A stretch of DNA of 64,000 bases from Halobacterium hubeiense. GTDB taxonomy: Archaea; Halobacteriota; Halobacteria; Halobacteriales; Halobacteriaceae. The translations under genes were made by a program, and so were the position numbers. The stretch lies in assembly GCF_001488575.1 (NCBI RefSeq), contig NZ_LN831302.1, positions 806,001 through 870,000 on the forward strand, read 5' to 3'. Every line of letters begins with the position of its first letter. Positions within the stretch are counted from its first letter, which is position 1. Of the stretch, positions 1-64,000 are shown piece by piece. The notes under the pieces are model-generated. The model made no database searches. It was given only the letters and a program-made list of their open reading frames with translations, and was not told the origin of the DNA.

Positions 1-354
1 GAAGAACCCCTCGACGCCCGGTACCTTGCCGTCGACGACGAACCGGTTGGTCACCCGCGAGCCGCCGTTCGCGGACTCGACCTCGTGCTCGCCGGTGACG
101 TCGAAGATGCGGGAGTTCCCCACGAACTTCACGTACCGCGGCGGCTCCACGTCGACGTCCCGCGTCTCGACGGGTATCGTGCTCCGAACGACGGGAATCG
201 GGAGGCGGACGTGCCACGTCGTCGTGTCGCCCTCGTGCTCGTAGCTGTCCACGACGCTGATGGCGCCCGCGCGCTTCTCGGGGTCGGCGATGAACGCCCA
301 CACGTCTTCGGGCGACACCGACACCTCGAACGTGCGCTCGACCCGAACTGTCAT
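1..354 (-). CDS. SRPBCC (START-like) family protein, 3' end cut by window edge
   Basis: 118 codons are visible from an ATG at 354; the stop lies beyond the left edge. The start MTVRVERTFEVSVSPEDVW followed by an Asp-Pro-Glu turn is the typical first strand and helix of the SRPBCC/CoxG-like ligand-binding fold, which makes a hydrophobic cavity for small lipids or aromatic compounds. Nothing shows the ligand. The gene is transcribed away from the small DNA-binding protein gene next to it, with 37 bases between. The family assignment rests on the overall pattern, not on catalytic residues. Confidence 0.7.
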   Translation of the reverse strand, partial: MTVRVERTFEVSVSPEDVWAFIADPEKRAGAISVVDSYEHEGDTTTWHVRLPIPVVRSTIPVETRDVDVEPPRYVKFVGNSRIFDVTGEHEVESANGGSRVTNRFVVDGKVPGVEGFF

Positions 355-391
355 ACGCGGGGTTTTCCGCCCGCGAGCAAAAAGCCGCCGG

Positions 392-619
392 TTACGCCGG
401 TTCGACGCGCCACGTCGTCGACTTCGAGCGACTCCACTTCTCGATGTCGACGTCCTCGGTCTTCTCCGCGAGTTCGGGGAGCCGCACACCGACCTGCTTC
501 GAGGAGAGGCCGAGGTGGTTCGCGATGTTCTTCGAGCGGAAGTACCGCTCGCCCTTCTCGACGCTCTCGCGGAGGAACTCCAGAATCCGGCGTTCCTCGT
601 CGGTGTATTCGTCGGTCAT
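392..619 (-). CDS. Small winged-helix protein (DUF7123-like)
   Basis: 75 residues from the ATG at 619; an upstream in-frame start would add six residues with no support. The sequence has an acidic YTDEERRILEFLRES helix, then a helix-turn-helix segment (SKNIANHLGLSSKQVGVRLPEL) and a basic-aromatic end with WSRSKSTTWRV. This matches a haloarchaea-wide family of very small winged-helix proteins, so DNA binding is likely. Target and role are unknown. It lies alone between the SRPBCC gene and a small membrane protein gene on the same strand. Confidence 0.8.
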   Translation of the reverse strand: MTDEYTDEERRILEFLRESVEKGERYFRSKNIANHLGLSSKQVGVRLPELAEKTEDVDIEKWSRSKSTTWRVEPA

Positions 620-658
620 TACGACGGAACTACGCACTTTGTCCGTTTATCCCTTGTG

Positions 659-844
659 TTACCCCCAGACGTGGAGGGCGGCGACGCACAGCGCCGACAG
701 GGTGACGGCGCCGGCGAAGCCGAGTGCGGTCTGGAACTGTCCGGGCGCGACGAACGTGTACGCGGCCGCGGCGACGGCGAGCAGGCCGAACGCGAGGCCG
801 ACGCCGACGCCCATGTCCGTTTCCTGCGTGGACCCAGTCGTCAT
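659..844 (-). CDS. Small two-helix membrane protein
   Basis: 61 residues from ATG 844; a start at 916 is possible but would add an arginine-rich, unhaloarchaeal leader. After a short polar N-terminus (MTTGSTQETDMGVG) there are two hydrophobic helices at about residues 13-31 and 36-58 with a short FVAPGQFQ loop. It resembles short haloarchaeal membrane proteins of the DUF7525 kind (tentative). No function can be read from it. A divergent gene starts at 940, so 845-939 carries two promoters. Confidence 0.7.
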   Translation of the reverse strand: MTTGSTQETDMGVGVGLAFGLLAVAAAAYTFVAPGQFQTALGFAGAVTLSALCVAALHVWG

Positions 845-939
845 GGCTGGGCGTTGCGTGTGGTATCCCTTAACTGGTTCTACTCGGTGCGACCGCGGAG
901 GCCGACAGGCTTTCACCGTGGAAGCACACCGAATCGAGC

Positions 940-2109
940 ATGGACGTCCGCGCGCTGCTGTTCGGGAGCACGATACGGGTCGCCGTCACGCTCGTCGCGG
1001 GGCTCGGGCTGGTCGTCGGCGGCGCGTTCGTCGGCGGTCTCCTCGGCGTGCCGAGCGTCGAGCAGATTGACAACCAGTTCGGCGAGGTCAACGACACGCA
1101 CACCGAGGTCCAGACGGACCTCGTGATTCACAATCCGAACCCGGTCGGCGTCCGGCTCGGGGGGACGAGCGTGAACTACACGGTCGCGATGAACGACATC
1201 CGGATGGCCAGCGGGGACAAGCGCGGCGTCGGCGTCGGCACCGGGAACTCGACGGTGAACCTGACGACGTTCCTCCACAACGAGCGCATCTCCGCGTGGT
1301 GGGCGAGCCACGTCCGCGGCGGCGAGCACACGAACCTCACCGTCTCCGCGACCGTCCAGCCCGGGTTCGTCGGGCAGTCGGCGACGTTCCAGCCGGCCGC
1401 CGAGACCATCGAGACGGACCTCCTCGGGCAGTTCAACTCCACGGAGGACCGCCCGGTGAACGCCGACATGCCGCTCGTCGAAGACCCCGTGCTGGTCGTC
1501 CAGCGCACGAACGCCTCGTGGGGGACGGTCACGGACGCCGAGACGCCCATCGACCTCGAGTTCGAGGTCTACAACCCGAAGGCGTCGCCCGTGGTCGTCT
1601 CGAACGTCGGCTACGACATCTCGATGAACGACGTGCCGGTCGGGTCCGGCGAACTCGAGGAGACCGAGTCTATCCCGGGGAAGAGCGCCCGCTTGGTGGA
1701 GACCCCGACGGTCATCGACAACGAGAACCTCGACGAGTGGTGGGTGACCCACGTCGAGAACGACCAGACGACGGAGCTCCGCATCGAGTTCTACGCCGAA
1801 CTCGAACTGCCGGGTTCGACGGAGACGGTTCGCGTGCCGCTGGACGAACTGACGTACACGCAGACCATCGAGACCGACATGTTCGGGAACGAGGACGGCT
1901 CGGGCGGCGGTGACGGGAGCGGCAACGAGACGGCCGCTGACGGCACGACCACCGCGACCACGACCAGCGACGGTTCGACGACCACCACTGACAGCACGAC
2001 CACCGACAGCACGACGACTGACGGGACGACTGCGGACGACGGCACCACGAGCGACGACGGGACGACCACCGACGACGGGTTGCTCGCGCGCGGCTCGCTG
2101 GCGGCCTGA
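940..2109 (+). CDS. Membrane-anchored tandem LEA14/WHy-domain protein with Thr-rich tail
   Basis: 389 residues. One N-terminal membrane helix (about 12-37) is followed by two repeats of an LEA type-2 (water stress and hypersensitive response, WHy) beta-sandwich, at about 45-165 and 185-310. Each has the diagnostic beginning: VIHNPNPVGVRLGG in the first, EFEVYNPKASPVVVSN in the second. The last 75 residues are Gly/Ser then Asp-Thr-Ser repeats, like the glycosylated stalks of haloarchaeal surface proteins. The domains therefore probably face the outside. LEA14-like folds are linked to desiccation and osmotic stress in other organisms; that role here is inference. The protein ends GLLARGSLAA without a second anchor. 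Confidence 0.8.
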   Translation: MDVRALLFGSTIRVAVTLVAGLGLVVGGAFVGGLLGVPSVEQIDNQFGEVNDTHTEVQTDLVIHNPNPVGVRLGGTSVNYTVAMNDIRMASGDKRGVGVGTGNSTVNLTTFLHNERISAWWASHVRGGEHTNLTVSATVQPGFVGQSATFQPAAETIETDLLGQFNSTEDRPVNADMPLVEDPVLVVQRTNASWGTVTDAETPIDLEFEVYNPKASPVVVSNVGYDISMNDVPVGSGELEETESIPGKSARLVETPTVIDNENLDEWWVTHVENDQTTELRIEFYAELELPGSTETVRVPLDELTYTQTIETDMFGNEDGSGGGDGSGNETAADGTTTATTTSDGSTTTTDSTTTDSTTTDGTTADDGTTSDDGTTTDDGLLARGSLAA

Positions 2110-2132
2110 AGCGCGGTCGCGGTCCGGGGATA

Positions 2133-2140
2133 GATTTTTA
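2133..2140 (+). promoter_or_regulatory. TATA-like box for the following small gene
   Basis: GATTTTTA lies 25-32 bases before the ATG at 2165, the spacing seen for leaderless haloarchaeal transcripts. It supports 2165 as the intended start codon of the next gene, which matters because that ATG is out of frame with the conserved body. Confidence 0.5.
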
Positions 2141-2164
2141 CGCGCCGCGTCGCTTCCAGCGAAC

Positions 2165-2618
2165 ATGAACCGGAGTACCCAGGCTCCTGGTCGCGTTCTC
2201 CGAGGGTGAACAGTCAATCGCCGTCGAGCCCGACGGCACCGAGATTCGCGTCACCGTCGACGGCGACACCATCGAGCTCTCCCGCGAGCACGCCGCCGAA
2301 CTGCGGGACGCCGTCGGCGACGCGCTGACGAGCCGCGAGGAGTTCTTCCGCACCGCCGCCGTGCACCGCGAGGACGGCAGCTACGTCGTCGAACGCCGCG
2401 GCGCCGACTCCACGGGCAACTCCGCCGTCTTCGACAGCTTCGAGGAGGTCCGCCGGCTGTTCGAGCGGCTCCCCGAGACGTTCGGCGCGCAGAACCTCGC
2501 GGCGGCCGGCTTCACGGGGTCCCGGCGGCACATGCTCGTGCGGCACTTCGCCGAGCACCCGGCGTTCCCGTGCACGCTGGCCTCGCGGAACCCCCTGCGG
2601 GGTGAGAAGACGGACTAG
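2165..2618 (+). CDS. DUF7528-like haloarchaeal protein with apparent 5' frameshift
   Basis: The conserved body runs in the frame of 2211-2618 and reads QSIAVEPDGTEIRV, then a helical FFRTAAVHREDGSYVVERR segment and a C-terminal GSRRHMLVRHFAEHPAF motif, as in a small haloarchaea-wide family. No ATG, GTG or TTG occurs in that frame before a GTG at 2361, which would cut the conserved N-terminal half. The ATG at 2165, correctly placed behind a TATA-like box, opens a different frame that ends after 14 codons at 2207-2209. Losing one base, for example in the GGG at 2204-2206, would join the two. It is either a recent frameshift, a sequencing error or an unusual start. Its stop overlaps the convergent phoU-like gene in a shared CTAG. 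Confidence 0.65.
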
Positions 2619-3643
2619 CTGATGGTGGTGTGACTGGACTGCTCGTTGAGCGCGAGGTTCGCCGCGATTTCGGCGTTCCGCATCGCGTACTCGGCGGTGT
2701 GCTGGAGGCTCACCAGCACCTCCCGGACTTCGAGGATGTCCTCGTTGTCCATCTCCGGGAGGTCGTCGAGGATGTCGCCCTCGCGGTCGCCCAGTTCCGC
2801 GAACAGATCGCGGACCTCGACGGTCGCGTCGTAGTCCCGCGTGACGACGGCTTCGACGGCGGCGGCCGTGATTTCGTCCACTTGGTCGGTGAACTCCCGG
2901 ATGCGCCGCATCGTGGACTGCTCGACGGCGAGCGTGTTGTCCTCGCTTTCGAGGACGATTTCAGCGATGTCCTCGGCGTTGTCCGCGGTGAGTTCGAGGT
3001 TCTTCGCGACCGACCGGTAGCCGATGAGCGGGAAGCCGTCGTCGAGGCCGACGGCGCGCGCGAGGTTCGGGTTCTGGTAGGCGGTGAAGATGAGCCGCAA
3101 CAGGAGGACGAAGATCTTGTTCGCCTGCCGCTCGCGGTTGAGCGCGCGCTGGGCCATGTCGGGGCTGCCGTGCGCGAGCGCCTTCACGGCCTCCTCGCGC
3201 ATCGTCGAGCCCGTGCTCTCCAGGCGCTCCAAGAGGTTGTCGAGGTCGAAGTCCTCGGGGTCGACCGAGCACCGGATGGTGATGCGTTCGGGCGTCTCCT
3301 CGACGACGCCGAGGCCCATCAGCTGGGTCTCGGCCTTGTAGACGGCGTTGATGTGCTCGGAGTCGAGGGCGTCCTCGCTCTCGACGTGGATGATGCGGCG
3401 CCCGAGGACGTACTGGCCGACGATGGCGCGCTCGACGGCGTCGGCGTCGAAGTTCTCGGCGTGAATCGTCGCCTCGGTCTCCTCGCCGTGCGCGGACTCG
3501 GGCGTCACCGTCAGCGACCCCTTCCCGCTCTCGCGGACCGTGACCTCGTCGCCCTTCTCGACGTCCTGCTTGCGCGCCCACTCCGCCGGGAGCGTCATCG
3601 CCAGCGTAGACGGGCCCAGCCGTTGGACTTTCCGGGTTTCCAT
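2615..3643 (-). CDS. phoU: AbrB-PhoU fusion, phosphate uptake/signalling regulator
   Basis: 342 residues. The first 45 form a SpoVT/AbrB swapped-hairpin domain (METRKVQRLGPSTLAMTLPAEW then VEKGDEVTV), and residues about 110-335 are alpha-helical PhoU repeats with the acidic metal-binding face (for example ADNAEDIAEIVLES and LQHTAEYAMRNAEIAAN). This two-domain form is the usual haloarchaeal PhoU-like regulator. The family relays phosphate status to the Pst transporter and transcription; no pst genes are present here, so the target is open. A TATA-like element (GATTAAGG on the minus strand, about 3669-3676) lies some 30 bases before the ATG. The stop overlaps the convergent gene by CTAG. Confidence 0.88.
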   Translation of the reverse strand: METRKVQRLGPSTLAMTLPAEWARKQDVEKGDEVTVRESGKGSLTVTPESAHGEETEATIHAENFDADAVERAIVGQYVLGRRIIHVESEDALDSEHINAVYKAETQLMGLGVVEETPERITIRCSVDPEDFDLDNLLERLESTGSTMREEAVKALAHGSPDMAQRALNRERQANKIFVLLLRLIFTAYQNPNLARAVGLDDGFPLIGYRSVAKNLELTADNAEDIAEIVLESEDNTLAVEQSTMRRIREFTDQVDEITAAAVEAVVTRDYDATVEVRDLFAELGDREGDILDDLPEMDNEDILEVREVLVSLQHTAEYAMRNAEIAANLALNEQSSHTTIS

Positions 3644-3776
3644 ACGCCCGGAACGCGCTGGAATGACCTTAATCTTGTCCCTCTAACCTTATACTTGCCT
3701 TAAGGTACAAGCAGACGGGCAAAACGGCCCCCAGAATTCCGAGAGCCTTTTGCCCGTCCCGCCCCTGGGAGTAGTC

Positions 3777-3947
3777 ATGGGTTTTGGTAGCTACGACGAG
3801 TCCGAGCAGGAGAACCAGAACACGGACATCGACGAGGACGGCGCGGTCAACGTCCACGAGAACGACCACGACGGCAGCGTCAACTTCGACACCGACGCCG
3901 ACAGCGACGAACTCATCGACCAGCTCCAGTCGATGAAAGACGACTAA
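3777..3947 (+). CDS. Small acidic protein (DUF5786-like)
   Basis: 56 residues from ATG 3777; a GTG at 3750 would only add non-conserved residues. It begins MGFGSYDESEQENQ and ends in an amphipathic DELIDQLQSMKDD helix, the pattern of a short haloarchaeal family. About one third of the residues are Asp or Glu. No catalytic or metal-binding motif is visible and its function is unknown. It is a single gene, divergent from phoU and convergent with the NAD kinase-like gene. Confidence 0.8.
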   Translation: MGFGSYDESEQENQNTDIDEDGAVNVHENDHDGSVNFDTDADSDELIDQLQSMKDD

Positions 3948-3983
3948 CGGCTCTCTCTCCGTCTGTTCTGCTCTCCGGCGCCG

Positions 3984-5111
3984 CTACACCACTTTCATCA
4001 TTCGCTCCTCGAAGCGACCAGTTCTGACCTTCGTCCAGCCGCGCAGCGACTCGTCGACGGCCTCGTCGCCGGTGTCCACGCGCAGCACGCCGGTCTCGTC
4101 GAGCTTCCGCGGTGAGGCGACGACCTGCACCTCGCTGCGCTCGATGACCGCCGGCGAAATCTGGTGGTTGCCCCGGCCGAAGACGAATCCTTGCCCGCCG
4201 ATGGGGGAGACGAAAATCACGTTCTCGTCGCCGAGCGCGGACAGAATCTCGTCCTCGCTGCCGTCCCGCACGACGAGTTCGCCGTCCCGGTAGACGTCCA
4301 CGCCCAGCGGCGACCCGTCCACCCCCAGCGCGTCCGCGACGTCGCCGAGCGTCCCGCCGGGGCCGAGCACGTACGTCACGCCCGACTGGACTTCCTCCGC
4401 GACCGCTTCGGCGAGCGCGTCCGTGCTCCCCGCGTGGACCTGCTTGGCGGACTGGAGGTCCTCCGCGACCGGCACCTCGACGACGCCCCGGAGTCGCGTG
4501 CGCACCTCGCCGCCGCGGTACGCCTCCTCGTCGATGTCGTTGACCTCGCGGGCTTCGGTGTCCTCGAACGTCGCGGCGACCCGGCCCGCCGCCTCCGGGC
4601 GCACCGCGAACACCGACGAGTACACTTTCACGCCCGCGGGCACCCCGAGGACGGGAGTCTCCGCGTCCTCAGAACGCGAAGCGTTCTGATGGGCTGCGGA
4701 AGACGACTTCGTCGTCTTCCGAACGTCCACCTCGTCGAGTGCGGTCGCGACGTCGGTCGCGGTGCCGTCCCCGCCGACGAACAGAATCAGGTCGACGCCG
4801 CGGTCCACGAACGCGCGCACCGCGTCCGTCGTGTCCGCGGCCGTCGTCTCCTCGCTCTCGGGCTCGCCGACGACCTCGGGGTCGAAGCCCGCCGCGCGCG
4901 CCTCCTCGGCGCCCATCTCGCCGCCGTACGTCAGAACCTCGGTGTCGGGCGCGCGCTCGCGGAGCGCTTCGAGGGCGTCACGAGCGCGCTCCGGCGCGCG
5001 CGGCTCCGCGCCGCGCTCGCGGGCCGCCTCGACGTTCCCGTCCGTCCCCTTCAGACCGACGCGACCCCCCATCCCGGCGATGGGGTTCACGACGACGCCG
5101 ACAGTTCGCAT
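3984..5111 (-). CDS. ATP-NAD kinase family protein carrying an in-frame repeat insert
   Basis: 375 residues from ATG 5111 (start MRTVGVVVNPIAGMGGRVGLKGTD); a longer ORF to 5351 has no supporting sequence. The NPIAGMGG and LFVGGDGTATDV motifs are the ATP/NAD-kinase signature; the C-terminal part with YVLGPGGTLGDVADALG and SPIGGQGFVFGRGNHQISP fits the archaeal AcoX/ATP-NAD kinase-like subfamily rather than classic NAD kinase. The substrate is uncertain. Between DEVDV and TPVLGVPAG there is a hydrophilic insert of about 22 residues encoded by a double-hairpin repeat (4665-4730). Relatives normally join these two strands with a short loop. Confidence 0.82.
   Translation of the reverse strand: MRTVGVVVNPIAGMGGRVGLKGTDGNVEAARERGAEPRAPERARDALEALRERAPDTEVLTYGGEMGAEEARAAGFDPEVVGEPESEETTAADTTDAVRAFVDRGVDLILFVGGDGTATDVATALDEVDVRKTTKSSSAAHQNASRSEDAETPVLGVPAGVKVYSSVFAVRPEAAGRVAATFEDTEAREVNDIDEEAYRGGEVRTRLRGVVEVPVAEDLQSAKQVHAGSTDALAEAVAEEVQSGVTYVLGPGGTLGDVADALGVDGSPLGVDVYRDGELVVRDGSEDEILSALGDENVIFVSPIGGQGFVFGRGNHQISPAVIERSEVQVVASPRKLDETGVLRVDTGDEAVDESLRGWTKVRTGRFEERMMKVV
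4665..4730 (-). repeat. Double-hairpin in-frame repeat, copy A (66 bases)
   Basis: On the plus strand it begins GTCCTC. Hairpin one is CAGAACGC / gaa / GCGTTCTG (4670-4688). After the spacer ATGGGCTG, hairpin two is CGGAAGACGAC / ttc / GTCGTCTTCCG (4697-4721), ending AACGTCCAC. Read on the coding (minus) strand it has no stop and adds a peptide from DVRKTT to SRSED to the NAD kinase-like protein. Copies B (9471-9536) and C (35122-35170) share orientation and frame. Confidence 0.85.
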
Positions 5112-5140
5112 ACTCCAACTAGGGTGTTCCCGCCGAAAAG

Positions 5141-5152
5141 CCGACCGGTCGG
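5141..5152. promoter_or_regulatory. 12-base perfect palindrome in a divergent promoter region
   Basis: CCGACCGGTCGG is a perfect dyad midway in the 85-base divergent region between the NAD kinase-like gene (start 5111) and the gene starting at 5197. Position and symmetry suit a dimeric regulator site, but in GC-rich DNA such palindromes also occur by chance. Confidence 0.35.
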
Positions 5153-5196
5153 TCCCGCCAAAAGTCTCATTGTGGCCCGGCGTCGTGCCTACGACG

Positions 5197-5565
5197 ATGC
5201 CGACTCCTGACACCGACATCGTCGCCGCCCTCCACGACGCTGTCGGAGACGCACTCCGCGTCGCCGGGTTCCACGACGGCACCGAGTGGCACGTCGAGTA
5301 CATGCGCGAGGACGTCCGCGAGGCGTACGGCGACGCGTCCATCGACGACATCGCCGACGACCTCGTCCTCGACGTGCTCTCCTCGCCCCGCCAGGAGTCG
5401 CTGTACGACCTCGGCAGCCTCCAGGCGACCTCCCGGCTCTTCGAGGACGGCCTCGTCGTTCACGTCCCCACCGACGAGCGCTCGGGGTACCTCGTCTCTC
5501 TGGACACCGGCAGCGACGCCACCGGTCGGGACGTCGTCGACGTCGTGCGGGACGCGACCGAGTGA
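5197..5565 (+). CDS. Haloarchaeal conserved protein (DUF7522-like)
   Basis: 122 residues from ATG 5197. Pattern: an N-terminal helix, WHVEYMREDVREAYG, a helical DDIADDLVLDVL segment, QESLYDLGSLQATSRLFEDGLVVHVPTDERSG and a last SLD strand and helix. The protein at 12556-12984 shows the same order of motifs (VYQREALSEEY, FARFGHLDATVRWF, VQVPLDEWSGVIVSFD), so the two are distant paralogues. The core is an antiparallel sheet with one flanking helix at each end, without obvious catalytic residues. Function unknown; alone in its transcript. Confidence 0.7.
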   Translation: MPTPDTDIVAALHDAVGDALRVAGFHDGTEWHVEYMREDVREAYGDASIDDIADDLVLDVLSSPRQESLYDLGSLQATSRLFEDGLVVHVPTDERSGYLVSLDTGSDATGRDVVDVVRDATE

Positions 5566-5602
5566 ACCAACAATTAAGACCGGGCGGCCGGAACTACCGT
5601 CT

Positions 5603-5722
5603 ATGAACTACCTGCTGGCTGCAACCGAGGGTTCCGCGCTCCCGATCAACGCCGTCGGCTGGACCGTCACGATAGTCGGCCTCCTGCTCGCGGTCGCGTG
5701 GACCGCGTACCTCTACCGCTAG
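5603..5722 (+). CDS. 39-residue single-helix membrane protein
   Basis: ATG 5603 to TAG 5722 encodes a short polar N-terminus (MNYLLAATEGSALP), one membrane helix (about residues 17-35) and a Tyr-Leu-Tyr-Arg end. Similar very short membrane proteins occur across haloarchaea. Support comes from the coding-like third-position GC, the preceding AT-rich AACAATTAAGACC (TATA-like, about 5571-5578, 25-32 bases before ATG) and the exact CTAG stop overlap with the convergent CinA-like gene. Function unknown. Confidence 0.65.
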   Translation: MNYLLAATEGSALPINAVGWTVTIVGLLLAVAWTAYLYR

Positions 5723-6396
5723 ACGCGTTCGCGCAGCCACGCCGCGGCGTCGCGGACCGTCTGCTCGTCCTCGTGTTGAATCTTCACGCGCACGCCGTCG
5801 CCCGGGTAGCTGCCGACGGTGACGCCGAACTCCGCCTGTAGCTCCGCCAGCGGCGCCACCAGCGCGCTCTCGGGGGCGTCCACGTAGACGAACTCGACGT
5901 GGTTGGTCGTCCCCGTGAACTCGCCGGCGACGGACTCGAACATCGCCTTCATCTCGTCGGGGACGCCCGGGAGCACGTACGCGTTCTCGACGACCGCGCC
6001 CGGCGCCACCCCGACCTCGTTCTCCAAGAGCCGCGCGCCCTCGGGGAGGTGGGCGGTGCCGTCCGTGAGCTCCGCGAACTGGTAGCGGTCGTGGTTCTGG
6101 AAGTACGAGACCGCCTCCGGGTGTTCGGCCATCTCGCGGTCGAACGCCGCCGCGACGCCGTCCATCGTCACGTCGTCGTGGGTCGGGCCGAGGCCGCCCG
6201 TGACGACGACCGCGTCGTAGCGGTCCGACAGCGCCCCGACTTCGCCGGCGATGGCGTCCCGGTCGTCGGGCACCACGAGGACGCGCCGCACGGTCGCGCC
6301 CCGCTCGGTGAGCCGCGTGCCCAGCCACGACGCGTTCGTGTTCTCCGTGTCCCCGGCGAGGAGTTCGTCGCCGACTGTGACCACCGCAACCTGCAT
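5719..6396 (-). CDS. CinA/MoaB-like molybdopterin-binding domain protein
   Basis: 225 residues from ATG 6396. It begins MQVAVVTVGDELLAGDTENTN and has the VVVTGGLGPTHDD motif of the MoCF-biosynthesis/CinA N-terminal domain (residues 1-170), followed by the C-terminal small domain (GVTVGSYPGDGVRVKI). The bacterial CinA deamidase domain is absent, as in other archaeal versions. In bacteria this domain is an ADP-ribose/FAD pyrophosphatase-like unit; the archaeal role is not settled and nicotinamide-nucleotide salvage is one possibility. Stop overlaps the convergent 39-codon gene in CTAG. Confidence 0.85.
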   Translation of the reverse strand: MQVAVVTVGDELLAGDTENTNASWLGTRLTERGATVRRVLVVPDDRDAIAGEVGALSDRYDAVVVTGGLGPTHDDVTMDGVAAAFDREMAEHPEAVSYFQNHDRYQFAELTDGTAHLPEGARLLENEVGVAPGAVVENAYVLPGVPDEMKAMFESVAGEFTGTTNHVEFVYVDAPESALVAPLAELQAEFGVTVGSYPGDGVRVKIQHEDEQTVRDAAAWLRERV

Positions 6397-6440
6397 GCCC
6401 GCCCGTAGACGGCGGACGGTGAAAAGTAACGTCCCCGCGG

Positions 6441-7163
6441 CTATCGCTCGTAGTCGAGGCCGGCTTCCTCGCGCTCGCGCTCCAGCCGCCGGATGCGCAG
6501 CCGGTAGTAGACGACGCCGCCGACCGCCACCAGCGACAGCGCGCCGAGGAGGCCCCCGAAGATGTAGAGGTCCCGCACGAGGTAGTAGTCGACGCTGACG
6601 GTGGCGCTGGACAGCGACGACCACCGCAGGTGGACGCGGTTGTCCTCAACGGACTGCTCGTAGCCGCCCGGCGAGACGTCACCGAAGACGGGGAACGACA
6701 CCCGCATTCCCGGCGGCAACACGACCTCGTGGCTCCCCTCGAAGTCGAGGGGCGCGTTCACCGACCGCGTGCCCGCCGACCCCGTGTACGCGAACGTCCC
6801 GTTGGCCGCCGGCAGGTCGATCACCGTGCGCTGGTCGCGCGTGGACACGTCTATCGCGTCCGCGCCGACGACGGTGCCGTTCTCGTAGCGGAACTGCACC
6901 GCCGAAATCGAGACGGGGTTCCGGGCGGCGAACCCGCTCGTGGACGCCAGCCGCACGCGCTCGCTGCCGTTCACGTCCGCGACGGTCTTGTACTCGCCGC
7001 CGGTGACGTTTAGCGTGACGTCGGCGTCGTGGCTCCAGTCGTAGGTCGCGTTCTCGGCGAGCTGCTCGTCGCTGGGCGCGGGCGTGCCGCCGAGACCGGT
7101 GCCGGCGCAGCCCGCGAGCGCGACGAGCGCGAGCACGCCCAGCGCCACCTTGAGCCTGCTCAT
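6441..7163 (-). CDS. Membrane-anchored lipoprotein (DUF5803-like)
   Basis: 240 residues from ATG 7163. A signal peptide ends in the lipobox LAGC (Cys about 19), so it should be lipid-anchored outside. Next comes a beta-rich domain (about 35-190) and a C-terminal membrane helix (about 198-220) with a basic cytoplasmic tail (RLRIRRLEREREEAG). Its ATG overlaps the stop of the DUF2110 gene as ATGA, making it the third gene of the TFE alpha operon. Function unknown; the double anchoring (lipid plus C-terminal helix) is the main visible feature. Confidence 0.75.
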   Translation of the reverse strand: MSRLKVALGVLALVALAGCAGTGLGGTPAPSDEQLAENATYDWSHDADVTLNVTGGEYKTVADVNGSERVRLASTSGFAARNPVSISAVQFRYENGTVVGADAIDVSTRDQRTVIDLPAANGTFAYTGSAGTRSVNAPLDFEGSHEVVLPPGMRVSFPVFGDVSPGGYEQSVEDNRVHLRWSSLSSATVSVDYYLVRDLYIFGGLLGALSLVAVGGVVYYRLRIRRLEREREEAGLDYER

Positions 7164-7825
7164 GGAACGACTGCCAGCAGCTCCGAGGGGAGGTACTCCC
7201 CGACGGCCGCGAGCAGGCCGGGCGGGTCCGTGCCCTCGCGGCAGACGACGCTCTGTTCGAGCAGGCCGAGGCGTTCGACCGTGACGATGTCCTGGGCGTG
7301 GCCGGCGCGGTTGACCGTCGCGCGCACCTCGCCGCGGGTCGCGCTGTTGACGTTCAGCCGGCCGGTGCCGCGCGTCCAGTCGTAGAGGCGGTCCTGCTCG
7401 ACGTCCGCGAGCTCGGGCGTCTCGCCGTACGTGAACCGCAGCGGCACGTGCTGGACGAGCCCGAAGCGCTCGCGAATCTGAGCCGGCGACCCCGGCCCGA
7501 GCCCGAGTTCGTCGGCGGGCACGAGCACGTCCTCGCCCGCGTCGACGACGAACCCGTCGTCGTCCCACGATTCGAGCGTGCCGACGTACGTCTCGCCGTC
7601 CTCGAAGCCCTCGGTGATTTCGCCCCACGTCTCCGCGAGGACGTTCCGCGCGGCAACCTCGTCGGGACCCTCCAGCGTCACCGTCGGGAAGTCGTCGTGG
7701 CGCACGCCGATGTCGTACTCCACGTCGAGGTCGCCGACGTCGTTGTCCACCTGCGACCGGAGGCTGTCCAGCGCCCGCTCGCGGGCGTCGCCCTCCACGT
7801 AGAGCTTGGTTGCGAGGACGACCAT
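7160..7825 (-). CDS. DUF2110 family protein
   Basis: 221 residues, start MVVLATKLYVEGDARERALD. It shows an N-terminal alpha/beta part, a central EDGETYVGTLESWDDDGFVVDAG barrel-like strand pair (about 95-120) and a C-terminal helix-hairpin-like part with AGHAQDIVTVERLGLLEQSVVCREGTDPPGL. DUF2110 proteins are found in archaea next to tfe, and the position here is the same: its start overlaps the TFE stop by one base (TGATG). This fixed linkage suggests a role near transcription or its regulation, but no activity is known to me. Confidence 0.85.
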   Translation of the reverse strand: MVVLATKLYVEGDARERALDSLRSQVDNDVGDLDVEYDIGVRHDDFPTVTLEGPDEVAARNVLAETWGEITEGFEDGETYVGTLESWDDDGFVVDAGEDVLVPADELGLGPGSPAQIRERFGLVQHVPLRFTYGETPELADVEQDRLYDWTRGTGRLNVNSATRGEVRATVNRAGHAQDIVTVERLGLLEQSVVCREGTDPPGLLAAVGEYLPSELLAVVP

Positions 7826-8343
7826 CAGGCCCTCACGCCGAGTTCACTGCGGAGGTTCTCGATGCGCTCGTCCATCGCCTCCACGAGGTCGGTGTTCTCC
7901 ATCGCTTCCACGGGCGACCCGCACTCGGGGCACTCGAAGCCGAGGTCCATCGCCTCCCCGAACTCGAAGCGAATCGAACACACCTCACAGAGGTAGAACT
8001 CGTTGTTCAGCTCGTACTCGCGGCGCTCGACGAGCGCCTCCAGCAGCCGGTCCATCTCCTCGCGGAGGTTCTCCGGGACGTTGTCGTACTCGAACGTCCA
8101 GAGGTAGGTGAGCCACCCCGAGTCCTCGTCGCGGACGCGGCGGTACGTCGCGAGGTCGTTCTCGTAGAGGATGAACAGCGCCCGGCGCACGTCGTTCAGT
8201 TCGAGCCCGAGCCGCTCGGCGAGCTCCTCGTCGGTCACCTCGCCGTCCGGCGGGGACACCGCCACCGGCATCCCCTTCGGCCCGACCAACTCGTGGAGGT
8301 ACTTCTGAACCACGGGGTCGTCGAGTAGCTCCTCAAAAGCCAT
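7825..8343 (-). CDS. tfe: Transcription initiation factor E subunit alpha
   Basis: 172 residues. Residues 1-90 form the extended winged helix (VTDEELAERLGLELNDVRRALFILYEN), followed by a coiled linker (ENLREEMDRLLEALVERREYE) and a zinc ribbon with CEVC at about 120-123 and CPEC at 137-140. TFE stabilises the open complex with TBP, TFB and RNA polymerase. First gene of a three-gene operon (TFE, DUF2110, DUF5803-like). A TATA-like ACTTAATG on the minus strand (8369-8376) lies 26-33 bases before the ATG, so the transcript is probably leaderless. Confidence 0.95.
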   Translation of the reverse strand: MAFEELLDDPVVQKYLHELVGPKGMPVAVSPPDGEVTDEELAERLGLELNDVRRALFILYENDLATYRRVRDEDSGWLTYLWTFEYDNVPENLREEMDRLLEALVERREYELNNEFYLCEVCSIRFEFGEAMDLGFECPECGSPVEAMENTDLVEAMDERIENLRSELGVRA

Positions 8344-8368
8344 TACGTCAAAACGGGGTCCGCGCCGG

Positions 8369-8376
8369 CATTAAGT
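8369..8376 (-). promoter_or_regulatory. TATA-like box of the tfe operon
   Basis: ACTTAATG read on the minus strand, 26-33 bases upstream of the tfe ATG (8343). This is the canonical haloarchaeal distance for a leaderless transcript. Confidence 0.55.
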
Positions 8377-8408
8377 CTTGTCACTCCCCCGTCTGACGCC
8401 GCGACGCG

Positions 8409-9389
8409 TCAGTCCGCGCTCGCGGCCGCGGCGTCGGCTGTCTGGTCGTCGCGCCACGTGAAGTAGCTGGCGAGCGCGGGGCCGCTGACGTTGTGCCAGA
8501 CGCTGAACAGCGCTGGGATGAGCGCGGCCGCGGGCTCGAACAGCGACGTCGCGAGCGCGACCGCGAGCCCGCTGTTCTGGAGGCCGACCTCGAAGGCGGT
8601 CGTCCGCACGCGGTCCTCGGACATCCCGAACAGCCGGCCGACGCCGTAGCCCGCGCCCAGCCCGATGCCGTTGTGGATGACGACGGCTGCGAGCACGAGC
8701 GCGCCCGCGGTGAGGATGTTGTCGACGTTCGCGCCGACGACGCCCGCGACGATGGCGACGATGGCGGCGACGCTAATCACGGGGAAGACGTCGACGCCGA
8801 CTTCGGCGGCTTTCGGCGAGTAGCGGTCGAGGACGTACCGAATCCCGAAGCCGAGCACGACCGGGATGATGACGATTTGGACGATGCTCGTGAACATCTC
8901 CGCGAACGTCACGTCGATAGACTCCCCGAGGATGAACAGCGTCCACGCGGGCATCACGATTGGCGCCGCGAGCGTCGTCACCGTCGTGATGGCGACCGAC
9001 AGCGCGACGTCGCCGCGGCCGAGGTACGACATCACGTTCGAGGCGGTGCCGCCGGGCGCCGCGCCGACGAGAATGAGGCCGACGCCGATGGCGTCCGGCA
9101 GGTCGAAGAGGAGGTAGAGCGCGTACGCCGCCAGCGGCATCACGAGCCACTGCGTCACCGCGCCGATGCCCACGTCCACGGGGCGCTCGACGAGGCGCTT
9201 GAAGTCCGCGGGCTGGAGGGTCAACCCCATCCCGAGCATGATGATGCCCAGCAGGGGGTTGACGTAGTCGAGGACGGGCACGAACGCGCTCGGATAGACG
9301 AGCGCGAGGCCCGCCGCCGCAATCACCCAGACGACGAAGTACTTGCTCGCGACCCGTGCCACCCGCGAAATCCCGTCACTGACACTCAT
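8409..9389 (-). CDS. Bile acid:sodium symporter (BASS) family transporter
   Basis: 326 residues from ATG 9389 (a GTG two codons upstream is possible). About ten membrane helices. The region with GAAPGGTASNVMSYLGRGDVA, at about residues 110-130, is the conserved crossover motif of the SBF/BASS family, and FEVGLQNSGLAVALA near 265 is the second crossover and Na+-site motif. The family imports organic acids with sodium (bile acids, pyruvate, pantoate and others); the substrate cannot be told. Monocistronic, between the tfe operon and the tRNA methyltransferase gene. Confidence 0.88.
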   Translation of the reverse strand: MSVSDGISRVARVASKYFVVWVIAAAGLALVYPSAFVPVLDYVNPLLGIIMLGMGLTLQPADFKRLVERPVDVGIGAVTQWLVMPLAAYALYLLFDLPDAIGVGLILVGAAPGGTASNVMSYLGRGDVALSVAITTVTTLAAPIVMPAWTLFILGESIDVTFAEMFTSIVQIVIIPVVLGFGIRYVLDRYSPKAAEVGVDVFPVISVAAIVAIVAGVVGANVDNILTAGALVLAAVVIHNGIGLGAGYGVGRLFGMSEDRVRTTAFEVGLQNSGLAVALATSLFEPAAALIPALFSVWHNVSGPALASYFTWRDDQTADAAAASAD

Positions 9390-9455
9390 ACGCACACGGC
9401 GGCGGTCCGGGGACAGAAAGCTTCGCCTACTGGCAGTATTGCGGTCCGCGCACCG

Positions 9456-10058
9456 TCACTCCTCGTCGACGTCCTCAGAAGCGCTCTGCGCTTCTGACGG
9501 GCTACGGGAATCGCTTCGCGATTCTCGAACGTCCACGACGTGCTTCCCCAGTTCTTCGGGAACCACGCGACGCTCTGCGTCCTCGTACTCCTGTTCGAGC
9601 TCGCGGCCGTCGAACAGCCGGTCGAGGAAGACGGCGAGGCCCGCCACCTCGCTGTGTGGCTGGTTCGTCACCGCGAGGTTCCAGTCGGCGTGTTCGTACA
9701 CGTCTCCCGGGACCTTCTCGCCGCCGACGACCACGAGCACCGGCTGGTCCACGTGAGCGTCGCGCACGTCCGCCTCGACGTCCTGCACGCGCTCGCCGTA
9801 CATCGTGAGGTGAACGACGACGCCCTCCCAGCCCTCGATGGTCGCATTCAGCTCCTCCGTGAGTTCGACGTCGAACGGGCCGCCGAACCGGCCCGTGATG
9901 TCCCGGACCGTCTCGGCGGACTGCGTGGCGTTGTCCGGGAACAGCACCCGGTCGGCGCCGAGCGCGCGCGCCGTCAGGCCGACGTGCGTGGTCATCCGGT
10001 CGTCCCGGCCCGGCCGGTGGCCGTACCGGAGCACCGCGACCTCGGGGTATCCCTGCAT
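9456..10058 (-). CDS. tRNA (cytidine(56)-2'-O)-methyltransferase with repeat-derived tail
   Basis: 200 residues from ATG 10058. The protein opens PEVAVLRYGHRPGRDDRMTTHVGLTARALGA and has the knot motifs VVVGGEKVPGDVYEHADWNLAVTNQPHSEVAGLA, the SPOUT-type SAM site of archaeal Trm56. It methylates the ribose of C56 in the T loop of tRNA. The last 30 residues are not part of the enzyme: they are encoded by a double-hairpin repeat (9471-9536) and read DVRESRSDSRS to SASEDVDEE. The tail follows the predicted last helix, where an insert is best tolerated. Confidence 0.9.
   Translation of the reverse strand: MQGYPEVAVLRYGHRPGRDDRMTTHVGLTARALGADRVLFPDNATQSAETVRDITGRFGGPFDVELTEELNATIEGWEGVVVHLTMYGERVQDVEADVRDAHVDQPVLVVVGGEKVPGDVYEHADWNLAVTNQPHSEVAGLAVFLDRLFDGRELEQEYEDAERRVVPEELGKHVVDVRESRSDSRSPSEAQSASEDVDEE
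9471..9536 (-). repeat. Double-hairpin in-frame repeat, copy B (66 bases)
   Basis: Begins GTCCTC. Hairpin one is CAGAAGCGC / tct / GCGCTTCTG (9476-9496). After ACGGGCTA, hairpin two is CGGGAATCGC / ttc / GCGATTCTCG (9505-9527, one G-U pair), ending AACGTCCAC. Length, both ends and coding frame match copy A exactly. The stem sequences differ but remain paired. It adds the acidic-serine tail of the tRNA methyltransferase. Confidence 0.85.
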
Positions 10059-10111
10059 ACGTCCGCAGAGTCGGCCCGCCGGGGTACGCGTTTCGACTCG
10101 CGCGGTCCGCG

Positions 10112-10798
10112 TCAGTCGTCGGCGTGCGCCAGCTCGAAGGGGTACGGCGGCAGCCGGAGGTCCTCCAGCTCGGGGAGGTGTTTGACGTTGTAGACGACCT
10201 GGAGGTCCTCGGTGGTGGGGACGCCGTTGCAGGACAGCCGGATGTCCCGGTCGACGAGCTCCGGGGAGAGGATGTGGTCGGTCGGCTGGGAGAGGTCGCC
10301 GTCCACGACCACGACCGCGCAGTTCGCGCACGCGCCGCCCCGGCAGGCGTACGGCCACGCGAACCCGCGGTCCTCGGCGGCCTCCAAGAGTGACTCGCCG
10401 GGCGCGACGTCGAACTCGCCGTGGTTCACGGGGTCGAGGCCGGCGTCGGCGGCGCGCTCGAAGAGGTCGTCGTCGCCCAGCGACCAGCCGTAGTCGTCCA
10501 GCACGGCGTAGTTCAGGTACTCGACGTGGGACTCCTCCCACGGCCGGAAGTCGCGTTCGGGGTCGACGCCGTAGTCTCTCGGTGACTCCTCCGTGAAGCC
10601 GGCTTCCGTGGCGATGTCCGTGCCGTCGTCGGCGTCCTCGCTGGTGACGTTCTCGTAGGCCGCGCGCACCAACTGGAACTCCGCCGCCGACCCGCCCTGG
10701 TCGGGGTGGGCTTCCTTGACGCGCTCGCGGTACGCCCGCTCGATTTCTCCCTCGCTGGCGTCCTCGTCGACTCCCAGCACGTCGAAGGGAGAATCCAT
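10112..10798 (-). CDS. J-domain/2Fe-2S ferredoxin fusion
   Basis: 228 residues from ATG 10798. Residues 1-55 form a J domain (MDSPFDVLGVDEDAS, HPD at about 38-40 in KEAHPDQGG). A linker of about 55 residues is followed by a plant-type 2Fe-2S ferredoxin with the Cys cluster CRGGACANC near 153-161 and the fourth ligand in LSCNG. Haloarchaeal ferredoxins have an acidic N-terminal insertion; here the extra domain is a true J domain, which would recruit DnaK. A role linking chaperones with Fe-S assembly or electron transfer is inference. Monocistronic and divergent from the epimerase gene. Confidence 0.9.
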   Translation of the reverse strand: MDSPFDVLGVDEDASEGEIERAYRERVKEAHPDQGGSAAEFQLVRAAYENVTSEDADDGTDIATEAGFTEESPRDYGVDPERDFRPWEESHVEYLNYAVLDDYGWSLGDDDLFERAADAGLDPVNHGEFDVAPGESLLEAAEDRGFAWPYACRGGACANCAVVVVDGDLSQPTDHILSPELVDRDIRLSCNGVPTTEDLQVVYNVKHLPELEDLRLPPYPFELAHADD

Positions 10799-10908
10799 AC
10801 ACGAGTGGACGGGCCACACGTTGAAAAGTCTCTCCGCGGACGCGCTCGTTGCCGGAGTCCGTCGCGCGCATCGGAAAACCCTTGCCGGCCCGACGGGTGT
10901 CGCCTACT

Positions 10909-11850
10909 ATGGACCTCACAGGCAAGCGCGTCGTCGTCACGGGCGCGGCCGGGCTCGTCGGCTCCCACCTCGCCGCCGCGCTCGCGCCCGACAACGACGT
11001 GCTCGCGGTGGACAACCTCTCGAAGGGCACCCGGGACCGCGTCCCGGACGGCGTGGAGTTCGCGAAGCGCGACGTCCGCGACCCCGACGACGTCGCGGCC
11101 GTCATCACCGAAGACGTGGACGTCGTCTTCCACTTCGCGGCGTACACGGACACCAACTACGGCGAGCCCCGCCAGCTGTTCGAGGAGAACACAGAGATGA
11201 CGTACAACGTCCTCGAACGGATGCGGGAGGTCGGCGTCGACAAGCTCGCGTTCACCTCGTCCTCGACGGTGTACGGCGAGGCGCCGATGCCCACGCCCGA
11301 GGACTACGCACCCCTCGAACCCATCTCGGTGTACGGCGCGAGCAAGCTCGCCGACGAGGGACTGATTTCGACGTACGCGAACTCCTACGGCGTCCAGTCG
11401 TGGGTGTACCGGTTCGCGAACATCGTCGGGCCGCGCCAGCGCGGCAACGTCGTCCCGGACTTCATCGAGAAGCTACTGGAAGACCCCGAGACCCTCGAAA
11501 TCCTCGGCGACGGCCGCCAGGAGAAGTCCTACCTGCACGTCGAGGAGTGCGTGGACGCCATGACCCACGTCGTCGAGCACGCCGACGACGACTACAACGT
11601 CTACAACCTCGGCACGCGCACCACCACCTCCGTCAACCGCATCGCGGACATCGTCGCCGACGAACTGGGCGTCGACCCCGACTACGAGTACACCGGCGGC
11701 GACCGCGGCTGGACCGGCGACGTCCCGAAGATGCGCCTCTCCATCGAGAAGCTCTCGGCGCTCGGCTGGGAGCCCAGCCAGTCCAGCGACGAAGCCGTCC
11801 GCGAGGCCGCCCGCGGGCTCGTCGAGGAACTGCGCGCGGAACGCGCCTGA
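10909..11850 (+). CDS. NAD-dependent sugar-nucleotide epimerase/dehydratase
   Basis: 313 residues. Rossmann motif GAAGLVGSH at residues 11-19, active-site Ser/Thr strand TSSSTVYGEAP and the catalytic YGASK (about 143-147). This is the extended SDR fold of UDP-glucose 4-epimerase (GalE)-like enzymes. The C-terminal half has GDGRQEKSYLHVEECVDAM, which binds the nucleotide sugar. The substrate, UDP- or dTDP-sugar, cannot be read. Use in N-glycan or exopolysaccharide synthesis is likely by family, but no glycosyltransferase is adjacent. Confidence 0.9.
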   Translation: MDLTGKRVVVTGAAGLVGSHLAAALAPDNDVLAVDNLSKGTRDRVPDGVEFAKRDVRDPDDVAAVITEDVDVVFHFAAYTDTNYGEPRQLFEENTEMTYNVLERMREVGVDKLAFTSSSTVYGEAPMPTPEDYAPLEPISVYGASKLADEGLISTYANSYGVQSWVYRFANIVGPRQRGNVVPDFIEKLLEDPETLEILGDGRQEKSYLHVEECVDAMTHVVEHADDDYNVYNLGTRTTTSVNRIADIVADELGVDPDYEYTGGDRGWTGDVPKMRLSIEKLSALGWEPSQSSDEAVREAARGLVEELRAERA

Positions 11851-11920
11851 CCTCGTTCCTGTCACTCGGACTACTTCTCGGGAACAAACCATATGGCGAA
11901 GCGGCAAAGAGTACGACGTA

Positions 11921-12559
11921 ATGGGCTACGACGCCGCTGCGTTCCTCCCAATCGAGGAAATCCCCGAGGGTTCGAACCTCCTCGTCGGCGGACCGCCGCT
12001 GACGGGGAAACGCGAGCTCGCGCTCTCGCTGGTCGACGACGGCTGCGAGCGCGGCGAGGGCGGTATCGTCGTCGGCACGCACGACAGCACGAAGACCATC
12101 CGGAAGCGCGCGCCACACGTCTGGGAGCAGGTGAAGAGCGGCCGCGCCGGCATCGTCGACTGCGTCACGCGCCAGCGCGGCGAGTCGGTCCGCGACCAGG
12201 ACCTCGTGAAGTACGTCTCCTCGCCCGGCGACATCACGGACATGGGCATCCGGCTCGGCGGCCTCTTCCAGCGGCTCGAACGCGACTGCGACCGCGTCCG
12301 CTTCGACATCTCCACCATCTCGACGATGCTGATGTACGCCGACGTGCGCCGCGTCTACCGGTTCCTCCACGTCTTCGCCGGCCACGTCGAGCGGCTGGAC
12401 TGGCTCGGGCTCGGCGTCCTCGACACCAGCAACCGCGAGAGCTTCGACACGCTCGCGCCGCTGTACGACGGCATGATTCAGACGCGCAGCGAGGAAGACG
12501 GCCGGGAACTGCGCGTGGTCGGGCTCGACGGGTCGCCGACCGAGTGGGTGTCCTACTAG
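11921..12559 (+). CDS. HTR-like RecA/RAD55-family ATPase
   Basis: 212 residues. Walker A GGPPLTGK (about 24-31), a VGTHDSTK sensor strand, and VRFDISTISTMLMYADVRRVYRFLHVFAGHV, typical of haloarchaeal HTR-like (KaiC/GvpD/RAD55-type) proteins. The Walker B acidic residue is in the DRVRFD strand. Such single-domain proteins often sit in signalling contexts; a specific partner is not visible. A TATA-like CATATGG (about 11889-11895) lies 26-32 bases before ATG. Its stop overlaps the convergent gene in CTAG. Confidence 0.82.
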   Translation: MGYDAAAFLPIEEIPEGSNLLVGGPPLTGKRELALSLVDDGCERGEGGIVVGTHDSTKTIRKRAPHVWEQVKSGRAGIVDCVTRQRGESVRDQDLVKYVSSPGDITDMGIRLGGLFQRLERDCDRVRFDISTISTMLMYADVRRVYRFLHVFAGHVERLDWLGLGVLDTSNRESFDTLAPLYDGMIQTRSEEDGRELRVVGLDGSPTEWVSY

Positions 12560-12984
12560 TCGAACTCGCTGGCGAAGTCGTCGGCCGCCTCGGCGACGTC
12601 GCCGTGGTCGGCGAAGTTCTCCTCGACGTACTCCAGGAGCGCGTCGACGAGTCGGCCCGTGTCCTCGATGGTGTCGCGGTCGAAGGAGACGATGACGCCG
12701 GACCACTCGTCGAGGGGCACCTGGACGACGACGACCTCGTGGAACCACCGGACGGTCGCGTCGAGGTGGCCGAAGCGCGCGAACTCCGGCTGTTCGAGCG
12801 GGTCGTCGAACCCCTTCAGTACGAAGTTCTTCGCGATTTCCTCGAACTCCGCTTCGGTGTACTCCTCCGAGAGGGCCTCGCGCTGGTAGACGGTGTCGAA
12901 GTCGTCGCCTTCGTAGTGGACGGCCGACCGGAGGTCACCGGCGTCAAGCTCGCGCAGATAGCTCGCGAGCGATTCGGCGGGCAT
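12556..12984 (-). CDS. Haloarchaeal conserved protein, paralogue of the 5197 gene product
   Basis: 142 residues. Motifs in order: LRSAVHYEGDDFDTVYQREAL, EEIAKNFVLKGF, FARFGHLDATVRWFHEVVVVQVPLDEWSGVIVSFD and a C-terminal helix. The same order occurs in the 122-residue protein at 5197-5565. No enzyme motif seen. The acidic tail EAADDFASEFD is probably disordered. A minus-strand TATA-like GATTAACC (about 13008-13015) sits 24-31 bases before the ATG, pointing to a leaderless transcript. Convergent CTAG overlap at its stop. Confidence 0.7.
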   Translation of the reverse strand: MPAESLASYLRELDAGDLRSAVHYEGDDFDTVYQREALSEEYTEAEFEEIAKNFVLKGFDDPLEQPEFARFGHLDATVRWFHEVVVVQVPLDEWSGVIVSFDRDTIEDTGRLVDALLEYVEENFADHGDVAEAADDFASEFD

Positions 12985-13089
12985 ACGCTACCGTTCGGCG
13001 CCACGGATGGTTAATCTTCCGTCGGTCGAGAGACGGAAAATCGCCCGCACAGCCGAAGGTTCAAACGGCCGTCGCACCTTCGCTGGAGT

Positions 13090-13491
13090 ATGCGTATCGA
13101 ACTGCGGGTGTGCAAACACTGCTACGAGGGCGAACACGGCAACCCTGAGAAGACTGCGGTCACGAAGGACATGGTGACCATCGCGCGCCGCGTCCGCGAG
13201 TACAAGGACCTCATCGGACTGGACGCGCTGTACGTCACGATGGTCGAGGAGGGCGACCCCGGCGGCGCCGAGGAACTCCCCGCCATCGTCGCGAACCTCG
13301 ACCACGACCAGGTGAACCTCGCGGACACCCAGCTCGTGATGGAGGACGACGACGGCAACATGCTCGTCTACCCCGAGCCCGAGGACATCCTCGACGTGCT
13401 CACGCGGAACATCGACCAGATCAGCCAGCAGACGCGACAGGACGTCACCGTGGAGCTCTCCGAGGAGTCCGCGGAGCTACTGACGGCGTAG
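13090..13491 (+). CDS. Conserved haloarchaeal protein with N-terminal CxxC
   Basis: 133 residues. Starts MRIELRVCKHCYEGEHGNPEKT, a single CxxC, then mixed alpha/beta sequence (AIVANLDHDQVNLADTQLVM) and an acidic end. The single CxxC could bind metal with His residues (HCYEGEH) or act as a dithiol. I do not recognise the family. A TATA-like GTTCAAAC lies about 30 bases before the ATG in the 105-base divergent region, consistent with a leaderless transcript. Confidence 0.65.
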   Translation: MRIELRVCKHCYEGEHGNPEKTAVTKDMVTIARRVREYKDLIGLDALYVTMVEEGDPGGAEELPAIVANLDHDQVNLADTQLVMEDDDGNMLVYPEPEDILDVLTRNIDQISQQTRQDVTVELSEESAELLTA

Positions 13492-13524
13492 CGACCGCGA
13501 GAAGAAACTCGTTTTCCGCGCGAT

Positions 13525-13707
13525 TCAGGCGACCAGCGGCCACGCCAGCGCCACGAGGAACACCGACACCCCGAGCGCGCGCATCAGGTCCGAGGTCGGG
13601 TCGATGCCGTCGTCGAGGTCGCGGCCGATCCACCAGACGGTGAACACGCCGCCGACGGCGACGAGCAGTGCGAGCGCGACGTACACGAGGTCGAGTACAC
13701 CAGCCAT
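13525..13707 (-). CDS. Small two-helix membrane protein
   Basis: 60 residues from ATG 13707 (a start at 13722 is equally possible). Two membrane helices (about 3-27 and 44-60) surround the loop WWIGRDLDDGIDPTSDLMRAL. Function unknown. It lies directly before the formate dehydrogenase genes' 3' end on the same strand but behind its own start region, so it is probably independent. Confidence 0.6.
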   Translation of the reverse strand: MAGVLDLVYVALALLVAVGGVFTVWWIGRDLDDGIDPTSDLMRALGVSVFLVALAWPLVA

Positions 13708-13776
13708 GATATCAGCTAACACGACGAGCGACTTAAGCGAACCGGCTGACGCCGAAAAAACGGAGCCGCGGTGTGG

Positions 13777-14787
13777 TTACTCGTCGCGAGGCTGGCCGCC
13801 GTCCGCGGCCGCCTCGGGCTCGGAGTCGTGTTCGTCGCTGGCGACCTGCTGCTCGTAGCGAGCGCGCAGGACGTTGCCGTACGTCGAGAGCACGACGCCC
13901 AGCAGCAACACGAACATCCCGACGTTGATGCCGATGGTGAGCAGGACGCTCGTCGGTCCGCCGCCGACCGTCAGGCCGGCGGGAACCGGATAACCGGAGT
14001 CGAAGATGCTCCCGACGAGCACGCTCACGATGCCGATGACGACGGCGGCGCCCGCGACGTTCACCGCCCACTTCCACGTGGGGCGCAGCGAGAGCAACTC
14101 GATGCCCGTGCCCTCGTGGTCCTCGTGTTCTTCGTGGGGCATCATCGACTTCGGCACGAACGCCTTCATCTCCACGGGGTAGAACGCGGGGTGGAACCCG
14201 TGCTCGAAGATGTGGAACATGATGCCCATCACCATCACGACCCCGAGCAGGCCGTGGAAGGTGACGAACGCGGTCGCGGCGGCCTTCGTCTGGAAGAACT
14301 GCGCGAGCCCGACCTTGCTCCAGATGAGCAGCCCGGAAATCATCAGGAGGACGAGCTCGACGGTGAAGATCCAGACGACGCCCTTCCCGACGTACGACAG
14401 CAGCGGGACCTCGTCAGAGGAGTAGCCCGCGAACTGGCGCGCGTTCGGGTGGCGTTCGTCGGCGCGCCCGAGGACGAACTGCACGTCCTGGATGAACGCC
14501 TTTGCGTCCGTCGGCGTCGGCAGGACTGCCTTGAAGTTCTTGCGCCGTCCCGGCCCGATGAGCATCAGCGTCACCCAGAAGACGGTGAGCACGATGAGGC
14601 CGAAGCCGGCGATGCGGTGGAGCGCGAGCACGCCGGCGTTGCCGCCCATGAACTCGACCATCCACCAGAGTTCGTCGTTGAACATCACGGAGTAGCCCGT
14701 GAAGAACAACAGGAAGACGTCCAGCGCCAGCAGCGAGTGGAAGTACGTCGTGACGCGCGTGAACTTCCCGTGGTCCATGTTCGTCAC
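13777..14787 (-). CDS. Formate dehydrogenase gamma subunit, membrane cytochrome b
   Basis: 336 residues from GTG 14787 (alternative ATG 14778). Hydrophobic core of about five to six helices with candidate haem ligands in YFHSLLALDV, VLALHRIAG and FHGLLGVVMVMGIMFHIFEHG, as in FdnI/FdoI-type di-haem cytochromes b. It would pass electrons from the beta subunit to the quinone pool. The C-terminal third has two further helices and an acidic tail not typical of FdnI. The start overlaps the upstream stop as GTGA, and it is the last gene of the four-gene operon. Confidence 0.85.
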   Translation of the reverse strand: MTNMDHGKFTRVTTYFHSLLALDVFLLFFTGYSVMFNDELWWMVEFMGGNAGVLALHRIAGFGLIVLTVFWVTLMLIGPGRRKNFKAVLPTPTDAKAFIQDVQFVLGRADERHPNARQFAGYSSDEVPLLSYVGKGVVWIFTVELVLLMISGLLIWSKVGLAQFFQTKAAATAFVTFHGLLGVVMVMGIMFHIFEHGFHPAFYPVEMKAFVPKSMMPHEEHEDHEGTGIELLSLRPTWKWAVNVAGAAVVIGIVSVLVGSIFDSGYPVPAGLTVGGGPTSVLLTIGINVGMFVLLLGVVLSTYGNVLRARYEQQVASDEHDSEPEAAADGGQPRDE

Positions 14788-15176
14788 GCGCTCTCACCTC
14801 CGCTGTCGGCGTCGCGGCCGCCGTCCGTGGCGACCTCCGCGGGCTCGTCGTGGTCGCGCATCCGCGCGCCGAGGCGCCGGAACGCGCCCCAGTGCACGAA
14901 CACGAGCGCGAGGATGAACACGCCCATCAGGACGTCGACCGCGTGGATGACGACGATGAGCGCGTCAAGCAGCGGGTCGGTGTTGCCGGCGACGAAGTCC
15001 GCGCCGACGCCGCCGCCCTCGACGGTGGGGTTGACGCGGTACAGCGTCTCGAAGCTCGCGTCGAAGGAGCCGTTGACGTACCAGACGGAGGCGACTGCGA
15101 CGACGATACCGACGACGGCGCTGACCGCGATGGCGAGCGCCTCCGACATGCCGCGTGCGTCGTCGCGGCGAGCCAT
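14784..15176 (-). CDS. Small membrane subunit of the formate dehydrogenase operon
   Basis: 130 residues from ATG 15176 (alternative ATG 15149). Two membrane helices (about 10-33 and 68-95) flank an extracytoplasmic loop with VNPTVEGGGVGADFVAGN; the C-terminus is charged. Its ATG overlaps the beta-subunit stop (TGATG) and its stop overlaps the gamma start (GTGA), so it is translated with both. Classical FdnGHI has no such subunit. It may be an assembly or anchoring factor specific to haloarchaeal enzymes. Confidence 0.7.
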   Translation of the reverse strand: MARRDDARGMSEALAIAVSAVVGIVVAVASVWYVNGSFDASFETLYRVNPTVEGGGVGADFVAGNTDPLLDALIVVIHAVDVLMGVFILALVFVHWGAFRRLGARMRDHDEPAEVATDGGRDADSGGESA

Positions 15177-15850
15177 CAGTTGAACACCTCCGCGTCCTCC
15201 CCGAAGATGACCTCCATCGCCTCGTCGTTGAAGAACGGGTCGCGGTCCCGCTTGTCGAGCTCGTCGGCGATCTGACCGGGCTGGCCGACGAGGATGGCGT
15301 CGGTCGCGCACTCCTCGGCGCACGCCGGGCCCTTCCCGACGTTCTGGCGCTCCTCGCACATCGTACACTTGTCCATGATGCCGCCGGTGCCGACGACCGC
15401 GTTCCCGCCGTCGTCCTCGTCGGGGAACTGCGGGGCGCCGAACGGACACGCCGACAGGCAGTACTGGCAGCCGACGCAGAGGTCCTCGCTGACCTGCACG
15501 AAGTCGTCGTCGTTCTTCTGGAGCGCGTCGGTCGGACAGACCGACACGCAGGGCGCGTTCTCGCAGTGGTAACACTGCATCGGGATGGCGGTCTCGCCGG
15601 GGAACGCGCCGTCGTCGAGGGCCTTCGAGCTGTTGGCGTTGTAGCCTTCGTCGGCCTGCTCGCCCTCGAACATCGTGGAGATGCTGATTCGCTGTTCCTC
15701 CGGGCCGATGTCCCACGTGCGCTTGCACGCGACGACACAGCCACCGCAGTCGATACAGGCCTCGACGTCGGGGAAGATGCGGGCACCTTCGCCGGTGCTG
15801 ATGACCCCCTGGCTCAAGACCTCACGTTGTGATTGTTGGTTCGATGACAT
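15176..15850 (-). CDS. Formate dehydrogenase beta subunit, four-cluster ferredoxin
   Basis: 224 residues. Cysteine groups CIDCGGCVVAC, CYHCENAPCVSVCP, CVGCQYCLSACPFG and CTMCEERQNVGKGPACAEEC provide ligands for four 4Fe-4S clusters, the DMSO reductase-family electron-transfer subunit layout. It takes electrons from the alpha subunit and hands them to the cytochrome b. It has no signal peptide, as usual for subunits carried through the Tat system by their partner. Three bases separate it from alpha. Confidence 0.92.
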   Translation of the reverse strand: MSSNQQSQREVLSQGVISTGEGARIFPDVEACIDCGGCVVACKRTWDIGPEEQRISISTMFEGEQADEGYNANSSKALDDGAFPGETAIPMQCYHCENAPCVSVCPTDALQKNDDDFVQVSEDLCVGCQYCLSACPFGAPQFPDEDDGGNAVVGTGGIMDKCTMCEERQNVGKGPACAEECATDAILVGQPGQIADELDKRDRDPFFNDEAMEVIFGEDAEVFN

Positions 15851-15853
15851 TGG

Positions 15854-18800
15854 TTACTGAACGGGCTTGTTCTCCCGGACGTCGAAGTCTTTCTGCCGAC
15901 CGATGTTGGCCTCGTCCTGGGGGAACGAGAACGTCGACAGGTCGACGTCCATGTTGAGTTCGTCGACCACGTCCTGGGTCGCTTTCCGGACGCGAACCAT
16001 CGCGGCCTTCGTCTCCTGCATCTGCGTTTCGACGTCGTACCCCGGCGACGTGATGGAGTTCACGCTGTCACCGATGGCGAACGGCGCCATCCCGTCCGGG
16101 TACTCTTCGAGGAGGTTCTCCCCCTGGAAGATGCCGCCCCAGTGGTAGGGGAGGAACGTCTCCTCGGCGTTCGGTCGATTCGTCACGCGGGCTTTCACCA
16201 GCACCGAGCCGCGGTTCGTCGTCTCGACGACCACGAGGTCGCCGCCGTCCACGCCGAGTTCCTCGGCCATGTCCGGGTGAATCTCCGCGTACATGTGCGG
16301 CTGGAGGTCCGCGGTGAAGATGTTCGACCGCGTCTCCGAGCCGCCGCCCTGGTGTTCGACCTGTCGGCCGGACGTCAGGATGGTGTCGATGGCGCCGTCG
16401 GAGTCGGCGATGCGGCTCATCGCCCGCGACTGGACCTCCGAGTTGTTCTGGTCCAGCCGGTAGACGTTGTGCTGCTGGCCGTTCGCCGGCCACTCCTCGG
16501 TCAGCCCCGGTTCGGGGCTCTCGATGGGTTCGCGGTGGACCGGCGTCGGGTCGAGGAACTCCCACGCGACAGCGCGAGCGCGACCGCGCCCCGTCGGCGG
16601 GTCGGGCTGTGCGTTGTCGAACTGCTCCCAGAAGTCGAGGTCGAAGTCGAACTCCTCGCGCTCGTTGAGCGCCACCGCCGCGTCGTACGGCGAGTGGTCC
16701 TCGCTGAGCGCGTACTCGAACGGGAGCGACGGTGCCGAGGGGTTGTTGAGGTCCTCCGGGAGCGCCGTCGCGAAGCCCGGATACTCGGGGACGCCCTCGA
16801 TTTCGCCGTCGTGCCAGTCAGGGGAGAACGACGTCCGGAGCATGTTCAGGGCTTCGTCGCCGCCCTGGTCGTAGGTCTCCTGGAGCGGGTACTCCTTGTC
16901 CGTGTCCATCGACGCCCAGTCCTCGGGCGACGGCGCCTCCGTCCCCCAGCGGGAACGGAAGTCCTGGCCGCCCTCGCGGGGGTCGACTTCGTCGGTCCAC
17001 AGAATCGGCGTGCCGGGGTGGCCGTCACCCCAGCACGGCCACGGGAGACTCCAGTATTCGCCGCTTACCGGGAGGTCCGTGTCGTGCGCCTTCGTGTCCT
17101 CCTCGGAGAACGCGTAGTCGTACTCGCGGTGTTGCTGGAGCCGCTCGGGGCTCTGCTGGTAGCCGATGGTGCGCACGCCGAGGTTGATCTCGCGCAGCGC
17201 CTCCTCGTACGTGGACTTCCCGTTGAACATCTCGGGGCCCGAACCCCAGTCGAAGTGCTCGCCGAAGCCGAGGCGGTCGGCCAGCTCCTGCATGATCTGC
17301 ATGTCCGGCTTCGCCTCGTGGCTCGGCGGCCGCACGGGCTCGCTCCACTGCACCGCGCGGTGGGAGTTCGTGACCGAGCGGTAGTGCTCGTACTGGCTGG
17401 CCGCCGGCAGCAGGATGACGCCGTCGTCGCGGTCCGGCAGCACGGACGCGAGCGACGGGAACAGGTCCACGACCACGAGCAGGTCGAGGGCCTCCATCGC
17501 CTGCCGCATCCGCGGCATCTCCGAGATGGAGTTCGAGGAGTGCCCCCAGAAGAACGCCGCCTTCACGGGGTTCTCCTGGTAGATGGGCGACTCCAGGAGG
17601 CGGTCCTCCTGCGGGAGCGCCGCTTCGAACCAGCGGGCGACGGTGAGCCCGTTCTGGTACATCAGCGAGCGGTCCTCCGCGGAGGCGCCCGGGTCGCCGC
17701 CCTGCTGTTCGTACAGCTCGGGCGGCATCGTCTCGAACTTCTCGTAGAGGTCGTCGAAGCTGACGTCGCCGGAGGTGGTCGGCGTCTTGTTCCAGACGTC
17801 CGCCCAGTACTCCCACGAGCCGCGGCTGGAGACGCCGTAGTAGCCGGGGAGGATGTGGCTGGCGACGCCGAGGTCCGTCGCACCCTGCACGTTCGCGTGG
17901 CCGCGCATCACCTGCAGGCCGCCGCCCGAGTGGGCGGCGCTCCCGGAGGCGAGGCTGGTCAGCGCGTACGAGCGGATGTTCTGCGTGCCGTTGTTGTGCT
18001 GGGTGCCGCCCATCGCCCACTCGATCTGGACGTTGGGCTTGTTCTCGATGATGAGGTCGCCGAGCTCGCGGACGCGGTCCGCGCTGATCCACGTGATCTC
18101 CTCGACGGTCTCGGGGTCGTAGTCGTCGAGTTCGCCCTCGACGTCCGGCCACCCCTGCACGCGCTCCTCGAGCATCTCGTCGTCGAGTTCGCCCTGCTCG
18201 CGGAGGTACCGCATCAGCCCCATCATCAGCGCGACGTCCGTCCCGGGACGCAGCCGGTAGAAGTCGTCCGCGTGAGCGGACGTCTTCGTGTACCGGGGGT
18301 CCACGGAGACGACCGTGCCGCCGCGGGCCTGCCCCTCGAGGATGTGCTGCATCGCGATGGGGTGGGCTTCCGCGGGGTTCTGCCCGATGATGATGTTGAG
18401 GTCGAAGTTCCGGTAGTCGTTGACCGTGTTCGTCATCGCCCCGTACCCCCACGTGTTCGCGAGACCGGTGACGGTCGTGGAGTGGCAGATACGGGCCTGG
18501 TGGTCGATGTTGTTCGTGCCCATGAAGGAGGCGAGCTTGCGCGACGCGTACGCCTCCTCGTTGCAGTGGTGGGCGCTCCCGAGGAACATCAGGGAGTCGC
18601 GGCCGTACTCGTCCCAGATTCGCTCGAGCTCCTCGGTAATGTGGGAGTACGCCTCGTCCCACGTGATTTTCTTCCACTCGCCGTTTTCTTTCCGCATCGG
18701 GTGTTTCAGACGTCGCTCGGAGTGTTCGCTGCCGTAGATGGCAGCCCCCTTCGAGCAGAGCGACCCGTTGTTAATCGGGTTCTCCTCCCAGGGCTCCTGC

Positions 18801-19036
18801 CCGACGAAAGCATCCCCTTCTCGTTCTCCGCGGAACCCGCAGCCGACCGCGCAGAAGTTACAGATGGTCTTGGTGAGCGTCGAGTCGTCGCCGGAGACGT
18901 CGGCGCCACCGCTTTCGCCGTCCTGAGCGAGCGTCTGGCCGGTTATCCCGCCGCCGAGGGCGAGGCCGCCTGCGAGGGCACTCGCCTTCATGAACGACCG
19001 ACGGTCTAGGTCCAGAGAGACCGGTTGTGTACTCAT
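15854..19036 (-). CDS. Formate dehydrogenase alpha subunit, Mo/W-bis-MGD, Tat-exported
   Basis: 1060 residues. A Tat signal (DRRSFMKASALAGG) is followed by a 4Fe-4S site CNFCAVGCGFRGEREG with a later Cys in LCSKGAAIYG. The active-site region HQARICHSTTVTGLANTWG has Cys184 (codon TGC, 18485-18487) where some enzymes have selenocysteine, followed by the conserved His. The C-terminal molybdopterin dinucleotide-binding domain is about 870-1040. It oxidises formate to CO2 on the outer face of the membrane. First gene of the operon; a TATA-like ATTAATC (19064-19070) lies about 28 bases before the ATG. The TorD gene nearby suggests chaperoned export. Confidence 0.93.
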   Translation of the reverse strand: MSTQPVSLDLDRRSFMKASALAGGLALGGGITGQTLAQDGESGGADVSGDDSTLTKTICNFCAVGCGFRGEREGDAFVGQEPWEENPINNGSLCSKGAAIYGSEHSERRLKHPMRKENGEWKKITWDEAYSHITEELERIWDEYGRDSLMFLGSAHHCNEEAYASRKLASFMGTNNIDHQARICHSTTVTGLANTWGYGAMTNTVNDYRNFDLNIIIGQNPAEAHPIAMQHILEGQARGGTVVSVDPRYTKTSAHADDFYRLRPGTDVALMMGLMRYLREQGELDDEMLEERVQGWPDVEGELDDYDPETVEEITWISADRVRELGDLIIENKPNVQIEWAMGGTQHNNGTQNIRSYALTSLASGSAAHSGGGLQVMRGHANVQGATDLGVASHILPGYYGVSSRGSWEYWADVWNKTPTTSGDVSFDDLYEKFETMPPELYEQQGGDPGASAEDRSLMYQNGLTVARWFEAALPQEDRLLESPIYQENPVKAAFFWGHSSNSISEMPRMRQAMEALDLLVVVDLFPSLASVLPDRDDGVILLPAASQYEHYRSVTNSHRAVQWSEPVRPPSHEAKPDMQIMQELADRLGFGEHFDWGSGPEMFNGKSTYEEALREINLGVRTIGYQQSPERLQQHREYDYAFSEEDTKAHDTDLPVSGEYWSLPWPCWGDGHPGTPILWTDEVDPREGGQDFRSRWGTEAPSPEDWASMDTDKEYPLQETYDQGGDEALNMLRTSFSPDWHDGEIEGVPEYPGFATALPEDLNNPSAPSLPFEYALSEDHSPYDAAVALNEREEFDFDLDFWEQFDNAQPDPPTGRGRARAVAWEFLDPTPVHREPIESPEPGLTEEWPANGQQHNVYRLDQNNSEVQSRAMSRIADSDGAIDTILTSGRQVEHQGGGSETRSNIFTADLQPHMYAEIHPDMAEELGVDGGDLVVVETTNRGSVLVKARVTNRPNAEETFLPYHWGGIFQGENLLEEYPDGMAPFAIGDSVNSITSPGYDVETQMQETKAAMVRVRKATQDVVDELNMDVDLSTFSFPQDEANIGRQKDFDVRENKPVQ

Positions 19037-19063
19037 GGTTTAGAGCCTGTCACCGTGTAACAC

Positions 19064-19071
19064 GATTAATG
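19064..19071 (-). promoter_or_regulatory. TATA-like box of the formate dehydrogenase operon
   Basis: Minus-strand CATTAATC, 28-35 bases before the alpha-subunit ATG. The 171-base divergent region also holds the small dyads GTGTAACAC (19053-19061) and CACTTTAGTG (19082-19091), which could be operator sites. Confidence 0.45.
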
Positions 19072-19207
19072 GTGGAGCAGCCACTTTAGTGTTCCTGCCT
19101 GAGTCCGGCATTCTGTCGTCCTGATTACCGGAAGGAAGCGGTCTCTGCTGGTTCTTCGCGGGGGGCAGCCGCAACCCCTTTCGGTGGTCGCGCGTAACGA
19201 CGAGTGA

Positions 19208-21304
19208 ATGAACGTCGGGGCGTTCGTCTGTGGCTGCGGTGGTTCCGTCGACCTCGACCTCGAAGGCGTCCGCGAGGGCGTCCGCGACGTCGACGTCGTC
19301 GCCAGCGGTGCGAACCTCTGTACGGAGGGCTTACCGAAGGTGCGACACGTCGTCGAGGAGTACGACCTCGACCACCTGATAGTCACAGCCGAGAGCGACA
19401 ACTGCAAGCAACGATACCGAACCGTGCTCGACGACGCCGGGCTCCATCCCGAGGCAATCTCGTTCGTCAATCACCGCGAGCGCGGCGCGTGGGTCCACGA
19501 CGAGACCGACGCAACCGACCTCGTCGCGCGGAAGATAAACGCCGCGTACGCGGGCCTCCGCGAGGAGGCGCCGCCGCGGTCCGTCTCCCGGGAGGCCGGC
19601 GACGACGTCGTGGTCGTCGGCGACCCCGAGGCCGCCGAAGCGCTGTCGGACTCCGCGGACGTCACGCTGCTCGCGGACGGCCGGGACTTCGCGGACGCCG
19701 ACTACGACCTCCGCGACGTCACGCTCGCCCGCGGGCGCGTCACGGACGTCGACGGCGTCTACGGCGAGTTCGAGATTCAGGTGCAGGCCGGCGTCACCGA
19801 GGACTGCATCGACTGCATGGAGTGCGTCAAGCAGGGGCCCGACGAGTACGTCACGAGCAAGCCCGTGGACGTGCTGCCGGGCGCGCCGGACGGCGACTGG
19901 GTGGACTGCTGTCCGACCGACGCCATCCACCCCGAGGAGCGCACCATCGAGGCCGACCAAGTGGTGTACCCGGACGCATCCCGGGCGACCCGCGGCGGCC
20001 GCATGGGCTTCTACACGGGGCCGGTGGACGCCGCGACGGTCGCGGCCGTCCAGGACCTCATCGGCGGCATCGAGAAGCCGCAGTTCCTCGACGTGGAGAT
20101 GGACGTCTGCGCGGCGGGCGGGTCCAGCCAGCAGGGCTGTACCGCGTGTTCGGACGCCTGCCCGCACGGCGCCGTCTCCCGCCCCACCATCGACAGCGTG
20201 GAGTTCGACGAAGTGGCGTGTGAGGGTTGTGGCGCGTGCACGAGCGCGTGCCCGACCGGCGCGGTGCGCGCCCGCGAACCCTCGAACGAGCGCATCGCCC
20301 GCGAGGTCGAGTCGATGCTCGTCGAGACCGACGACTCCGGGCTGCTCTCCTCGTCCGAGGAGGGCATCGAGACCGGCGTCGTGGCGTTCGTCTGCGACGA
20401 GCGCGCCGCCCGCGCGCTCGACGACTTCGGCCGCCGCGCCCGCCAGCGGGACGGCATCGAGTACCCGCCCCTGCTCCCCGTCGAGGTGCCGTGCGCGGAC
20501 ACCGTCGGCGAAGCACACGTCCTGCACGCGCTCGCCGCGGGCGCGGACGGCGTCGCCATCGTCGGCTGCGGCGGCGACTGCCTGCACTCCGGCCCGGACC
20601 CGAAGGCCGAACTCGTCACGCGCATGAATCAGGCGACCGAGGACCTCGGGCTCGGCAAGCGCACCGCGTTCTTCGCGCCCGAGCCCGGCGAGCCGGAGGC
20701 GTTCGTCGAGGACGTCAGCCGGTTCGTCGAACTCGGTCTCGACCCGTCGCCGGTGCCCGCCGGCCACGAGGCCGACGGCGTCGCGGACCCGACGACCGCC
20801 AACCCCGAGTTCAACACCCACGACTGGGCGCTGGAGAGCGTGCGCGCCATCGTCCCGCACACCGACCCGCGGGACGTCGTCCGCGGGCTGGAGTCGTTCG
20901 GCCGCGTCGAGGTCAACGAGGACTGCACGTTCACGCCGACGTGTTCGAACCTCTGCCCGACGGACGCGCTCCGCCGCGAGGAGGCCGGACTGGAGTTCGA
21001 CCACGAGCGCTGCGTGAACTGCGGGCTCTGCGAGGAGGGCTGCATGGAGGACGCCATCCGCGTGGACGGCGGCCTCGAACTCGGCCTGCTCCCCGAGAAC
21101 AACGACGGGGACGCCTGGACGACCGTCGCGGACGGCGAGATGCGGGAGTGCCGCCGCTGCGGCAAGCCGTTCACGAGCGAGGCGTCCGCACAGAAGATCA
21201 GCGACGAAGTCGGGGACGTCGTCGCGGGCATCGCGCCCGACGCCGACGGCGACGTCTTCGAGTACTGCAGCGACTGCCGCGCGAAACTCGTCTACGACCG
21301 ATAA
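19208..21304 (+). CDS. HdrA/MvhD-like multi-cluster iron-sulfur protein
   Basis: 698 residues. Residues 1-115 resemble the HdrA N-terminal domain (GAFVCGCGGSVDLDLEGV, CKQRYRTVLDDAGL, ERGAWVHD). A shortened part at about 125-180 lacks the FAD-binding GxGxxG of HdrA. Ferredoxin-like Cys groups follow at CIDCMECVKQ and CACSDACPHG-type sites (about 315-350). An MvhD/FlpD-type domain with VAFVCDERAARAL and VGCGGDCLHSG covers about 395-510. Another ferredoxin site (CVNCGLCEEGC) and a zinc-ribbon-like end (CRRCGKPF, CSDCRAKL) complete it. Cytoplasmic, no signal. Two bases separate it from the torD-like gene. An electron-transfer or assembly role with formate dehydrogenase is inference from position. 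Confidence 0.85.
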   Translation: MNVGAFVCGCGGSVDLDLEGVREGVRDVDVVASGANLCTEGLPKVRHVVEEYDLDHLIVTAESDNCKQRYRTVLDDAGLHPEAISFVNHRERGAWVHDETDATDLVARKINAAYAGLREEAPPRSVSREAGDDVVVVGDPEAAEALSDSADVTLLADGRDFADADYDLRDVTLARGRVTDVDGVYGEFEIQVQAGVTEDCIDCMECVKQGPDEYVTSKPVDVLPGAPDGDWVDCCPTDAIHPEERTIEADQVVYPDASRATRGGRMGFYTGPVDAATVAAVQDLIGGIEKPQFLDVEMDVCAAGGSSQQGCTACSDACPHGAVSRPTIDSVEFDEVACEGCGACTSACPTGAVRAREPSNERIAREVESMLVETDDSGLLSSSEEGIETGVVAFVCDERAARALDDFGRRARQRDGIEYPPLLPVEVPCADTVGEAHVLHALAAGADGVAIVGCGGDCLHSGPDPKAELVTRMNQATEDLGLGKRTAFFAPEPGEPEAFVEDVSRFVELGLDPSPVPAGHEADGVADPTTANPEFNTHDWALESVRAIVPHTDPRDVVRGLESFGRVEVNEDCTFTPTCSNLCPTDALRREEAGLEFDHERCVNCGLCEEGCMEDAIRVDGGLELGLLPENNDGDAWTTVADGEMRECRRCGKPFTSEASAQKISDEVGDVVAGIAPDADGDVFEYCSDCRAKLVYDR

Positions 21305-21306
21305 CC

Positions 21307-21930
21307 ATGAGCTTGGACCAGCAGGCACTCTACGACGCGCGACTCGAACTCGTCGACTACCTCGTCGACGCACTCTACGACACCCCCGAGGAGGCGTTCG
21401 TCGAACAGCTCCTCGACGGCGGCCTCGACACGCCCGCCGACTCCATCAACGACGACCTCGATGCGGGCTTCGAGTACCTCCACGAGTTCGTCGAAGCCAA
21501 CGAGGGCCGCGACCCCGCCGAGGTGACCGACGAGCTCGCAAAGGAGTTCACGCGCGTGTTCGTCGGGCCGCGGCCGCCCGTCCAGCCCCACGAGACGTAC
21601 TACCGCGAGGACACCGACTTCCTCTCCTCGGGACTCGCGGAAGTGGACGCCAGCTACGGCGCCGCGGGCTGGAAGGTCCCAGAGGACGTCAGCGAGGAGG
21701 CCGACTACGTCGGCGTCGAACTGCTGTTCGTCCGGAACCTCCTGCGCCGCCAGCAGGCCGGCGAGGAGGAAGCCGTCGGCTTCGAGCGCGTGTTCCTCGA
21801 CGAGCACTTCTCGACGTGGCTGGACGCGTACCTAGACGACGTCGTCGAGAACACGGACGAGCCGTTCTACCTCGCCGCGGTCCACGTCCTGCGTGGGTTC
21901 GTCGAGTTCGAACGCGACCTCGTCGCGTAA
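21307..21930 (+). CDS. TorD/DmsD-type chaperone for a molybdoenzyme
   Basis: 207 residues, all-helical. The EFTRVFVGPRPPVQPHETYYRE motif with a following DFLSSGLAEVDASYGAAGW is the TorD family signature (E-x-x-R-x-F, P-x-x-P-x-E). These proteins bind the Tat signal of their client and help cofactor loading. The likely client is the formate dehydrogenase alpha subunit encoded divergently; no other Tat molybdoenzyme is in the window. Probably cotranscribed with the HdrA/MvhD-like gene. Confidence 0.87.
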   Translation: MSLDQQALYDARLELVDYLVDALYDTPEEAFVEQLLDGGLDTPADSINDDLDAGFEYLHEFVEANEGRDPAEVTDELAKEFTRVFVGPRPPVQPHETYYREDTDFLSSGLAEVDASYGAAGWKVPEDVSEEADYVGVELLFVRNLLRRQQAGEEEAVGFERVFLDEHFSTWLDAYLDDVVENTDEPFYLAAVHVLRGFVEFERDLVA

Positions 21931-21934
21931 AAGA

Positions 21935-22066
21935 TTACTCGTCGTCGCTGGGTTCTTTCTCGGCGTCGTTGATTTCGCCGGGGGCGACGGCGTGGTCCGT
22001 GACGTCCTCGCCCTTGTACTGCATCGCGCGACCCTTCGGTTTCCAGCCGGACTCCTTGTGTGCCAT
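21935..22066 (-). CDS. 43-residue conserved hydrophilic protein
   Basis: ATG 22066 to TAA 21935. Sequence starts MAHKESGWKPKGRAMQYKG and ends acidic (NDAEKEPSDDE), basic at the front and acidic at the back. It begins 42 bases before the end of the next gene upstream (22109) and four bases from the convergent TorD stop. No motif or function recognised; coding potential is inferred from codon bias and size pattern typical of small haloarchaeal proteins. Confidence 0.6.
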   Translation of the reverse strand: MAHKESGWKPKGRAMQYKGEDVTDHAVAPGEINDAEKEPSDDE

Positions 22067-22108
22067 ACAGTAGCGTAGCGGCGGGGGCGTAGAAAACGTT
22101 GCGGTCGC

Positions 22109-22450
22109 CTACTCGACCGGCGGCGCGTTCGGCGGACGCTCCTCCTGGTCGTAGTTGTCGAGGAACACCGTCGCGAACAGGTCGGTGTGCATCGACAGCA
22201 CGGCCGCGGGCTCGGTGCCCGCTCGTTCGGCCTGCTGGTCGAGGAACGCCGCGAGTTCCTCGGTCGGCTCGTACGTAATCGTCCGCTCGTCGACGTCGAA
22301 CTCGACGTCCTGCTCGCCGGAGACGAGGTGTTCGACCTCCAGCAGCGCCTGCTCGACTTTCGTCTCGAGGGCGTCCTCGCGGTCGGTCATGCGTCGCTCG
22401 GCCCACTCGTCGGCGGCCGCGACGAGGCGGTCGCTGGCTTCGAACTGCAT
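22109..22450 (-). CDS. Conserved helical haloarchaeal protein
   Basis: 113 residues from ATG 22450, whose start overlaps the stop of the zinc-ribbon gene (TGATG). A long amphipathic helix ADEWAERRMTDREDALETKVEQALLEVEHLV is followed by FDVDERTITYEPTEELAAFLDQQAERAG and a short acidic-proline end. It may be a dimerising or nucleic-acid associated protein; no recognised domain. Third gene of the run 22850-22109 with two small partner genes. Confidence 0.65.
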   Translation of the reverse strand: MQFEASDRLVAAADEWAERRMTDREDALETKVEQALLEVEHLVSGEQDVEFDVDERTITYEPTEELAAFLDQQAERAGTEPAAVLSMHTDLFATVFLDNYDQEERPPNAPPVE

Positions 22451-22590
22451 CAGAAGCTCAACCCCTCGCCCTCGAAGGCGACCTGCCACGTCGTCACTTC
22501 CTCGCAGACCGGGCACTCGCGGGTCGTCGCGTTCGTCTCACAGCCCGGCATGCGGGTCATGTTCTCGCACTGCGCGCACTCGTACATCAT
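22450..22590 (-). CDS. 46-residue zinc-ribbon protein
   Basis: ATG 22590 (a second ATG follows directly) to TGA 22450. Contains CAQC near the start, a GCE site and CPVC, giving a two-knuckle zinc ribbon ending VAFEGEGLSF. Its start overlaps the stop of the upstream membrane protein gene (ATGA), and its stop overlaps the next start, so the three are tightly coupled. Role unknown; short zinc ribbons of this kind are very common in haloarchaea. Confidence 0.7.
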   Translation of the reverse strand: MMYECAQCENMTRMPGCETNATTRECPVCEEVTTWQVAFEGEGLSF

Positions 22591-22850
22591 TGCGGCGGGA
22601 ACGACTCCGGCGTGGGCTCGTTCTCGCCGGCCTCGCCGTAGACGTAGACGACGGCCGCGCCGAACCCGAGCAGCACGAGCAGTCCGAGCGCGCCGCCGAC
22701 GAACGTCTGCCCGACGTAGGGGCCGGTGACGCCCGAGTACGCCTGCGTGAGGTTCACGACGTTGAGCGCGGTGACGACGGTCCACAGCAGGGCCAGCAGC
22801 ACCGCGACGGGGAGCCACCCGGTCTGGTCGATTGCGTTTCTGAGACTCAT
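22587..22850 (-). CDS. Small two-helix membrane protein
   Basis: 87 residues. Helices at about 12-33 and 50-72 with the loop NLTQAYSGVTGPYVGQ, and an acidic C-terminus (GEAGENEPTPESFPPQ). First gene of a three-gene overlapping run with the zinc-ribbon and helical proteins. The 60 bases before it hold an AT-rich stretch (about 22876-22886, TAAAAAATCAT on the plus strand) that can serve as its promoter. Function unknown. Confidence 0.65.
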   Translation of the reverse strand: MSLRNAIDQTGWLPVAVLLALLWTVVTALNVVNLTQAYSGVTGPYVGQTFVGGALGLLVLLGFGAAVVYVYGEAGENEPTPESFPPQ

Positions 22851-22910
22851 GTCCCGGTGGAAGTGCTCTCGCGTAAAAAATCATTCCCCCGCGGAACGTC
22901 GCGCTGCCGT

Positions 22911-23603
22911 TCAGTCGTCGAGTTCCCAGCCGGCGCTCTCGGCGGCGTCCGCGAGGTCCACGAACTCCCACCCGGCGTCCTCGGCAATCCACTCCTCGCC
23001 CTCGGTGCCGACGACGACCATCCGCTCGGAGTAGAACATCGAGTGCTCGCCGATGGCCGCGAGCCGCTCGGCGGGGCCGTCCCCGGAGCCGTTGAAGAAG
23101 TCGATGTCCAGCTGGTGCTCGCGCAGGAAGGAGTTGATGGCGTGCGCCGGCACGTCGCCGACCAGCCCAATCCAGTCGGACCACTCGTTGGTCTCCGCGA
23201 GCGCGATGCGCGGGTCGTCGAGGCGCTGGATGGCCTCGTACGTGTACGCGGTCGCCATGTCGTCGACGCCGCCGCCGTGCGGGCCGCTCGCTTCGGGCGC
23301 TTCCGCGCGGTCCTCCGCTGGCCCGGCGCCGCCGCCAGCGCCACCGTGGTCTTTCGGGATGCCCGCGGGGCTGTTCGAGGACTCGTAGGGGACGTGGGGG
23401 ATGCGGTCGCCCTGCGAGTCGCCGGCCGGCTCCTCGGACTCCGTGGCCGACCCGCCGCTGCTGGCGCTCTCGCCGGCGGCCGTCTCGCCGACGTCGCCGT
23501 CGATGTCGGCAGAGGCGTCGTCGCGCCACAGCCAGTCGCCGTCGTTGCCCTCGTCTTCCTCGGTCTCCACCTCGACGTCGTCTAGGTCGATTCGTTCTGT
23601 CAC
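22911..23603 (-). CDS. Acidic haloarchaeal protein (DUF7124-like)
   Basis: 230 residues. A disordered acidic Ser/Gly-rich first half (1-115) precedes a folded C-terminal domain: MATAYTYEAIQRLDDPRIALAE, WSDWIGLVGDVPAHAINSFLREHQLDIDFFNG, then SMFYSERMVVVGTEGEEWIAEDAGWEF. The same layout is seen in a haloarchaeal family I recall as DUF7124. The start overlaps the AOR-like gene's stop (4 bases, ATGA), so they are cotranscribed. The pairing with an AOR homologue is a clue to function, but no activity is known. Confidence 0.7.
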   Translation of the reverse strand: MTERIDLDDVEVETEEDEGNDGDWLWRDDASADIDGDVGETAAGESASSGGSATESEEPAGDSQGDRIPHVPYESSNSPAGIPKDHGGAGGGAGPAEDRAEAPEASGPHGGGVDDMATAYTYEAIQRLDDPRIALAETNEWSDWIGLVGDVPAHAINSFLREHQLDIDFFNGSGDGPAERLAAIGEHSMFYSERMVVVGTEGEEWIAEDAGWEFVDLADAAESAGWELDD

Positions 23604-25330
23604 TGTGTAGCCTCCGTCAACTCCAGTCGTTCGAGCGTCGATTCCGTCGGCACGCCCTCACTGTCCCAGCCGCGGGCGTCGTAGTACGCCTCAAGCATCG
23701 CGTCGAACCGCTCCCGGTCGATGGCCGCGCCTTCCGCGGGGCCGTCCGGTAGCGGCACGGTCATCGCCTCGGGGAGCGCGTCGTCGTTGCGGTCGTGGCC
23801 CTCGCGGACGTTGAACAGCCGCGTGAGGTTCCACGCGCGCTCGCCGAGGTCCGCGAGCGACTCCGCGGTGGCGTCCACGCCGACTGCACGCAGCCAGCGC
23901 GCGCCCTGCTCGGGTGCGGCTTCGCCCGCGAAGTCGTCGGCGACCAGACACCAGCGCGCGCTGCGGGCGTTCTGCTCGCTGACGACCGCGCGCACGCGGT
24001 CCGCGTCGCTCCACGACTCCGCGGCGACGGCGGCCTCCTCGATGGGGCGAGCGCGCCGGTGGCACGCCCCGCGGTCGCTGGTCGCGTACGCCAGCGCCAT
24101 CGCGGGCGCCGCCCGCGGGTCGTAGGTCGGCAGTTCCATCGCCTTCACCGCGGGAATCATCTGGTCGAAGCCGAGGCGGTCGGCGGCCGCGACGACGCCG
24201 TCCGCGAGCGCGTCCCCGAGGTCGGTCTCGCGGGTGGCGACCTCGCGGATGAGCCGGCGCGCGCCCTCGGGGTCGCCGAAGTCGACGTCCCTGTCGAGGG
24301 CGCCGCGCTCGCTCGCGCGGGCGGCGAACGCGACCGCGCTCCCGGCGCTGATGACGTCCACGCCGAGGCGGTCGCAGAGCCCGCCGAGTTCGGCGACCGC
24401 GTCGAAGTCGCTGATGCCGAGGCCGGCGCCCAGCGTGATGGACGCCGCGCCCCGCGGCACCGTCTCGCCGTCGCCGTCGGGCACGCGGAAGCCGCCCGGG
24501 ACGGCCTCGCCCGGCCGCTCGCGCCCGACGCTGGCTTCGCGGACTGCTTCGATGCCGACGCCGTCGGCGCCGTCGAACGTCCCGGACTGCCATCCCCGCG
24601 TGGGGAGCGCGCCCACTTCGTCCGCGAAGTCCACGGATTCGAGGGTCTCGCTGGCCGCCTGCCAGCGCCCGACCTCCGCGTCCGCGAACTCCTCGTCGGC
24701 GGCGTCCAGTTCCGGCGGCGTCTCCGGCGCGTCGCCGCGCGCGACGACGGCCTTCAGGCCTTTCGCGCCCATCACGGTGCCCGCGCCGCCGCGGCCGGCG
24801 TGGTGGTCGCCGCCGTCCGTCGCGACCGTCGCGAACCGGACGCCGTGCTCGCCAGCGGGGCCGACGCACGCGACCGCCGCGTCCGGATACTGGGCGTCGG
24901 TCTCGGCGGCGTCCATGCCCGCGAGTTCGGGGGCGTCCTCGATGCGCGCGGTGCCGTCCTCGACGACGAGGACGCCGGGTTCGTCGCGCTCGCCCTCGAC
25001 GAGGACGAGCAGGCAGTCGTCGAGGCTGCCCGCGAGCCGCGCGGCGAAGTCGCCGCCGGCGTACGAGTCCAGGAACGCGTCCGTGAGCGGGGACTTCGTC
25101 ACGACCGCGAACCGTGGTTCGCCGGGCGCGCGCCCGGTCAGCGGGCCGACCGCGAACGCGAGTAGATTCTCGGGGCCGAGCGGGTCCACGCCCGCCTCGG
25201 TGTCCGCGAGCAGGTACCGGGCGGCGAGCGCCTTCCCGCCGACGTAGCGGCGTCGCCACTCGGGCGGAATCTCCTCGCGCGACACGGTCCCCTCGCCGAG
25301 CCGCACGCGCAACACGTGGTCCCCGACCAT
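23600..25330 (-). CDS. Aldehyde:ferredoxin oxidoreductase family protein lacking cluster cysteines
   Basis: 576 residues. The AOR N-terminal domain (RRYVGGKALAARYLL, LLAFAVGPLTGRAPG, RFAVVTKSPL), the tungstopterin motif AGRGGAGTVMGAKGLKAVV (178-196) and the second pterin-binding region (ATSDRGACHRRARP; SARWCLV) are present. The usual CxxCxxxC that binds the 4Fe-4S cluster is expected near residues 270-285, but the sequence there is SVGRERPGEAVPGGFRV. The only cysteines are at about 106, 155, 319, 423 and 461. So the pterin site looks kept and the cluster site lost. Activity as an AOR is doubtful. Followed by a DUF7124-like gene; MobA is encoded divergently. Confidence 0.85.
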   Translation of the reverse strand: MVGDHVLRVRLGEGTVSREEIPPEWRRRYVGGKALAARYLLADTEAGVDPLGPENLLAFAVGPLTGRAPGEPRFAVVTKSPLTDAFLDSYAGGDFAARLAGSLDDCLLVLVEGERDEPGVLVVEDGTARIEDAPELAGMDAAETDAQYPDAAVACVGPAGEHGVRFATVATDGGDHHAGRGGAGTVMGAKGLKAVVARGDAPETPPELDAADEEFADAEVGRWQAASETLESVDFADEVGALPTRGWQSGTFDGADGVGIEAVREASVGRERPGEAVPGGFRVPDGDGETVPRGAASITLGAGLGISDFDAVAELGGLCDRLGVDVISAGSAVAFAARASERGALDRDVDFGDPEGARRLIREVATRETDLGDALADGVVAAADRLGFDQMIPAVKAMELPTYDPRAAPAMALAYATSDRGACHRRARPIEEAAVAAESWSDADRVRAVVSEQNARSARWCLVADDFAGEAAPEQGARWLRAVGVDATAESLADLGERAWNLTRLFNVREGHDRNDDALPEAMTVPLPDGPAEGAAIDRERFDAMLEAYYDARGWDSEGVPTESTLERLELTEATQ

Positions 25331-25408
25331 GCCCGTAGGGAACGGCTTCGCGGGGTTAAGCGTTGTCGCTCCGGAGCGTTCAAGCGGTTGGCGCGCCGAC
25401 GTTCCCGC

Positions 25409-26026
25409 GTGCGCTCAGCAGTCGTGCTCGCGGGCGGCCGCTCGACTCGGTACGGCGACGGCGACAAGGCGCTCGCCGACCTCGCCGGCTCGCCGATGCT
25501 GCGCCGGGTCGCCGACCGCCTCGCCGACGCCACCGACGAGCTAGTCGTGAACTGCCGGGACGACCAGCGCGACGCCCACCGGGACGCCCTCGACGGCTAC
25601 CCGAACCCCATCAGGGTCGCTGAAGACCCCGAACCCGACGAGGGCCCGATGGCGGGCATCGCTGCCGGCCTCCGAGAGGCCAGCGGCGAGTACGCGCTCG
25701 TCGTCGCCTGCGATATGCCGTTCGTGGACCCAGCGGTCGTCGACCTCCTCTTCGACCGAGCCGCCGGCCGCGACGCCGCCGTCCCCGAGATGGACGACGG
25801 CTGGTACCAGACGACGCAGGCGGTCTACCGCGCGGACGCGATGGCCGCGGCCTGCGCGGACGCCCTCGACCGCGGCGACCGCAAGATTCTCGCGCCGCTG
25901 GAGTCGCTGGACTGGGTCGCCGTCCCCGAAGCAGACGTGGCGGCGGCTGGCGACCTCGAATCCTTCGAGAACCTCAACACGCGCGAGGCCGTGGCGGAAG
26001 CGGCCGAGCGGTTCGCCCCGCAGTAG
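25409..26026 (+). CDS. mobA: Molybdenum cofactor guanylyltransferase
   Basis: 205 residues from GTG 25409; the longer ORF upstream is arginine-rich and not conserved. N-terminal nucleotide-binding LAGGRSTRYGDGDKALADL, then EDPEPDEGPMAGIAAGL and VVACDMPFVDPAVV, the classic MobA motifs. It transfers GMP to Mo/W-pterin to form the dinucleotide cofactor used by the formate dehydrogenase encoded nearby. Divergent from the AOR-like gene with 78 bases between. Confidence 0.9.
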   Translation: MRSAVVLAGGRSTRYGDGDKALADLAGSPMLRRVADRLADATDELVVNCRDDQRDAHRDALDGYPNPIRVAEDPEPDEGPMAGIAAGLREASGEYALVVACDMPFVDPAVVDLLFDRAAGRDAAVPEMDDGWYQTTQAVYRADAMAAACADALDRGDRKILAPLESLDWVAVPEADVAAAGDLESFENLNTREAVAEAAERFAPQ

Positions 26027-26099
26027 CGCTGCGAGAACTGTCCCGACTGCATCGGTGAGCGAGCGGAGCGTGGTCCCCCGACATGTTGCGCGATGAGTA

Positions 26100-26107
26100 G
26101 TTTTTAC
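26100..26107 (+). promoter_or_regulatory. TATA-like box for the HTH regulator
   Basis: GTTTTTAC, 25-32 bases before the ATG at 26132. The preceding 26027-26099 has only a GAGCGAGCGGAGCG stretch of low information. Confidence 0.5.
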
Positions 26108-26131
26108 AGCTAGCGCGCCGTCGTCGGAGTG

Positions 26132-26791
26132 ATGGCTACGGAGGCTACCGTCACCGTTCCGTCCGACCAGTTCCCCCTCGACACTGTGTTCGCGCAATTC
26201 CCGGACGTGACGGTCGAACTGGAGCGATTGATTCCGTCACAGGACGTCGTCATCCCCTACTTCTGGGTTCGCGGCACGGAAATCGAGGACGTCGAGGCCG
26301 CGTTCTCCGAACACCCGGGGGTGAACCGCATCCAACTCGTCGACTCCGTCGAGGACGAGTACCTCCTGCGCGTGGAGTGGTCGCTCGAGTACGACGACTT
26401 GCTGAGCGTGCTGACGGAGACCGGCATCCCGCTCATCAACGCGACCGGCACGAACCGACAGTGGACGTTCGACATCCGGGGGGACACGCGAAGCGACATC
26501 GCCGCCTTCCACGCTCGCTGTCGAAAGCTGGGAATCCCGATTACGCTGACGGCCCTGCACGAACTGACGCCCGTGGACGCGGACGCGGCGGCCGCGCTCA
26601 CGGACAAACAGGAGGAAGCGCTGGCGCTCGCCTACGAACGCGGGTACTTCGAGTCCCCCCGGGAGGTGACGATGGGAGAAATCGGCGACGAACTCGGCAT
26701 CTCCCAGCAGGCCGTCGCCTCCCGCCTCCGGCACGGAATCAAGCACACGCTCGAACAGACGCTCTCGGAGCCCGAGCGGCCGAACCAGTAG
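26132..26791 (+). CDS. Bacterio-opsin activator-type HTH regulator
   Basis: 219 residues from ATG 26132 (a GTG one codon earlier is possible). The N-terminal 150 residues form the alpha/beta sensor part of this family. The C-terminus has LTDKQEEALALAYERGYFESPREVTMGEIGDELGISQQAVASRLRHGIKH, the HTH_10 (Bat) DNA-binding domain. The ligand is unknown. A second family member is at 61576-62217. Followed by two tiny zinc-finger genes on the same strand, 111 bases away. Confidence 0.87.
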   Translation: MATEATVTVPSDQFPLDTVFAQFPDVTVELERLIPSQDVVIPYFWVRGTEIEDVEAAFSEHPGVNRIQLVDSVEDEYLLRVEWSLEYDDLLSVLTETGIPLINATGTNRQWTFDIRGDTRSDIAAFHARCRKLGIPITLTALHELTPVDADAAAALTDKQEEALALAYERGYFESPREVTMGEIGDELGISQQAVASRLRHGIKHTLEQTLSEPERPNQ

Positions 26792-26902
26792 TCAGGTAAA
26801 AAGCACGTTGTATAGCCAAAATCAACGCTCACCGGACTGGCCGGAGAAGGATGCGTACGGGGAGACGGGTGGGCGGGCACTCGTCGCTCTCGATAACCAA
26901 CC

Positions 26903-27067
26903 ATGGTCGAATGTCAAGAATGCGGCGGAGGTGGCGCGAGGGTCGTGCGAGTGACGTACACGTCGGGTGAAACCGAGGAGCTGCGGCTTTGCTCGCGTTG
27001 TACGGATACATACACGACGGGGGACTTCGTCTCCAGCGTCTCGGCAACTACACCCACTAATGAGTAG
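26903..27067 (+). CDS. 54-residue double CxxC zinc-finger protein
   Basis: ATG 26903 to TAG 27067. Cys pairs CQEC (4-7) and CSRC (30-33) around a short strand region (RVVRVTYTSGETEELRL) form one zinc site. Codons such as CTT, GAT and ACA are more frequent than in neighbours. The last eight bases overlap the next gene (27060). No function known. It may be a partner of that second zinc protein. Confidence 0.7.
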   Translation: MVECQECGGGGARVVRVTYTSGETEELRLCSRCTDTYTTGDFVSSVSATTPTNE

Positions 27068-27236
27068 CACCGAGCCGAGTCAAGGCGGCGAACCGCAAGC
27101 GGTGGCGGAGTGTACGGCCTGTAGTGCGATTTTCCCCGCGCAAGTGACCGGTGACGGCGGCCTCCGACCCATCGGCCTCGAAGACGGAACCTGTACCTGT
27201 GGGAACGTGGAGTTCCAGTCGATAATCGAAGCCTAG
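27060..27236 (+). CDS. 58-residue zinc-ribbon protein
   Basis: From ATG 27060, which overlaps the preceding stop. After a polar leader it has CTAC (18-21) and CTCG (45-48), typical of a single zinc ribbon, with the connecting sequence FPAQVTGDGGLRPIGLEDG. Ends FQSIIEA. A haloarchaeal zinc-ribbon type; function unknown. Translationally coupled to the 54-residue CxxC protein. Confidence 0.72.
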   Translation: MSSTEPSQGGEPQAVAECTACSAIFPAQVTGDGGLRPIGLEDGTCTCGNVEFQSIIEA

Positions 27237-27283
27237 GCTACCCGTCCGTAGCAGTCGGTTCACCCGCTCGCCGAACGAAGGCG

Positions 27284-28003
27284 TTAGACGACGGTCTTCA
27301 CGGGGTCGTCGGCCTTCAGCGACGTGACGACGACGCGGGGGACGTCCGCGCGCTCGTGGACGCCCTCCGCGATTTCGGTGGCGGTCTGGACGAGCGCGGC
27401 GTCGTCGGCCATGTTCACGAGCGGAATCACGGTCGCGCCCTCTGGTACGTCTCGCATTCCGCCCTCGGGGTGGGCGAGCACGCGTGCGACGTCCTCGGGG
27501 CGAATCTCGTCGCCGACCGAGAGGTCCGTGATGGCGGCGACGCGCTCGGGCCGGTGGGCGACGGCCTCCGAGAGCGGTTCGCCGACCGCGCGCACGCTCG
27601 CAATCGGCACCACGACGTCCGCGCAGTCCGGAATCTGTGGCTCGTGTTCGCCCGGCGCCTTCAGCCGGCGGGTGCGCGCACCGTCGGCTTTCACGAGGAC
27701 GGCGCTCGGGGCGGCGTCGGCGACGCCCGCGATTCGCTCGCGCTCGTAGCCGCGGTAGCGGTCCTCGCGCTCCTGCTCGGGCACCACGCCCAGCGGCCAC
27801 TCGGCGTTCTCGCGGACGGCCGCGGACGGGTCGTCCGTGACGACGACCCGGGCGACGTGCTCGTCGAAAATCGGGATGCGGACCGTCGCCGTCACGACGG
27901 CGCGCTCGATTCGGTCGGCGAGCGCGTACAAAAGCGACTTCTTCCCGCCCGCACCGACCGCGCAGACGACTCCCTCGGCGTCGACGGCGTCTTCGAGCTC
28001 CAT
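27284..28003 (-). CDS. yqeC: YqeC-like molybdenum hydroxylase accessory protein
   Basis: 239 residues. P-loop-like AVGAGGKKSLLYALA (15-29), ATVRIPIFDEHVARVVV, and the LVKADGARTRRLKAPGEHEPQIPDCADVVVPIASV signature of YqeC (putative selenium-dependent hydroxylase accessory protein). Known members occur with molybdenum hydroxylases and MobA-like proteins. No xanthine-dehydrogenase-type enzyme is in the window, so the client could be elsewhere or be one of the Mo/W enzymes here. Preceded immediately by the PadR regulator gene (adjacent, no gap), so probably cotranscribed. Confidence 0.85.
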   Translation of the reverse strand: MELEDAVDAEGVVCAVGAGGKKSLLYALADRIERAVVTATVRIPIFDEHVARVVVTDDPSAAVRENAEWPLGVVPEQEREDRYRGYERERIAGVADAAPSAVLVKADGARTRRLKAPGEHEPQIPDCADVVVPIASVRAVGEPLSEAVAHRPERVAAITDLSVGDEIRPEDVARVLAHPEGGMRDVPEGATVIPLVNMADDAALVQTATEIAEGVHERADVPRVVVTSLKADDPVKTVV

Positions 28004-28321
28004 TCAGTTGGCCAACAGGAGGTGGTCGTCGTCGAGTTCCGCCACCGCGTCACGGACGTAGCGGTTCTCCCACTTGCGGCGCGCGCGCAGCTCGCGGTCG
28101 CCGCGCGGCGTGACCCCGTACTCGTTGGTGCGCTCGTCTCGTTGCCCCTTCTCGATGAGGCCCTTCTCGACGAGCGTGTCGAGGTTCGGGTAGAGCCGCC
28201 CGTGGTTGATGTCCGACTCGTAGTACTGTTCGAGCTCCTCCTTGATGTCGAGCCCGTTGGGCTCTTCGAGGCCCGCCGTCACGACGAGGAGGTCGCGCTG
28301 GAAGCCGGTGAGGTCGTCCAT
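28004..28321 (-). CDS. PadR-family transcriptional regulator
   Basis: 105 residues from ATG 28321. Winged helix FQRDLLVVTAGLEEPNGLDIKEELEQYY then GRLYPNLDTLVEKGLIEKG, and a C-terminal helix with KWENRYVRDAVAELDDDH, the PadR-like dimerisation type. It abuts yqeC, which suggests it regulates that operon. A TATA-like CTTAATAC (about 28350-28357) lies about 30 bases upstream. Signals sensed are unknown. Confidence 0.87.
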   Translation of the reverse strand: MDDLTGFQRDLLVVTAGLEEPNGLDIKEELEQYYESDINHGRLYPNLDTLVEKGLIEKGQRDERTNEYGVTPRGDRELRARRKWENRYVRDAVAELDDDHLLLAN

Positions 28322-28401
28322 GGGTCTGGTTGCAGGGAGGTCCGGTATCGTATTAAGTTCGGTGGCCACGCGGCCGTCAGAAACCGGCACGAGTCGCCGA
28401 C

Positions 28402-29118
28402 TCAGGCCTCGACGCGCGGCGGCGTGAGGAGGTCCGAGTCCGCGAGCGCGGCGCACGCGCCGACGATGGTGAGCACGCGTTCCTCCGTGAAGAACTCCGG
28501 CTCGTGGGCTTCGGCGTCGATGATGCCCACTACGTCGTCGCCCGCGAGGATGGGACAGCAGAACTCGCTCTGGACGCTGTCGTCGCACTCGTAGTAGGGG
28601 CCGTCGTAGTCTGCGACGTCCTCGACGAGCACGGCGTCGCCCGTGAGCCCGACCGTGGAGTTGTTCGAGCGCTCGGCGAACGACTCGGTGAGCGGGAACT
28701 CCGCGCGGGAGTGCTCGCCGACGTAGGCTTCCTTAACGAGCACTTCCTCGCCGTCGGGGTTGGTGGCGCGGCGGTAGACGCCGAGCCAGTCGGGGTTGGT
28801 CTCCTCGGCGAGCCGCCGCACCGTCTCGTCGAGCGCGACTAGCCGCGCGGTGTTGGGGTGGTCGCGGAGGCGCTCGGGCTCGTACTCCAGCCCGCAGATG
28901 GGCGCGAGGTTGTACGGCTCCTCCGCGAGGCCGACGCCACACGAACCGTCCGGCCCGAGTTCGGGCACGGGGTAGACGTAGCAGTCCTCGACGGTGTCGG
29001 CGTCGACGGTCGCGTGCGGCGGGCGGGCGACGAGCGCGGCGCCGCGCTCGGCGGCGTTGGTCGCGCGGTCGGCGTACTCCGGGAGGTCCACGGCCCGGAG
29101 GTAGGACTCGTGGTTCAT
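28402..29118 (-). CDS. GAF-domain protein
   Basis: 238 residues from ATG 29118. The domain at about 95-225 shows EETNPDWLGVYRRATNPDGEEVLVKEAYVG, GLTGDAVLVEDVADYDGPYYECDDSVQSEFCCPILAGDDVVGIIDAE, the shape of a GAF sensor with a Cys pair FCCP. The N-terminal 90 residues with several Cys (DCYVYP, SCGVG, ICGLEYEP) are less clear. No output domain, so it may work as a soluble redox or small-molecule sensor or as a methionine sulfoxide reductase (fRMsr-like). TATA-like CATATACG lies about 27-34 bases upstream. Confidence 0.78.
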   Translation of the reverse strand: MNHESYLRAVDLPEYADRATNAAERGAALVARPPHATVDADTVEDCYVYPVPELGPDGSCGVGLAEEPYNLAPICGLEYEPERLRDHPNTARLVALDETVRRLAEETNPDWLGVYRRATNPDGEEVLVKEAYVGEHSRAEFPLTESFAERSNNSTVGLTGDAVLVEDVADYDGPYYECDDSVQSEFCCPILAGDDVVGIIDAEAHEPEFFTEERVLTIVGACAALADSDLLTPPRVEA

Positions 29119-29153
29119 ACTGTGTCGTTCGTCGCGTGGACGTATATGAGCGT

Positions 29154-29408
29154 TCACTCTGGCAAGGCGCCGGCGTCGAGCGCGCGCTGGCCGCGCTCGG
29201 TGATGCGGTAGACGACCTCCCCGGTGACCGGCTCGACGAGGTCGCGCTCGGCGAGCACCTCGAAGCGGGCTTCGACGTGCGGGGCGTGCATCCCGATGCG
29301 GTTCGCGACGATGGCGGGGTACTCGGCGCTGTGGCCCGCGAGGAACGTCAGGATGGCGACGTCCGCTGGGCGGCTCCACGCTGGTCGGCCCGGCGCTGCC
29401 TCGTGCAT
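29154..29408 (-). CDS. Small winged-helix repressor (PhiH1-like)
   Basis: 84 residues. Short polar leader then SRPADVAILTFLAGHSAEYPAIVANRIGMHAPHVEARFEVLAERDLVEPV and a beta-wing ending in GEVVYRITERGQRALDAG. This is the small ArsR-like/PhiH1-repressor-like winged-helix type common in haloarchaea. Its 3' end lies 35 bases before the GAF gene start, so they may be linked. The 53-base region upstream (29409-29461) contains CCACATAACACT, a candidate promoter. Confidence 0.8.
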   Translation of the reverse strand: MHEAAPGRPAWSRPADVAILTFLAGHSAEYPAIVANRIGMHAPHVEARFEVLAERDLVEPVTGEVVYRITERGQRALDAGALPE

Positions 29409-29461
29409 ACCTCAGTATGGGTCGTGCTACCACATAACACTATCGTCGAACGGGACTCCGC

Positions 29462-29908
29462 TCACGTCGTGACGACGGTGACCGCGCCGTCGAACTCGAG
29501 GATGATGCGCTGGGTGACGTCCCCGAAGATGGCCTTCCCGGCGGGCGAGCGCTTGCGGCCCGCGAGGAAGATGTGGTCGGCGTCGCGCTCCTCGGCCAGC
29601 GCCAGCACCTCGTCGCCCTTCTCGCCGAGCCGGCCGACCGGCTCGTACGCCACGTCCACGTCCTCGAGGACGTCCCGCCCGACGTCGTTCGCGAACTTCT
29701 CCGCGCCGTCGAGCGCGTCGTCGACGGTGTAGTTCACGTCGAGGCTCGGGACGCTCATCATCGACTCCCGGCGCTCGGCGTACTCCGAGTCGGTGGTCAC
29801 GTGCACCAACAGCAGCTCCGCGTCGACCCCGGCAGCGAGTTCGCCGGCTTCTTCGACGAGGGCTTTCGCGGAGTCGGAGGCTTCGACGACGGCGATTGCT
29901 CGGTCCAT
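29462..29908 (-). CDS. Universal stress protein A family
   Basis: 148 residues from ATG 29908. Starts MDRAIAVVEASDSAKALVEEA with the UspA strand-helix, and ends with the nucleotide-binding DADHIFLAGRKRSPAGKAIFGDVTQRIILEF (G-x2-G-x9-G type) and VTVVTT. Likely ATP-binding and dimeric. Haloarchaea have many such proteins; the specific stress is unknown. Divergent from the DICT protein gene. Confidence 0.9.
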   Translation of the reverse strand: MDRAIAVVEASDSAKALVEEAGELAAGVDAELLLVHVTTDSEYAERRESMMSVPSLDVNYTVDDALDGAEKFANDVGRDVLEDVDVAYEPVGRLGEKGDEVLALAEERDADHIFLAGRKRSPAGKAIFGDVTQRIILEFDGAVTVVTT

Positions 29909-30009
29909 GTTCCACCGCCGTCGGCGACTCACCTTAAATGCCGGGGGCGGGCCCGCGGTTGGCACGTGGCAGCCGAACGCATTTGTACGAGGGGAGGGAC
30001 CGTCGATGT

Positions 30010-30714
30010 ATGAGCCTCCGCGAGGTGCTGGAGACGGTCCGGGGGCGCGAGAAGACGCTCACGGTGTACACGGAGCCGGGAACCTGCGTCGTCCCCGAAC
30101 TCCGGGAGTACTTCGCGTCCCAGAACGTCGCCATCGAGGAAGCCGACGCCGGCAGCGACCCCGAGCACGCGGTGCTGTCCGACGACGGCGAGTTCCTCAC
30201 CGCGGTCGGCATCGACGCGCTCCGCTCGCTGACCGACGGCAGCCTCCGGTCCGTCGGCGAGAGCGCGGCGTACGGCCGCCTGCTCTCGCACCTCGACCGC
30301 ACCACGTTCACGTCGTACAACCACCGGCAGATGCTGCAGGCGTCCCGCGAAATCGAGGACCGCGCGTGGCGCACCGGCGAGGGGCGGCTGTACGCGGGCT
30401 TCCAGCGGCTGTCGAACTTCGCGGCGGAACGCCCGACCTACGAGCGCCTCGCCGGCACGGGCCTCGACGTGCACGTCTACGGGCTGCCGGACGCCACCAC
30501 CGGCGTCCCCGACGGCGTGACCTTCCACGGCAGCGCGATTCCGGACGTCGCGTCGCTGTGGTTCGTGGTCTTCGACGGCGGCGACGACCCGCGGCAGGCG
30601 TGCGCGCTGCTCGCCGAGGAGCGCGAGAACGGCTTCTACGGCTTCTGGACGTACGACACGAGTCTCGTGGACGACGCGCTGGACGCGCTCGGCGCCGCCC
30701 AGCGGTCGGCCTGA
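30010..30714 (+). CDS. DICT sensory-domain protein
   Basis: 234 residues from ATG 30010. MSLREVLETVRGREKTLTVYTEP at the start and SLWFVVFDGGDDPRQACALLAEERENGFYGFWTYDTSLVDDALDAL at the end are the DICT (DIguanylate Cyclases and Two-component) pattern. It has no DNA-binding domain, so it works as a stand-alone sensor or partner. Ligand not known. Followed after 42 bases by the amidohydrolase gene on the same strand. Confidence 0.85.
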   Translation: MSLREVLETVRGREKTLTVYTEPGTCVVPELREYFASQNVAIEEADAGSDPEHAVLSDDGEFLTAVGIDALRSLTDGSLRSVGESAAYGRLLSHLDRTTFTSYNHRQMLQASREIEDRAWRTGEGRLYAGFQRLSNFAAERPTYERLAGTGLDVHVYGLPDATTGVPDGVTFHGSAIPDVASLWFVVFDGGDDPRQACALLAEERENGFYGFWTYDTSLVDDALDALGAAQRSA

Positions 30715-30756
30715 CCGGAGGGTAACGCTTTCCCAGTGGCGTGCGAACCCCCGCTC

Positions 30757-31977
30757 ATGCGAGTGTTCGACGTCGCACGACTCGTCGACGGGCGCAGCGA
30801 TGACGCCGTCGAGGACGCCCGACTCGTCGTCGACGACGACGGCACCGTCGCCGCGGTCGGTCCGCGCGAGTCCGTGGACGCACCGCCCGACACCGACCAC
30901 GTCGAGTTCCCGGACCGCACCGTCGTCCCGGGGTTCGTCGATGCGCACGTCCACCTGCAGGGCGCGCGCTCGATGGACGTCGCCGACTGGACGACCATTC
31001 CGGACTCGCTGGCGGCCGCGCGCGCCACCGAGGACCTCCGCTCGCTGGCCCGCGCGGGGTTCACGAGCGTCCGCGACCTCGGCAGCACCGTCGGCGTCGG
31101 CCTCCGCGAGGCGGTCGCGGCCGGCGAGATTTCGGGGCCGCGCGTGTTCACGAGCGGGCGCGCCATCTCACAGACCGGCGGCCACGGCGACATCCACGGC
31201 CTCCCCCACGAGTGGGTCGCGGACGGCACGCCGCTGTCCACGCTCGCGGACGGCGCCGACGAGTGCCGCCGCGAAGCCCGCAAGCGAATCCGGGACGGCG
31301 TCGATTGCCTGAAAATCATGACGACTGGCGGCGTGTTGAGCGAGCGCGACGCGCCCGACCGCCGGCAGTTCACGGACGACGAAATCACCGCGATGACCCG
31401 CGAGGCCGACCGCGCCGGCGTCGCCGTCGCCGCCCACGCGCAGGGGAGTGCGGGCATCGAGGCCGCGCTCCGGAACGGCGCGACCACCATCGAGCACGGC
31501 TTCTATCTGGACGACGACTGCGTCAGCCTCCTGAAGGAGTGCGGCGGGACGTTCGTCCCGACGCTCTCTATCATGCACCGCATCACCGAGCGCGGCGGCG
31601 ACCACGGCGTCCCCGAGTGGGCGCTGGAGAAAGCCCGCGACGCCCACGACGCCCACGTCGAGGCCGTCGAGCGCGCGCACGAAGCCAACGCCGCCATCGC
31701 CGCCGGCACCGACTTCATGGGGCCGGAGCTGGTCCCCCACGGCGAGAACGCCCTCGAAATGGAGTTGCTCGTGGACGAAATCGGGTTCTCGGAGATGGAG
31801 GCGCTTCAGGCGGGGACGCGGGTCGCCGCGCGCACGCTCCCGCGGGACGACGTCGGGACGCTGACGGAGGGCGCTCGCGCGGACTTCGCGGTGCTGGAAG
31901 ACGACCCGCTGGCGGACATCTCGGCGGTGCGGCGGGTCGAGGCGACGTACGTGGACGGCCGGCGGCTGGACGTGTAG
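30757..31977 (+). CDS. Metal-dependent amidohydrolase (Xaa-Pro dipeptidase/imidazolonepropionase-like)
   Basis: 406 residues from ATG 30757. Metal motifs: DAHVHLQG (HxH), the KIMTTGG lysine region, AAHAQGSAGI, TTIEHGFYL and GTDFMGPE. These mark a binuclear subtype of the amidohydrolase superfamily that cuts cyclic amides or dipeptides (molinate hydrolase/Xaa-Pro dipeptidase-like group). The substrate is unclear. It has no signal peptide. Its stop abuts the convergent membrane-protein gene (TAGCTA). Confidence 0.88.
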   Translation: MRVFDVARLVDGRSDDAVEDARLVVDDDGTVAAVGPRESVDAPPDTDHVEFPDRTVVPGFVDAHVHLQGARSMDVADWTTIPDSLAAARATEDLRSLARAGFTSVRDLGSTVGVGLREAVAAGEISGPRVFTSGRAISQTGGHGDIHGLPHEWVADGTPLSTLADGADECRREARKRIRDGVDCLKIMTTGGVLSERDAPDRRQFTDDEITAMTREADRAGVAVAAHAQGSAGIEAALRNGATTIEHGFYLDDDCVSLLKECGGTFVPTLSIMHRITERGGDHGVPEWALEKARDAHDAHVEAVERAHEANAAIAAGTDFMGPELVPHGENALEMELLVDEIGFSEMEALQAGTRVAARTLPRDDVGTLTEGARADFAVLEDDPLADISAVRRVEATYVDGRRLDV

Positions 31978-32280
31978 CTACTCGTAGCGCCGCGACCGCA
32001 CCGCGGTCACGAGCGCGACCAGTAAGACGACGAGCGCGTACGCGCCGACGACAGCCTCGGTGGCGTGGTCGAACGTCTCCGCGACGCCGAACGCGAGCGT
32101 GACGAGGCCGAACACGGCCAGCGCCAGCCCCAGCAGGCGCGCGAGCGCGGCGGGGTCGCTTGCGGTCTCGGGGTCGTACAGTGGCACGCCGTCCATCGAC
32201 TCGCGGCGGCGCAGCGCCAGCCCCGCGGCGACGAGCGCGACCCCGAGCGCGCCGTACAGCACGCCGGCGACCAGTCCCAT
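31978..32280 (-). CDS. Small three-helix membrane protein
   Basis: 100 residues, N-terminal helix (1-24), a loop with SMDGVPLYDPETASDPAALAR, then two helices (about 46-66 and 73-92). Seen in haloarchaea as a short membrane protein of unknown function. Convergent with the amidohydrolase, with abutting stops; divergent from the cyclase gene (92 bases). Confidence 0.65.
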   Translation of the reverse strand: MGLVAGVLYGALGVALVAAGLALRRRESMDGVPLYDPETASDPAALARLLGLALAVFGLVTLAFGVAETFDHATEAVVGAYALVVLLVALVTAVRSRRYE

Positions 32281-32372
32281 GCGTGGTAGTTCCGGAGTGC
32301 GGGCTTAATGCTTTACTGCTGTCGGGCGACCGCACCGCGAACGTTTACCCGGAGGCGGTGGTAGCCGTCCCC

Positions 32373-32996
32373 ATGTGGGACCTCACGCACGAACTCGGCT
32401 CCGGGCTGCCGTACCCCGGCGACCCGCAGGCAGCGGTGACGCCGCACGCGACGCTCGACGCGGACGGCTACCGGGCCGCCGAAATCGAGTGCTCGACGCA
32501 CTCCGGGACGCACGTCGACGCGCCCGCCCACTTGCTCGCGGACGGCGCGACCCTCGGCGCGTACGACGTCGAGACGTTCGCGTTCGACGCGCGCGTCGTG
32601 GACTGCACGGAGTTCGGTGCGCGCGACCCGATTCCCGCCGACCGCGTCCCGGACACCGACGCCGACCTCGTCGTCTTCCACACGGGCTGGAGCCGGCACT
32701 GGGGGGAGCGGCGGTACTTCGACCACCCCTACCTGACGGCCGCGGCGGCGGCGCGCTGTGCGGACCGCGGCTGTCACGTTGCCCTCGACGCGCCGAGCGT
32801 CGACCCGTCGCCGTCCGAGAACGCCGGCGACGACGAGCCCACCGGGTATCCAGCGCACCACGCGCTGCTCGGGGACGAGCGACTCATCGTGGAGAATCTA
32901 CGGAACCTCGCGGCGCTCCCGCAGCGGTGTACGATTCGCGCTCTCCCGCTGCGCGTGGACGCGGACGGCGCGCCCGTGCGGGCGGTCGCCGACTAG
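32373..32996 (+). CDS. Cyclase/kynurenine formamidase-like family protein
   Basis: 207 residues. MWDLTHELGSGLPYPGDP at the N-terminus and the zinc motif ECSTHSGTHVDAPAH (HxGTHxDxPxH) are diagnostic of the cyclase/KynB-like metalloenzymes. Later GHHALLGDERLIVENL-type segment (EPTGYPAHHALLG) closes the active site. It could hydrolyse a formylated aromatic amide, but no tryptophan-degradation genes are near. The stop overlaps the next convergent gene in CTAG. Confidence 0.87.
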   Translation: MWDLTHELGSGLPYPGDPQAAVTPHATLDADGYRAAEIECSTHSGTHVDAPAHLLADGATLGAYDVETFAFDARVVDCTEFGARDPIPADRVPDTDADLVVFHTGWSRHWGERRYFDHPYLTAAAAARCADRGCHVALDAPSVDPSPSENAGDDEPTGYPAHHALLGDERLIVENLRNLAALPQRCTIRALPLRVDADGAPVRAVAD

Positions 32997-33232
32997 GCCT
33001 GCTCGGCGGTGCCGCGGTCCTGCACGAACCCGGACTTGAACGCGATCCAGCCGAGCACGCTGATGAACAGGATGGGCGGGAGGATGACGAACCCCCACAG
33101 CGGGTTCAACCCCCAGATGAGCAGCAGGACGACGTCCGCGATGCCGAGCAGGAGGAACGGGATGATGGCGAGGAGCGCGTACCGGCGGCTCCCGCCGGCG
33201 TCGTCGGCGTCAGTCGGTATCGGCGCGTCCAT
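32993..33232 (-). CDS. Small two-helix membrane protein
   Basis: 79 residues from ATG 33232; acidic N-terminus (MDAPIPTDADDAGG), two helices (about 18-41 and 44-66) with the middle LLIWGLNPLWGFVILPP, and a short soluble end. Convergent with the cyclase-like gene with shared CTAG. Function unknown. Confidence 0.65.
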   Translation of the reverse strand: MDAPIPTDADDAGGSRRYALLAIIPFLLLGIADVVLLLIWGLNPLWGFVILPPILFISVLGWIAFKSGFVQDRGTAEQA

Positions 33233-33366
33233 GCCCGAGGGTTCGCGAGCGGCCACCAAAAGCCCACGCTTTGCGCGGCCGCCGACCGCGAGCGCGGATG
33301 CTACGCGAACCGACCTATCACACTCCGTAGCCGAGCTCGCGGCCGGGTCGCTGTGAGCGCCGACAA

Positions 33367-33429
33367 CGCCGGCCGTTCGCCCGGCGCAACGCGGCGGTTC
33401 GCTCGCCGGTCGCGCTCGCCGGCCGTTCG
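33367..33429. repeat. 13-base direct repeat pair in an intergenic stretch
   Basis: CGCCGGCCGTTCG occurs at 33367-33379 and again at 33417-33429. The surrounding 33233-33508 (276 bases) has no convincing ORF and no clear TATA box except near its ends. It may be a decayed gene or regulatory DNA. Confidence 0.35.
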
Positions 33430-33508
33430 ACTGTAGCTTGTAACGGGTCGCCCGCGCACAACTCGACCCAGTCTTCTTCCGAGCGACGCCCCAGACGCCC
33501 GACACGCG

Positions 33509-33805
33509 ATGTCTCGGTACGACTCCGACAACCGCGGCGCCCACGGGACGACGGCCGGCACGGGGACAGAGGGTATCGGGCGGTTCGTCGAACAGAACGC
33601 CCTCCCGCTGAAAGTCGCGGCGTTCTACGCCGTCGCACTCGCCGCCGGCCTGCTCGCGCGGCGCGTCGTCAGCGGCCCGAACGTCGAGATACTGCTGTCC
33701 ATCGCCATCTGGTTCACCGTCATCTTCGCCGCCTGTACCGCGCTGCTGGGCGGCGTCATCAGGCTGTTCAGCGCCGTCCAGCGGCGCCGCCACGACTACG
33801 AGTAA
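33509..33805 (+). CDS. Small two-helix membrane protein
   Basis: 98 residues: a polar Ser/Gly/Thr N-terminus (1-30), membrane helices at about 32-50 and 57-80 and a basic tail SAVQRRRHDYE. I do not recognise the family. It precedes the DUF7112-like gene on the same strand after 38 bases, and a joint transcript is possible. Confidence 0.62.
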   Translation: MSRYDSDNRGAHGTTAGTGTEGIGRFVEQNALPLKVAAFYAVALAAGLLARRVVSGPNVEILLSIAIWFTVIFAACTALLGGVIRLFSAVQRRRHDYE

Positions 33806-33843
33806 CCGGCCGGCTTTTAGGCGCGAGCGCCGTGCGTCCGCGT

Positions 33844-34275
33844 ATGCCCGACTACGTCTCCGAGGAGACCGTCGAGACGGTGACCGGGACGGTCGCCCGC
33901 GCCGGGGGGACGCGCCGCCACGAACTCCGCCTGCCCGCGGACGCGGCAGACGACTTCCCCGCCGGCGAGGTCGTCCGCGTCGTCCTCGACGGCGACGAGT
34001 ACCACGCGCAACTCCGCCGCCGCGACGACGGCGCGCCCGTGATTCGCGGCGCGTACGACACGCCCTCGCTCGCCCGCGACCCCGGGAGCGCCACCAACCA
34101 CCTCGCGGCGTGGCTCGACGACGGCCCGCTGGAGGCCGGGCGCTCCGTCCACGTGGACGTCGTCGAACCCGGCTTCAAGTACGGCGTGCGCGTCCCCGGC
34201 GAGTCAGCCACGTACGCCGCGACCGAGCCGCCGGACTCGAGCCTCTCCGCGATTGCGGAGTCGCTGGACGAGTAG
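33844..34275 (+). CDS. DUF7112-like haloarchaeal protein
   Basis: 143 residues from ATG 33844. TVARAGGTRRHELRLPADAADDFPAGEVVRVVLDG, ARLRRR-type strands and GAYDTPSLARDPGSATNHLAAWLDDGPLEAGRSVHVDVVEPGFKYGVRVPGE form an all-beta protein with a SpoVT/AbrB-like front. The family is widespread in haloarchaea; no role is known. Its stop abuts the convergent response-regulator gene. Confidence 0.75.
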   Translation: MPDYVSEETVETVTGTVARAGGTRRHELRLPADAADDFPAGEVVRVVLDGDEYHAQLRRRDDGAPVIRGAYDTPSLARDPGSATNHLAAWLDDGPLEAGRSVHVDVVEPGFKYGVRVPGESATYAATEPPDSSLSAIAESLDE

Positions 34276-34800
34276 TCACCGCAGGTCGCGGAACACGACC
34301 CGGTAGTCCCGCGGGTCGAAGCCGTCGGCGATGTCGTCGGCCCTGTCGCGGAGTTCGCGCACGCGCTCGGGGTCGTGTTCGCCCGCCGCGCGGCGCTCGC
34401 TGGCCTCGTGTAGCGCCGTCACCGCGTCCACGTACGCCGACAGCGAGCGCAAGCGCTCGACGACCTCGGTCAGGTCGTCCCCCGAGACCGGTTTCCTGAG
34501 GTACGCGTCGTACCCGATGCCGACGACGTCCTCGTCGGGCTCGTTCGCCGTCACCATCGCCACCCGGCAGTCGTACCCCTCCTCGCGAATCGCCGCCAGC
34601 ACGTCGTCGCCCGACACGCCGGGCATCTCCCGGTCGAGCAACACGACGTCGACGGCCTCGTCGATGGCGGCGAGCGCCGCCTCGCCGCCGTGCGCAGTCC
34701 GCACCTCGTACTCGTCGCCGAGTCTGTGTTCGTAGACGTCGAGGTACTCCTGCAAGTCGTCGACGGCGAGCACAGTCGCGTCGTCACGCCCCCGGCTCAT
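34276..34800 (-). CDS. HalX-type response regulator
   Basis: 174 residues from ATG 34800. Receiver domain TVLAVDDLQEYLDVYEHRL, VDVVLLDREMPGVSGDDVLAAI (phospho-acceptor Asp in LLDRE), and AYLRKPVSGDDL (conserved Lys). The C-terminal HalX domain (about 115-174) has the coiled SLSAYVDAVTALHEASERRAAG and DYRVVFRDLR. HalX regulators lack a known DNA-binding domain. Encoded directly after the histidine kinase on the same strand, 45 bases away. Confidence 0.9.
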   Translation of the reverse strand: MSRGRDDATVLAVDDLQEYLDVYEHRLGDEYEVRTAHGGEAALAAIDEAVDVVLLDREMPGVSGDDVLAAIREEGYDCRVAMVTANEPDEDVVGIGYDAYLRKPVSGDDLTEVVERLRSLSAYVDAVTALHEASERRAAGEHDPERVRELRDRADDIADGFDPRDYRVVFRDLR

Positions 34801-34845
34801 AGCTAGTCGTCCTGACACGCTACCCCGGACGCTGTAAGTGTTGTC

Positions 34846-36891
34846 CTACTCGCCACGACAGCCGGTAATCTCGAAGCGGGCGCCGCGGTCGGCGTCGCCG
34901 TCCCGCGGCACGGCGTCGATGGTCCAGCCGTGGGCGGCGGCGATGCTCTCGACGATGGCGAGCCCGAACCCCGTCCCGTCCTCGGCGGACGTGAACCCGC
35001 GCTCGAACACCTCGTCGTGGCTGCCGTCCGGGAGCCCGGGGCCGTCGTCGGTGACGGCGAACCCGTCCGCGTACGCGGTGACTGTGACTGCGACGCCGTC
35101 GTCGTCGGCGTGCTCCACGGCGTCCTCAGAACGCTTCGCGTTCTGGGGGTCTGTGGAACCGTGTTCCACAGCATTTCGGAAGAGGTTCTCGAACAGCTCC
35201 TGGAGCCGCGACGGGTCCGCGTCCACGACGAGGTCCGTCTCCACCGCGAGCGTCGCGTCCGGTGCGTCCACGCAGTCCCACGCGTCGGTCGCCACCTCCG
35301 AGAGCGCGACGGCCTCGGTCTCGTCCACGAGCCGGCCCTGTCGCGCGAGCTCCAGCACGTCCTCGACGAGCGCCTCCATGCGGTCGAGCGCGTCGCTGGC
35401 GCGGTCGAGGTGCTCGTCGTCGCCGCCGTCCGCGAGGTCGAGGCTCCCCTGCGCGACGTTGATGGGGCTGCGGAGGTCGTGGCTGACGACGCTGGCGAAC
35501 TCGTCGAGGCGCTCGTTCTGCCGTTCGAGGTCGCGCTCGCGGGCCTTCCGCTCGGTGATGTCCCGAATCGAGGCCAGCACCGCGACGTCGCCCTCGTAGT
35601 CGATGCTGGTCGCGCTGAACTCGCAGAAGCGCACGTCGCCGTCGGGCCGGCGGATGCGGCTCTCGAACGTCTGCCGGCGGCCGGACTCCGCGGTCAGCTC
35701 GCCGACGACGCGTTCGACTTTCACGCGGTCCTCGGGGTGGAACAGCTCGCGGGCGTCGGCGGCGAGCAGTTCCTCGCGGGAGCGCCCGAACAGCGCGGAC
35801 GCGCGCTCGTTGACGAACGAGAAGCCGCCGTCGGCGTACGTGACGACGGCGTCGTGGCTCTGCTCGACGAGCGTCCGGTACTTCTGCTCGCTCTCCCGGA
35901 GCGCGTCCGCCGAGCGCAGCCGGCGCAGCGTCGCGGAGACGTGCGCCATCAACAGCTCGACGAGTTCGACGTCCGACTGGGAGAACGCGGCGTGCTCCCG
36001 GGAGCCGGCCTGAAACACGCCGATGTCGTCGATGGGCACGCTCAGGACGGACGTGTAGTCGGGGTTGGCGGGCTCGGCGTCCTCGTGGGCCGCGACGTCG
36101 TCGACGACGATAGAGGAGTTCTCCTGGTAGGTGCGGCCGGCGATGCCGCTGTCGGCGGGGAGCCGGTGGGAGTCCCCGGACTCCAGCCCGGTCGAGGTGG
36201 CCTTCGGGACGAGGTAGCCGTCCTCGACGACGTCGATGCCGCAGATGTCGAACTCGAGGATGTTCTCGGCGGCGTCGATGGCGAGGTGGTAGATGCTGGT
36301 GGCGTCCTCGCAGCCGACCATCGCGGCGGCGATGCTGTGGAGCTTCTCGAACTGCCGGCGCTCGGTGCGCAGCGAGTCCCGCAGGCGGTCGCGCTCGCGG
36401 ACGGCGTGCAGCCGCGTGACGCCCTGTCCGACGGCGCGGCCGACGGCGGCGAGGCGTTCCCGCTCGGCGTCGGCGGCCTCGCGCTCGTCCGGGCCGAACG
36501 CGAGCGTCCCGTAGTAGTCGTCGGCGTCCACGACGGGGACCGCGGCGGCGAACGTGTCGTCGTACGGGACCCACGTCACGGCGCGCTCCGCGACGCCCGG
36601 CGAAGCCGCGTCGTCGGCGAGCGGCTCGGGCGTGCCGTGCGCGTCGTCGGACCCGGACGGCGTCGGCCCGCTCGCCGCACTCCCGAGAGTCGGCGTGACC
36701 GTCTGCGGCTCGGGCGGTTCGACGTCGGGCTTGCTCGCCGTCGCCGGCTCGCGCTCGGTGTCACAGAAGCAGGCGAAGTCGTAGCCCGCGTCCACGACGG
36801 CCTCGCAGACGCCGGCGCGGAGGTCGGGGACCGCGTCGGCTCGCTGGACGGCTCGCGTCACCGCGCCGACGAGGGGGCGGTCCGGCGCCAT
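34846..36891 (-). CDS. Multi-sensor histidine kinase (GAF-GAF-PAS-HisKA-HATPase)
   Basis: 681 residues. A variable N-terminal sensor (1-165), a GAF domain (about 180-325, FDICGIDVVEDGYLVPKATS), a PAS domain (about 335-450, FRIRRPDGDVRFCEFSAT-type strands), then the H box FASVVSHDLRSPINVAQ with His471 and the HATPase N box LFENLFRNAVEHG (about 566-578), with VTDDGPGLPDG and GTGFGLAIVESIAAAHGW. No membrane helix, so the kinase senses inside the cell. An insert STDPQNAKRSEDAVEHAD directly after the N box comes from a double-hairpin repeat (copy C). Flanked by two HalX response regulators on the same strand. Confidence 0.92.
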   Translation of the reverse strand: MAPDRPLVGAVTRAVQRADAVPDLRAGVCEAVVDAGYDFACFCDTEREPATASKPDVEPPEPQTVTPTLGSAASGPTPSGSDDAHGTPEPLADDAASPGVAERAVTWVPYDDTFAAAVPVVDADDYYGTLAFGPDEREAADAERERLAAVGRAVGQGVTRLHAVRERDRLRDSLRTERRQFEKLHSIAAAMVGCEDATSIYHLAIDAAENILEFDICGIDVVEDGYLVPKATSTGLESGDSHRLPADSGIAGRTYQENSSIVVDDVAAHEDAEPANPDYTSVLSVPIDDIGVFQAGSREHAAFSQSDVELVELLMAHVSATLRRLRSADALRESEQKYRTLVEQSHDAVVTYADGGFSFVNERASALFGRSREELLAADARELFHPEDRVKVERVVGELTAESGRRQTFESRIRRPDGDVRFCEFSATSIDYEGDVAVLASIRDITERKARERDLERQNERLDEFASVVSHDLRSPINVAQGSLDLADGGDDEHLDRASDALDRMEALVEDVLELARQGRLVDETEAVALSEVATDAWDCVDAPDATLAVETDLVVDADPSRLQELFENLFRNAVEHGSTDPQNAKRSEDAVEHADDDGVAVTVTAYADGFAVTDDGPGLPDGSHDEVFERGFTSAEDGTGFGLAIVESIAAAHGWTIDAVPRDGDADRGARFEITGCRGE
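35122..35170 (-). repeat. Double-hairpin in-frame repeat, copy C (short form)
   Basis: GTCCTC, then hairpin one CAGAACGC / ttc / GCGTTCTG (35127-35145), the spacer GGGGTC, then hairpin two TGTGGAAC / cgt / GTTCCACA (35152-35170). The right end lacks the AACGTCCAC of copies A and B. It is in the same frame and orientation as A and B, encoding SerThrAspPro and SerGluAspAla. The flanking coding sequence shows a near-duplication (NAVEHG before, DAVEHA after), as if the insert duplicated its target. Confidence 0.8.
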
Positions 36892-36895
36892 CTGG

Positions 36896-37480
36896 TCAGT
36901 CGCTGCCCGCGTTCTGGTCGGGGACGTCGCGGAACGCGACGCGGAAGTCGTCGAACCCGAAGCCGTCCACCGTGTCGTCGATGCGGCCCCGGAGCTCCTG
37001 GATGCGGGCGACGACCTCCTGGTAGGAGTCGTCGAGTTCGAGGTCGCCGTCTTCGGCCTCGGACTCCAGCAGCGCGCGCTTCGACGCGAGCGCGTACAGC
37101 TCCTGGAGGCGGTCGTCGTACGCGGAGCGGTCGAGCAAGGTCTCGACGACGTCGTGGAGGTCCTCGCGGTCGACGGGCTTGAGGAGGTACTCGTCGAAGC
37201 CGAGTTCGACGACGTCCGCGTCCGGGCGGACGCCCGTGACCATCGCGACGCGGCAGTCGTACTCCGCGCGGCGGATGCGGTCGAGGACGTCCTCGCCGGA
37301 GAGGCCGGGCATCCGTCGGTCGAGCAGGACCACGTCCACGTCGTCGTCGAGCTGGCCGAGGGCGCCTTCCCCGGTGGTCGCGGTCTGGACGGCGTACCGC
37401 TCGGAGAGCCACTCGGCGTACACGTCAGTGAGCGCTTCGTCGTCGTCGACCACGAGTACGCGTGCCCCTTGCTCTGTCAT
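36896..37480 (-). CDS. HalX-type response regulator
   Basis: 194 residues. VLVVDDDEALTDVYAEWLSERY (acidic pocket), VDVVLLDRRMPGLSGEDVLDRI (phospho-Asp), GFDEYLLKPVDREDL (Lys), then HalX helices with LYALASKRALLESEAEDGD and DDFRVAFRDVPDQ. It is a paralogue of the regulator at 34276-34800. It lies just before the histidine kinase, four bases away, so phosphotransfer from that kinase is likely. A minus-strand TATA-like TTTAAC (37520-37525) is about 40 bases before the ATG. Confidence 0.92.
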   Translation of the reverse strand: MTEQGARVLVVDDDEALTDVYAEWLSERYAVQTATTGEGALGQLDDDVDVVLLDRRMPGLSGEDVLDRIRRAEYDCRVAMVTGVRPDADVVELGFDEYLLKPVDREDLHDVVETLLDRSAYDDRLQELYALASKRALLESEAEDGDLELDDSYQEVVARIQELRGRIDDTVDGFGFDDFRVAFRDVPDQNAGSD

Positions 37481-37519
37481 GCGTGGGTGTCGGTCTGTCC
37501 TGTATCGAGAGTGACCTGA

Positions 37520-37527
37520 GTTAAAGG
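37520..37527 (-). promoter_or_regulatory. TATA-like box of the HalX regulator/kinase genes
   Basis: Minus strand CCTTTAAC, with a purine-rich GAGAAA just before it as a BRE. It lies about 40-47 bases before the ATG at 37480, leaving a leader of roughly 15 bases. Confidence 0.45.
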
Positions 37528-37730
37528 TTTCTCAAGCTACGGGTCCCGCTGGAAACACCCCGACGACGCCGGTCGTGGTACCGACTACCACCGTAACAGT
37601 TTTGTGTCTTCTCCTTACCCTCCGGTTACCGCGCCCGAATCGTTAGGGCGGCCCAAAAGTCGGCTATTCTCGCTTCTTCTGCGCTCTACTCGCTCTTACG
37701 GGTGTGTCAAAGGTGCGCAAAACCACGAAA

Positions 37731-37740
37731 GGTTTAAGTA
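37731..37740 (+). promoter_or_regulatory. TATA box and BRE of the TFB gene
   Basis: GGTTTAAGTA preceded by the purine-rich CACGAAAG fits BRE plus TATA. Transcription would start near 37760, leaving a leader of about 50 bases before ATG 37813. Confidence 0.6.
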
Positions 37741-37812
37741 CTTATCGCTCCTACGAATGAGTACGACAAGTCGGGGGGCGACCGGCGCCCTCCACCCGGC
37801 GCTTCAACCATC

Positions 37813-38793
37813 ATGAGTGACACCACAATCCGCACGTACTCCAGTGACCGACAGCAGAACGAGAACGAATCCGAGACCGAGGTAGAGTCTGCCGACGAGA
37901 CCGTCACCTGTCCCGAGTGTGGCGGCCGCGTCGTCAACGACGAGGAACACGGCGAGTCCGTCTGTGCCGACTGCGGCCTCGTCATCGAGGAGGACAGCAT
38001 CGACCGCGGCCCCGAGTGGCGCGCGTTCAACTCCAACGAGAAGGACCAGAAGAGCCGCGTCGGCGCCCCCACCACGAACATGATGCACGACAAGGGGCTC
38101 TCGACGAACATCGGCTGGCAGGACAAGGACGCCTACGGCAACAGCCTGTCCAGCAATCAGCGACAGAAGATGCAGCGCCTCCGCAAGTGGAACGAGCGCT
38201 TCCGCACCCGCAACAGCAAGGAGCGCAATCTGAAGCAGGCGCTGGGCGAAATCGAGCGGATGGCCTCCGCGCTCGGCCTCCCGAAGGAGGTCCGCGAGAC
38301 GGCGTCGGTCATCTATCGCCGCGCGCTCAGCGAGGACCTGCTGCCCGGCCGCTCCATCGAGGGTGTCGCCACCAGCGCGCTGTACGCCGCGGCCCGACAG
38401 ATGCAGACGCCGCGCTCCATCGACGAGGTGGCGAACGTCAGCCGCATCGACGCGATGGAGTTCAAGCGGACGTACCGCTACATCGTCCGCGAGCTCGGCC
38501 TCGAAGTCGCGCCCGCCGACCCCGCCAGCTACGTCCCGCGGTTCGCCTCCGAGCTGGACCTCCCGGACGAGGTCGAGCGCCGCGCCCGCGAGCTGCTGGA
38601 CAACGCCAAGGAGGACGGCGTCACCAGCGGGAAGTCGCCGGTCGGCCTCGCGGCCGCCGCGATTTACGCCTCCAGCCTGCTCACCAACCACAAGGTGACC
38701 CAGAGCGAGGTCAGCGACGTCACGGACGTCAGCGAGGTCACCATCCGGAACCGCTACCAGGAGCTGCTGGAAGCCACGGAAGTCGCCGCGTAA
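37813..38793 (+). CDS. tfb: Transcription initiation factor IIB
   Basis: 326 residues. An N-terminal acidic leader, zinc ribbon CPECGG (34-39) and CADCG (about 52-56), the B-finger region ERGPEWRAFN-like DRGPEWRAFNSNEKDQKSRVG, then two cyclin repeats (about 125-215 and 220-310) with the final helix-turn-helix SEVSDVTDVSEVTIRNRYQEL. It binds TBP-TATA and recruits RNA polymerase. Haloarchaea carry several TFBs; this is one paralogue and which one cannot be decided. Confidence 0.95.
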   Translation: MSDTTIRTYSSDRQQNENESETEVESADETVTCPECGGRVVNDEEHGESVCADCGLVIEEDSIDRGPEWRAFNSNEKDQKSRVGAPTTNMMHDKGLSTNIGWQDKDAYGNSLSSNQRQKMQRLRKWNERFRTRNSKERNLKQALGEIERMASALGLPKEVRETASVIYRRALSEDLLPGRSIEGVATSALYAAARQMQTPRSIDEVANVSRIDAMEFKRTYRYIVRELGLEVAPADPASYVPRFASELDLPDEVERRARELLDNAKEDGVTSGKSPVGLAAAAIYASSLLTNHKVTQSEVSDVTDVSEVTIRNRYQELLEATEVAA

Positions 38794-38832
38794 CGCGGCC
38801 GACTGCGGTCACTGGTGGTGGTCCCGACGACG

Positions 38833-38847
38833 TTTTTTCGCGCTTTT
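38833..38847 (+). terminator. Oligo-T transcription terminator of TFB
   Basis: A T6 run at 38833-38838 and a T4 at 38844-38847, 40 bases after the TFB stop in an otherwise GC-rich region, as for archaeal intrinsic terminators that need only oligo-T. The convergent gene ends at 38868. Confidence 0.5.
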
Positions 38848-38867
38848 CACGCCGCGTAGCCGACGGC

Positions 38868-39428
38868 TCAGCCCTCGTACGCTCGCTCGCCGGCTCGAAC
38901 TTCGGCGTCGAGGCGGTTCTCCGCGGGCGGGAGCGCACACGCGAACTGGTCGGCGTACGCGCAGAAGGGGTTGTACGCGAGGTTGAAGTCCACGACGACG
39001 TCGTCGCCCTGTTCGGCGTCCGCGGCGTCGACGTCGAGGTAGCGGCCGCGGTGGTACGTCTCCGCGCCGTTGGTCTCGTCGGCGAACGGCACGAACAGCG
39101 AGTCCTCGCCCTCGACGCGGTACGCTTCGAGGGTGCGGTGCTCGCCGTCGAGCGTGAACCCGAGCACGCCGACGCGCTGGTACTCCGCGGGCGGGCCCTG
39201 TGTCGTCTCCAGGGAGACCTGCTCGGTGCTCTGCGCGCGTCCGAAGCGCGCGACCACCCGGAAGTCGGGGTCGGGCTCGAAGTACGCCAGCCCGTCGAAG
39301 TCCTCGCGGTCGCCGACCGGAATCGGCGACTGGGGGTGCTCCGCGAAGAACTCGTCTTTCTCGGCGCGGTGCTCGCGGACGCGCTCGCGCCACGCCGCCT
39401 CGTCGAACGCCGGCTCGTCGGCCGTCAT
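38868..39428 (-). CDS. DUF1684 family protein
   Basis: 186 residues from ATG 39428. [40 protein letters not shown], and [27 protein letters not shown] are the signature of DUF1684, a heme- or lipocalin-like beta protein present in many bacteria and haloarchaea. No membrane segment. Exact function unknown to me. Divergent from rtcA (87 bases). Confidence 0.88.
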
Positions 39429-39515
39429 GTCCGGTCGTGGGGCCGGGAGCGTGGTAACTGTGGCGACTCCGCGAGGTGACGAATCCCTTTTCACCTCCGA
39501 ACGCCTCGTACCGGT

Positions 39516-40535
39516 ATGAACATTCTCGACGGGGGCGAGGGCGGCGGCCAGTTGGTCCGCACCGCCCTCGCGCTGTCCGCGGTCACAGGCGAACCGTTCC
39601 GGATGCGACACGTCCGGCGCGCTCGCGCGAACCCGGGCTTGCAGGCCCAGCACTGCGCGGCAATCGAAGCAGTCGCGGCCGTCTGCAACGCCGAGACGGG
39701 CGGCGTCGAAGTCGGCTCGGAGTCGTTCACGTTCGAGCCCAACGAGGACATCGACGAGGACGCCGACCCGGCCGACCAGGGCGTCCTCGGCGGCAGCGTC
39801 TCCGTGGAGGTCGGCACCGCGGGCAGCGTCCCGCTGGTGTTCGACGCCTTGCTCCCGGTCGCGGTCGCGCTCGACGAGTCGTTCACCGCGCGACTGGAGG
39901 GCGGCACGGACGCGAAGTGGGCGCCGCCGTTCGACTACTTCCGGCGCGTCAAGCTCCCCGTCCTGCAGGAACACGGCCTCGACGCCGACGTCACCCTGAA
40001 CCGCCGCGGCTTCTACCCGCGCGGCGGCGGGAAGGCGACGCTGACCGTCGAGCCGTCCACGCTGGACGCCTTCGACGTCACCGAGCGCGGCGAGCGCGAG
40101 TCGCTGACCGCGTACTCCGTCGCCGAGGAGTCCGAGAGCGAGGACGACGTGGCGGAGCGGCAGGCCGAGCCCGCGCCCGACGCAGCCGACGTCGAAACCG
40201 AGTACGTCGAGGCGGACTGCTCGGGGTCGGCGCTCGTGCTCGCCGCCGAGTACGAGCACTCGACGGCGGGCTTCGCGGAGCTCGGCGAGATGGGCGTCGA
40301 ACCGGAAACGGTCGGCGAGAACGCCGTCGAGCGCTTCGAGGCCTTCGAGGACGGCGACGCCGCCGTTGACGAGTACCTCGCCGACCAGCTGCTGCCGTTC
40401 GTCGCGCTCGCGGGCGGCGAGGTCCGCGCGCCCGAGGTCACCTCGCACGTCGAGACCTGCATCGACCTCCTCGCGGAGTTCGGCTACGACGTGACCGTCG
40501 AGGACGAGGGCGACACCGTCCTGCTGTCGGCGTAG
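39516..40535 (+). CDS. rtcA: RNA 3'-terminal phosphate cyclase
   Basis: 339 residues. [25 protein letters not shown], a [19 protein letters not shown] motif with the glycine loop, the [16 protein letters not shown] region and the [13 protein letters not shown] motif. It cyclises the 3' phosphate of RNA in an ATP-dependent way through an RtcA-AMP intermediate; the adenylated His lies in the C-terminal part (residue order HVETCIDLL). No rtcB is adjacent. Monocistronic. Confidence 0.94.
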
Positions 40536-40548
40536 TCGCGGCTCCTTT

Positions 40549-41019
40549 CTACAGAACGAGCGTCGCGAGCCCGGCAGTCGCGGCGCTAATCGCGAGCCAG
40601 CCGGCGAAGTTCCACCACGGCACGCCGCGGACGCGCGGCCCCGGTACGTCGTCGGTGTACGTCCAGCGGCCGTCTGCGACGCCGCGGTGATCCACGAGCG
40701 CGTCGTAGCCGGTGGCGAGCGCGGCCGCGAGCGCGACCGCCGGCCATCCACTCGTGACCAACAGCGCCGCGCGAAACGCGACGTAGACCGCGCCCGTCCA
40801 CCCGAACAGCACGTAGACCGGAACGCCGACGACGTTCGGGCCGACGTGGTGCTCCAGCCACCCCAGATTGACGACGACGGCTTCGGCGACGAACGCGATA
40901 GCGGCGCCGCCAGCGAAGAACACGAGGACGGCCGCGGGCGGCCACGTCAGCGCGGCGTGCCCGAGCGCGACGAGGCCGACGGCGGCGACGCTGGCGGCGA
41001 ACGCGCGATTGCTCGGCAT
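40549..41019 (-). CDS. Short carotenoid-biosynthesis-family (CruF/DUF422-like) membrane protein
   Basis: 156 residues with five hydrophobic segments. [38 protein letters not shown] resembles the motif of the C50-carotenoid hydratase/CruF-like DUF422 family, which normally is about 250-300 residues. So it is either a short member or a truncated one. A role in bacterioruberin synthesis is possible but not supported by neighbours (rtcA and an ABC exporter). Confidence 0.6.
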
Positions 41020-41049
41020 ACCGGGAATCGGAGAGCGGCCGGGAAAAAG

Positions 41050-41817
41050 CTAGTCGGTGAGGCCGTAGCCGCGCCGGAACAGCCAGACGTCGACGGCGAG
41101 CACGGCGACGGTGAGCGCGGACAGCACGACGAGCGCGGTGTCGGGCTCGATGTCGGAGACGCCGATGATGCCGTAGCGCACGCCGTTGACCATGTAGACC
41201 ATCGGGTTCAGGTAGCTCGCGGTGCGCGCGAGCCCGTCGAGGGCGTCGAGGCTGTAGAAGACGCCGCCGAAGAACACCAGCGGCCGGAGGATGAACTGGT
41301 TCAGGACCGTGAGGTGGTCGAAGTCCTCCGCGACGAGCCCGCCGATGACGCCGAACGCCGCGAACAGCGTCGTGATGACGCCCAAGAACGCCACCGCGTA
41401 GAACGGGTGGGCAAGCGTTCGGACGGGCGTGAACAGCGCGCCGATGACGGCGATGAGAATGCCGATGAGCACGCCCCGGAGCGCCGAGGACACGACGTAC
41501 GCGACGACCATCTCCCAGTACGCCATCGGGCTGGTGAGGGCTTCGTGAATGTACTCGTTCCAGCGCCCGTGGAAGATGGAGAACGAAGCGTTCTCGAAGG
41601 CGTTCGACACCGCGCCCAGCACGGCCAGCCCGGGGAGGATGAACTGGATGTAGGGGACGCCGCCGATGTCGCTGATGCGCGCGCCGAGGATGACGCCGAA
41701 CACGCTGAAGTAGAGGACGTTCGTGATGAGTGGCGGCAGGAACGTGTTGTACGGCCGCCGGACGAACCGCAGAATCTCGCGGCGCGTCAGCGCCTTCAGG
41801 CCCGTCGAGAGGCTCAC
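41050..41817 (-). CDS. ABC-2 type exporter permease
   Basis: 255 residues from GTG 41817, overlapping the ATPase stop (GTGA). Six membrane helices. PLITNVLYFSVFGVILGARI and FENASFSIFHGRWNEYIHEALTSPMAYWEMVVAY are the ABC2_membrane motifs, and LNPMVYMVNGVRYGIIG is the C-terminal conserved segment. Partner of the ATPase at 41814-42806. Substrate unknown, drugs or lipid-linked sugars by family. Confidence 0.92.
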   Translation of the reverse strand: MSLSTGLKALTRREILRFVRRPYNTFLPPLITNVLYFSVFGVILGARISDIGGVPYIQFILPGLAVLGAVSNAFENASFSIFHGRWNEYIHEALTSPMAYWEMVVAYVVSSALRGVLIGILIAVIGALFTPVRTLAHPFYAVAFLGVITTLFAAFGVIGGLVAEDFDHLTVLNQFILRPLVFFGGVFYSLDALDGLARTASYLNPMVYMVNGVRYGIIGVSDIEPDTALVVLSALTVAVLAVDVWLFRRGYGLTD

Positions 41818-42806
41818 GGCGACACCTCCTGTGTCTCGCCATCCCGCTCGCCGTCGTCGTGGGTGCCGGTGCTGCCGTCGGTGGCGTCACCGCCAGTCCG
41901 GGTGATGTCCACGAAGACGTCTTCGAGGCTGGTGCGCGCCACGTCCACGTCGACGACGCGGTGGCCGGCGGCCTCCAGTTGGCGGACGGCGACCGGGACG
42001 ACTTCGCTGCCGCTGCTCGCGCGAAGCGTGACGGTGCGGCCGTCCACGGCGACGCTGTCCACGCGGTTGTCGTCGATTGCGGGGGTCGCGGCGGGCGCGG
42101 CGTCGAGCGTGAGCGTCACCTCGTCGGTGCCGCGCTCGGTGAGCTGGTCGGGCGTCGCAACCGTCACCTTCCGCCCGGAGTCGATGATGGCGACCTCGTC
42201 GCAGAGGCGCTCGGCCTCCTCGATGTAGTGGGTGGTGAGGAGGATGGTGGTGCCATCGTCGTTGAGCCCGCGGATGACCTCCCAGAGGTCGTGGCGGAGT
42301 TCGACATCCACCCCGGCCGTGGGTTCGTCGAGGATGAGGAGGTCGGGGTCGGTGACCATCGCTCGCGCGAGCATGAACCGGCGCTTCATCCCGCCGGAGA
42401 GCCAGTCGAAGCGCGTCTCGGCCTTCCCGTCCAGCCCCACGGTTTCGAGGGCTTCGGCGGCTCGTTCGGCGGCCTCCTCGTCGGAGACGCCGTGGTAGCC
42501 GGCCTTGTGCATCAGCACCTCGCGAATCGGGAAGAAGCGGTCGACGTTGTACTCCTGGGGCGCGAGCCCGATGGCGTCTCGGGCCTCCCGGTAGTCGTCC
42601 TCGACGTCGTACCCGAACACTTCGGCGGTGCCACTGGTCTTGCGGACGAGCCCGACGAGCGTGTTGATGAACGTCGTCTTCCCCGCGCCGTTCGGTCCGA
42701 GCAGCCCGAAGAAGGAGCCCTCCGGGACCGTGATGGAGAGCCCGTCGAGCGCGCGGACGTCCCCGTACTCCTTGACGAGGTCGTCGGTGCGTATCGCTGG
42801 CGGCAT
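41814..42806 (-). CDS. ABC transporter ATP-binding protein
   Basis: 330 residues. Walker A GLLGPNGAGKTTF (34-46), Q-loop in APQEYNVDRFF, signature LSGGMKRRFMLARAMVTDP, Walker B LLILDEPTAGVD and switch His in LLTTHYIEEA. The tail from about 230 has the DrrA/CcmA type C-terminal domain and a Thr/Asp-rich end. Encoded before and overlapping the permease gene, so the two form an exporter. Confidence 0.94.
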   Translation of the reverse strand: MPPAIRTDDLVKEYGDVRALDGLSITVPEGSFFGLLGPNGAGKTTFINTLVGLVRKTSGTAEVFGYDVEDDYREARDAIGLAPQEYNVDRFFPIREVLMHKAGYHGVSDEEAAERAAEALETVGLDGKAETRFDWLSGGMKRRFMLARAMVTDPDLLILDEPTAGVDVELRHDLWEVIRGLNDDGTTILLTTHYIEEAERLCDEVAIIDSGRKVTVATPDQLTERGTDEVTLTLDAAPAATPAIDDNRVDSVAVDGRTVTLRASSGSEVVPVAVRQLEAAGHRVVDVDVARTSLEDVFVDITRTGGDATDGSTGTHDDGERDGETQEVSP

Positions 42807-42866
42807 TTAAAATACGGGAGGACGGTGACGCGGTTAAGGCCACGGAAGTCGGCGGCGGGTTCTGCG

Positions 42867-45548
42867 TCAGCCCGTGTTCTGCATCCCCGCGGCGACGCCC
42901 ATCACGGACAGCCGGAGCGCGCGCTCCGCGCTGGGACTGCGGTGTTTACGGTCCAAGAGTTCCACTTGCAGGAAGTTCAGGGGATCGACGTAGGGGTTGC
43001 GGCGGTCGAGGCTCTCGCGGAGCCACGCGCGGTCCACGAGGTCGTCGCGGCCGGTCACCGCCAACACCTCGTCGCGGGCCTGCTCGTACTCGGCGTCGAT
43101 GCGCGGCTGGAAGCGCTCGCGGAGGTCGTCGGGCGCGAGCGCGGCGTACTCGTGGGTGATTTCGGGTTCGCTGCGCGCGAGCGCGAGCGCCGCGTTGTCC
43201 AGCGTCGTCCGGAAGAACGGCCACTCCTCGTACATCTCTTCGAGGAGGGCGTCGTCCTCGCAGGCGGCCAGCCCCGCGCCGAGGCCGTACCAGCCCGGAA
43301 TCACGCACCGCGTCTGCGTCCACGAGAACACCCACGGAATCGCGCGCAGGTCCTCGACGGCGCGCTCGCCCGTCCGGGAGGCGGGCCGCGACCCGAGGTT
43401 GAGGTCCTCGACGACGTCGATGGGCGTCACCGCCTCGAAGTACTCCACGAACCCCTCGGAGTCGAGGAGGTCGCGGTACGCCTCCCGGGCCGTCTCGGCC
43501 ATCTCTTCCATTGCCGCGACCCACTCGTCGGGAACGTCTGGGTCGTCCTCGGCGATGGCGGCGTGGCGCGCCCGCACTTGGGCGTTCAGCATCTGTTCGA
43601 GTTCGCGCTCGGCAATGCGGGGGTTGCCGTACGTCTCAGCGATGGACTCGCCCTGCTGGGTGAACTTCACGTCGCCGGTGACCGTCTCCTTGGGGAGCGC
43701 GAGCAGCGCCTCGTTCATCGGGCCGCCGCCCCGCGAGATGGAGCCGCCGCGGCCGTGGAAGAAGCGCACGTCCACGCCGTGGTCCTCGCAGATGGCGGCG
43801 AGGTTGCGCTGCGCACGGTCCAACTGCCAGTTCGCCGCGAGGAAGCCGTTCTCCTTGTTGGAGTCCGAGTACCCCAGCATAATCTCCTGCGTACTCTCCC
43901 GAGCCTCGACGAGCGCGCCGTACGCCTCGTTCTCGAACAGCGTCCCCAGAATCTCGCGGGCGTTCGACAGCGCAGAGCGGGTTTCGAGGAGCGGCACGAC
44001 GTCGAGGCCGGCGTGGTCGGGCAGCGAGAGCACGCCCGCCTGGTCCGCGAGGAAGACGACCTCCAGCACGTGACTGGGCTCCTCGGTCATGCTGATGCAG
44101 TACGCGTCGATGGCGTCCGGGCCGTACTCGCGGTGCCAGTCCGCGAGCGCGTCGAAGCGCCCGAGCACGCGCGCCGTCTCGTCGTCCACGCCCTCGGTGT
44201 CTTCGAGGTCCACCACGGGGTCGTCCTGCAGGACGGCTTCCGTGAGGAACTCCACGCGCTCGTCCTCGCTCATCCCGTCGTAGTCGATGCCCTCGCGGGC
44301 GAGCGCCTCGCCGACCGCGTGCGTGTGCTTCTCGCGGTGGTCGCGGAGGTCCAGCGCCGCGAGGTGGAAGCCGAACGTCTTCACGCGCCGCAGGAACGGC
44401 GCGACGTGCTCGTCGGCGACCTTACCCAGTCCGGCCTCGCGGAGGCCGTCCTCCAGCGCGCGCACGTCCGCCAGCAGTTCGTCAGCGTCCGCGTAGCCGC
44501 CCGGCTGCACGTCGGTCACGCGGTCCACGCGCTCCCGGACGACGGCGACGACCTGCCGGAACAGCTCGTCGGGGTAGCGCTCGGCGACCTGCTCGACCAC
44601 CCGGGGAACCTCGTCGCTGGCGTCGTCGAGGAGGTCGGCGGCCGCCGCGCTGTCCACGCGCGTGCCGTCCATCGAGAGCGCGCCGAGCAGGTCGTCGAGG
44701 TCGTCGAGGTAGCGCTCGGTGACGAGGCGGCGCTGGCGGTCCAGCACGCGCTCGGTCGTCTCGGTGGTGACGTAGGGGTTGCCGTCGCGGTCCGAGCCCG
44801 CCCACGACCGGAACGCCAGCACTTCCGGAACTTCGGGCGGGTCGTCGTAGCGCGCGGCGAGCGCGTCGTCGAGGTCCGCGTACACGTCCGGTACCACGTC
44901 GTAGACCGCGTTCGCGAGGTAGAACTGGACGTCCCGGGCCTCGTCGAACGGCGTCGGCTGGCGCTCGCGCACGCGCCGGGTCGTCCACAGCGACTCGACG
45001 TTCGCCTCGACGCGCCGCCACGTCCGCTCGCGCTCGCGGGGCGTGAGCCGGTGTTCGTCGAGCTCTTCGAGGAGTTCGCGGATGCGCTTGAGGTGGGCCT
45101 TGACGGTCTTGCGCCGCGCTTCGGTCGGGTGCGCGGTGAACGTCGGGACGACGTGGACGTCGTCGAGAATCTCGCCGACCTCGTCGGCGCTGGCGCCCGC
45201 GTCCGCGAGCACGTCCACCGCGCCGCGCACGCTGTCCGCGAGCGTGCCTTCGGCCTCGCTGCGGCGGAGTTCGCGGACGCGCTCGCGCTCCTCCGCGAGG
45301 TTCACGAGCTCGAAGTAGCCCGCGAACGCTCGCGCGAGGTCCTCGTAGCCGTCCACGTCGGCGTCGGCGACGACCGCGCGGAGGGCGTCGCGGTCGTCGC
45401 TGTCGCCGCGTCGGTAGTCGATGGCGGCGGTGCGGGCGGCCTCCACCGCGTCGTAGGCCGCCGGCGACTCGTGGGCGCGCATCGCGTCGCCGAGCGTGGC
45501 GCCGAGTTCACGGACGTCCTCGCGGACGCTTCGGCTGTGCAAATCCAT
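42867..45548 (-). CDS. ppc: Phosphoenolpyruvate carboxylase
   Basis: 893 residues from ATG 45548. Catalytic VPTFTAHPTEARRKTVKAH (His near 130), RSWAGSDRDGNPYVT, the GYSDSNKENGFLAANW motif (about residues 565-580), the active-site FFHGRGGSISRGGGP and the C-terminal tetrapeptide QNTG, typical of bacterial-type PEPC. It carboxylates PEP to oxaloacetate for anaplerosis. Size is normal (about 880-900). Monocistronic. Confidence 0.96.
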   Translation of the reverse strand: MDLHSRSVREDVRELGATLGDAMRAHESPAAYDAVEAARTAAIDYRRGDSDDRDALRAVVADADVDGYEDLARAFAGYFELVNLAEERERVRELRRSEAEGTLADSVRGAVDVLADAGASADEVGEILDDVHVVPTFTAHPTEARRKTVKAHLKRIRELLEELDEHRLTPRERERTWRRVEANVESLWTTRRVRERQPTPFDEARDVQFYLANAVYDVVPDVYADLDDALAARYDDPPEVPEVLAFRSWAGSDRDGNPYVTTETTERVLDRQRRLVTERYLDDLDDLLGALSMDGTRVDSAAAADLLDDASDEVPRVVEQVAERYPDELFRQVVAVVRERVDRVTDVQPGGYADADELLADVRALEDGLREAGLGKVADEHVAPFLRRVKTFGFHLAALDLRDHREKHTHAVGEALAREGIDYDGMSEDERVEFLTEAVLQDDPVVDLEDTEGVDDETARVLGRFDALADWHREYGPDAIDAYCISMTEEPSHVLEVVFLADQAGVLSLPDHAGLDVVPLLETRSALSNAREILGTLFENEAYGALVEARESTQEIMLGYSDSNKENGFLAANWQLDRAQRNLAAICEDHGVDVRFFHGRGGSISRGGGPMNEALLALPKETVTGDVKFTQQGESIAETYGNPRIAERELEQMLNAQVRARHAAIAEDDPDVPDEWVAAMEEMAETAREAYRDLLDSEGFVEYFEAVTPIDVVEDLNLGSRPASRTGERAVEDLRAIPWVFSWTQTRCVIPGWYGLGAGLAACEDDALLEEMYEEWPFFRTTLDNAALALARSEPEITHEYAALAPDDLRERFQPRIDAEYEQARDEVLAVTGRDDLVDRAWLRESLDRRNPYVDPLNFLQVELLDRKHRSPSAERALRLSVMGVAAGMQNTG

Positions 45549-45624
45549 ACCACGCAGGTGGTCGTCCGGGGTTTTCAAAACCCGGGTACCCACGCCATAT
45601 TGCCACTCGATTGCGAGTAAAGAA

Positions 45625-46554
45625 TTAGTCGGGGCTCGCCCACGGCGCGGGCGACGGGGACGACTCGGGCGCCACGGAGACGTTCGTCTGGTAGGTCACG
45701 CGGTCGTCCCGCACGGTGACGTCCACGGTCGCGCCGTAGAGCGCCGGCACCGCCGTCGGCGACCCGCTCCCGCGGCTCGCGTACGTCCCGCTCGGTACGT
45801 CGGCCTCCGCATCTGGGACGTCCACGACGAACCCGTACCGGCCGCTCGCGTTCCCGCCGTTCTCGACGCTGACGTCGTAGGGCGCGCTGACGTTCTCGGC
45901 GAACGTCCAGTTCGCGACCCGCGTCCCGTTGACCGTCCCCTCGGTGACGTCGAGCGCGACGGTCTCGGCGGTCCGCGTGTGCGTCGCCACCAGCGAACCG
46001 TTCCGGAACGCGGAGACGTTCGTCGCCGAGCCCTCGTCGATGACCGCGACGCGCCACGACGCACTCCCGTCGGAGACCTCGAAGGTCAGCGGGTCGCCGC
46101 TGGCCGGCGTGACGACCGCCTCGAAGCGCCGCGTCTCGTTCACGTCCACGGCCGCCGTCCAATCGTCGGCGCCGCTGTCGTTCGAGAAGTTCCGCGCCGT
46201 CGGCTGGGCGATTCGCGTCCCGTTCTCGACGCTCTGGACGGAGGCCGCCGTGATGGTGCCGCTGCTGGCGGTCAACAGCGACGCGTTCGCGTCCCACCGC
46301 CCAACGCCGGCTTCCAGCGCCGCGCGCACGGTCGTCGCGTTCGCGTCGTCGTACGTGTTCGCCTCCACGAGCAACCCCCCGACTCCGGCCTCGACGGCGC
46401 GCTCGTGGCCGACCACGTCGTCGGTCTCGCCGTGGTTCCGGGTCGCGAGGTTCTCCGTGAACACGACCGCGTTCAACACCAGCGCCAGCACCACGAACGC
46501 CAGCGCCAGTCCGAGCCCCGCGACGAGCAACAGCTGGCCGCGGTCCCGGTTCAT
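45625..46554 (-). CDS. Pilin-like secreted protein (DUF7261-type)
   Basis: 309 residues from ATG 46554. N-terminal MNRDRGQLLLVAGLGLALAFVVLALVLNAVVFTENLATR is a single hydrophobic helix like those of haloarchaeal pilin-type and DUF7261-like proteins. The rest is a beta-rich Asn/Thr-rich surface domain (many NxS/T sites: NVS, NAT, NGS, NWT, suggesting glycosylation). No partner pil genes nearby. A single-component surface anchor or minor pilin is possible. Confidence 0.7.
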   Translation of the reverse strand: MNRDRGQLLLVAGLGLALAFVVLALVLNAVVFTENLATRNHGETDDVVGHERAVEAGVGGLLVEANTYDDANATTVRAALEAGVGRWDANASLLTASSGTITAASVQSVENGTRIAQPTARNFSNDSGADDWTAAVDVNETRRFEAVVTPASGDPLTFEVSDGSASWRVAVIDEGSATNVSAFRNGSLVATHTRTAETVALDVTEGTVNGTRVANWTFAENVSAPYDVSVENGGNASGRYGFVVDVPDAEADVPSGTYASRGSGSPTAVPALYGATVDVTVRDDRVTYQTNVSVAPESSPSPAPWASPD

Positions 46555-46595
46555 GTCTCGGGGAGAAGCGGCCGGCGCACAAAAGGATTGTCGCG

Positions 46596-47474
46596 CTACC
46601 CCGTGCGCGCGGTGCTGACGAGCGCGACGCCGACGCCCATCACGACGCCGCCGACGGCGAACCCGGGGCCGAGCGCCTCGCCGAGCAGGAGCGCGCCGAG
46701 CACGCCGCCGACCAGCGGCTGCGCGAAGAAGCACGCCGCGACCACGGTCGCCGTGGTGCGCTCGACGCCGCGGTACCAGAGGAACCACGCGGCCGCCGTG
46801 CTCGCGACCCCGAGGTACGCGACCGCCCCGACGACGCCCGGCGTGACCGGGACCGTCGCGCCGGTCACCGCGAGTTCGACGGCGGCGAGCGCGCCGAGCA
46901 TCGGGACCGCTGCCAGCGAGCTGTACGTCGCCGCGACGAGCGCGCCGTGCGTCCGGACGAGGCGCGCGCCGTCCACGGTGTAGGCGGCCCACGCCGCGCT
47001 CGCGACGAACAGCACCGCGACGCCGACCGCGTTCCCGCCGCCGATGGAGAGCCCGTACTGGCCCGCGACCACGAGCGCGGTGCCGACGCCCGCCAGCGCC
47101 ATCCCGACCGTCGAGCGCCACGTCAGCCGCTCGTCGAGCATCGTGACGCCGAGCAGCAGCGTGAACACGGGCGTCAGCATCGTCAACAGCGACCCCTGAC
47201 TGGCGGTGGTGCGGTCGGTGCCGACGAACTGCGTCGCCAGCGTCAGCGCCACCCACGCGCCCAGCCGGAGGAAGCCGCGGCGGTCCCGCGCGGAGAACGA
47301 CGGCGACCGACCGAGCGCGCGCAAGGCGGCGTACAGCGCGACGGCGCCGACCACGATTCGGAGGAACGCCAGCGTCACCGGCGGCACGGCCGCGAACCCC
47401 CACTTGCTGACGACGTACATCCCGCCCCAGAGGCCGGCGGCGGTCAGCGGCGCGGCGGCGTCCCGGAGTCCCAT
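46596..47474 (-). CDS. EamA/DMT-family transporter
   Basis: 292 residues, ten hydrophobic helices. Duplicated EamA repeats: first with TAAGLWGGMYVVSKWGF and SLLTMLTPVFTLLLGVTMLDERLTW, second with AYTVDGARLVRTHGALVAATYSSLA, AYLGVASTAAAWFLWYRGVERTTAT and FFAQPLVGGVLGALLLGE. Exports or imports small metabolites; substrate not readable. Divergent from the ketopantoate reductase-like gene. Confidence 0.9.
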   Translation of the reverse strand: MGLRDAAAPLTAAGLWGGMYVVSKWGFAAVPPVTLAFLRIVVGAVALYAALRALGRSPSFSARDRRGFLRLGAWVALTLATQFVGTDRTTASQGSLLTMLTPVFTLLLGVTMLDERLTWRSTVGMALAGVGTALVVAGQYGLSIGGGNAVGVAVLFVASAAWAAYTVDGARLVRTHGALVAATYSSLAAVPMLGALAAVELAVTGATVPVTPGVVGAVAYLGVASTAAAWFLWYRGVERTTATVVAACFFAQPLVGGVLGALLLGEALGPGFAVGGVVMGVGVALVSTARTG

Positions 47475-47552
47475 ACTCGCCCCGCAGACGCCCGCTCCCT
47501 AAGTCCCATCGAACCCCGGGAGGCTTTACCGACACCGGCCGTACCGCCGGCC

Positions 47553-48461
47553 ATGCGAATCGTCGTGTTGGGCGCGGGGTCGCTGGGGTCGCTGCTCGCG
47601 GGCGCGCTCGCCGCGGCGGACGCGGACGTGACGCTGCTCGGGCGCGAGGGCGAGCACGTCCGTCGCGTCCGAGCCGACGGCCTCCGGTTCACGCACCCGG
47701 ACGGCCGCGAGGAACAGATTCCGCTGGACGCGGCGACCGACCCGGCGGCCGCCGCGGACGCCGACCTGCTCGTCGTCTGCGTGAAGAGCTACGACACCGG
47801 CGACGCGCTCGCCGGCGTCGCCGACCACCTCGACGACGCCGACGTGCTCACGCTCCAGAACGGGCTCGGGAACGCCGAGACCATCGCCGAGTACGTCCCC
47901 CGGGAGCGCGTGCTCGCGGGGACGACGACCCACGGCGCGGTCCGCGAAGCCCCCGGCCACGTTCGGCACGCCGGCCGCGGCGACACCACTGTCGGCCGCT
48001 ACTTCGCCGAGAACGACGCCCGCGTCGAGGCCGCCGCGGACTGCCTGACTGCGGCGGGCATCGAGACGACCGTGACCGACGACCCCGAATCGGCGGTGTG
48101 GACGAAAGTGCTCGTGAACGTCGGCATCAACGCGGCGACAGCGCTCGCGCGCGTGCCGAACGGCGCGCTCGTCGAGTCCGAGAGCGGCGAGCGCGTGCTT
48201 CGGCGCGCCGTCGAGGAGGCCACCGCAGTCGCGCGCGCCGAGGGCGTCGCCGTGCCCGAGGACGCCGTCGAGCGCACCCGGGCGGTCGCCGAGCGCACCG
48301 CGACGAACCCCTCGTCGATGCGCCAAGACGTCGAGCGCGGCCGGCGCACGGAAGTCGAGGCGCTGCACGGCGCGGTCGTCCGGCGCGGTGCCACGCACGG
48401 CGTGGAGACGCCGGTCAACGAGACGCTCGCGGACCTCGTGCGGCTCGCCGAAGAAAAGTGA
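47553..48461 (+). CDS. panE: Ketopantoate reductase-like protein (ApbA/PanE family)
   Basis: 302 residues. NADP motif VVLGAGSLGSLLAGALA, DLLVVCVKSYDTGDAL, LQNGLGN and VLAGTTTHGAVREAPGHVRHAGRGDT, with the C-terminal ApbA_C helix containing WTKVLVNVGINAATALARVPNG (the Lys is catalytic). It reduces 2-dehydropantoate to pantoate in coenzyme A synthesis. Archaeal PanE is accepted in haloarchaea; the assignment could also be a paralogue. Single gene. Confidence 0.85.
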   Translation: MRIVVLGAGSLGSLLAGALAAADADVTLLGREGEHVRRVRADGLRFTHPDGREEQIPLDAATDPAAAADADLLVVCVKSYDTGDALAGVADHLDDADVLTLQNGLGNAETIAEYVPRERVLAGTTTHGAVREAPGHVRHAGRGDTTVGRYFAENDARVEAAADCLTAAGIETTVTDDPESAVWTKVLVNVGINAATALARVPNGALVESESGERVLRRAVEEATAVARAEGVAVPEDAVERTRAVAERTATNPSSMRQDVERGRRTEVEALHGAVVRRGATHGVETPVNETLADLVRLAEEK

Positions 48462-48473
48462 ACTGCGGGCCGC

Positions 48474-49733
48474 CTACGACTCGTTGCGGACGATTTCGTA
48501 GGAGAACTGCATCGCGTTCTCCGGCATGACTTTCACCGACCAGTCGCCGGACTCGGGGTCGGGGAGCCGGTACTCGAAGGTTTGGCTCTCGCCGCCGTTG
48601 GCGTACGTGCCGTCGGTCGCCGCGCGCTGGCGGGAGCTCCCGAGGTCGACGCTCCCGCGGTTGGAGACGCTGACGCGCTCGGCGCTGACCTCCGTGCCGT
48701 TCGGCGAAACGAACGTCACGTCGAAGTTCGCGGGCTCGCTGTCCGCGCTCCGGTACCGATTCGCGGACAGGTCGAGGGTGACGTTCTCCGCGTCGTCGCT
48801 CACCTCGAACGACGTCTGGAACGGCTCGTCGGGCTGGGTCCACACCTGGAACCGGACGCTGACGCGCTGCCAGTGCGTGGACTGGTCCGAGCGCGCCGGG
48901 TCCTTCAGCCCGAGGTCCAGTTCCGCGCGGTAGTCGCCGCGGTCGGCGTCACTCGGCGGCGTCACCGTGACCGAGATGGTCGCGGTCTCGCCGGGCGCAA
49001 TCTCGTTGGGGGCGCTGATGTCAACCCACGAGCGTTCGAGCGTGTCCCGGTCGTTGTACGGCCGGTACTGGTCCTCGGTGACGAGTTCGGGGCTCACCGG
49101 GACCGCCTGGTCGCCGGTGTTCTCCACGACGATCTCGCGGGTGAACGAGTCGCCGGCCTGCACCTGCGAGTGGACGTACGTGTCCGAGACGACGCGGACG
49201 TTGGGCTCCTGCCAGACCTCGACGTTCAGGGAGACGCCGTTGACCGGCTGGGCGGGCCGCCCGGGGTAGGAAATCGTCTCGTTCGTGAGCGCGATTGTGC
49301 CGCCGTAGCGGTTGAGCTCGGCGCCCTCGGGGACCGAGACGGTGACCTCGAACTGGCGCTCCTCGCCGGCGCCGATTTCGAGGTCGGAGCTCCCGATGGA
49401 GACCCACGACTCCTTGACGGGGCGCTCCCCGCGCGGCGGCACGAACAGGTGCGGGGAGATGGTCACGGTCTCGTCCTCGCCGTTCTCGACGGTTATCGTG
49501 ACCGTGTCGCTCTCGCCGGGCTTGAGCCGGAGGCTGCGGTACTGTTCGTCGACGTACAGTCGCGTGTAGTTCGTCGCGCCGTCGGACTGCTGGGCCGCGT
49601 CCGCGTCGGTGTCTGCTGCGGGCGCGGGCGAGTCGGCGGCGGGGCTGTTCGGCTGGGCGAACGCCGTCGCGCCCGCTGCCGAGACGACGAGCACGGCAGC
49701 GACGGCGACGGCGGTGATGGTTCGCGCGTTCAT
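48474..49733 (-). CDS. Secreted protein with tandem Ig-like (NEW3/CARDB-type) domains
   Basis: 419 residues. A Sec signal peptide (1-27, cut near AFA-QPN), a disordered Ala/Ser/Pro/Asp region to about 55, then three beta-sandwich repeats: YRSLRLKPGESDTVTITVENGEDETVTI, DSFTREIVVENTGDQAVPVS and a third with FEVSDDAENVTLDLS. These resemble the COG1470-type extracellular repeats. No anchor at the C-terminus, so it may be secreted or bind to a partner. Function unknown. Confidence 0.75.
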   Translation of the reverse strand: MNARTITAVAVAAVLVVSAAGATAFAQPNSPAADSPAPAADTDADAAQQSDGATNYTRLYVDEQYRSLRLKPGESDTVTITVENGEDETVTISPHLFVPPRGERPVKESWVSIGSSDLEIGAGEERQFEVTVSVPEGAELNRYGGTIALTNETISYPGRPAQPVNGVSLNVEVWQEPNVRVVSDTYVHSQVQAGDSFTREIVVENTGDQAVPVSPELVTEDQYRPYNDRDTLERSWVDISAPNEIAPGETATISVTVTPPSDADRGDYRAELDLGLKDPARSDQSTHWQRVSVRFQVWTQPDEPFQTSFEVSDDAENVTLDLSANRYRSADSEPANFDVTFVSPNGTEVSAERVSVSNRGSVDLGSSRQRAATDGTYANGGESQTFEYRLPDPESGDWSVKVMPENAMQFSYEIVRNES

Positions 49734-49898
49734 GTGTAGCTGCCAGTCCCGGCAGCGCTGTCGCTGTGTCGCGGTACCAATCAGGGCTCGCGGGGACCAG
49801 CGTGCGTACTGTCGGGAGTTCGACTATTAGTAGTTCGGTTAGGTCAAACGCCCGTAGAACGTGCGACAGGCTCTTGTAGGTGCGACGGTCGTCCGACG

Positions 49899-50507
49899 TC
49901 AGGCCTCGCTCGGACGCGGGCAGTCGTAGGTGTCGCGGACGGTGTCCGCCAGCACCGAGTCCTTGTGCAGGACGAGATAGACGATGACGAAGTCGTGCTC
50001 GAGCGGCCGGAAGACGAACACCTCGTGCTCGCAGTCCTCCTCCTCGTCGAGGCGGTCGACCAGCGGCTCAAGCGGGAGTGCGCCGGTCCGTATCTCCTCG
50101 AAGACGTCGCGCTCGCCGGGCTGTTCGGCGAACGCGTACACCGCGCCGTTCGGTTCGCCGTCCGCGCTGAACGTCGGGCGGCCCTGCACGCCGGCGCCCT
50201 CCTGTCGGGCCTGCTCCATCGTGTCGAGGGCGGCCTCGAACAGCCCCGTGACGGCGTCGGCGTACGTGAACAGCGTGCGCTTGCGGACGTCGACGGCGGC
50301 GAAGCGCGCGTCGCCGTCGTCCCACGCGAGCGTGGCGTCGACGAGGTAGCCGGGTCGGAGCGCGTCCACGTCCTCGGCGAGGTCGTCGTAGCCGGTGGCG
50401 GCGACGCGGACCGGCTCGTGGTCGGCGCGGTCGAGCAACAGGAGGTCGTCGGCGTGCCCGGGGGCGGCGCCGAGCACGCGGAACGTGCTCTCCGTCGTAG
50501 TCTCCAT
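49899..50507 (-). CDS. DUF6663-like haloarchaeal protein
   Basis: 202 residues from ATG 50507. TESTFRVLGAAPGHADDLLLLDRADHEPVRV, VDATLAWDDGDARFAAVDVRKRTLF, then EQARQEGAGVQGRPTFSADGEPNGAVYAFAEQPGERDVFEEIRTGALPLEPL and VFRPLEHDFVIVYLVLHKDSVLADTVRDTY. The same pattern is known to me as DUF6663. Fold appears alpha/beta. No enzyme motif and no known function. The 44-base gap to the regulator gene upstream suggests a possible shared transcript. Confidence 0.78.
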   Translation of the reverse strand: METTTESTFRVLGAAPGHADDLLLLDRADHEPVRVAATGYDDLAEDVDALRPGYLVDATLAWDDGDARFAAVDVRKRTLFTYADAVTGLFEAALDTMEQARQEGAGVQGRPTFSADGEPNGAVYAFAEQPGERDVFEEIRTGALPLEPLVDRLDEEEDCEHEVFVFRPLEHDFVIVYLVLHKDSVLADTVRDTYDCPRPSEA

Positions 50508-50551
50508 GCGCCGGGATTGCGCGCGAGAAGGGATAAGGGCGTCCGTCCGCG

Positions 50552-51493
50552 TCAGTCCGCGGAGACGCGGCCGGCGTCGTCGCCGTTGGCGGCGCGGCGG
50601 CGCTCGGTGTCGACGACGCGGAGGTCGCCGTCCAGCGTCACGTCCATCGCTTCGTCGTCCAGCACGATGGTCACCGTCACTCGGGTCGGGTCGGCGTCGT
50701 AGGTGGTCGAGGCGTCGGTCACGCACCACGGGAGCGTCCAGTGTTTCCGTGTGTCGAGTTCGACGCCGTGGTCGGCGTGGAACGCCACCACCGCGGAGTT
50801 GTCAAGGAGGGAGAGGCCGACCGGCGAGGTGATGGTGTGCTGGCACTGCCGGCACGTGTGGTCGACGCGCACGTCCAGCCCGAGCGCGTCCTCGTCGTCG
50901 GGGACGACGTTCGTGTCCACGCGGCCACCGCACTCCGGGCAGACGCCGTCGGCGGCCAGACAGTGGAGGTGACGCACGCGCTGGTCGAACGCCGCCTCGA
51001 TTTCGGTCGTCGAGCGGTCGCGGAGCCCTCCCGGAGGGAACGCGTACCGCCCGTAGACGCTCTCGCAGTCCGCACACCGGACGGTCAGGCGCTCGTCGGC
51101 GTACGCCGCTTCCAGCGAGCCGCCGCAGTCGAAGCACTCGCCGGTCACCGGGAACTCCAGTTCGACGCGCTCCGTGAACGTCCCCGCGAGGATGGCGCGC
51201 ACGACCTTCTCGCCGGCGTACTGGAACTCGTAGCCGCCCTCGACCTGCCGCACGAAGTGGTCGGTGAGCTTCGAGAGGTGGTAGTTGAACTGCGCGCTGT
51301 CCTTCATGCCGACGCGCTTGCGCAGGTCGGAGAACGCGACCGGCTGGTCGGGCGCCAGCCACAGCTCCTGGAGGATGGTGATTCGGGTCTCGTTCCCGAG
51401 CAGCGCGAACGCCTCGGCGGGCGGCAGGCTGTCGTCGAGACTGCCGTCCGGGTCGAGGGGCGCGCCGTCGAGGGGCGTGTCGGAGCCGCTCAT
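50552..51493 (-). CDS. ArsR-type HTH regulator with C-terminal zinc domain (DUF7351-like)
   Basis: 313 residues from ATG 51493. Winged helix (about 25-105: AFALLGNETRITILQELW, SDLRKRVGMKDSAQFNYHLSKLTDHFV) followed by a domain with two Cys pairs, CFDCGG and CADC, and further CPECGG and CRQC (four zinc-ribbon knuckles). The last part has HADHGVELDTRKHWTLPWCVTDA and a beta domain. The arrangement is a haloarchaeal regulator family. Ligand unknown. Two further small membrane-protein genes lie upstream. Confidence 0.87.
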   Translation of the reverse strand: MSGSDTPLDGAPLDPDGSLDDSLPPAEAFALLGNETRITILQELWLAPDQPVAFSDLRKRVGMKDSAQFNYHLSKLTDHFVRQVEGGYEFQYAGEKVVRAILAGTFTERVELEFPVTGECFDCGGSLEAAYADERLTVRCADCESVYGRYAFPPGGLRDRSTTEIEAAFDQRVRHLHCLAADGVCPECGGRVDTNVVPDDEDALGLDVRVDHTCRQCQHTITSPVGLSLLDNSAVVAFHADHGVELDTRKHWTLPWCVTDASTTYDADPTRVTVTIVLDDEAMDVTLDGDLRVVDTERRRAANGDDAGRVSAD

Positions 51494-51541
51494 GCCCACA
51501 CGTACGCGGACTCCCGGCATAAACGCTGGCAAAGCCGCGAC

Positions 51542-52045
51542 TCAGGCGACTTGGACGGCCAGCGCCGCCGCGGCCGCCGTCGCGAACACGCCGAGGGCGA
51601 ACAGCCCGACGTTCCAGCCGGTGCTGTCGGCGGTCGTCACTCCCAGCGAGTAGCGCTTGCTCGACGCCGGCCACAGCGCGGCGACGCCCATCGGCGTGAG
51701 CGCGTCCGCCAGCAGGTGCGCGAGAATCGCGAACGCCGCGGCCCCGCCGGCCCCGACGGCGAGTACGACTGCCTGCGCTGGTGCAACCGCGAGGCCGGCC
51801 GGGCTCGCGAGCAGCCACGCCGCGCCGCCGGCGGCGACGCCGACGACGCCCGCGAACAGCAGCGTGTGGGTGACGCCGCGGTGCGAAATCAGCGGGAGGT
51901 CGTGGTCGGCGTCGGGCAGCGGCGTCAGCGCGAGCACGACCGCCAGCCCCGCTCCGGCCGCGACGACGCGGTCCAGCGACCCCAGCACGAACAGGACGGG
52001 AGCGTACGCGAGCAACGCGACGCCGTAGTGACCACTCCGGTACAC
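51542..52045 (-). CDS. Membrane metal-dependent hydrolase (YdjM/LexA-regulated family)
   Basis: 167 residues from GTG 52045. LPDADHDLPLISHRGVTHTLLFAG and AHLLADALTPMGVAALWP are the DUF457/YdjM motif with Asp-Asp-His and a His-x8 pattern that binds metal. Four membrane helices. Related proteins are phage-induced or SOS-linked membrane hydrolases of unknown substrate. Start is GTG because no ATG is in a conserved position. Confidence 0.82.
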   Translation of the reverse strand: MYRSGHYGVALLAYAPVLFVLGSLDRVVAAGAGLAVVLALTPLPDADHDLPLISHRGVTHTLLFAGVVGVAAGGAAWLLASPAGLAVAPAQAVVLAVGAGGAAAFAILAHLLADALTPMGVAALWPASSKRYSLGVTTADSTGWNVGLFALGVFATAAAAALAVQVA

Positions 52046-52085
52046 AGTGGGTCCTCGGGCCAGAGCAAGTAGAGCGTTCCGAGCG

Positions 52086-52337
52086 TCAGGGCTGGCGCAC
52101 GAGCAACACCGCACCGGCGACGAACGCCAGCACGTACGCGGGGTGGCCCTGCGCGTACGCCACCACTTCCGGGAGCGCCGTGCTCACGTCGCCGGTCGCG
52201 ACCGCCGCGTCCAGCGCGTGGTCGGGCGCCTGCGCCCACAGCCCGAAGTGTGCAATCGCGGCGAGGCCGAACACCACGCCGATGAGCTGGTACGCCCGTC
52301 CCGCGAGCGCGTTCCCGAGCGTCTCCGTGATTCCCAT
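52086..52337 (-). CDS. Small three-helix membrane protein
   Basis: 83 residues. Helices at about 16-34 (YQLIGVVFGLAAIAHFGLW) and 64-80 (PAYVLAFVAGAVLLV) with a loop holding ALDAAVATGDVSTALPEVVAYAQGH. Function unknown; the YdjM-like gene follows in the same direction (40 bases). Region 52338-52489 between it and the cold-shock gene holds no gene, only a possible weak hairpin (GCCGTC ... GACGGC, about 52458-52478). Confidence 0.6.
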   Translation of the reverse strand: MGITETLGNALAGRAYQLIGVVFGLAAIAHFGLWAQAPDHALDAAVATGDVSTALPEVVAYAQGHPAYVLAFVAGAVLLVRQP

Positions 52338-52489
52338 GCGTGAGTGGTGGCGCCGCCGGTAGAAAAACCGTGCGCAGTCGCGCGGCTCGCGGCTCGAAGT
52401 CTACCGGGTACGCATAGCGGGCGCTGCGTCGCGTCGCGTCTCAAAGAAAGTAAACGTCGGCCGTCACTGAGAGCGACGGCGGATAGGAC

Positions 52490-52696
52490 TTAGTTGCGGA
52501 CGAGGTTCGTCGCGCGCGGGCCCTTCGGGGAGGACTCGATGTCGAACTCGACTTCCTGACCCTCTTCGAGGTCCGGACCGCCGACGTCCTCCATGTGGAA
52601 GAACACGTCCTCGTCGTCGTCCACGTCGTCGCTGTCAGTCGAAATGAAACCGTAGCCGCCAGTGTCGTTGAAGAAGTCAACCTTGCCTTCTGCCAT
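52490..52696 (-). CDS. cspA: Cold-shock domain protein
   Basis: 68 residues from ATG 52696. GKVDFFNDTGGYGFISTDSDD has the RNP1 motif (K-x-F-N-x-x-G-Y-G-F-I) and DVFFHMEDV the RNP2, then GQEVEFDIESSPKGPRATNLV. A single-domain RNA chaperone of about normal size. A TATA-like GGTTATCC (minus strand, about 52727) is roughly 28 bases before the ATG; the leader sequence is AT-rich. Alone in its transcript. Confidence 0.95.
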   Translation of the reverse strand: MAEGKVDFFNDTGGYGFISTDSDDVDDDEDVFFHMEDVGGPDLEEGQEVEFDIESSPKGPRATNLVRN

Positions 52697-52839
52697 TACA
52701 AACAACCGTAGGGCCGCTCGCGGGATAACCCTTCCGAGAGTCGAGTTACCACGACCCCCCGGTGGACGTTCGTCGCCGGCGTCGCCGTCAGCGGCGCCAC
52801 TCGACCACTGTTAAGGGCGTCCGCGAGCGAGCTACCGGC

Positions 52840-53946
52840 ATGTCAGCGTTCGAGGCGCGCACCCGCGAGTGCCAGCAGCGGCTCCGGGAGCGCGGCGCCG
52901 GCGGCGTCGTCCTGTTCCCGAGCCCGAACCTCTACTACCTCGGCGGCTTCCGCGAGGAGCCCGGCGAGCGCCACTTCTTCCTGTTCGTGCCCGTGGAGGG
53001 CGACCCGGCGTTCGTCGCGCCCGAGCTGTACGGCGACCAGCTCCGGGCGGCGACGTGGGTCGAGGACGTCCGGCTGTGGGGGGACGCCGAGGACCCCACC
53101 GAACTGGTCGCCGAAGCGGCGAACGACCTCGGGATGACCGACGGAGAACTGCTCGTGGACCCGACGATGTGGGCGCGGTTCACGCAGGACCTCCGCGCGA
53201 CGCTCCCGGACGCGACGTGGGGGCTCGCCGACGAGGTGCTCGGGCCGCTGCGCGTGCGGAAGGACGACGCCGAACTGGACGTGCTCGGGCGCGCCGCGGA
53301 CGCCGCCGACGCCGCGATGGCGGACGTCCGCGACCTCGGCGCGGACGCGATTGGAATGACCGAGCGCGAACTCGCGGGCTTCGTCGAGGACCGCCTCGCC
53401 GCGCACGGCGGTGACGGCACCGCCTTCGAGACCATCGTGGGGAGCGGGCCGAACGGCGCGAAACCCCACCACCACCGCTCCGAGCGCGAGGTCGAGCGCG
53501 GCGACCCCGTGGTGTTGGACTTCGGGACGCGCGTGGACGGCTACCCCAGCGACCAGACGCGCACGGTCGTCTTCGACGGCGACCCACCGGCGGAGTTCGA
53601 GCGCGTCCACGAGGTCGTTCAGGAGGCCCAGCAGGCCGCGGTCGAAGCGGTCGAACCCGGCGTGTCCGCGGAGGACGTAGACGCCGCCGCGCGCGAGGTC
53701 ATCGCCGACGCCGGCTACGGCGAGGCGTTCGTCCACCGCACGGGCCACGGCGTCGGCCTCGACGTCCACGAGGAGCCGTACATCGTCGAGGGCAACGACC
53801 GCGCGCTCGCGGAGGGGATGGTGTTCTCGATAGAGCCCGGCGTCTACCTCGGCGGCGAGTTCGGCGTGCGAATCGAGGACTTGGTGGTCGTCACAGAAGA
53901 CGGCTGTCAGCGGCTCAACGACACGCCCCGGGGCTGGCGCGCGTAG
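52840..53946 (+). CDS. M24 family Xaa-Pro peptidase
   Basis: 368 residues from ATG 52840. Creatinase N-terminal domain (FPSPNLYYLGGFREEPGERHFF), then the pita-bread catalytic domain with LDFGTRVDGYPSDQTRTVVF (first Asp pair), HRTGHGVGLDVHEEPYI (His), FSIEPGVYLGGEFGVRIEDLVVV (two Glu). Two metal ions would be bound. It cleaves N-terminal residues next to proline. Possibly cotranscribed with the MATE gene; a hairpin lies between them. Confidence 0.92.
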   Translation: MSAFEARTRECQQRLRERGAGGVVLFPSPNLYYLGGFREEPGERHFFLFVPVEGDPAFVAPELYGDQLRAATWVEDVRLWGDAEDPTELVAEAANDLGMTDGELLVDPTMWARFTQDLRATLPDATWGLADEVLGPLRVRKDDAELDVLGRAADAADAAMADVRDLGADAIGMTERELAGFVEDRLAAHGGDGTAFETIVGSGPNGAKPHHHRSEREVERGDPVVLDFGTRVDGYPSDQTRTVVFDGDPPAEFERVHEVVQEAQQAAVEAVEPGVSAEDVDAAAREVIADAGYGEAFVHRTGHGVGLDVHEEPYIVEGNDRALAEGMVFSIEPGVYLGGEFGVRIEDLVVVTEDGCQRLNDTPRGWRA

Positions 53947-53965
53947 CGCTGGGGCCGCGAGCCCG

Positions 53966-53982
53966 TATTTCGCTCCGAAATA
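53966..53982 (+). terminator. Short perfect hairpin TATTTCG-ctc-CGAAATA
   Basis: Seven-base stem with three-base loop, 20 bases after the M24 stop and about 41 bases before the MATE start, followed by TTGCGCTTTTG. It may end transcription or mark the start of the MATE mRNA. Weak evidence. Confidence 0.4.
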
Positions 53983-54022
53983 GTTGCGCTTTTGTCCGGG
54001 CCACGCCGACCACGAGGTAGTC

Positions 54023-55459
54023 GTGGTCCCGAACCCGTTCAGTCGGCTCCTCCGCGAAATCGGGCTGGCGCTGGCGCGCCTCGGCCTCATCTCCGAGGAG
54101 CGCGCGCGCCGGACGTCGGAGCTGGCGTGGCCCCGCATCGTCACCGGCGTCGCGCGCATGTCCAAGAGCGCCGCGGACGTCGCGATGGTCGGCGTCGTCC
54201 TCGGGGGGACGGCCATCGCGGGCGTCGGGTACGCCGGCCCGTTCTGGGGCGCGGCGTTCAGCCTCGGCGGCGGGCTCGCGGCCGGGACCATCGCGCTGGT
54301 CTCCCAGCGGTTCAGCGCCGAGGCCTACGACGAACTCGGGCAGGCGATTCGGTCGAGCACGCTGCTGGTGTTCGCGACGACGCTCCCGGTCGCCGCGCTG
54401 TTCTACCTCTTCCCCGTCGAGCTCATCGACCTGCTGACCGACGACCCGGTCGCGGTCGCGTACGGCGCCGACTACCTCCGCGTGCTCGCGTTCGGCGTGC
54501 CGTTCGCGGGCCTCAACCTCGTCGGCAGCCGCGCGCTCATCGGCGCCGACGACGCGTGGACCGCGATGGTGTTGCGCGCGGGCGGCGCGGTCGTCAACGT
54601 CGGCCTGAACGCCGTGTTCATCTTCGCGCTCGGCTGGGGCGTCGAGGGCGCGGCGCTGGGGACCGTCGTCAGCAACGTCGTCATCGTCGCGGCGTTCGTC
54701 GTCGGCATCACGCGCGGCCGCCTGCCGCTGGTCGGCGCGTTCCCCGTCACCGTCTCGCCGTTCGGCGGCTACTGGGACCGCGAGACCTGCAGGGACGTTG
54801 TCACCATCGGCCTCCCCGTGGTCGGCCGCAACTCCGTCTGGACGGGCGCGCGCTTCCCCCTGCTGGCGTTCGTCGGCCTGATTAGCTCCGAGGCCGTCGC
54901 GGCGTACGTCGTCACGCGGCGCATCTGGGGCATCATGAACGCGCCCGGGTGGGGGTTCGGGCTCGCGGCGTCCAGCCTCGTCGGGCAGGAACTCGGGAAG
55001 GGCGACGAGTCCACCGCGGAGGCGTACGGCCGCGAAATCGTCGTGTTCTCGGTCGCCACGTACGCGCTGTTCGCCGCGCTCGTCGCGGTCTTCGCCCGGG
55101 ACATCGTCGTGTTGTTCGTCGAGGACCCCGCCTCCGCGAGTGTCCCCATCGCGGTCGGGATGGTGTACGCGGCCGCGCTCGCCATCATCCCGCAGGGCGT
55201 CACCGCGGCCGTCGCGGGCGCGCTCGACGCCACGGGGGACACGCGCTGGCCGTTCTACAGCCGCGTCTTCGGGATGTTCGGGCTGGCGATTCCGCTCGTC
55301 TACCTCGGCGCCACCACGTCGCTGGGCATCTTCGGGGTCTACCTCGCGTTCTTCGCGGAGACGGTCGCGCCCGCGGTCATCAACTACTACCGCTTCGCGA
55401 CCGGGAAGTGGAAGGCCATCAGCCGCGGCTACCGGCCCGAGGCGGCCGCCGACGACTGA
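54023..55459 (+). CDS. MATE family efflux transporter
   Basis: 478 residues from GTG 54023 (a TTG at 53984 would add 13 residues). About 12 helices in two MatE repeats: VAMVGVVLGGTAIAGVGYAGPFWGAAFSLGGGLAAGTIALVSQRFSAE and RFPLLAFVGLISSEAVAAYVVTRRIWGIMNAPGWGFGLAASSLVGQELGKG. Uses Na+ or H+ to expel cations or drugs; substrate unknown. Confidence 0.92.
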   Translation: MVPNPFSRLLREIGLALARLGLISEERARRTSELAWPRIVTGVARMSKSAADVAMVGVVLGGTAIAGVGYAGPFWGAAFSLGGGLAAGTIALVSQRFSAEAYDELGQAIRSSTLLVFATTLPVAALFYLFPVELIDLLTDDPVAVAYGADYLRVLAFGVPFAGLNLVGSRALIGADDAWTAMVLRAGGAVVNVGLNAVFIFALGWGVEGAALGTVVSNVVIVAAFVVGITRGRLPLVGAFPVTVSPFGGYWDRETCRDVVTIGLPVVGRNSVWTGARFPLLAFVGLISSEAVAAYVVTRRIWGIMNAPGWGFGLAASSLVGQELGKGDESTAEAYGREIVVFSVATYALFAALVAVFARDIVVLFVEDPASASVPIAVGMVYAAALAIIPQGVTAAVAGALDATGDTRWPFYSRVFGMFGLAIPLVYLGATTSLGIFGVYLAFFAETVAPAVINYYRFATGKWKAISRGYRPEAAADD

Positions 55460-55518
55460 CCGGTCGGACTTCTGGGTGCGCTCGACCGGGCGGCCGGCGC
55501 CCAGCGAAAGAAATACAA

Positions 55519-55544
55519 ACTAGATTGTTCTAACTCAACTTAGT
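55519..55544 (+). promoter_or_regulatory. Candidate operator before cbtB
   Basis: Imperfect dyad ACTAGATTG - 8 bases - CAACTTAGT (seven of nine pairs) directly behind a TATA-like GAAATACA (55510-55517) and 4 bases before the cbtB ATG (55548). Its place between TATA box and start suits a repressor, for example one sensing cobalt or cobalamin. The whole stretch is AT-rich against a GC-rich background. Confidence 0.5.
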
Positions 55545-55547
55545 CTG

Positions 55548-55733
55548 ATGACAGCGACAGAGACCGTCCACGACCGCGTCGACTTCGCGACCGAGAGCCT
55601 CACGCCCGCCCAGATAGCCGCCGGGCTGGCGTTCGTCGCGCTCGCGGGCTTCGCGCTCCTGTTCGCGCAGGACCCGATGGTCCACGACGCGATGCACAAC
55701 TTCCGCCACGCGGCCGGCGTCACCTGCCACTAG
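55548..55733 (+). CDS. cbtB: CbtB-like cobalt transporter subunit
   Basis: 61 residues, with one membrane helix (about 21-42) and the C-terminal His-rich segment DPMVHDAMHNFRHAAGVTCH that fits CbtB proteins, whose conserved His residues bind cobalt. Two bases separate it from cbtA. With CbtA it is a candidate cobalt importer for cobalamin synthesis, as predicted for this family from comparative genomics. Confidence 0.85.
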   Translation: MTATETVHDRVDFATESLTPAQIAAGLAFVALAGFALLFAQDPMVHDAMHNFRHAAGVTCH

Positions 55734-55735
55734 CG

Positions 55736-56464
55736 ATGCTGTACGACTACCTGAAGCGCGGGACGAAAGCCGGCGCCGTCGGCGGCCTCGCGTACGGGCT
55801 GTTCGTCGCGTTCGTCGGGAACGCCCTCGTCGCGTTCGCCGAGACCTTCGAGGGCGGCCACTCTCACGCGCCCGCCGTCCCCGCGGCCGCGACGCAAGCC
55901 GTCAGCGTCGCCGCCGGCGTCGCCTTCGGCGTCCTGCTCGGCGCGGTCGCGTTCGGGGTCGCGTACTACTTCCTCGAACCCGCCATCCCCGGCGCCGCCG
56001 ACACGAAGCGCTACGTCCTCGCCGCCGCCGGCTTCCTCACCGTCTCGGGCGCGCCGTGGGTCCTGTTCCCGCCGCAGCCGCCGGGCGTCTCCCAGTCGCT
56101 GCCCACGGACGCGCGACTGCTGTGGTACGGCGCCATGATGGTCACCGGCGCCGTCGCGTCGGCCGCCGCGGTCTACGCGTACCGCCGCGCGAGCCGCGCG
56201 TTCCCGACGCCCGCCGCCGCAGTTCTCGCGCTCGCGCCGCTGGCGCTCGTCCCCGCCGTGGCGCTGCTCGCGCCCGCTAACACGGTCACGAGCCCGGTCC
56301 CGGACGCGTTCGCCAGCGCGTTCCGCGCCGTCACCGCCGTCGGCCAGCTCGGCCTCTGGGTCGTCACGGCGAGCGCGCACGTCTGGCTCGGGCGCCGCGC
56401 CGACGACGCCTCGCACGCCGACCGCGAGGAAGCGCCCGACGCACAGCCGCTCGGCGCGCGATGA
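55736..56464 (+). CDS. cbtA: CbtA-like cobalt transporter
   Basis: 242 residues, about six helices. YDYLKRGTKAGAVGGLAYGLFVAFVGNALVAFAE, then a His-bearing loop EGGHSHAPA, and the conserved HRAPPP-type stretch GAPWVLFPPQPPGVSQSLPTDARL. Belongs to the CbtA family. It lies between cbtB and the ferredoxin and its stop overlaps the next start (ATGA), so the three form one operon. Confidence 0.85.
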   Translation: MLYDYLKRGTKAGAVGGLAYGLFVAFVGNALVAFAETFEGGHSHAPAVPAAATQAVSVAAGVAFGVLLGAVAFGVAYYFLEPAIPGAADTKRYVLAAAGFLTVSGAPWVLFPPQPPGVSQSLPTDARLLWYGAMMVTGAVASAAAVYAYRRASRAFPTPAAAVLALAPLALVPAVALLAPANTVTSPVPDAFASAFRAVTAVGQLGLWVVTASAHVWLGRRADDASHADREEAPDAQPLGAR

Positions 56465-56796
56465 ACGAGCGCACCTCGGAGGTGCTCGCGGAGGGGTTCA
56501 CCGACCTCGTGGTCGTCTGCACGAACGACCGCGACGCCGACTACGCCTGCTGCGGCGGCGTCGGCGGCGACGAGGTCGCGGCGGCCGTCCGCGAGTGGCT
56601 CCGCGAGCGGGACGCCTTCTGGACGCACGTCTACGTCGTCGAGACGTCCTGCCTCGGCCTCTGCAGCAGCGACGGCGCCGCGCTCGCAGTCCAGCCGCGC
56701 AACGAGTGGTACTCCGGCGTCGCCGCCGACGAGGTGCCGGCGCTGCTGGCATCGGTGTTCGGCGCGGACGCCACCGACCTCGGCGCGCCCGCCTGA
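56461..56796 (+). CDS. Thioredoxin-like 2Fe-2S ferredoxin
   Basis: 111 residues. VVVCTNDRDADYACCGGVGG, VYVVETSCLGLCSSDGAALAVQP with Cys positions near 20, 30, 64 and 68 fit the (2Fe-2S) thioredoxin-like ferredoxin fold (CbiW/CobW-linked members are known). Overlap with cbtA by ATGA suggests a cobalt or cobalamin-related redox step, for example cobalt reduction; that is inference. It ends 5 bases before the tRNA-Thr discriminator base. Confidence 0.85.
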   Translation: MNERTSEVLAEGFTDLVVVCTNDRDADYACCGGVGGDEVAAAVREWLRERDAFWTHVYVVETSCLGLCSSDGAALAVQPRNEWYSGVAADEVPALLASVFGADATDLGAPA

Positions 56797-56800
56797 GAAG

Positions 56801-56873
56801 AGCCGTGGGGGGGAGTCGAACCCCCGACCGGTCGATTACAAATCGACTGCTCTGGCCACTGAGCTACCACGGC
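56801..56873 (-). tRNA. tRNA-Thr (anticodon UGU)
   Basis: On the minus strand: acceptor GCCGTGG / CCACGGC (7 pairs), D arm GCTC-AGTGGCCA-GAGC, anticodon arm GTCGA-TTTGTAA-TCGAC with TGT at the centre, variable loop CGGTC, T arm GGGGG-TTCGACT-CCCCC, discriminator T at 56801. No intron and no encoded CCA. U73 is the usual discriminator for archaeal tRNA-Thr. It reads ACA (and related) codons. Gene lies convergent with the ferredoxin gene. Confidence 0.97.
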
Positions 56874-57002
56874 GCGCGTCGCCACTTCGACGTACAGGCA
56901 ACGACGAAATAACCCCTTTGATACCCGCCGGGTTCGCCGGTCGGGACCGCCCGCGGGGGCGCGAAGAGTACGGCATTTACGCCACCGCCACCTTCTCCGG
57001 GT

Positions 57003-57674
57003 ATGGTCGCGCCGCTCGCCGTCGACATCGACGGCACGCTCAGTCGCCCGGACCGCTCCATCGACAGCCGCGTGCTGGACGTGCTCCGGGAGTGGGACGC
57101 GCCGGTCGTCGTCGCCACCGGGAAGGCGCTGCCGTACCCGGTCGCGCTCTGCCAGTTCGTCGGCGTCGAGGAGCGCGTCATCGCGGAGAACGGCGGCGTC
57201 GCGTACGTGAACGACGAGCTGTTCTACTTCGGCGACAGGGACGCCGCCGCGGCCGTCCGCGAGGGGTTCGCGGACGCGGGCTTCGACCTCGGCTGGGGCG
57301 AGTCGGATCTGATGAACCGCTGGCGGGAGACCGAACTCGCGGTGAGCCGCGAGCGCCCGCTGGACGTGCTGACGGACCTCGCCGACGAGCACGGCCTGAG
57401 CGTCGTGGACACGGGGTTCGCGTACCACGTGAAGGCCACCGAGCCGAGCAAGGGCGCGGCGCTGGAGGTCGTCGCGGCGGAACTCGGCTACGAGCCCGCG
57501 GACTTCGCAGCGGTCGGGGACTCCGCGAACGACGTGGAGCTGTTCGGCGTTGCCGGCGAGTCGTACGCCGTGGCGAACGCCGACGACGCCGCCCGCGGCG
57601 CCGCCGACGTGGTGCTCGACGAGTCGTACGCCGACGGCTTCCTCGAAGCCGCGCGCCGCGTCCGCGGCGAGTAG
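57003..57674 (+). CDS. Phosphoglycolate phosphatase (archaeal HAD, Cof-like)
   Basis: 223 residues. HAD motif I LAVDIDGTLSR, motif II VVATGK, motif III/IV KGAALEVVAAELGY and VGDSANDVEL, plus the cap domain between (AENGGVAYVNDELFYFGD). Matches archaeal phosphoglycolate phosphatase, which clears 2-phosphoglycolate. The ATG follows TTCTCCGGGT. Precedes the PfkB kinase gene on the same strand after 43 bases. Confidence 0.9.
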   Translation: MVAPLAVDIDGTLSRPDRSIDSRVLDVLREWDAPVVVATGKALPYPVALCQFVGVEERVIAENGGVAYVNDELFYFGDRDAAAAVREGFADAGFDLGWGESDLMNRWRETELAVSRERPLDVLTDLADEHGLSVVDTGFAYHVKATEPSKGAALEVVAAELGYEPADFAAVGDSANDVELFGVAGESYAVANADDAARGAADVVLDESYADGFLEAARRVRGE

Positions 57675-57717
57675 CGAATCGGGGAACCGTTTAGTGGCGC
57701 CGGACGAACCCCCGGAC

Positions 57718-58737
57718 ATGGACTTGGCCGCGCGGCTCGCGGACGCCCCCTCGCCGACGATGACGATGCTGCCCGACGGGAGCATCGACCGACGGTTCGG
57801 CGTGCTGAATCGGGGCCACGCCCCGGAGAGCCGCGAGGCGTTCGTCCGGGAGCTGTCGGGCGGCCAGCGCTCGTTCGTCACCGAGCACCGCGGCGTCGAA
57901 CCCGGCGGGCAGGCCGTCAACGCCGCGATACAGGGCCACGAGCTCGGCGCCGACGTCGCCCTCTACGGCCACCTCGACCACGAGGTGTTCGGCGTACTCG
58001 ACGCGGACGCGCACTCGATGGGTGCGCCCGCGTCCGTGAACGTCTACGAGTTCGAGGACGCCGCGATGATGCTCACCACCGAGTCCACGGACATCCGCAC
58101 GTGGACGTACGACGACCTCGTCGCCGCGGGCGGCGAGACGGCGCTGGACGCCGACGCCGTGGTGTGGACGAACTGGTCGTCGCTGGCGAACTCCACGGAC
58201 GCGCTCCGTCGCGCGGCCGACCGTCCGGGCGAGGGCGGCGTGCTCGTCCTCGATCCGGGCGGCGTCGCGGTACGAACGCCCGCCGAGCGCGAGGAGTTCG
58301 TGGACGCGCTGGGCGCGCTCGCCGGCCGCTACAGCGTCGTCGTCAGCGCGAACGACGAGGAACTCGATTCGCTGGCGTCGGCGGTCGGCGTCGAGAGCGG
58401 CGTCACCGAGCAGGCCGAGAGACTCCGCGAACTCGCGGGCGTCACGGGGGTCGTGATGCACGGGGACGAGCGCGCGGTCGCCGCCACGCCCGGGGGCGTC
58501 GTCGCCGCGCCGAACTTCGAGACGGCGGACGTCTCCCGGTTCACGGGCGCCGGCGACCGCTTCTCGGCGGCGCTGGGGTTCGCGCGAGCCTGCGAGTGGG
58601 ACTGGGGGCCGTCGCTCCGGTTGGCGAACGCGTGCGCGTCCTTCTACGTCGGCACGGGGCTGACCGGCGACCGCGCCGCCATCGCGGAGTACGCCGCCGA
58701 GGCCGCGACGCTCTCCGGCGGGAGCCACAACGATTAA
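57718..58737 (+). CDS. PfkB-family carbohydrate kinase
   Basis: 339 residues. EPGGQAVNAAIQGHELGADVALYGHLD near the N-terminus (substrate side), VDALGALAGRYSVVVSANDEEL, and the PfkB-2 motif FTGAGDRFSAALGFARACEW with the catalytic Asp. Phosphorylates a sugar or nucleoside; the lack of a clear ribokinase G-GxN pattern leaves the substrate open. Ends close to the HTR-like gene. Confidence 0.9.
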   Translation: MDLAARLADAPSPTMTMLPDGSIDRRFGVLNRGHAPESREAFVRELSGGQRSFVTEHRGVEPGGQAVNAAIQGHELGADVALYGHLDHEVFGVLDADAHSMGAPASVNVYEFEDAAMMLTTESTDIRTWTYDDLVAAGGETALDADAVVWTNWSSLANSTDALRRAADRPGEGGVLVLDPGGVAVRTPAEREEFVDALGALAGRYSVVVSANDEELDSLASAVGVESGVTEQAERLRELAGVTGVVMHGDERAVAATPGGVVAAPNFETADVSRFTGAGDRFSAALGFARACEWDWGPSLRLANACASFYVGTGLTGDRAAIAEYAAEAATLSGGSHND

Positions 58738-58763
58738 CGGCGAGTGTCCCGATAGAATTGCTG

Positions 58764-60724
<1,961 letters not shown>

Positions 60725-60773
60725 GTGGTGGTGGCCCGGGCCGAGACGCGCGAGCGCGGGAGAAAGCGGGTCC

Positions 60774-61520
60774 TCAGGCGTGCGGTTCGAACACTTCCTC
60801 GTGGAGCCGGTCGGCGACCGTATCGAGCAGCGTCTGGAGGTTCTGGGTGTCGTAGCGGTTGTACTCCACGAGCCGGTCGAGGGCGGCCTCGTCGCCGTCC
60901 TCGTAGCGGTGCCAGAGCCGCACGGCCTCGCGGCCGTCGACGTCCATCCCGCCGCGGTCGATGCCGAGGTCCTGCTCGACCTGCTTGAGCCCGCCCGTCA
61001 AGTCGAGGCGGCGACAGAGGTACATCAAGTCGAGGTGCGGGGCATCGAGTTCCACGTCGTAGTTGTGCTCGACGAACGGCTGGTCGAAGCGCTTCCCGTT
61101 GAACGACACCACGAGCGAGGCGTCAAGCAGTTCCGCGAGGTTCTCGCTGGTGAGGTCGTCGCCGCGCACGAGCGTCTTCGTGCTGTTGCCGCGGTGGACG
61201 CTCACCGTCGTCACGTCACTGGAGCGCTTGTCGAGACCGGTGGTCTCGATGTCGAAGTACGCCACGTCGTCGGCGACGTTCTCGTAGAGCCGCCAGAGCG
61301 CGTTGTTCGGGAACGCCTCCGCGAAGAAGTGGGTGTCGCCGGCGTCCAGCGCCGCGCGGGCGTCGTCGATGAACGCGTGGACGTTCTCGGCGGTCGCCTC
61401 GCCGACGCCGGGGGCGCTGGCGTCGAAGTCGTCCCAGTGCGTGACGCCGTGCTCCCAGAGCCGCCGCTCCGTCGTCTCACCGACGCCGGGCGCGGGGATG
61501 AACGAGTTCTCGACGCGCAT
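60774..61520 (-). CDS. RNase H-fold exonuclease-like protein with N-terminal helix-hairpin-helix
   Basis: 248 residues from ATG 61520. Residues 1-60 have FIPAPGVGETTERRLWEHGVTHWDDF and APGVGEATAENVHAF (HhH DNA-binding). From about 85: YFDIETTGLD (DEDD motif I), VVSFNGKRFDQPFVEHN (motif II), HLDLMYLCRRLDLTGGLKQVEQDLGID and YNRYDTQNLQTLL (motif III/IV) make the YprB-type RNase H-like 3'-5' exonuclease. A DNA repair role is likely by family. Next to thiC but with its own frame and start. Confidence 0.88.
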   Translation of the reverse strand: MRVENSFIPAPGVGETTERRLWEHGVTHWDDFDASAPGVGEATAENVHAFIDDARAALDAGDTHFFAEAFPNNALWRLYENVADDVAYFDIETTGLDKRSSDVTTVSVHRGNSTKTLVRGDDLTSENLAELLDASLVVSFNGKRFDQPFVEHNYDVELDAPHLDLMYLCRRLDLTGGLKQVEQDLGIDRGGMDVDGREAVRLWHRYEDGDEAALDRLVEYNRYDTQNLQTLLDTVADRLHEEVFEPHA

Positions 61521-61575
61521 ACTACTCGGTGGACGCCTGCGGTACAAAGGCGTCGCGGTCCCGCGGTCGCGCCTA

Positions 61576-62217
61576 TCAGTCGAGGGCTTCCCGCACGAAC
61601 GTCTTGACGCCGCGTCGGAGGCGCTCGCTGGCCGCCTGCGGGGAGACGTCGAGGTCGTCGGCGACGTCGGACAGCGACGCCTGCCGGGGGACGTCGTAGT
61701 AGCCCAGTTCGGCCGCGGTCACGAGGGCTTCGCGCTGTTTCGCGGAGAGGCCGTACTCGTCGCCGAGCGCGCTCTCGGTGTCGCTGTAGACGCCGCGCAG
61801 CGTGGCGTCGACGCCGCGGGCCTCCACGCGCGGCCGGAACTCCGAGAGGCTCTCCCGGTCGGGGAAGCGGAGTCGCGCGTCCACGCCGTCCGCCGAGGAG
61901 GTGACGTCGAGGCGCGAGGCCTCCATGCGGTCGTCCACCGGGTACAGCGAGACGGGCGTCTGCTCGCTGACCGCGACGCGGTAGAGCCGGTGGTCGCCGG
62001 CGTCCTCGACGAGCGTGTACTCCGCGACCGTCTCGTCGCGCCCGAGGGCGGCCTCGAACTCGTCGAGGTCGCCGTCCGACGCCCACACGAACAACACGGG
62101 CTCGTCGGGGTCGGCGGCGACGGCCTGTTCGACGTCGAGACGGACGTCGCTCTCCTCCAGCGACGACATCAGCGGCAGTCCCGGGTGACGGAACGTGAAT
62201 TCGGCGATGACCCCCAC
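61576..62217 (-). CDS. Bacterio-opsin activator-type HTH regulator
   Basis: 213 residues. N-terminal alpha/beta sensor (1-150) and C-terminal GLSAKQREALVTAAELGYYDVPRQASLSDVADDLDVSPQAASERLRRGVKTFVREAL, the Bat HTH_10 motif. It is a paralogue of the product at 26132. The ligand is not known. TATA-like TGATATATCC (62241-62250 minus strand) is 24-33 bases before the ATG. Confidence 0.88.
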   Translation of the reverse strand: MGVIAEFTFRHPGLPLMSSLEESDVRLDVEQAVAADPDEPVLFVWASDGDLDEFEAALGRDETVAEYTLVEDAGDHRLYRVAVSEQTPVSLYPVDDRMEASRLDVTSSADGVDARLRFPDRESLSEFRPRVEARGVDATLRGVYSDTESALGDEYGLSAKQREALVTAAELGYYDVPRQASLSDVADDLDVSPQAASERLRRGVKTFVREALD

Positions 62218-62240
62218 GTCCTCACCGAGAACCCGCTCAC

Positions 62241-62250
62241 GGATATATCA
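62241..62250 (-). promoter_or_regulatory. TATA box of the 61576 HTH regulator gene
   Basis: Minus strand TGATATATCC, 24-33 bases before the start. The 249-base region up to 62466 is AT-rich around 62250-62276 and otherwise empty. Confidence 0.55.
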
Positions 62251-62466
62251 AACGGCTGTTATTATTCACGATAATTAGGGCGGCGGAGTGGACGGACGTT
62301 GCAGAAACGGGCCACGGCCAGCCCGCGTGACTACGAACGTCGAATCGTGGGACTGCGACGGCCCTGAACCTCATCCCTTCCCAGTAATGGATTCAAGTAC
62401 GGGTGGCGAGCACGACCTCTCTGGTCGCTGTCTCGTCGCCGCCCGTTCGGCGGAAGGCTTCAGTTC

Positions 62467-62913
62467 GTGCGCCCCCTAGGTCGCGGCGTGCGTCGCATCG
62501 CCCTCGCCGTCGTCGTCGGCGTCCTCGCGCAGGCCGCGCTCCTCGCTGTCGTCTCCGGGATGCCGCACCACCACCCGAGCACCGCGACCCTCGCGTTCCG
62601 CGTGGTCACGGTCGGCGGCGTCGGCGGCTTCGTCGCGGCGACCGTCGCCGGGCGCGCGCCGTTCCGCACGGCCACCGCGACCGGCAGCCTCGCCGGCGCC
62701 GGCGTCGGCGCGTCGTTCTGGTGGCTGTTGTTCTACGGCGACACCACCGGCGTCTTCCACCACCTGCACTACGCGCTCGCGACGACGACCGCGCTCGTAG
62801 ACCCGCTCGTCGCCGCACCCCGGGTCCTCGCTGCGAGCGTCGCGCTCGCCGTCGCCGCCGCATTCGCCGCCGGCGGGCTCGTCGGCGGCTACGCGGCGGA
62901 CCGCCGCCCGTAG
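62467..62913 (+). CDS. Four-helix membrane protein
   Basis: 148 residues from GTG 62467 (GTG 62488 also possible). Helices at about 10-31, 44-62, 69-90 and 118-142; the loop has MPHHHPSTATLAFRVV and FHHLHYAL, rich in His, so a metal-linked role is conceivable. Function unknown. Its stop abuts the convergent 62914 gene. Confidence 0.7.
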   Translation: MRPLGRGVRRIALAVVVGVLAQAALLAVVSGMPHHHPSTATLAFRVVTVGGVGGFVAATVAGRAPFRTATATGSLAGAGVGASFWWLLFYGDTTGVFHHLHYALATTTALVDPLVAAPRVLAASVALAVAAAFAAGGLVGGYAADRRP

Positions 62914-63288
62914 TCACGCCGTCGCCGCGCGCGACGCCACTAGTCCGCCCAGCCACGTGCCCACGAGTCCGACGACCGTGCCCGCTGGCTCGCCGGCGAC
63001 CGCGCGCACGCCGGTCGAAACGAGCAGGTAGCACGCGCCGACCGCGCCGCAGGCCGCCAGCGCCCACGCGACGCCCGCGAGCCGGCTGTCGAGGCGCTCG
63101 GTCCACGAGTCCGCGTAGACGTTCGGGACCGCGACGCCGGTGAGAATCACGAGCGCGAACGCGTCTCGCTCGCCCGGCACGTGCGAGAACAAAAGCGAGA
63201 CGGCGGCGAGCGCGACGGCGACCGACGCGGCCGTCACCGCGAACTCGACGCTGCCGAGCCACGACCGGAACCGCGCGAGCGCGTTCAT
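62914..63288 (-). CDS. Four-helix membrane protein
   Basis: 124 residues from ATG 63288. N-terminal MNALARFRSWLGSVEF, then helices at about 17-35, 43-58, 70-90 and 95-118, no obvious active residues. Contains Ala/Gly-rich segments such as AGVAWALAACGAVGACYLLV. Function unknown. Divergent from the amidohydrolase with 103 bases between. Confidence 0.65.
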   Translation of the reverse strand: MNALARFRSWLGSVEFAVTAASVAVALAAVSLLFSHVPGERDAFALVILTGVAVPNVYADSWTERLDSRLAGVAWALAACGAVGACYLLVSTGVRAVAGEPAGTVVGLVGTWLGGLVASRAATA

Positions 63289-63391
63289 ACCGTCCAGTTT
63301 CGCGCCGGCGGCTTCAACGTAGCGGCGAGTCGCGCGGCGCGCGGTGAGACCGCAACGCGTTAGGGGCGGAGGCGTCGTACGTGGTGACGGT

Positions 63392-64000
63392 ATGACGCTA
63401 CTGTCCGCCGACGCGGTCGTCTGCGACGCCGAGCGGGTCATCGAGGACGGCGCGGTCGTCGTCGCCGGCGACCGCATCGAAGCCGTCGGCGACCGCGGGG
63501 ACCTCGCGGACGCGTACCCGGACCACGAGCGCGTCGAGTGCGACGTGCTCGCGCCCGGGCTCGTCGGCGCGCACGTCCACTCCGTGCAGAGTCTCGGCCG
63601 CGGCATCGCCGACGACGAGGAGCTACTGGACTGGCTGTTCGACCACGTCCTCCCGATGGAGGCGTCGATGGGCGCCGACGAGATGCGCGCGGCCGCAGAC
63701 CTCGCGTACCTCGAACTCATCGAGTCGGGGACGACGACGGCCATCGACCACCTCTCGGTCGCGCACGCCGAGGAGGCGTTCGACGCCGCCGCCGACGCCG
63801 GCGTCCGCGCGCTGATGGGGAAGGTCCTGATGGACAAGGACTCCCCGGACGGCCTGCTCGAAGACACGGACGCCGCGCTCGCCGAGACGGAAGACCTCAT
63901 CCAGCGCTACGACGGCACCGACGGCGGCCGCATCCGGTACGCCGTCACGCCCAGATTCGCCGTCTCCTGCACCGAAGCGTGTCTGCGCGGCTGTCGTAAC
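63392..64000 (+). CDS. Amidohydrolase (TrzA/AtzA-type deaminase), 3' end cut by window edge
   Basis: 203 codons visible from ATG 63392, the stop is beyond 64000. LAPGLVGAHVHSVQSLGRGIADDEELLDWLFDHVLPMEASM holds the HxH metal motif and the SGTTTAIDHL segment. This order is that of the chlorohydrolase/5-methylthioadenosine-S-adenosylhomocysteine deaminase group of amidohydrolases. A 5'-deoxyadenosine or SAH deaminase role is likely by family but not provable from this part. Confidence 0.85.
   Translation, partial: MTLLSADAVVCDAERVIEDGAVVVAGDRIEAVGDRGDLADAYPDHERVECDVLAPGLVGAHVHSVQSLGRGIADDEELLDWLFDHVLPMEASMGADEMRAAADLAYLELIESGTTTAIDHLSVAHAEEAFDAAADAGVRALMGKVLMDKDSPDGLLEDTDAALAETEDLIQRYDGTDGGRIRYAVTPRFAVSCTEACLRGCRN

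What the first reader, a model, noticed from the sequence alone, without database searches (positions are those of the whole stretch)
23600..25330. AOR-family enzyme with pterin motifs but no iron-sulfur cysteines
The AOR fold residues and pterin motif (AGRGGAGTVMGAKGLKAVV) are intact, while the place of the CxxCxxxC cluster ligands reads SVGRERPGEAVPGG with none. The five remaining cysteines are elsewhere. Without the cluster, electrons cannot leave to ferredoxin in the usual way. The gene is coupled by ATGA to a DUF7124-like protein, and MobA is encoded next door. Either the enzyme has a new role or its electron path is different.
Basis: partly seen in the sequence, partly recalled or inferred. 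Interest (0 to 1): 0.62.

Follow-up and report, generated by a model that had tools for sequence, protein, structure and literature searches.

The report
Iron-sulfur-free AOR relative tied to formate dehydrogenase
In salt-loving archaea, a whole ancient branch of a tungsten-enzyme family has lost its iron-sulfur cluster site and its catalytic acid while keeping much of the pocket for the metal cofactor; it travels with formate dehydrogenase and cofactor-assembly genes in archaea that lack the usual formate dehydrogenase assembly factor, so it may be a retired enzyme reused to hold or hand over the metal cofactor.

Summary
The 576-aa protein (23600-25330, minus) has the full AOR fold but lacks all four [4Fe-4S] ligands of Pyrococcus AOR (C288, C291, C295, C494), and also the active-site E311/Y312/E313 (now R/G/A,S,G) and D489 (now invariant W). 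It is no sequencing error or decaying gene: the substitutions are shared by every full-length orthologue examined, form one clade (support 100/100), and dN/dS is about 0.11. The nearest sister clade and the same genome's two other AORs keep the ligands. Outside haloarchaea the closest relatives inspected keep them too.

The clade co-occurs with YqeC in 197 of 198 genomes and with formate dehydrogenase (FDH) in 29 of 29 sampled, and often sits beside MobA, YqeC and one of four FDH types; four cluster-bearing sister loci have none of these neighbours. FdhD, the usual FDH cofactor chaperone/sulfurtransferase, is absent from 80/80 haloarchaeal genomes. YqeC's model resembles SIMIBI NTPases, a class that includes cofactor-delivery factors MeaB and HypB.

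Best explanation (inference, about 0.42): a non-redox bis-pterin cofactor holder serving FDH maturation with MobA and YqeC. Main rival: a C1 enzyme working beside FDH. No paper found describes this clade.

The parts
23600..25330 (-). AOR/WOR-family protein without iron-sulfur ligands (576 aa)
   Evidence: Pfam AFOR_N + AFOR_C; AF2 model pLDDT 89, Z 48.8 to 1aor, rmsd 1.9 over 566 residues; all four Cys ligands absent
24491..24532 (-). Residues 267-280 SVGRERPGEAVPGG, in the place of the CxxCxxxC cluster loop; length-variable and acidic in orthologues
24446..24454 (-). Residues 293-295 R-G-A, replacing E311-Y312-E313 of PfAOR; R and G are invariant in the clade
23936..23953 (-). Residues 460-465 (W...D), replacing the second pterin motif and 4th cluster ligand (D489...C494); W and D are invariant in the clade
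22911..23603 (-). DUF7124 protein, GTGA-overlapping downstream gene, no cysteines; beside the clusterless AOR in 14 of 30 loci
   Evidence: PF23439 1.3e-35
25409..26026 (+). MobA (molybdenum cofactor guanylyltransferase), divergent from the AOR gene
   Evidence: TIGR02665 2e-31 (below its curated cut-off), NTP_transf_3; neighbour in 17 of 30 loci
27284..28003 (-). YqeC; P-loop-like GAGGKKS; AF2 model resembles SIMIBI NTPases (FtsY/SRP54 Z 12.8; MeaB 10.3; HypB 10.2)
   Evidence: PF19842, TIGR03172; co-occurrence 197/198
15854..19036 (-). Formate dehydrogenase alpha-like molybdopterin oxidoreductase (1060 aa)
   Evidence: TIGR01591 4.3e-136, best match though below the equivalog cut-off; FDH-like gene within about 9 kb in 21 of 30 loci
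15176..15850 (-). 4Fe-4S ferredoxin-type FDH beta-like subunit
   Evidence: Fer4_11 2.7e-16
13777..14787 (-). Cytochrome b561-type FDH gamma-like membrane subunit
   Evidence: PF01292 6e-21; TIGR01583 6.9e-06
19208..21304 (+). HdrA/FlpD-like polyferredoxin (698 aa); present in 12 of 30 loci
   Evidence: FlpD, Fer4, HdrA2 hits
21307..21930 (+). NarJ/TorD-type molybdoenzyme chaperone
   Evidence: PF02613 2.4e-22; 13 of 30 loci
22109..22516 (-). Unknown 135-aa protein conserved beside the AOR in 11 of 30 loci
   Evidence: no Pfam hit

Best explanation
A non-redox descendant of the AOR/tungsten oxidoreductase family, kept by haloarchaea as a helper of formate dehydrogenase. It most likely still holds a bis-metallopterin (Mo or W) in the old AOR pocket, but it no longer oxidises aldehydes or passes electrons to ferredoxin. 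Proposed working: it receives or stores the bis-molybdopterin form of the cofactor (the nucleotide-free form that AOR pockets bind), and with MobA (adds GMP) and the SIMIBI-like NTPase YqeC (gates the hand-over) it supplies the cofactor to formate dehydrogenase. Haloarchaea appear to mature that enzyme without FdhD. Shown: the conserved loss of ligands and catalytic residues, the predicted fold, the purifying selection, the linkage and co-occurrence with MobA/YqeC/FDH, and the absence of FdhD matches. Inferred: cofactor binding, the carrier role, the order of steps, and YqeC's role.
For: All four Fe-S ligands are gone in every full-length member examined, with E311/Y312/E313 and D489 replaced; R293, G294, W460 and D465 are invariant in 42 sequences, so the site was re-shaped rather than eroded. 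One clade, support 100/100, with a cluster-bearing sister clade. dN/dS 0.09-0.15. AOR fold intact in the model, Z 48.8 to 1aor. N-terminal pocket retained: R73, G92-G93, G179-R180-G181-G182, T229, D325 and H424 are invariant or nearly so. Co-occurrence with YqeC 197/198 and with FDH 29/29; genus-collapsed p = 1.8e-7 and 1.9e-5. Neighbours in 30 loci: FDH-like 21, YqeC 19, MobA 17; 0 in 4 cluster-bearing sister loci. Four FDH architectures share it, so the common factor is FDH itself. FdhD 0/80, while control genomes ring. YqeC's model resembles SIMIBI NTPases such as MeaB and HypB. Of 29 sampled genomes with neither FDH nor the clade, 28 lack YqeC too, although several had other candidates in the molybdoenzyme first look.
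Against: No direct evidence that it binds any pterin or metal. The second pterin motif is lost (D489 to W, C494 to D), which could mean weaker or no binding. 22 of 51 sampled genomes with FDH lack the clade and 7 of these lack YqeC too, so it is not strictly required for FDH. MobA serves other bis-MGD enzymes as well, and linkage can reflect shared regulation rather than a shared reaction. No AOR-like factor is part of the tungsten FDH maturation pathway described in Methylorubrum (PMC13197769).
Confidence: 0.42

Rival explanations
1. A working C1 enzyme beside FDH: it still carries Mo/W-bis-pterin and converts a C1 compound (for example formaldehyde or a formyl compound) to formate, or hydrates/dehydrates without net redox, with FDH consuming the product. 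If redox, electrons leave directly to a docking protein or second substrate, as in cluster-free bis-MGD reductases (own knowledge).
For: Conserved pocket residues T229, Y403 (Y/F) and H424, with new invariant arginines (R293, R425) that could bind an anionic substrate. Some loci carry formate-producing or C1 genes: formamidase in Halomicrococcus, formate-THF ligase in Halobellus, an FAD-dependent oxidoreductase plus glyA in Haloterrigena and Natrinema.
Against: E313, the acid assigned to proton/hydride chemistry in AOR mechanisms (PMC12096430), and E311 and Y312 are lost. No shared aldehyde source or electron partner recurs; only FDH, MobA and YqeC do. Linkage to YqeC and MobA is not explained by substrate supply.
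Confidence: 0.22
2. A catalytically dead pseudoenzyme that acts as a structural or regulatory partner (for example of FDH or DUF7124) and binds no cofactor.
For: Loss of cluster ligands, catalytic acids and the second pterin motif; length-variable acidic loop where the cluster was.
Against: 109 invariant positions across the clade, many of them in the old pocket (GRGG, T229, D325, CHRR, R406), are hard to explain if the pocket is empty. DUF7124 is beside it in only 14 of 30 loci.
Confidence: 0.18
3. A redox enzyme with a new electron route: electrons move between the pterin metal and an external partner (for example the FDH Fe-S chain or the HdrA/FlpD-like polyferredoxin) without an internal cluster.
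For: The HdrA/FlpD-like polyferredoxin is close by in 12 of 30 loci and in the window.
Against: 18 of 30 loci have no such partner within about 8 kb; no new Cys motif; catalytic acids lost.
Confidence: 0.12

Closest known systems
P. furiosus aldehyde:ferredoxin oxidoreductase (1aor) and FOR (1b25), AOR/WOR family
   Same: Full-length AFOR_N/AFOR_C homology, same predicted fold (Z about 49), N-terminal pterin segment, DxxGxD, T243, Y427 and H448 equivalents
   Different: No C288/C291/C295/C494, no E311/Y312/E313, D489 replaced by W; linked to FDH/MobA/YqeC
Haloferax volcanii WOR83 (9q1t); own-genome orthologue L001p
   Same: Same family, same organism group
   Different: WOR83 and its own-genome orthologue keep CHSCPVAC, the distal Cys and EYE; only about a third identical to the window protein
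Cluster-bearing sister clade (L017, L056-L059, L061)
   Same: 42-49% identity, haloarchaeal hosts, aromatic residue at the D489 position
   Different: Keep SCxxCPVAC, the distal Cys and PEYE; none of the FDH/MobA/YqeC neighbours in four loci
YdhV / BamB (class II benzoyl-CoA reductase) branch
   Same: AOR-family members that lack the usual second-shell residues (PMC12096430)
   Different: They carry a Cys ligand to the metal and are described as redox proteins (PMC12096430); the window protein lacks the cluster ligands altogether
FdhD/FdsC (FDH cofactor chaperone-sulfurtransferase)
   Same: Proposed analogous service to FDH: holds and hands over the pterin cofactor
   Different: No sequence relation (only AFOR domains found in the window protein); no PF02634 match in 80 haloarchaeal genomes
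SDMH selenium trait (SelD-YqeB-YqeC; PMC2276186)
   Same: Shares YqeC
   Different: SelD and YqeB absent from the window genome and 22 of 24 others tested; in G058 and G107 they sit with a second YqeC on another contig

Membership tests
AOR/WOR family | AFOR_N and AFOR_C domains over the full length | tested here: met
   2e-59 and 9e-90, residues 5-199 and 213-571
AOR/WOR family | AOR three-domain fold | tested here: met
   AF2 pLDDT 89.1; Z 48.8, rmsd 1.9, 566 residues to 1aor
AOR/WOR family | [4Fe-4S] ligands CxxCxxxC plus distal Cys | tested here: not met
   0 of 4 in the window and 0 of 4 in the full-length clade members examined
AOR/WOR family (aldehyde-oxidising members) | Second-shell T243, E313, Y427, H448 | tested here: not met
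   T, Y (or F) and H kept, E313 replaced by A/S/G in all members
AOR/WOR family | W/Mo-bis-pterin with bridging Mg2+ | not testable with these tools
   N-terminal pocket residues kept, second pterin motif lost; needs the purified protein
FdhD family | PF02634 homology | tested here: not met
   Only AFOR domains found in the window protein
Selenium-dependent molybdenum hydroxylase trait | SelD and YqeB in the genome | tested here: not met
   No match in G000; matches in only 2 of 25 genomes tested
SIMIBI NTPases (YqeC partner) | P-loop and fold similarity | tested here: inconclusive
   GAGGK invariant in 18 sequences; Z 12.8 to FtsY, 10.3 MeaB, 10.2 HypB at 12-16% identity

The most novel reading that the evidence does not exclude
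Haloarchaea mature formate dehydrogenase without FdhD by a dedicated module in which an AOR enzyme, stripped of cluster and catalytic acid, became a bis-pterin cofactor carrier (possibly also a sulfur donor through the invariant C319/C423), working with a SIMIBI-like NTPase (YqeC) and MobA: an oxidoreductase recruited as an assembly factor for another pterin enzyme family.
Probability: 0.3. Interest if true: 0.82.

Novelty: new variant of a known kind. Interest (0 to 1): 0.64.

Why it matters
Recent papers treat the AOR/WOR family as cofactor- and cluster-conserved (PMC12096430; PMC13328260 reports 'very little variation' in cofactor- and cluster-coordinating residues). A haloarchaeal clade, in about half of sampled genomes, breaks that rule and is routinely annotated as 'aldehyde ferredoxin oxidoreductase C-terminal domain-containing protein', so predictions of aldehyde oxidation from it are doubtful. 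Its tie to FDH, together with the absence of FdhD matches in every haloarchaeal genome tested, raises a testable question: how do haloarchaea load and activate formate dehydrogenase? It also links YqeC, whose role is uncertain even where deleted (PMC11448449), to FDH rather than selenium in these organisms.

Tried and rejected
Sequencing error or frameshift: rejected, an independent assembly and many orthologues agree. Pseudogene decay: rejected by dN/dS about 0.11 and 109 invariant positions. Alternative in-register Cys motif or new metal site: none seen; only C319 and C423 are invariant, and both have a Cys counterpart in PfAOR. Multiple independent losses: the tree needs one change. Selenium cofactor trait as explanation of YqeC: rejected, no SelD/YqeB in the window genome. 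Occurrence outside haloarchaea: in a 393-genome phylum sample the four non-haloarchaeal relatives inspected all keep the Cys ligands; one (L135) already has W at position 489 with C494 kept, suggesting stepwise change. YqeC had no sequence match among solved structures. Literature searches for a clusterless AOR returned nothing. The supplementary clade tables of PMC13328260 could not be read, so I cannot say which of its 92 clades, if any, contains this one.

Full report
Observation. The window ORF 23600-25330 (-) encodes a 576-aa protein with full-length AFOR_N and AFOR_C matches. Against P. furiosus AOR it lacks C288, C291 and C295 (the CxxCxxxC loop reads SVGRERPGEAVPGG, residues 267-280) and the distal ligand C494 (now D465). 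T243, Y427, H448, R76, D338 and D343 have counterparts. The overlap with the downstream DUF7124 gene is GTGA rather than ATGA.

Real and selected. Orthologues were collected from haloarchaeal genomes. In 42 clusterless sequences used for conservation, R293, G294, W460 and D465 are invariant, E313 is always A, S or G, and 109 positions are invariant; two cysteines (C319, C423) are invariant. The former cluster region varies in length and in some members carries long acidic insertions. dN/dS between close Halobacterium orthologues is 0.09-0.15. A maximum-likelihood tree places all 45 clusterless rows in one clade (100/100), sister to a haloarchaeal clade that keeps all ligands. The same genome has two other AORs with cysteines: L001p, orthologue of the solved Hfx. 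volcanii WOR83, and L003p. In a phylum-wide sample the four non-haloarchaeal relatives inspected keep the ligands.

Structure. The AF2 model (mean pLDDT 89.1, pTM 0.92) matches solved AORs at Z 48-49 (1aor: 1.9 A over 566 residues). The fold is therefore retained. Cofactor binding was not tested.

Context. In 30 clusterless loci of up to 18.5 kb, FDH-like genes occur in 21, YqeC in 19, MobA in 17, DUF7124 in 14, a NarJ/TorD-like chaperone in 13 and the HdrA/FlpD-like protein in 12, in varying order and orientation; four loci of the cluster-bearing sister clade have none of them. The FDH genes are of four architectures. The window itself holds an FDH alpha, beta and gamma set (13777-19036), the chaperone (21307-21930), MobA (25409-26026) and YqeC (27284-28003).

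Co-occurrence. Over 392 haloarchaeal genomes the clade is in about 198, YqeC in 254, both in 197; the one exception is an 85%-complete draft. In an 80-genome sample, clade and FDH: 29 both, 0 clade without FDH, 22 FDH without clade, 29 neither; YqeC and FDH: 44 of 45 (one genome, G025, counts as FDH-bearing through). Collapsed to genus-state rows, p = 1.9e-5 (clade x FDH), 1.8e-7 (clade x YqeC), 7e-9 (YqeC x FDH). In the window's genus, 6 sampled genomes with the clade have FDH and YqeC; of 6 without it, none has YqeC and one has FDH. Caveats: these tests do not use a species tree; the clade count rests on E-value and identity, with cysteine loss read directly in roughly 60 sequences; three of the 198 were not inspected, two of the six genomes counted as cluster-bearing only were assigned by their genus, and split matches hide some members (for example G132).

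FdhD and YqeC. FdhD, which loads and sulfurates the FDH cofactor in bacteria (PMC6239281, PMC13197769), has no match in 80 of 80 haloarchaeal genomes, 51 of them with FDH, while eight of the control genomes ring; H. volcanii rings for FDH but not for FdhD. YqeC is known as a selenium-hydroxylase accessory marker (PMC2276186) of uncertain role (PMC11448449), but SelD and YqeB are absent from the window genome and most others tested. Its AF2 model (pLDDT 95) resembles SIMIBI NTPases, including MeaB and HypB, at Z 10-13. This is a fold resemblance only.

Mechanism. The loss of cluster and catalytic acid speaks against ordinary AOR chemistry; the retained N-terminal pterin pocket speaks for a remaining ligand; the company it keeps speaks for formate dehydrogenase cofactor supply. 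AOR pockets hold nucleotide-free bis-MPT (PMC12096430), the substrate side of MobA, so I propose a carrier or storage role before or around MobA, with YqeC as a possible NTP-driven gate. All steps of this mechanism are inferred. Rivals are a C1 enzyme beside FDH, a cofactor-free pseudoenzyme, and a redox enzyme with an external electron partner.

Known or new. No paper found describes a clusterless AOR clade. The current classification paper defines its simplest class by one [4Fe-4S] cluster and states little variation at cluster residues (PMC13328260); its supplementary clade lists were not readable here. The protein is a family member by homology and fold but fails the cluster and E313 criteria, so I file it as a new variant, not as an AOR enzyme.

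Noticed in passing
80 haloarchaeal genomes: FdhD (PF02634) is absent from all, including 51 genomes with formate dehydrogenase; how haloarchaeal FDH is sulfurated is open.
   Followed up: partly
window 27284-28003 and 392 genomes: YqeC co-occurs with FDH in haloarchaea (44 of 45 sampled), mostly without SelD or YqeB where tested, so its curated name 'selenium cofactor biosynthesis protein' is probably misleading here.
   Followed up: partly
L135 (G574), AOR at 7756-9594: A cluster-bearing non-haloarchaeal relative already has W in place of D489 (LWSLTSCDF), a possible intermediate state.
   Followed up: no
window 19208-21304: A 698-aa HdrA/FlpD-like polyferredoxin divergent from the FDH genes; could be an FDH electron partner.
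   Followed up: no
window 22911-23603: DUF7124 protein has a long acidic low-complexity N-terminus with a conserved proline-glycine motif (VP...PxGIP) and a conserved C-terminal domain; no function known.
   Followed up: no
L003 814-2457 (own genome C1 about 2.377 Mb): A short 547-aa AOR with CSDCAFAC and a very long branch (2.9 changes per column), beside a gene resembling an SRP-type GTPase; a divergent third AOR.
   Followed up: no
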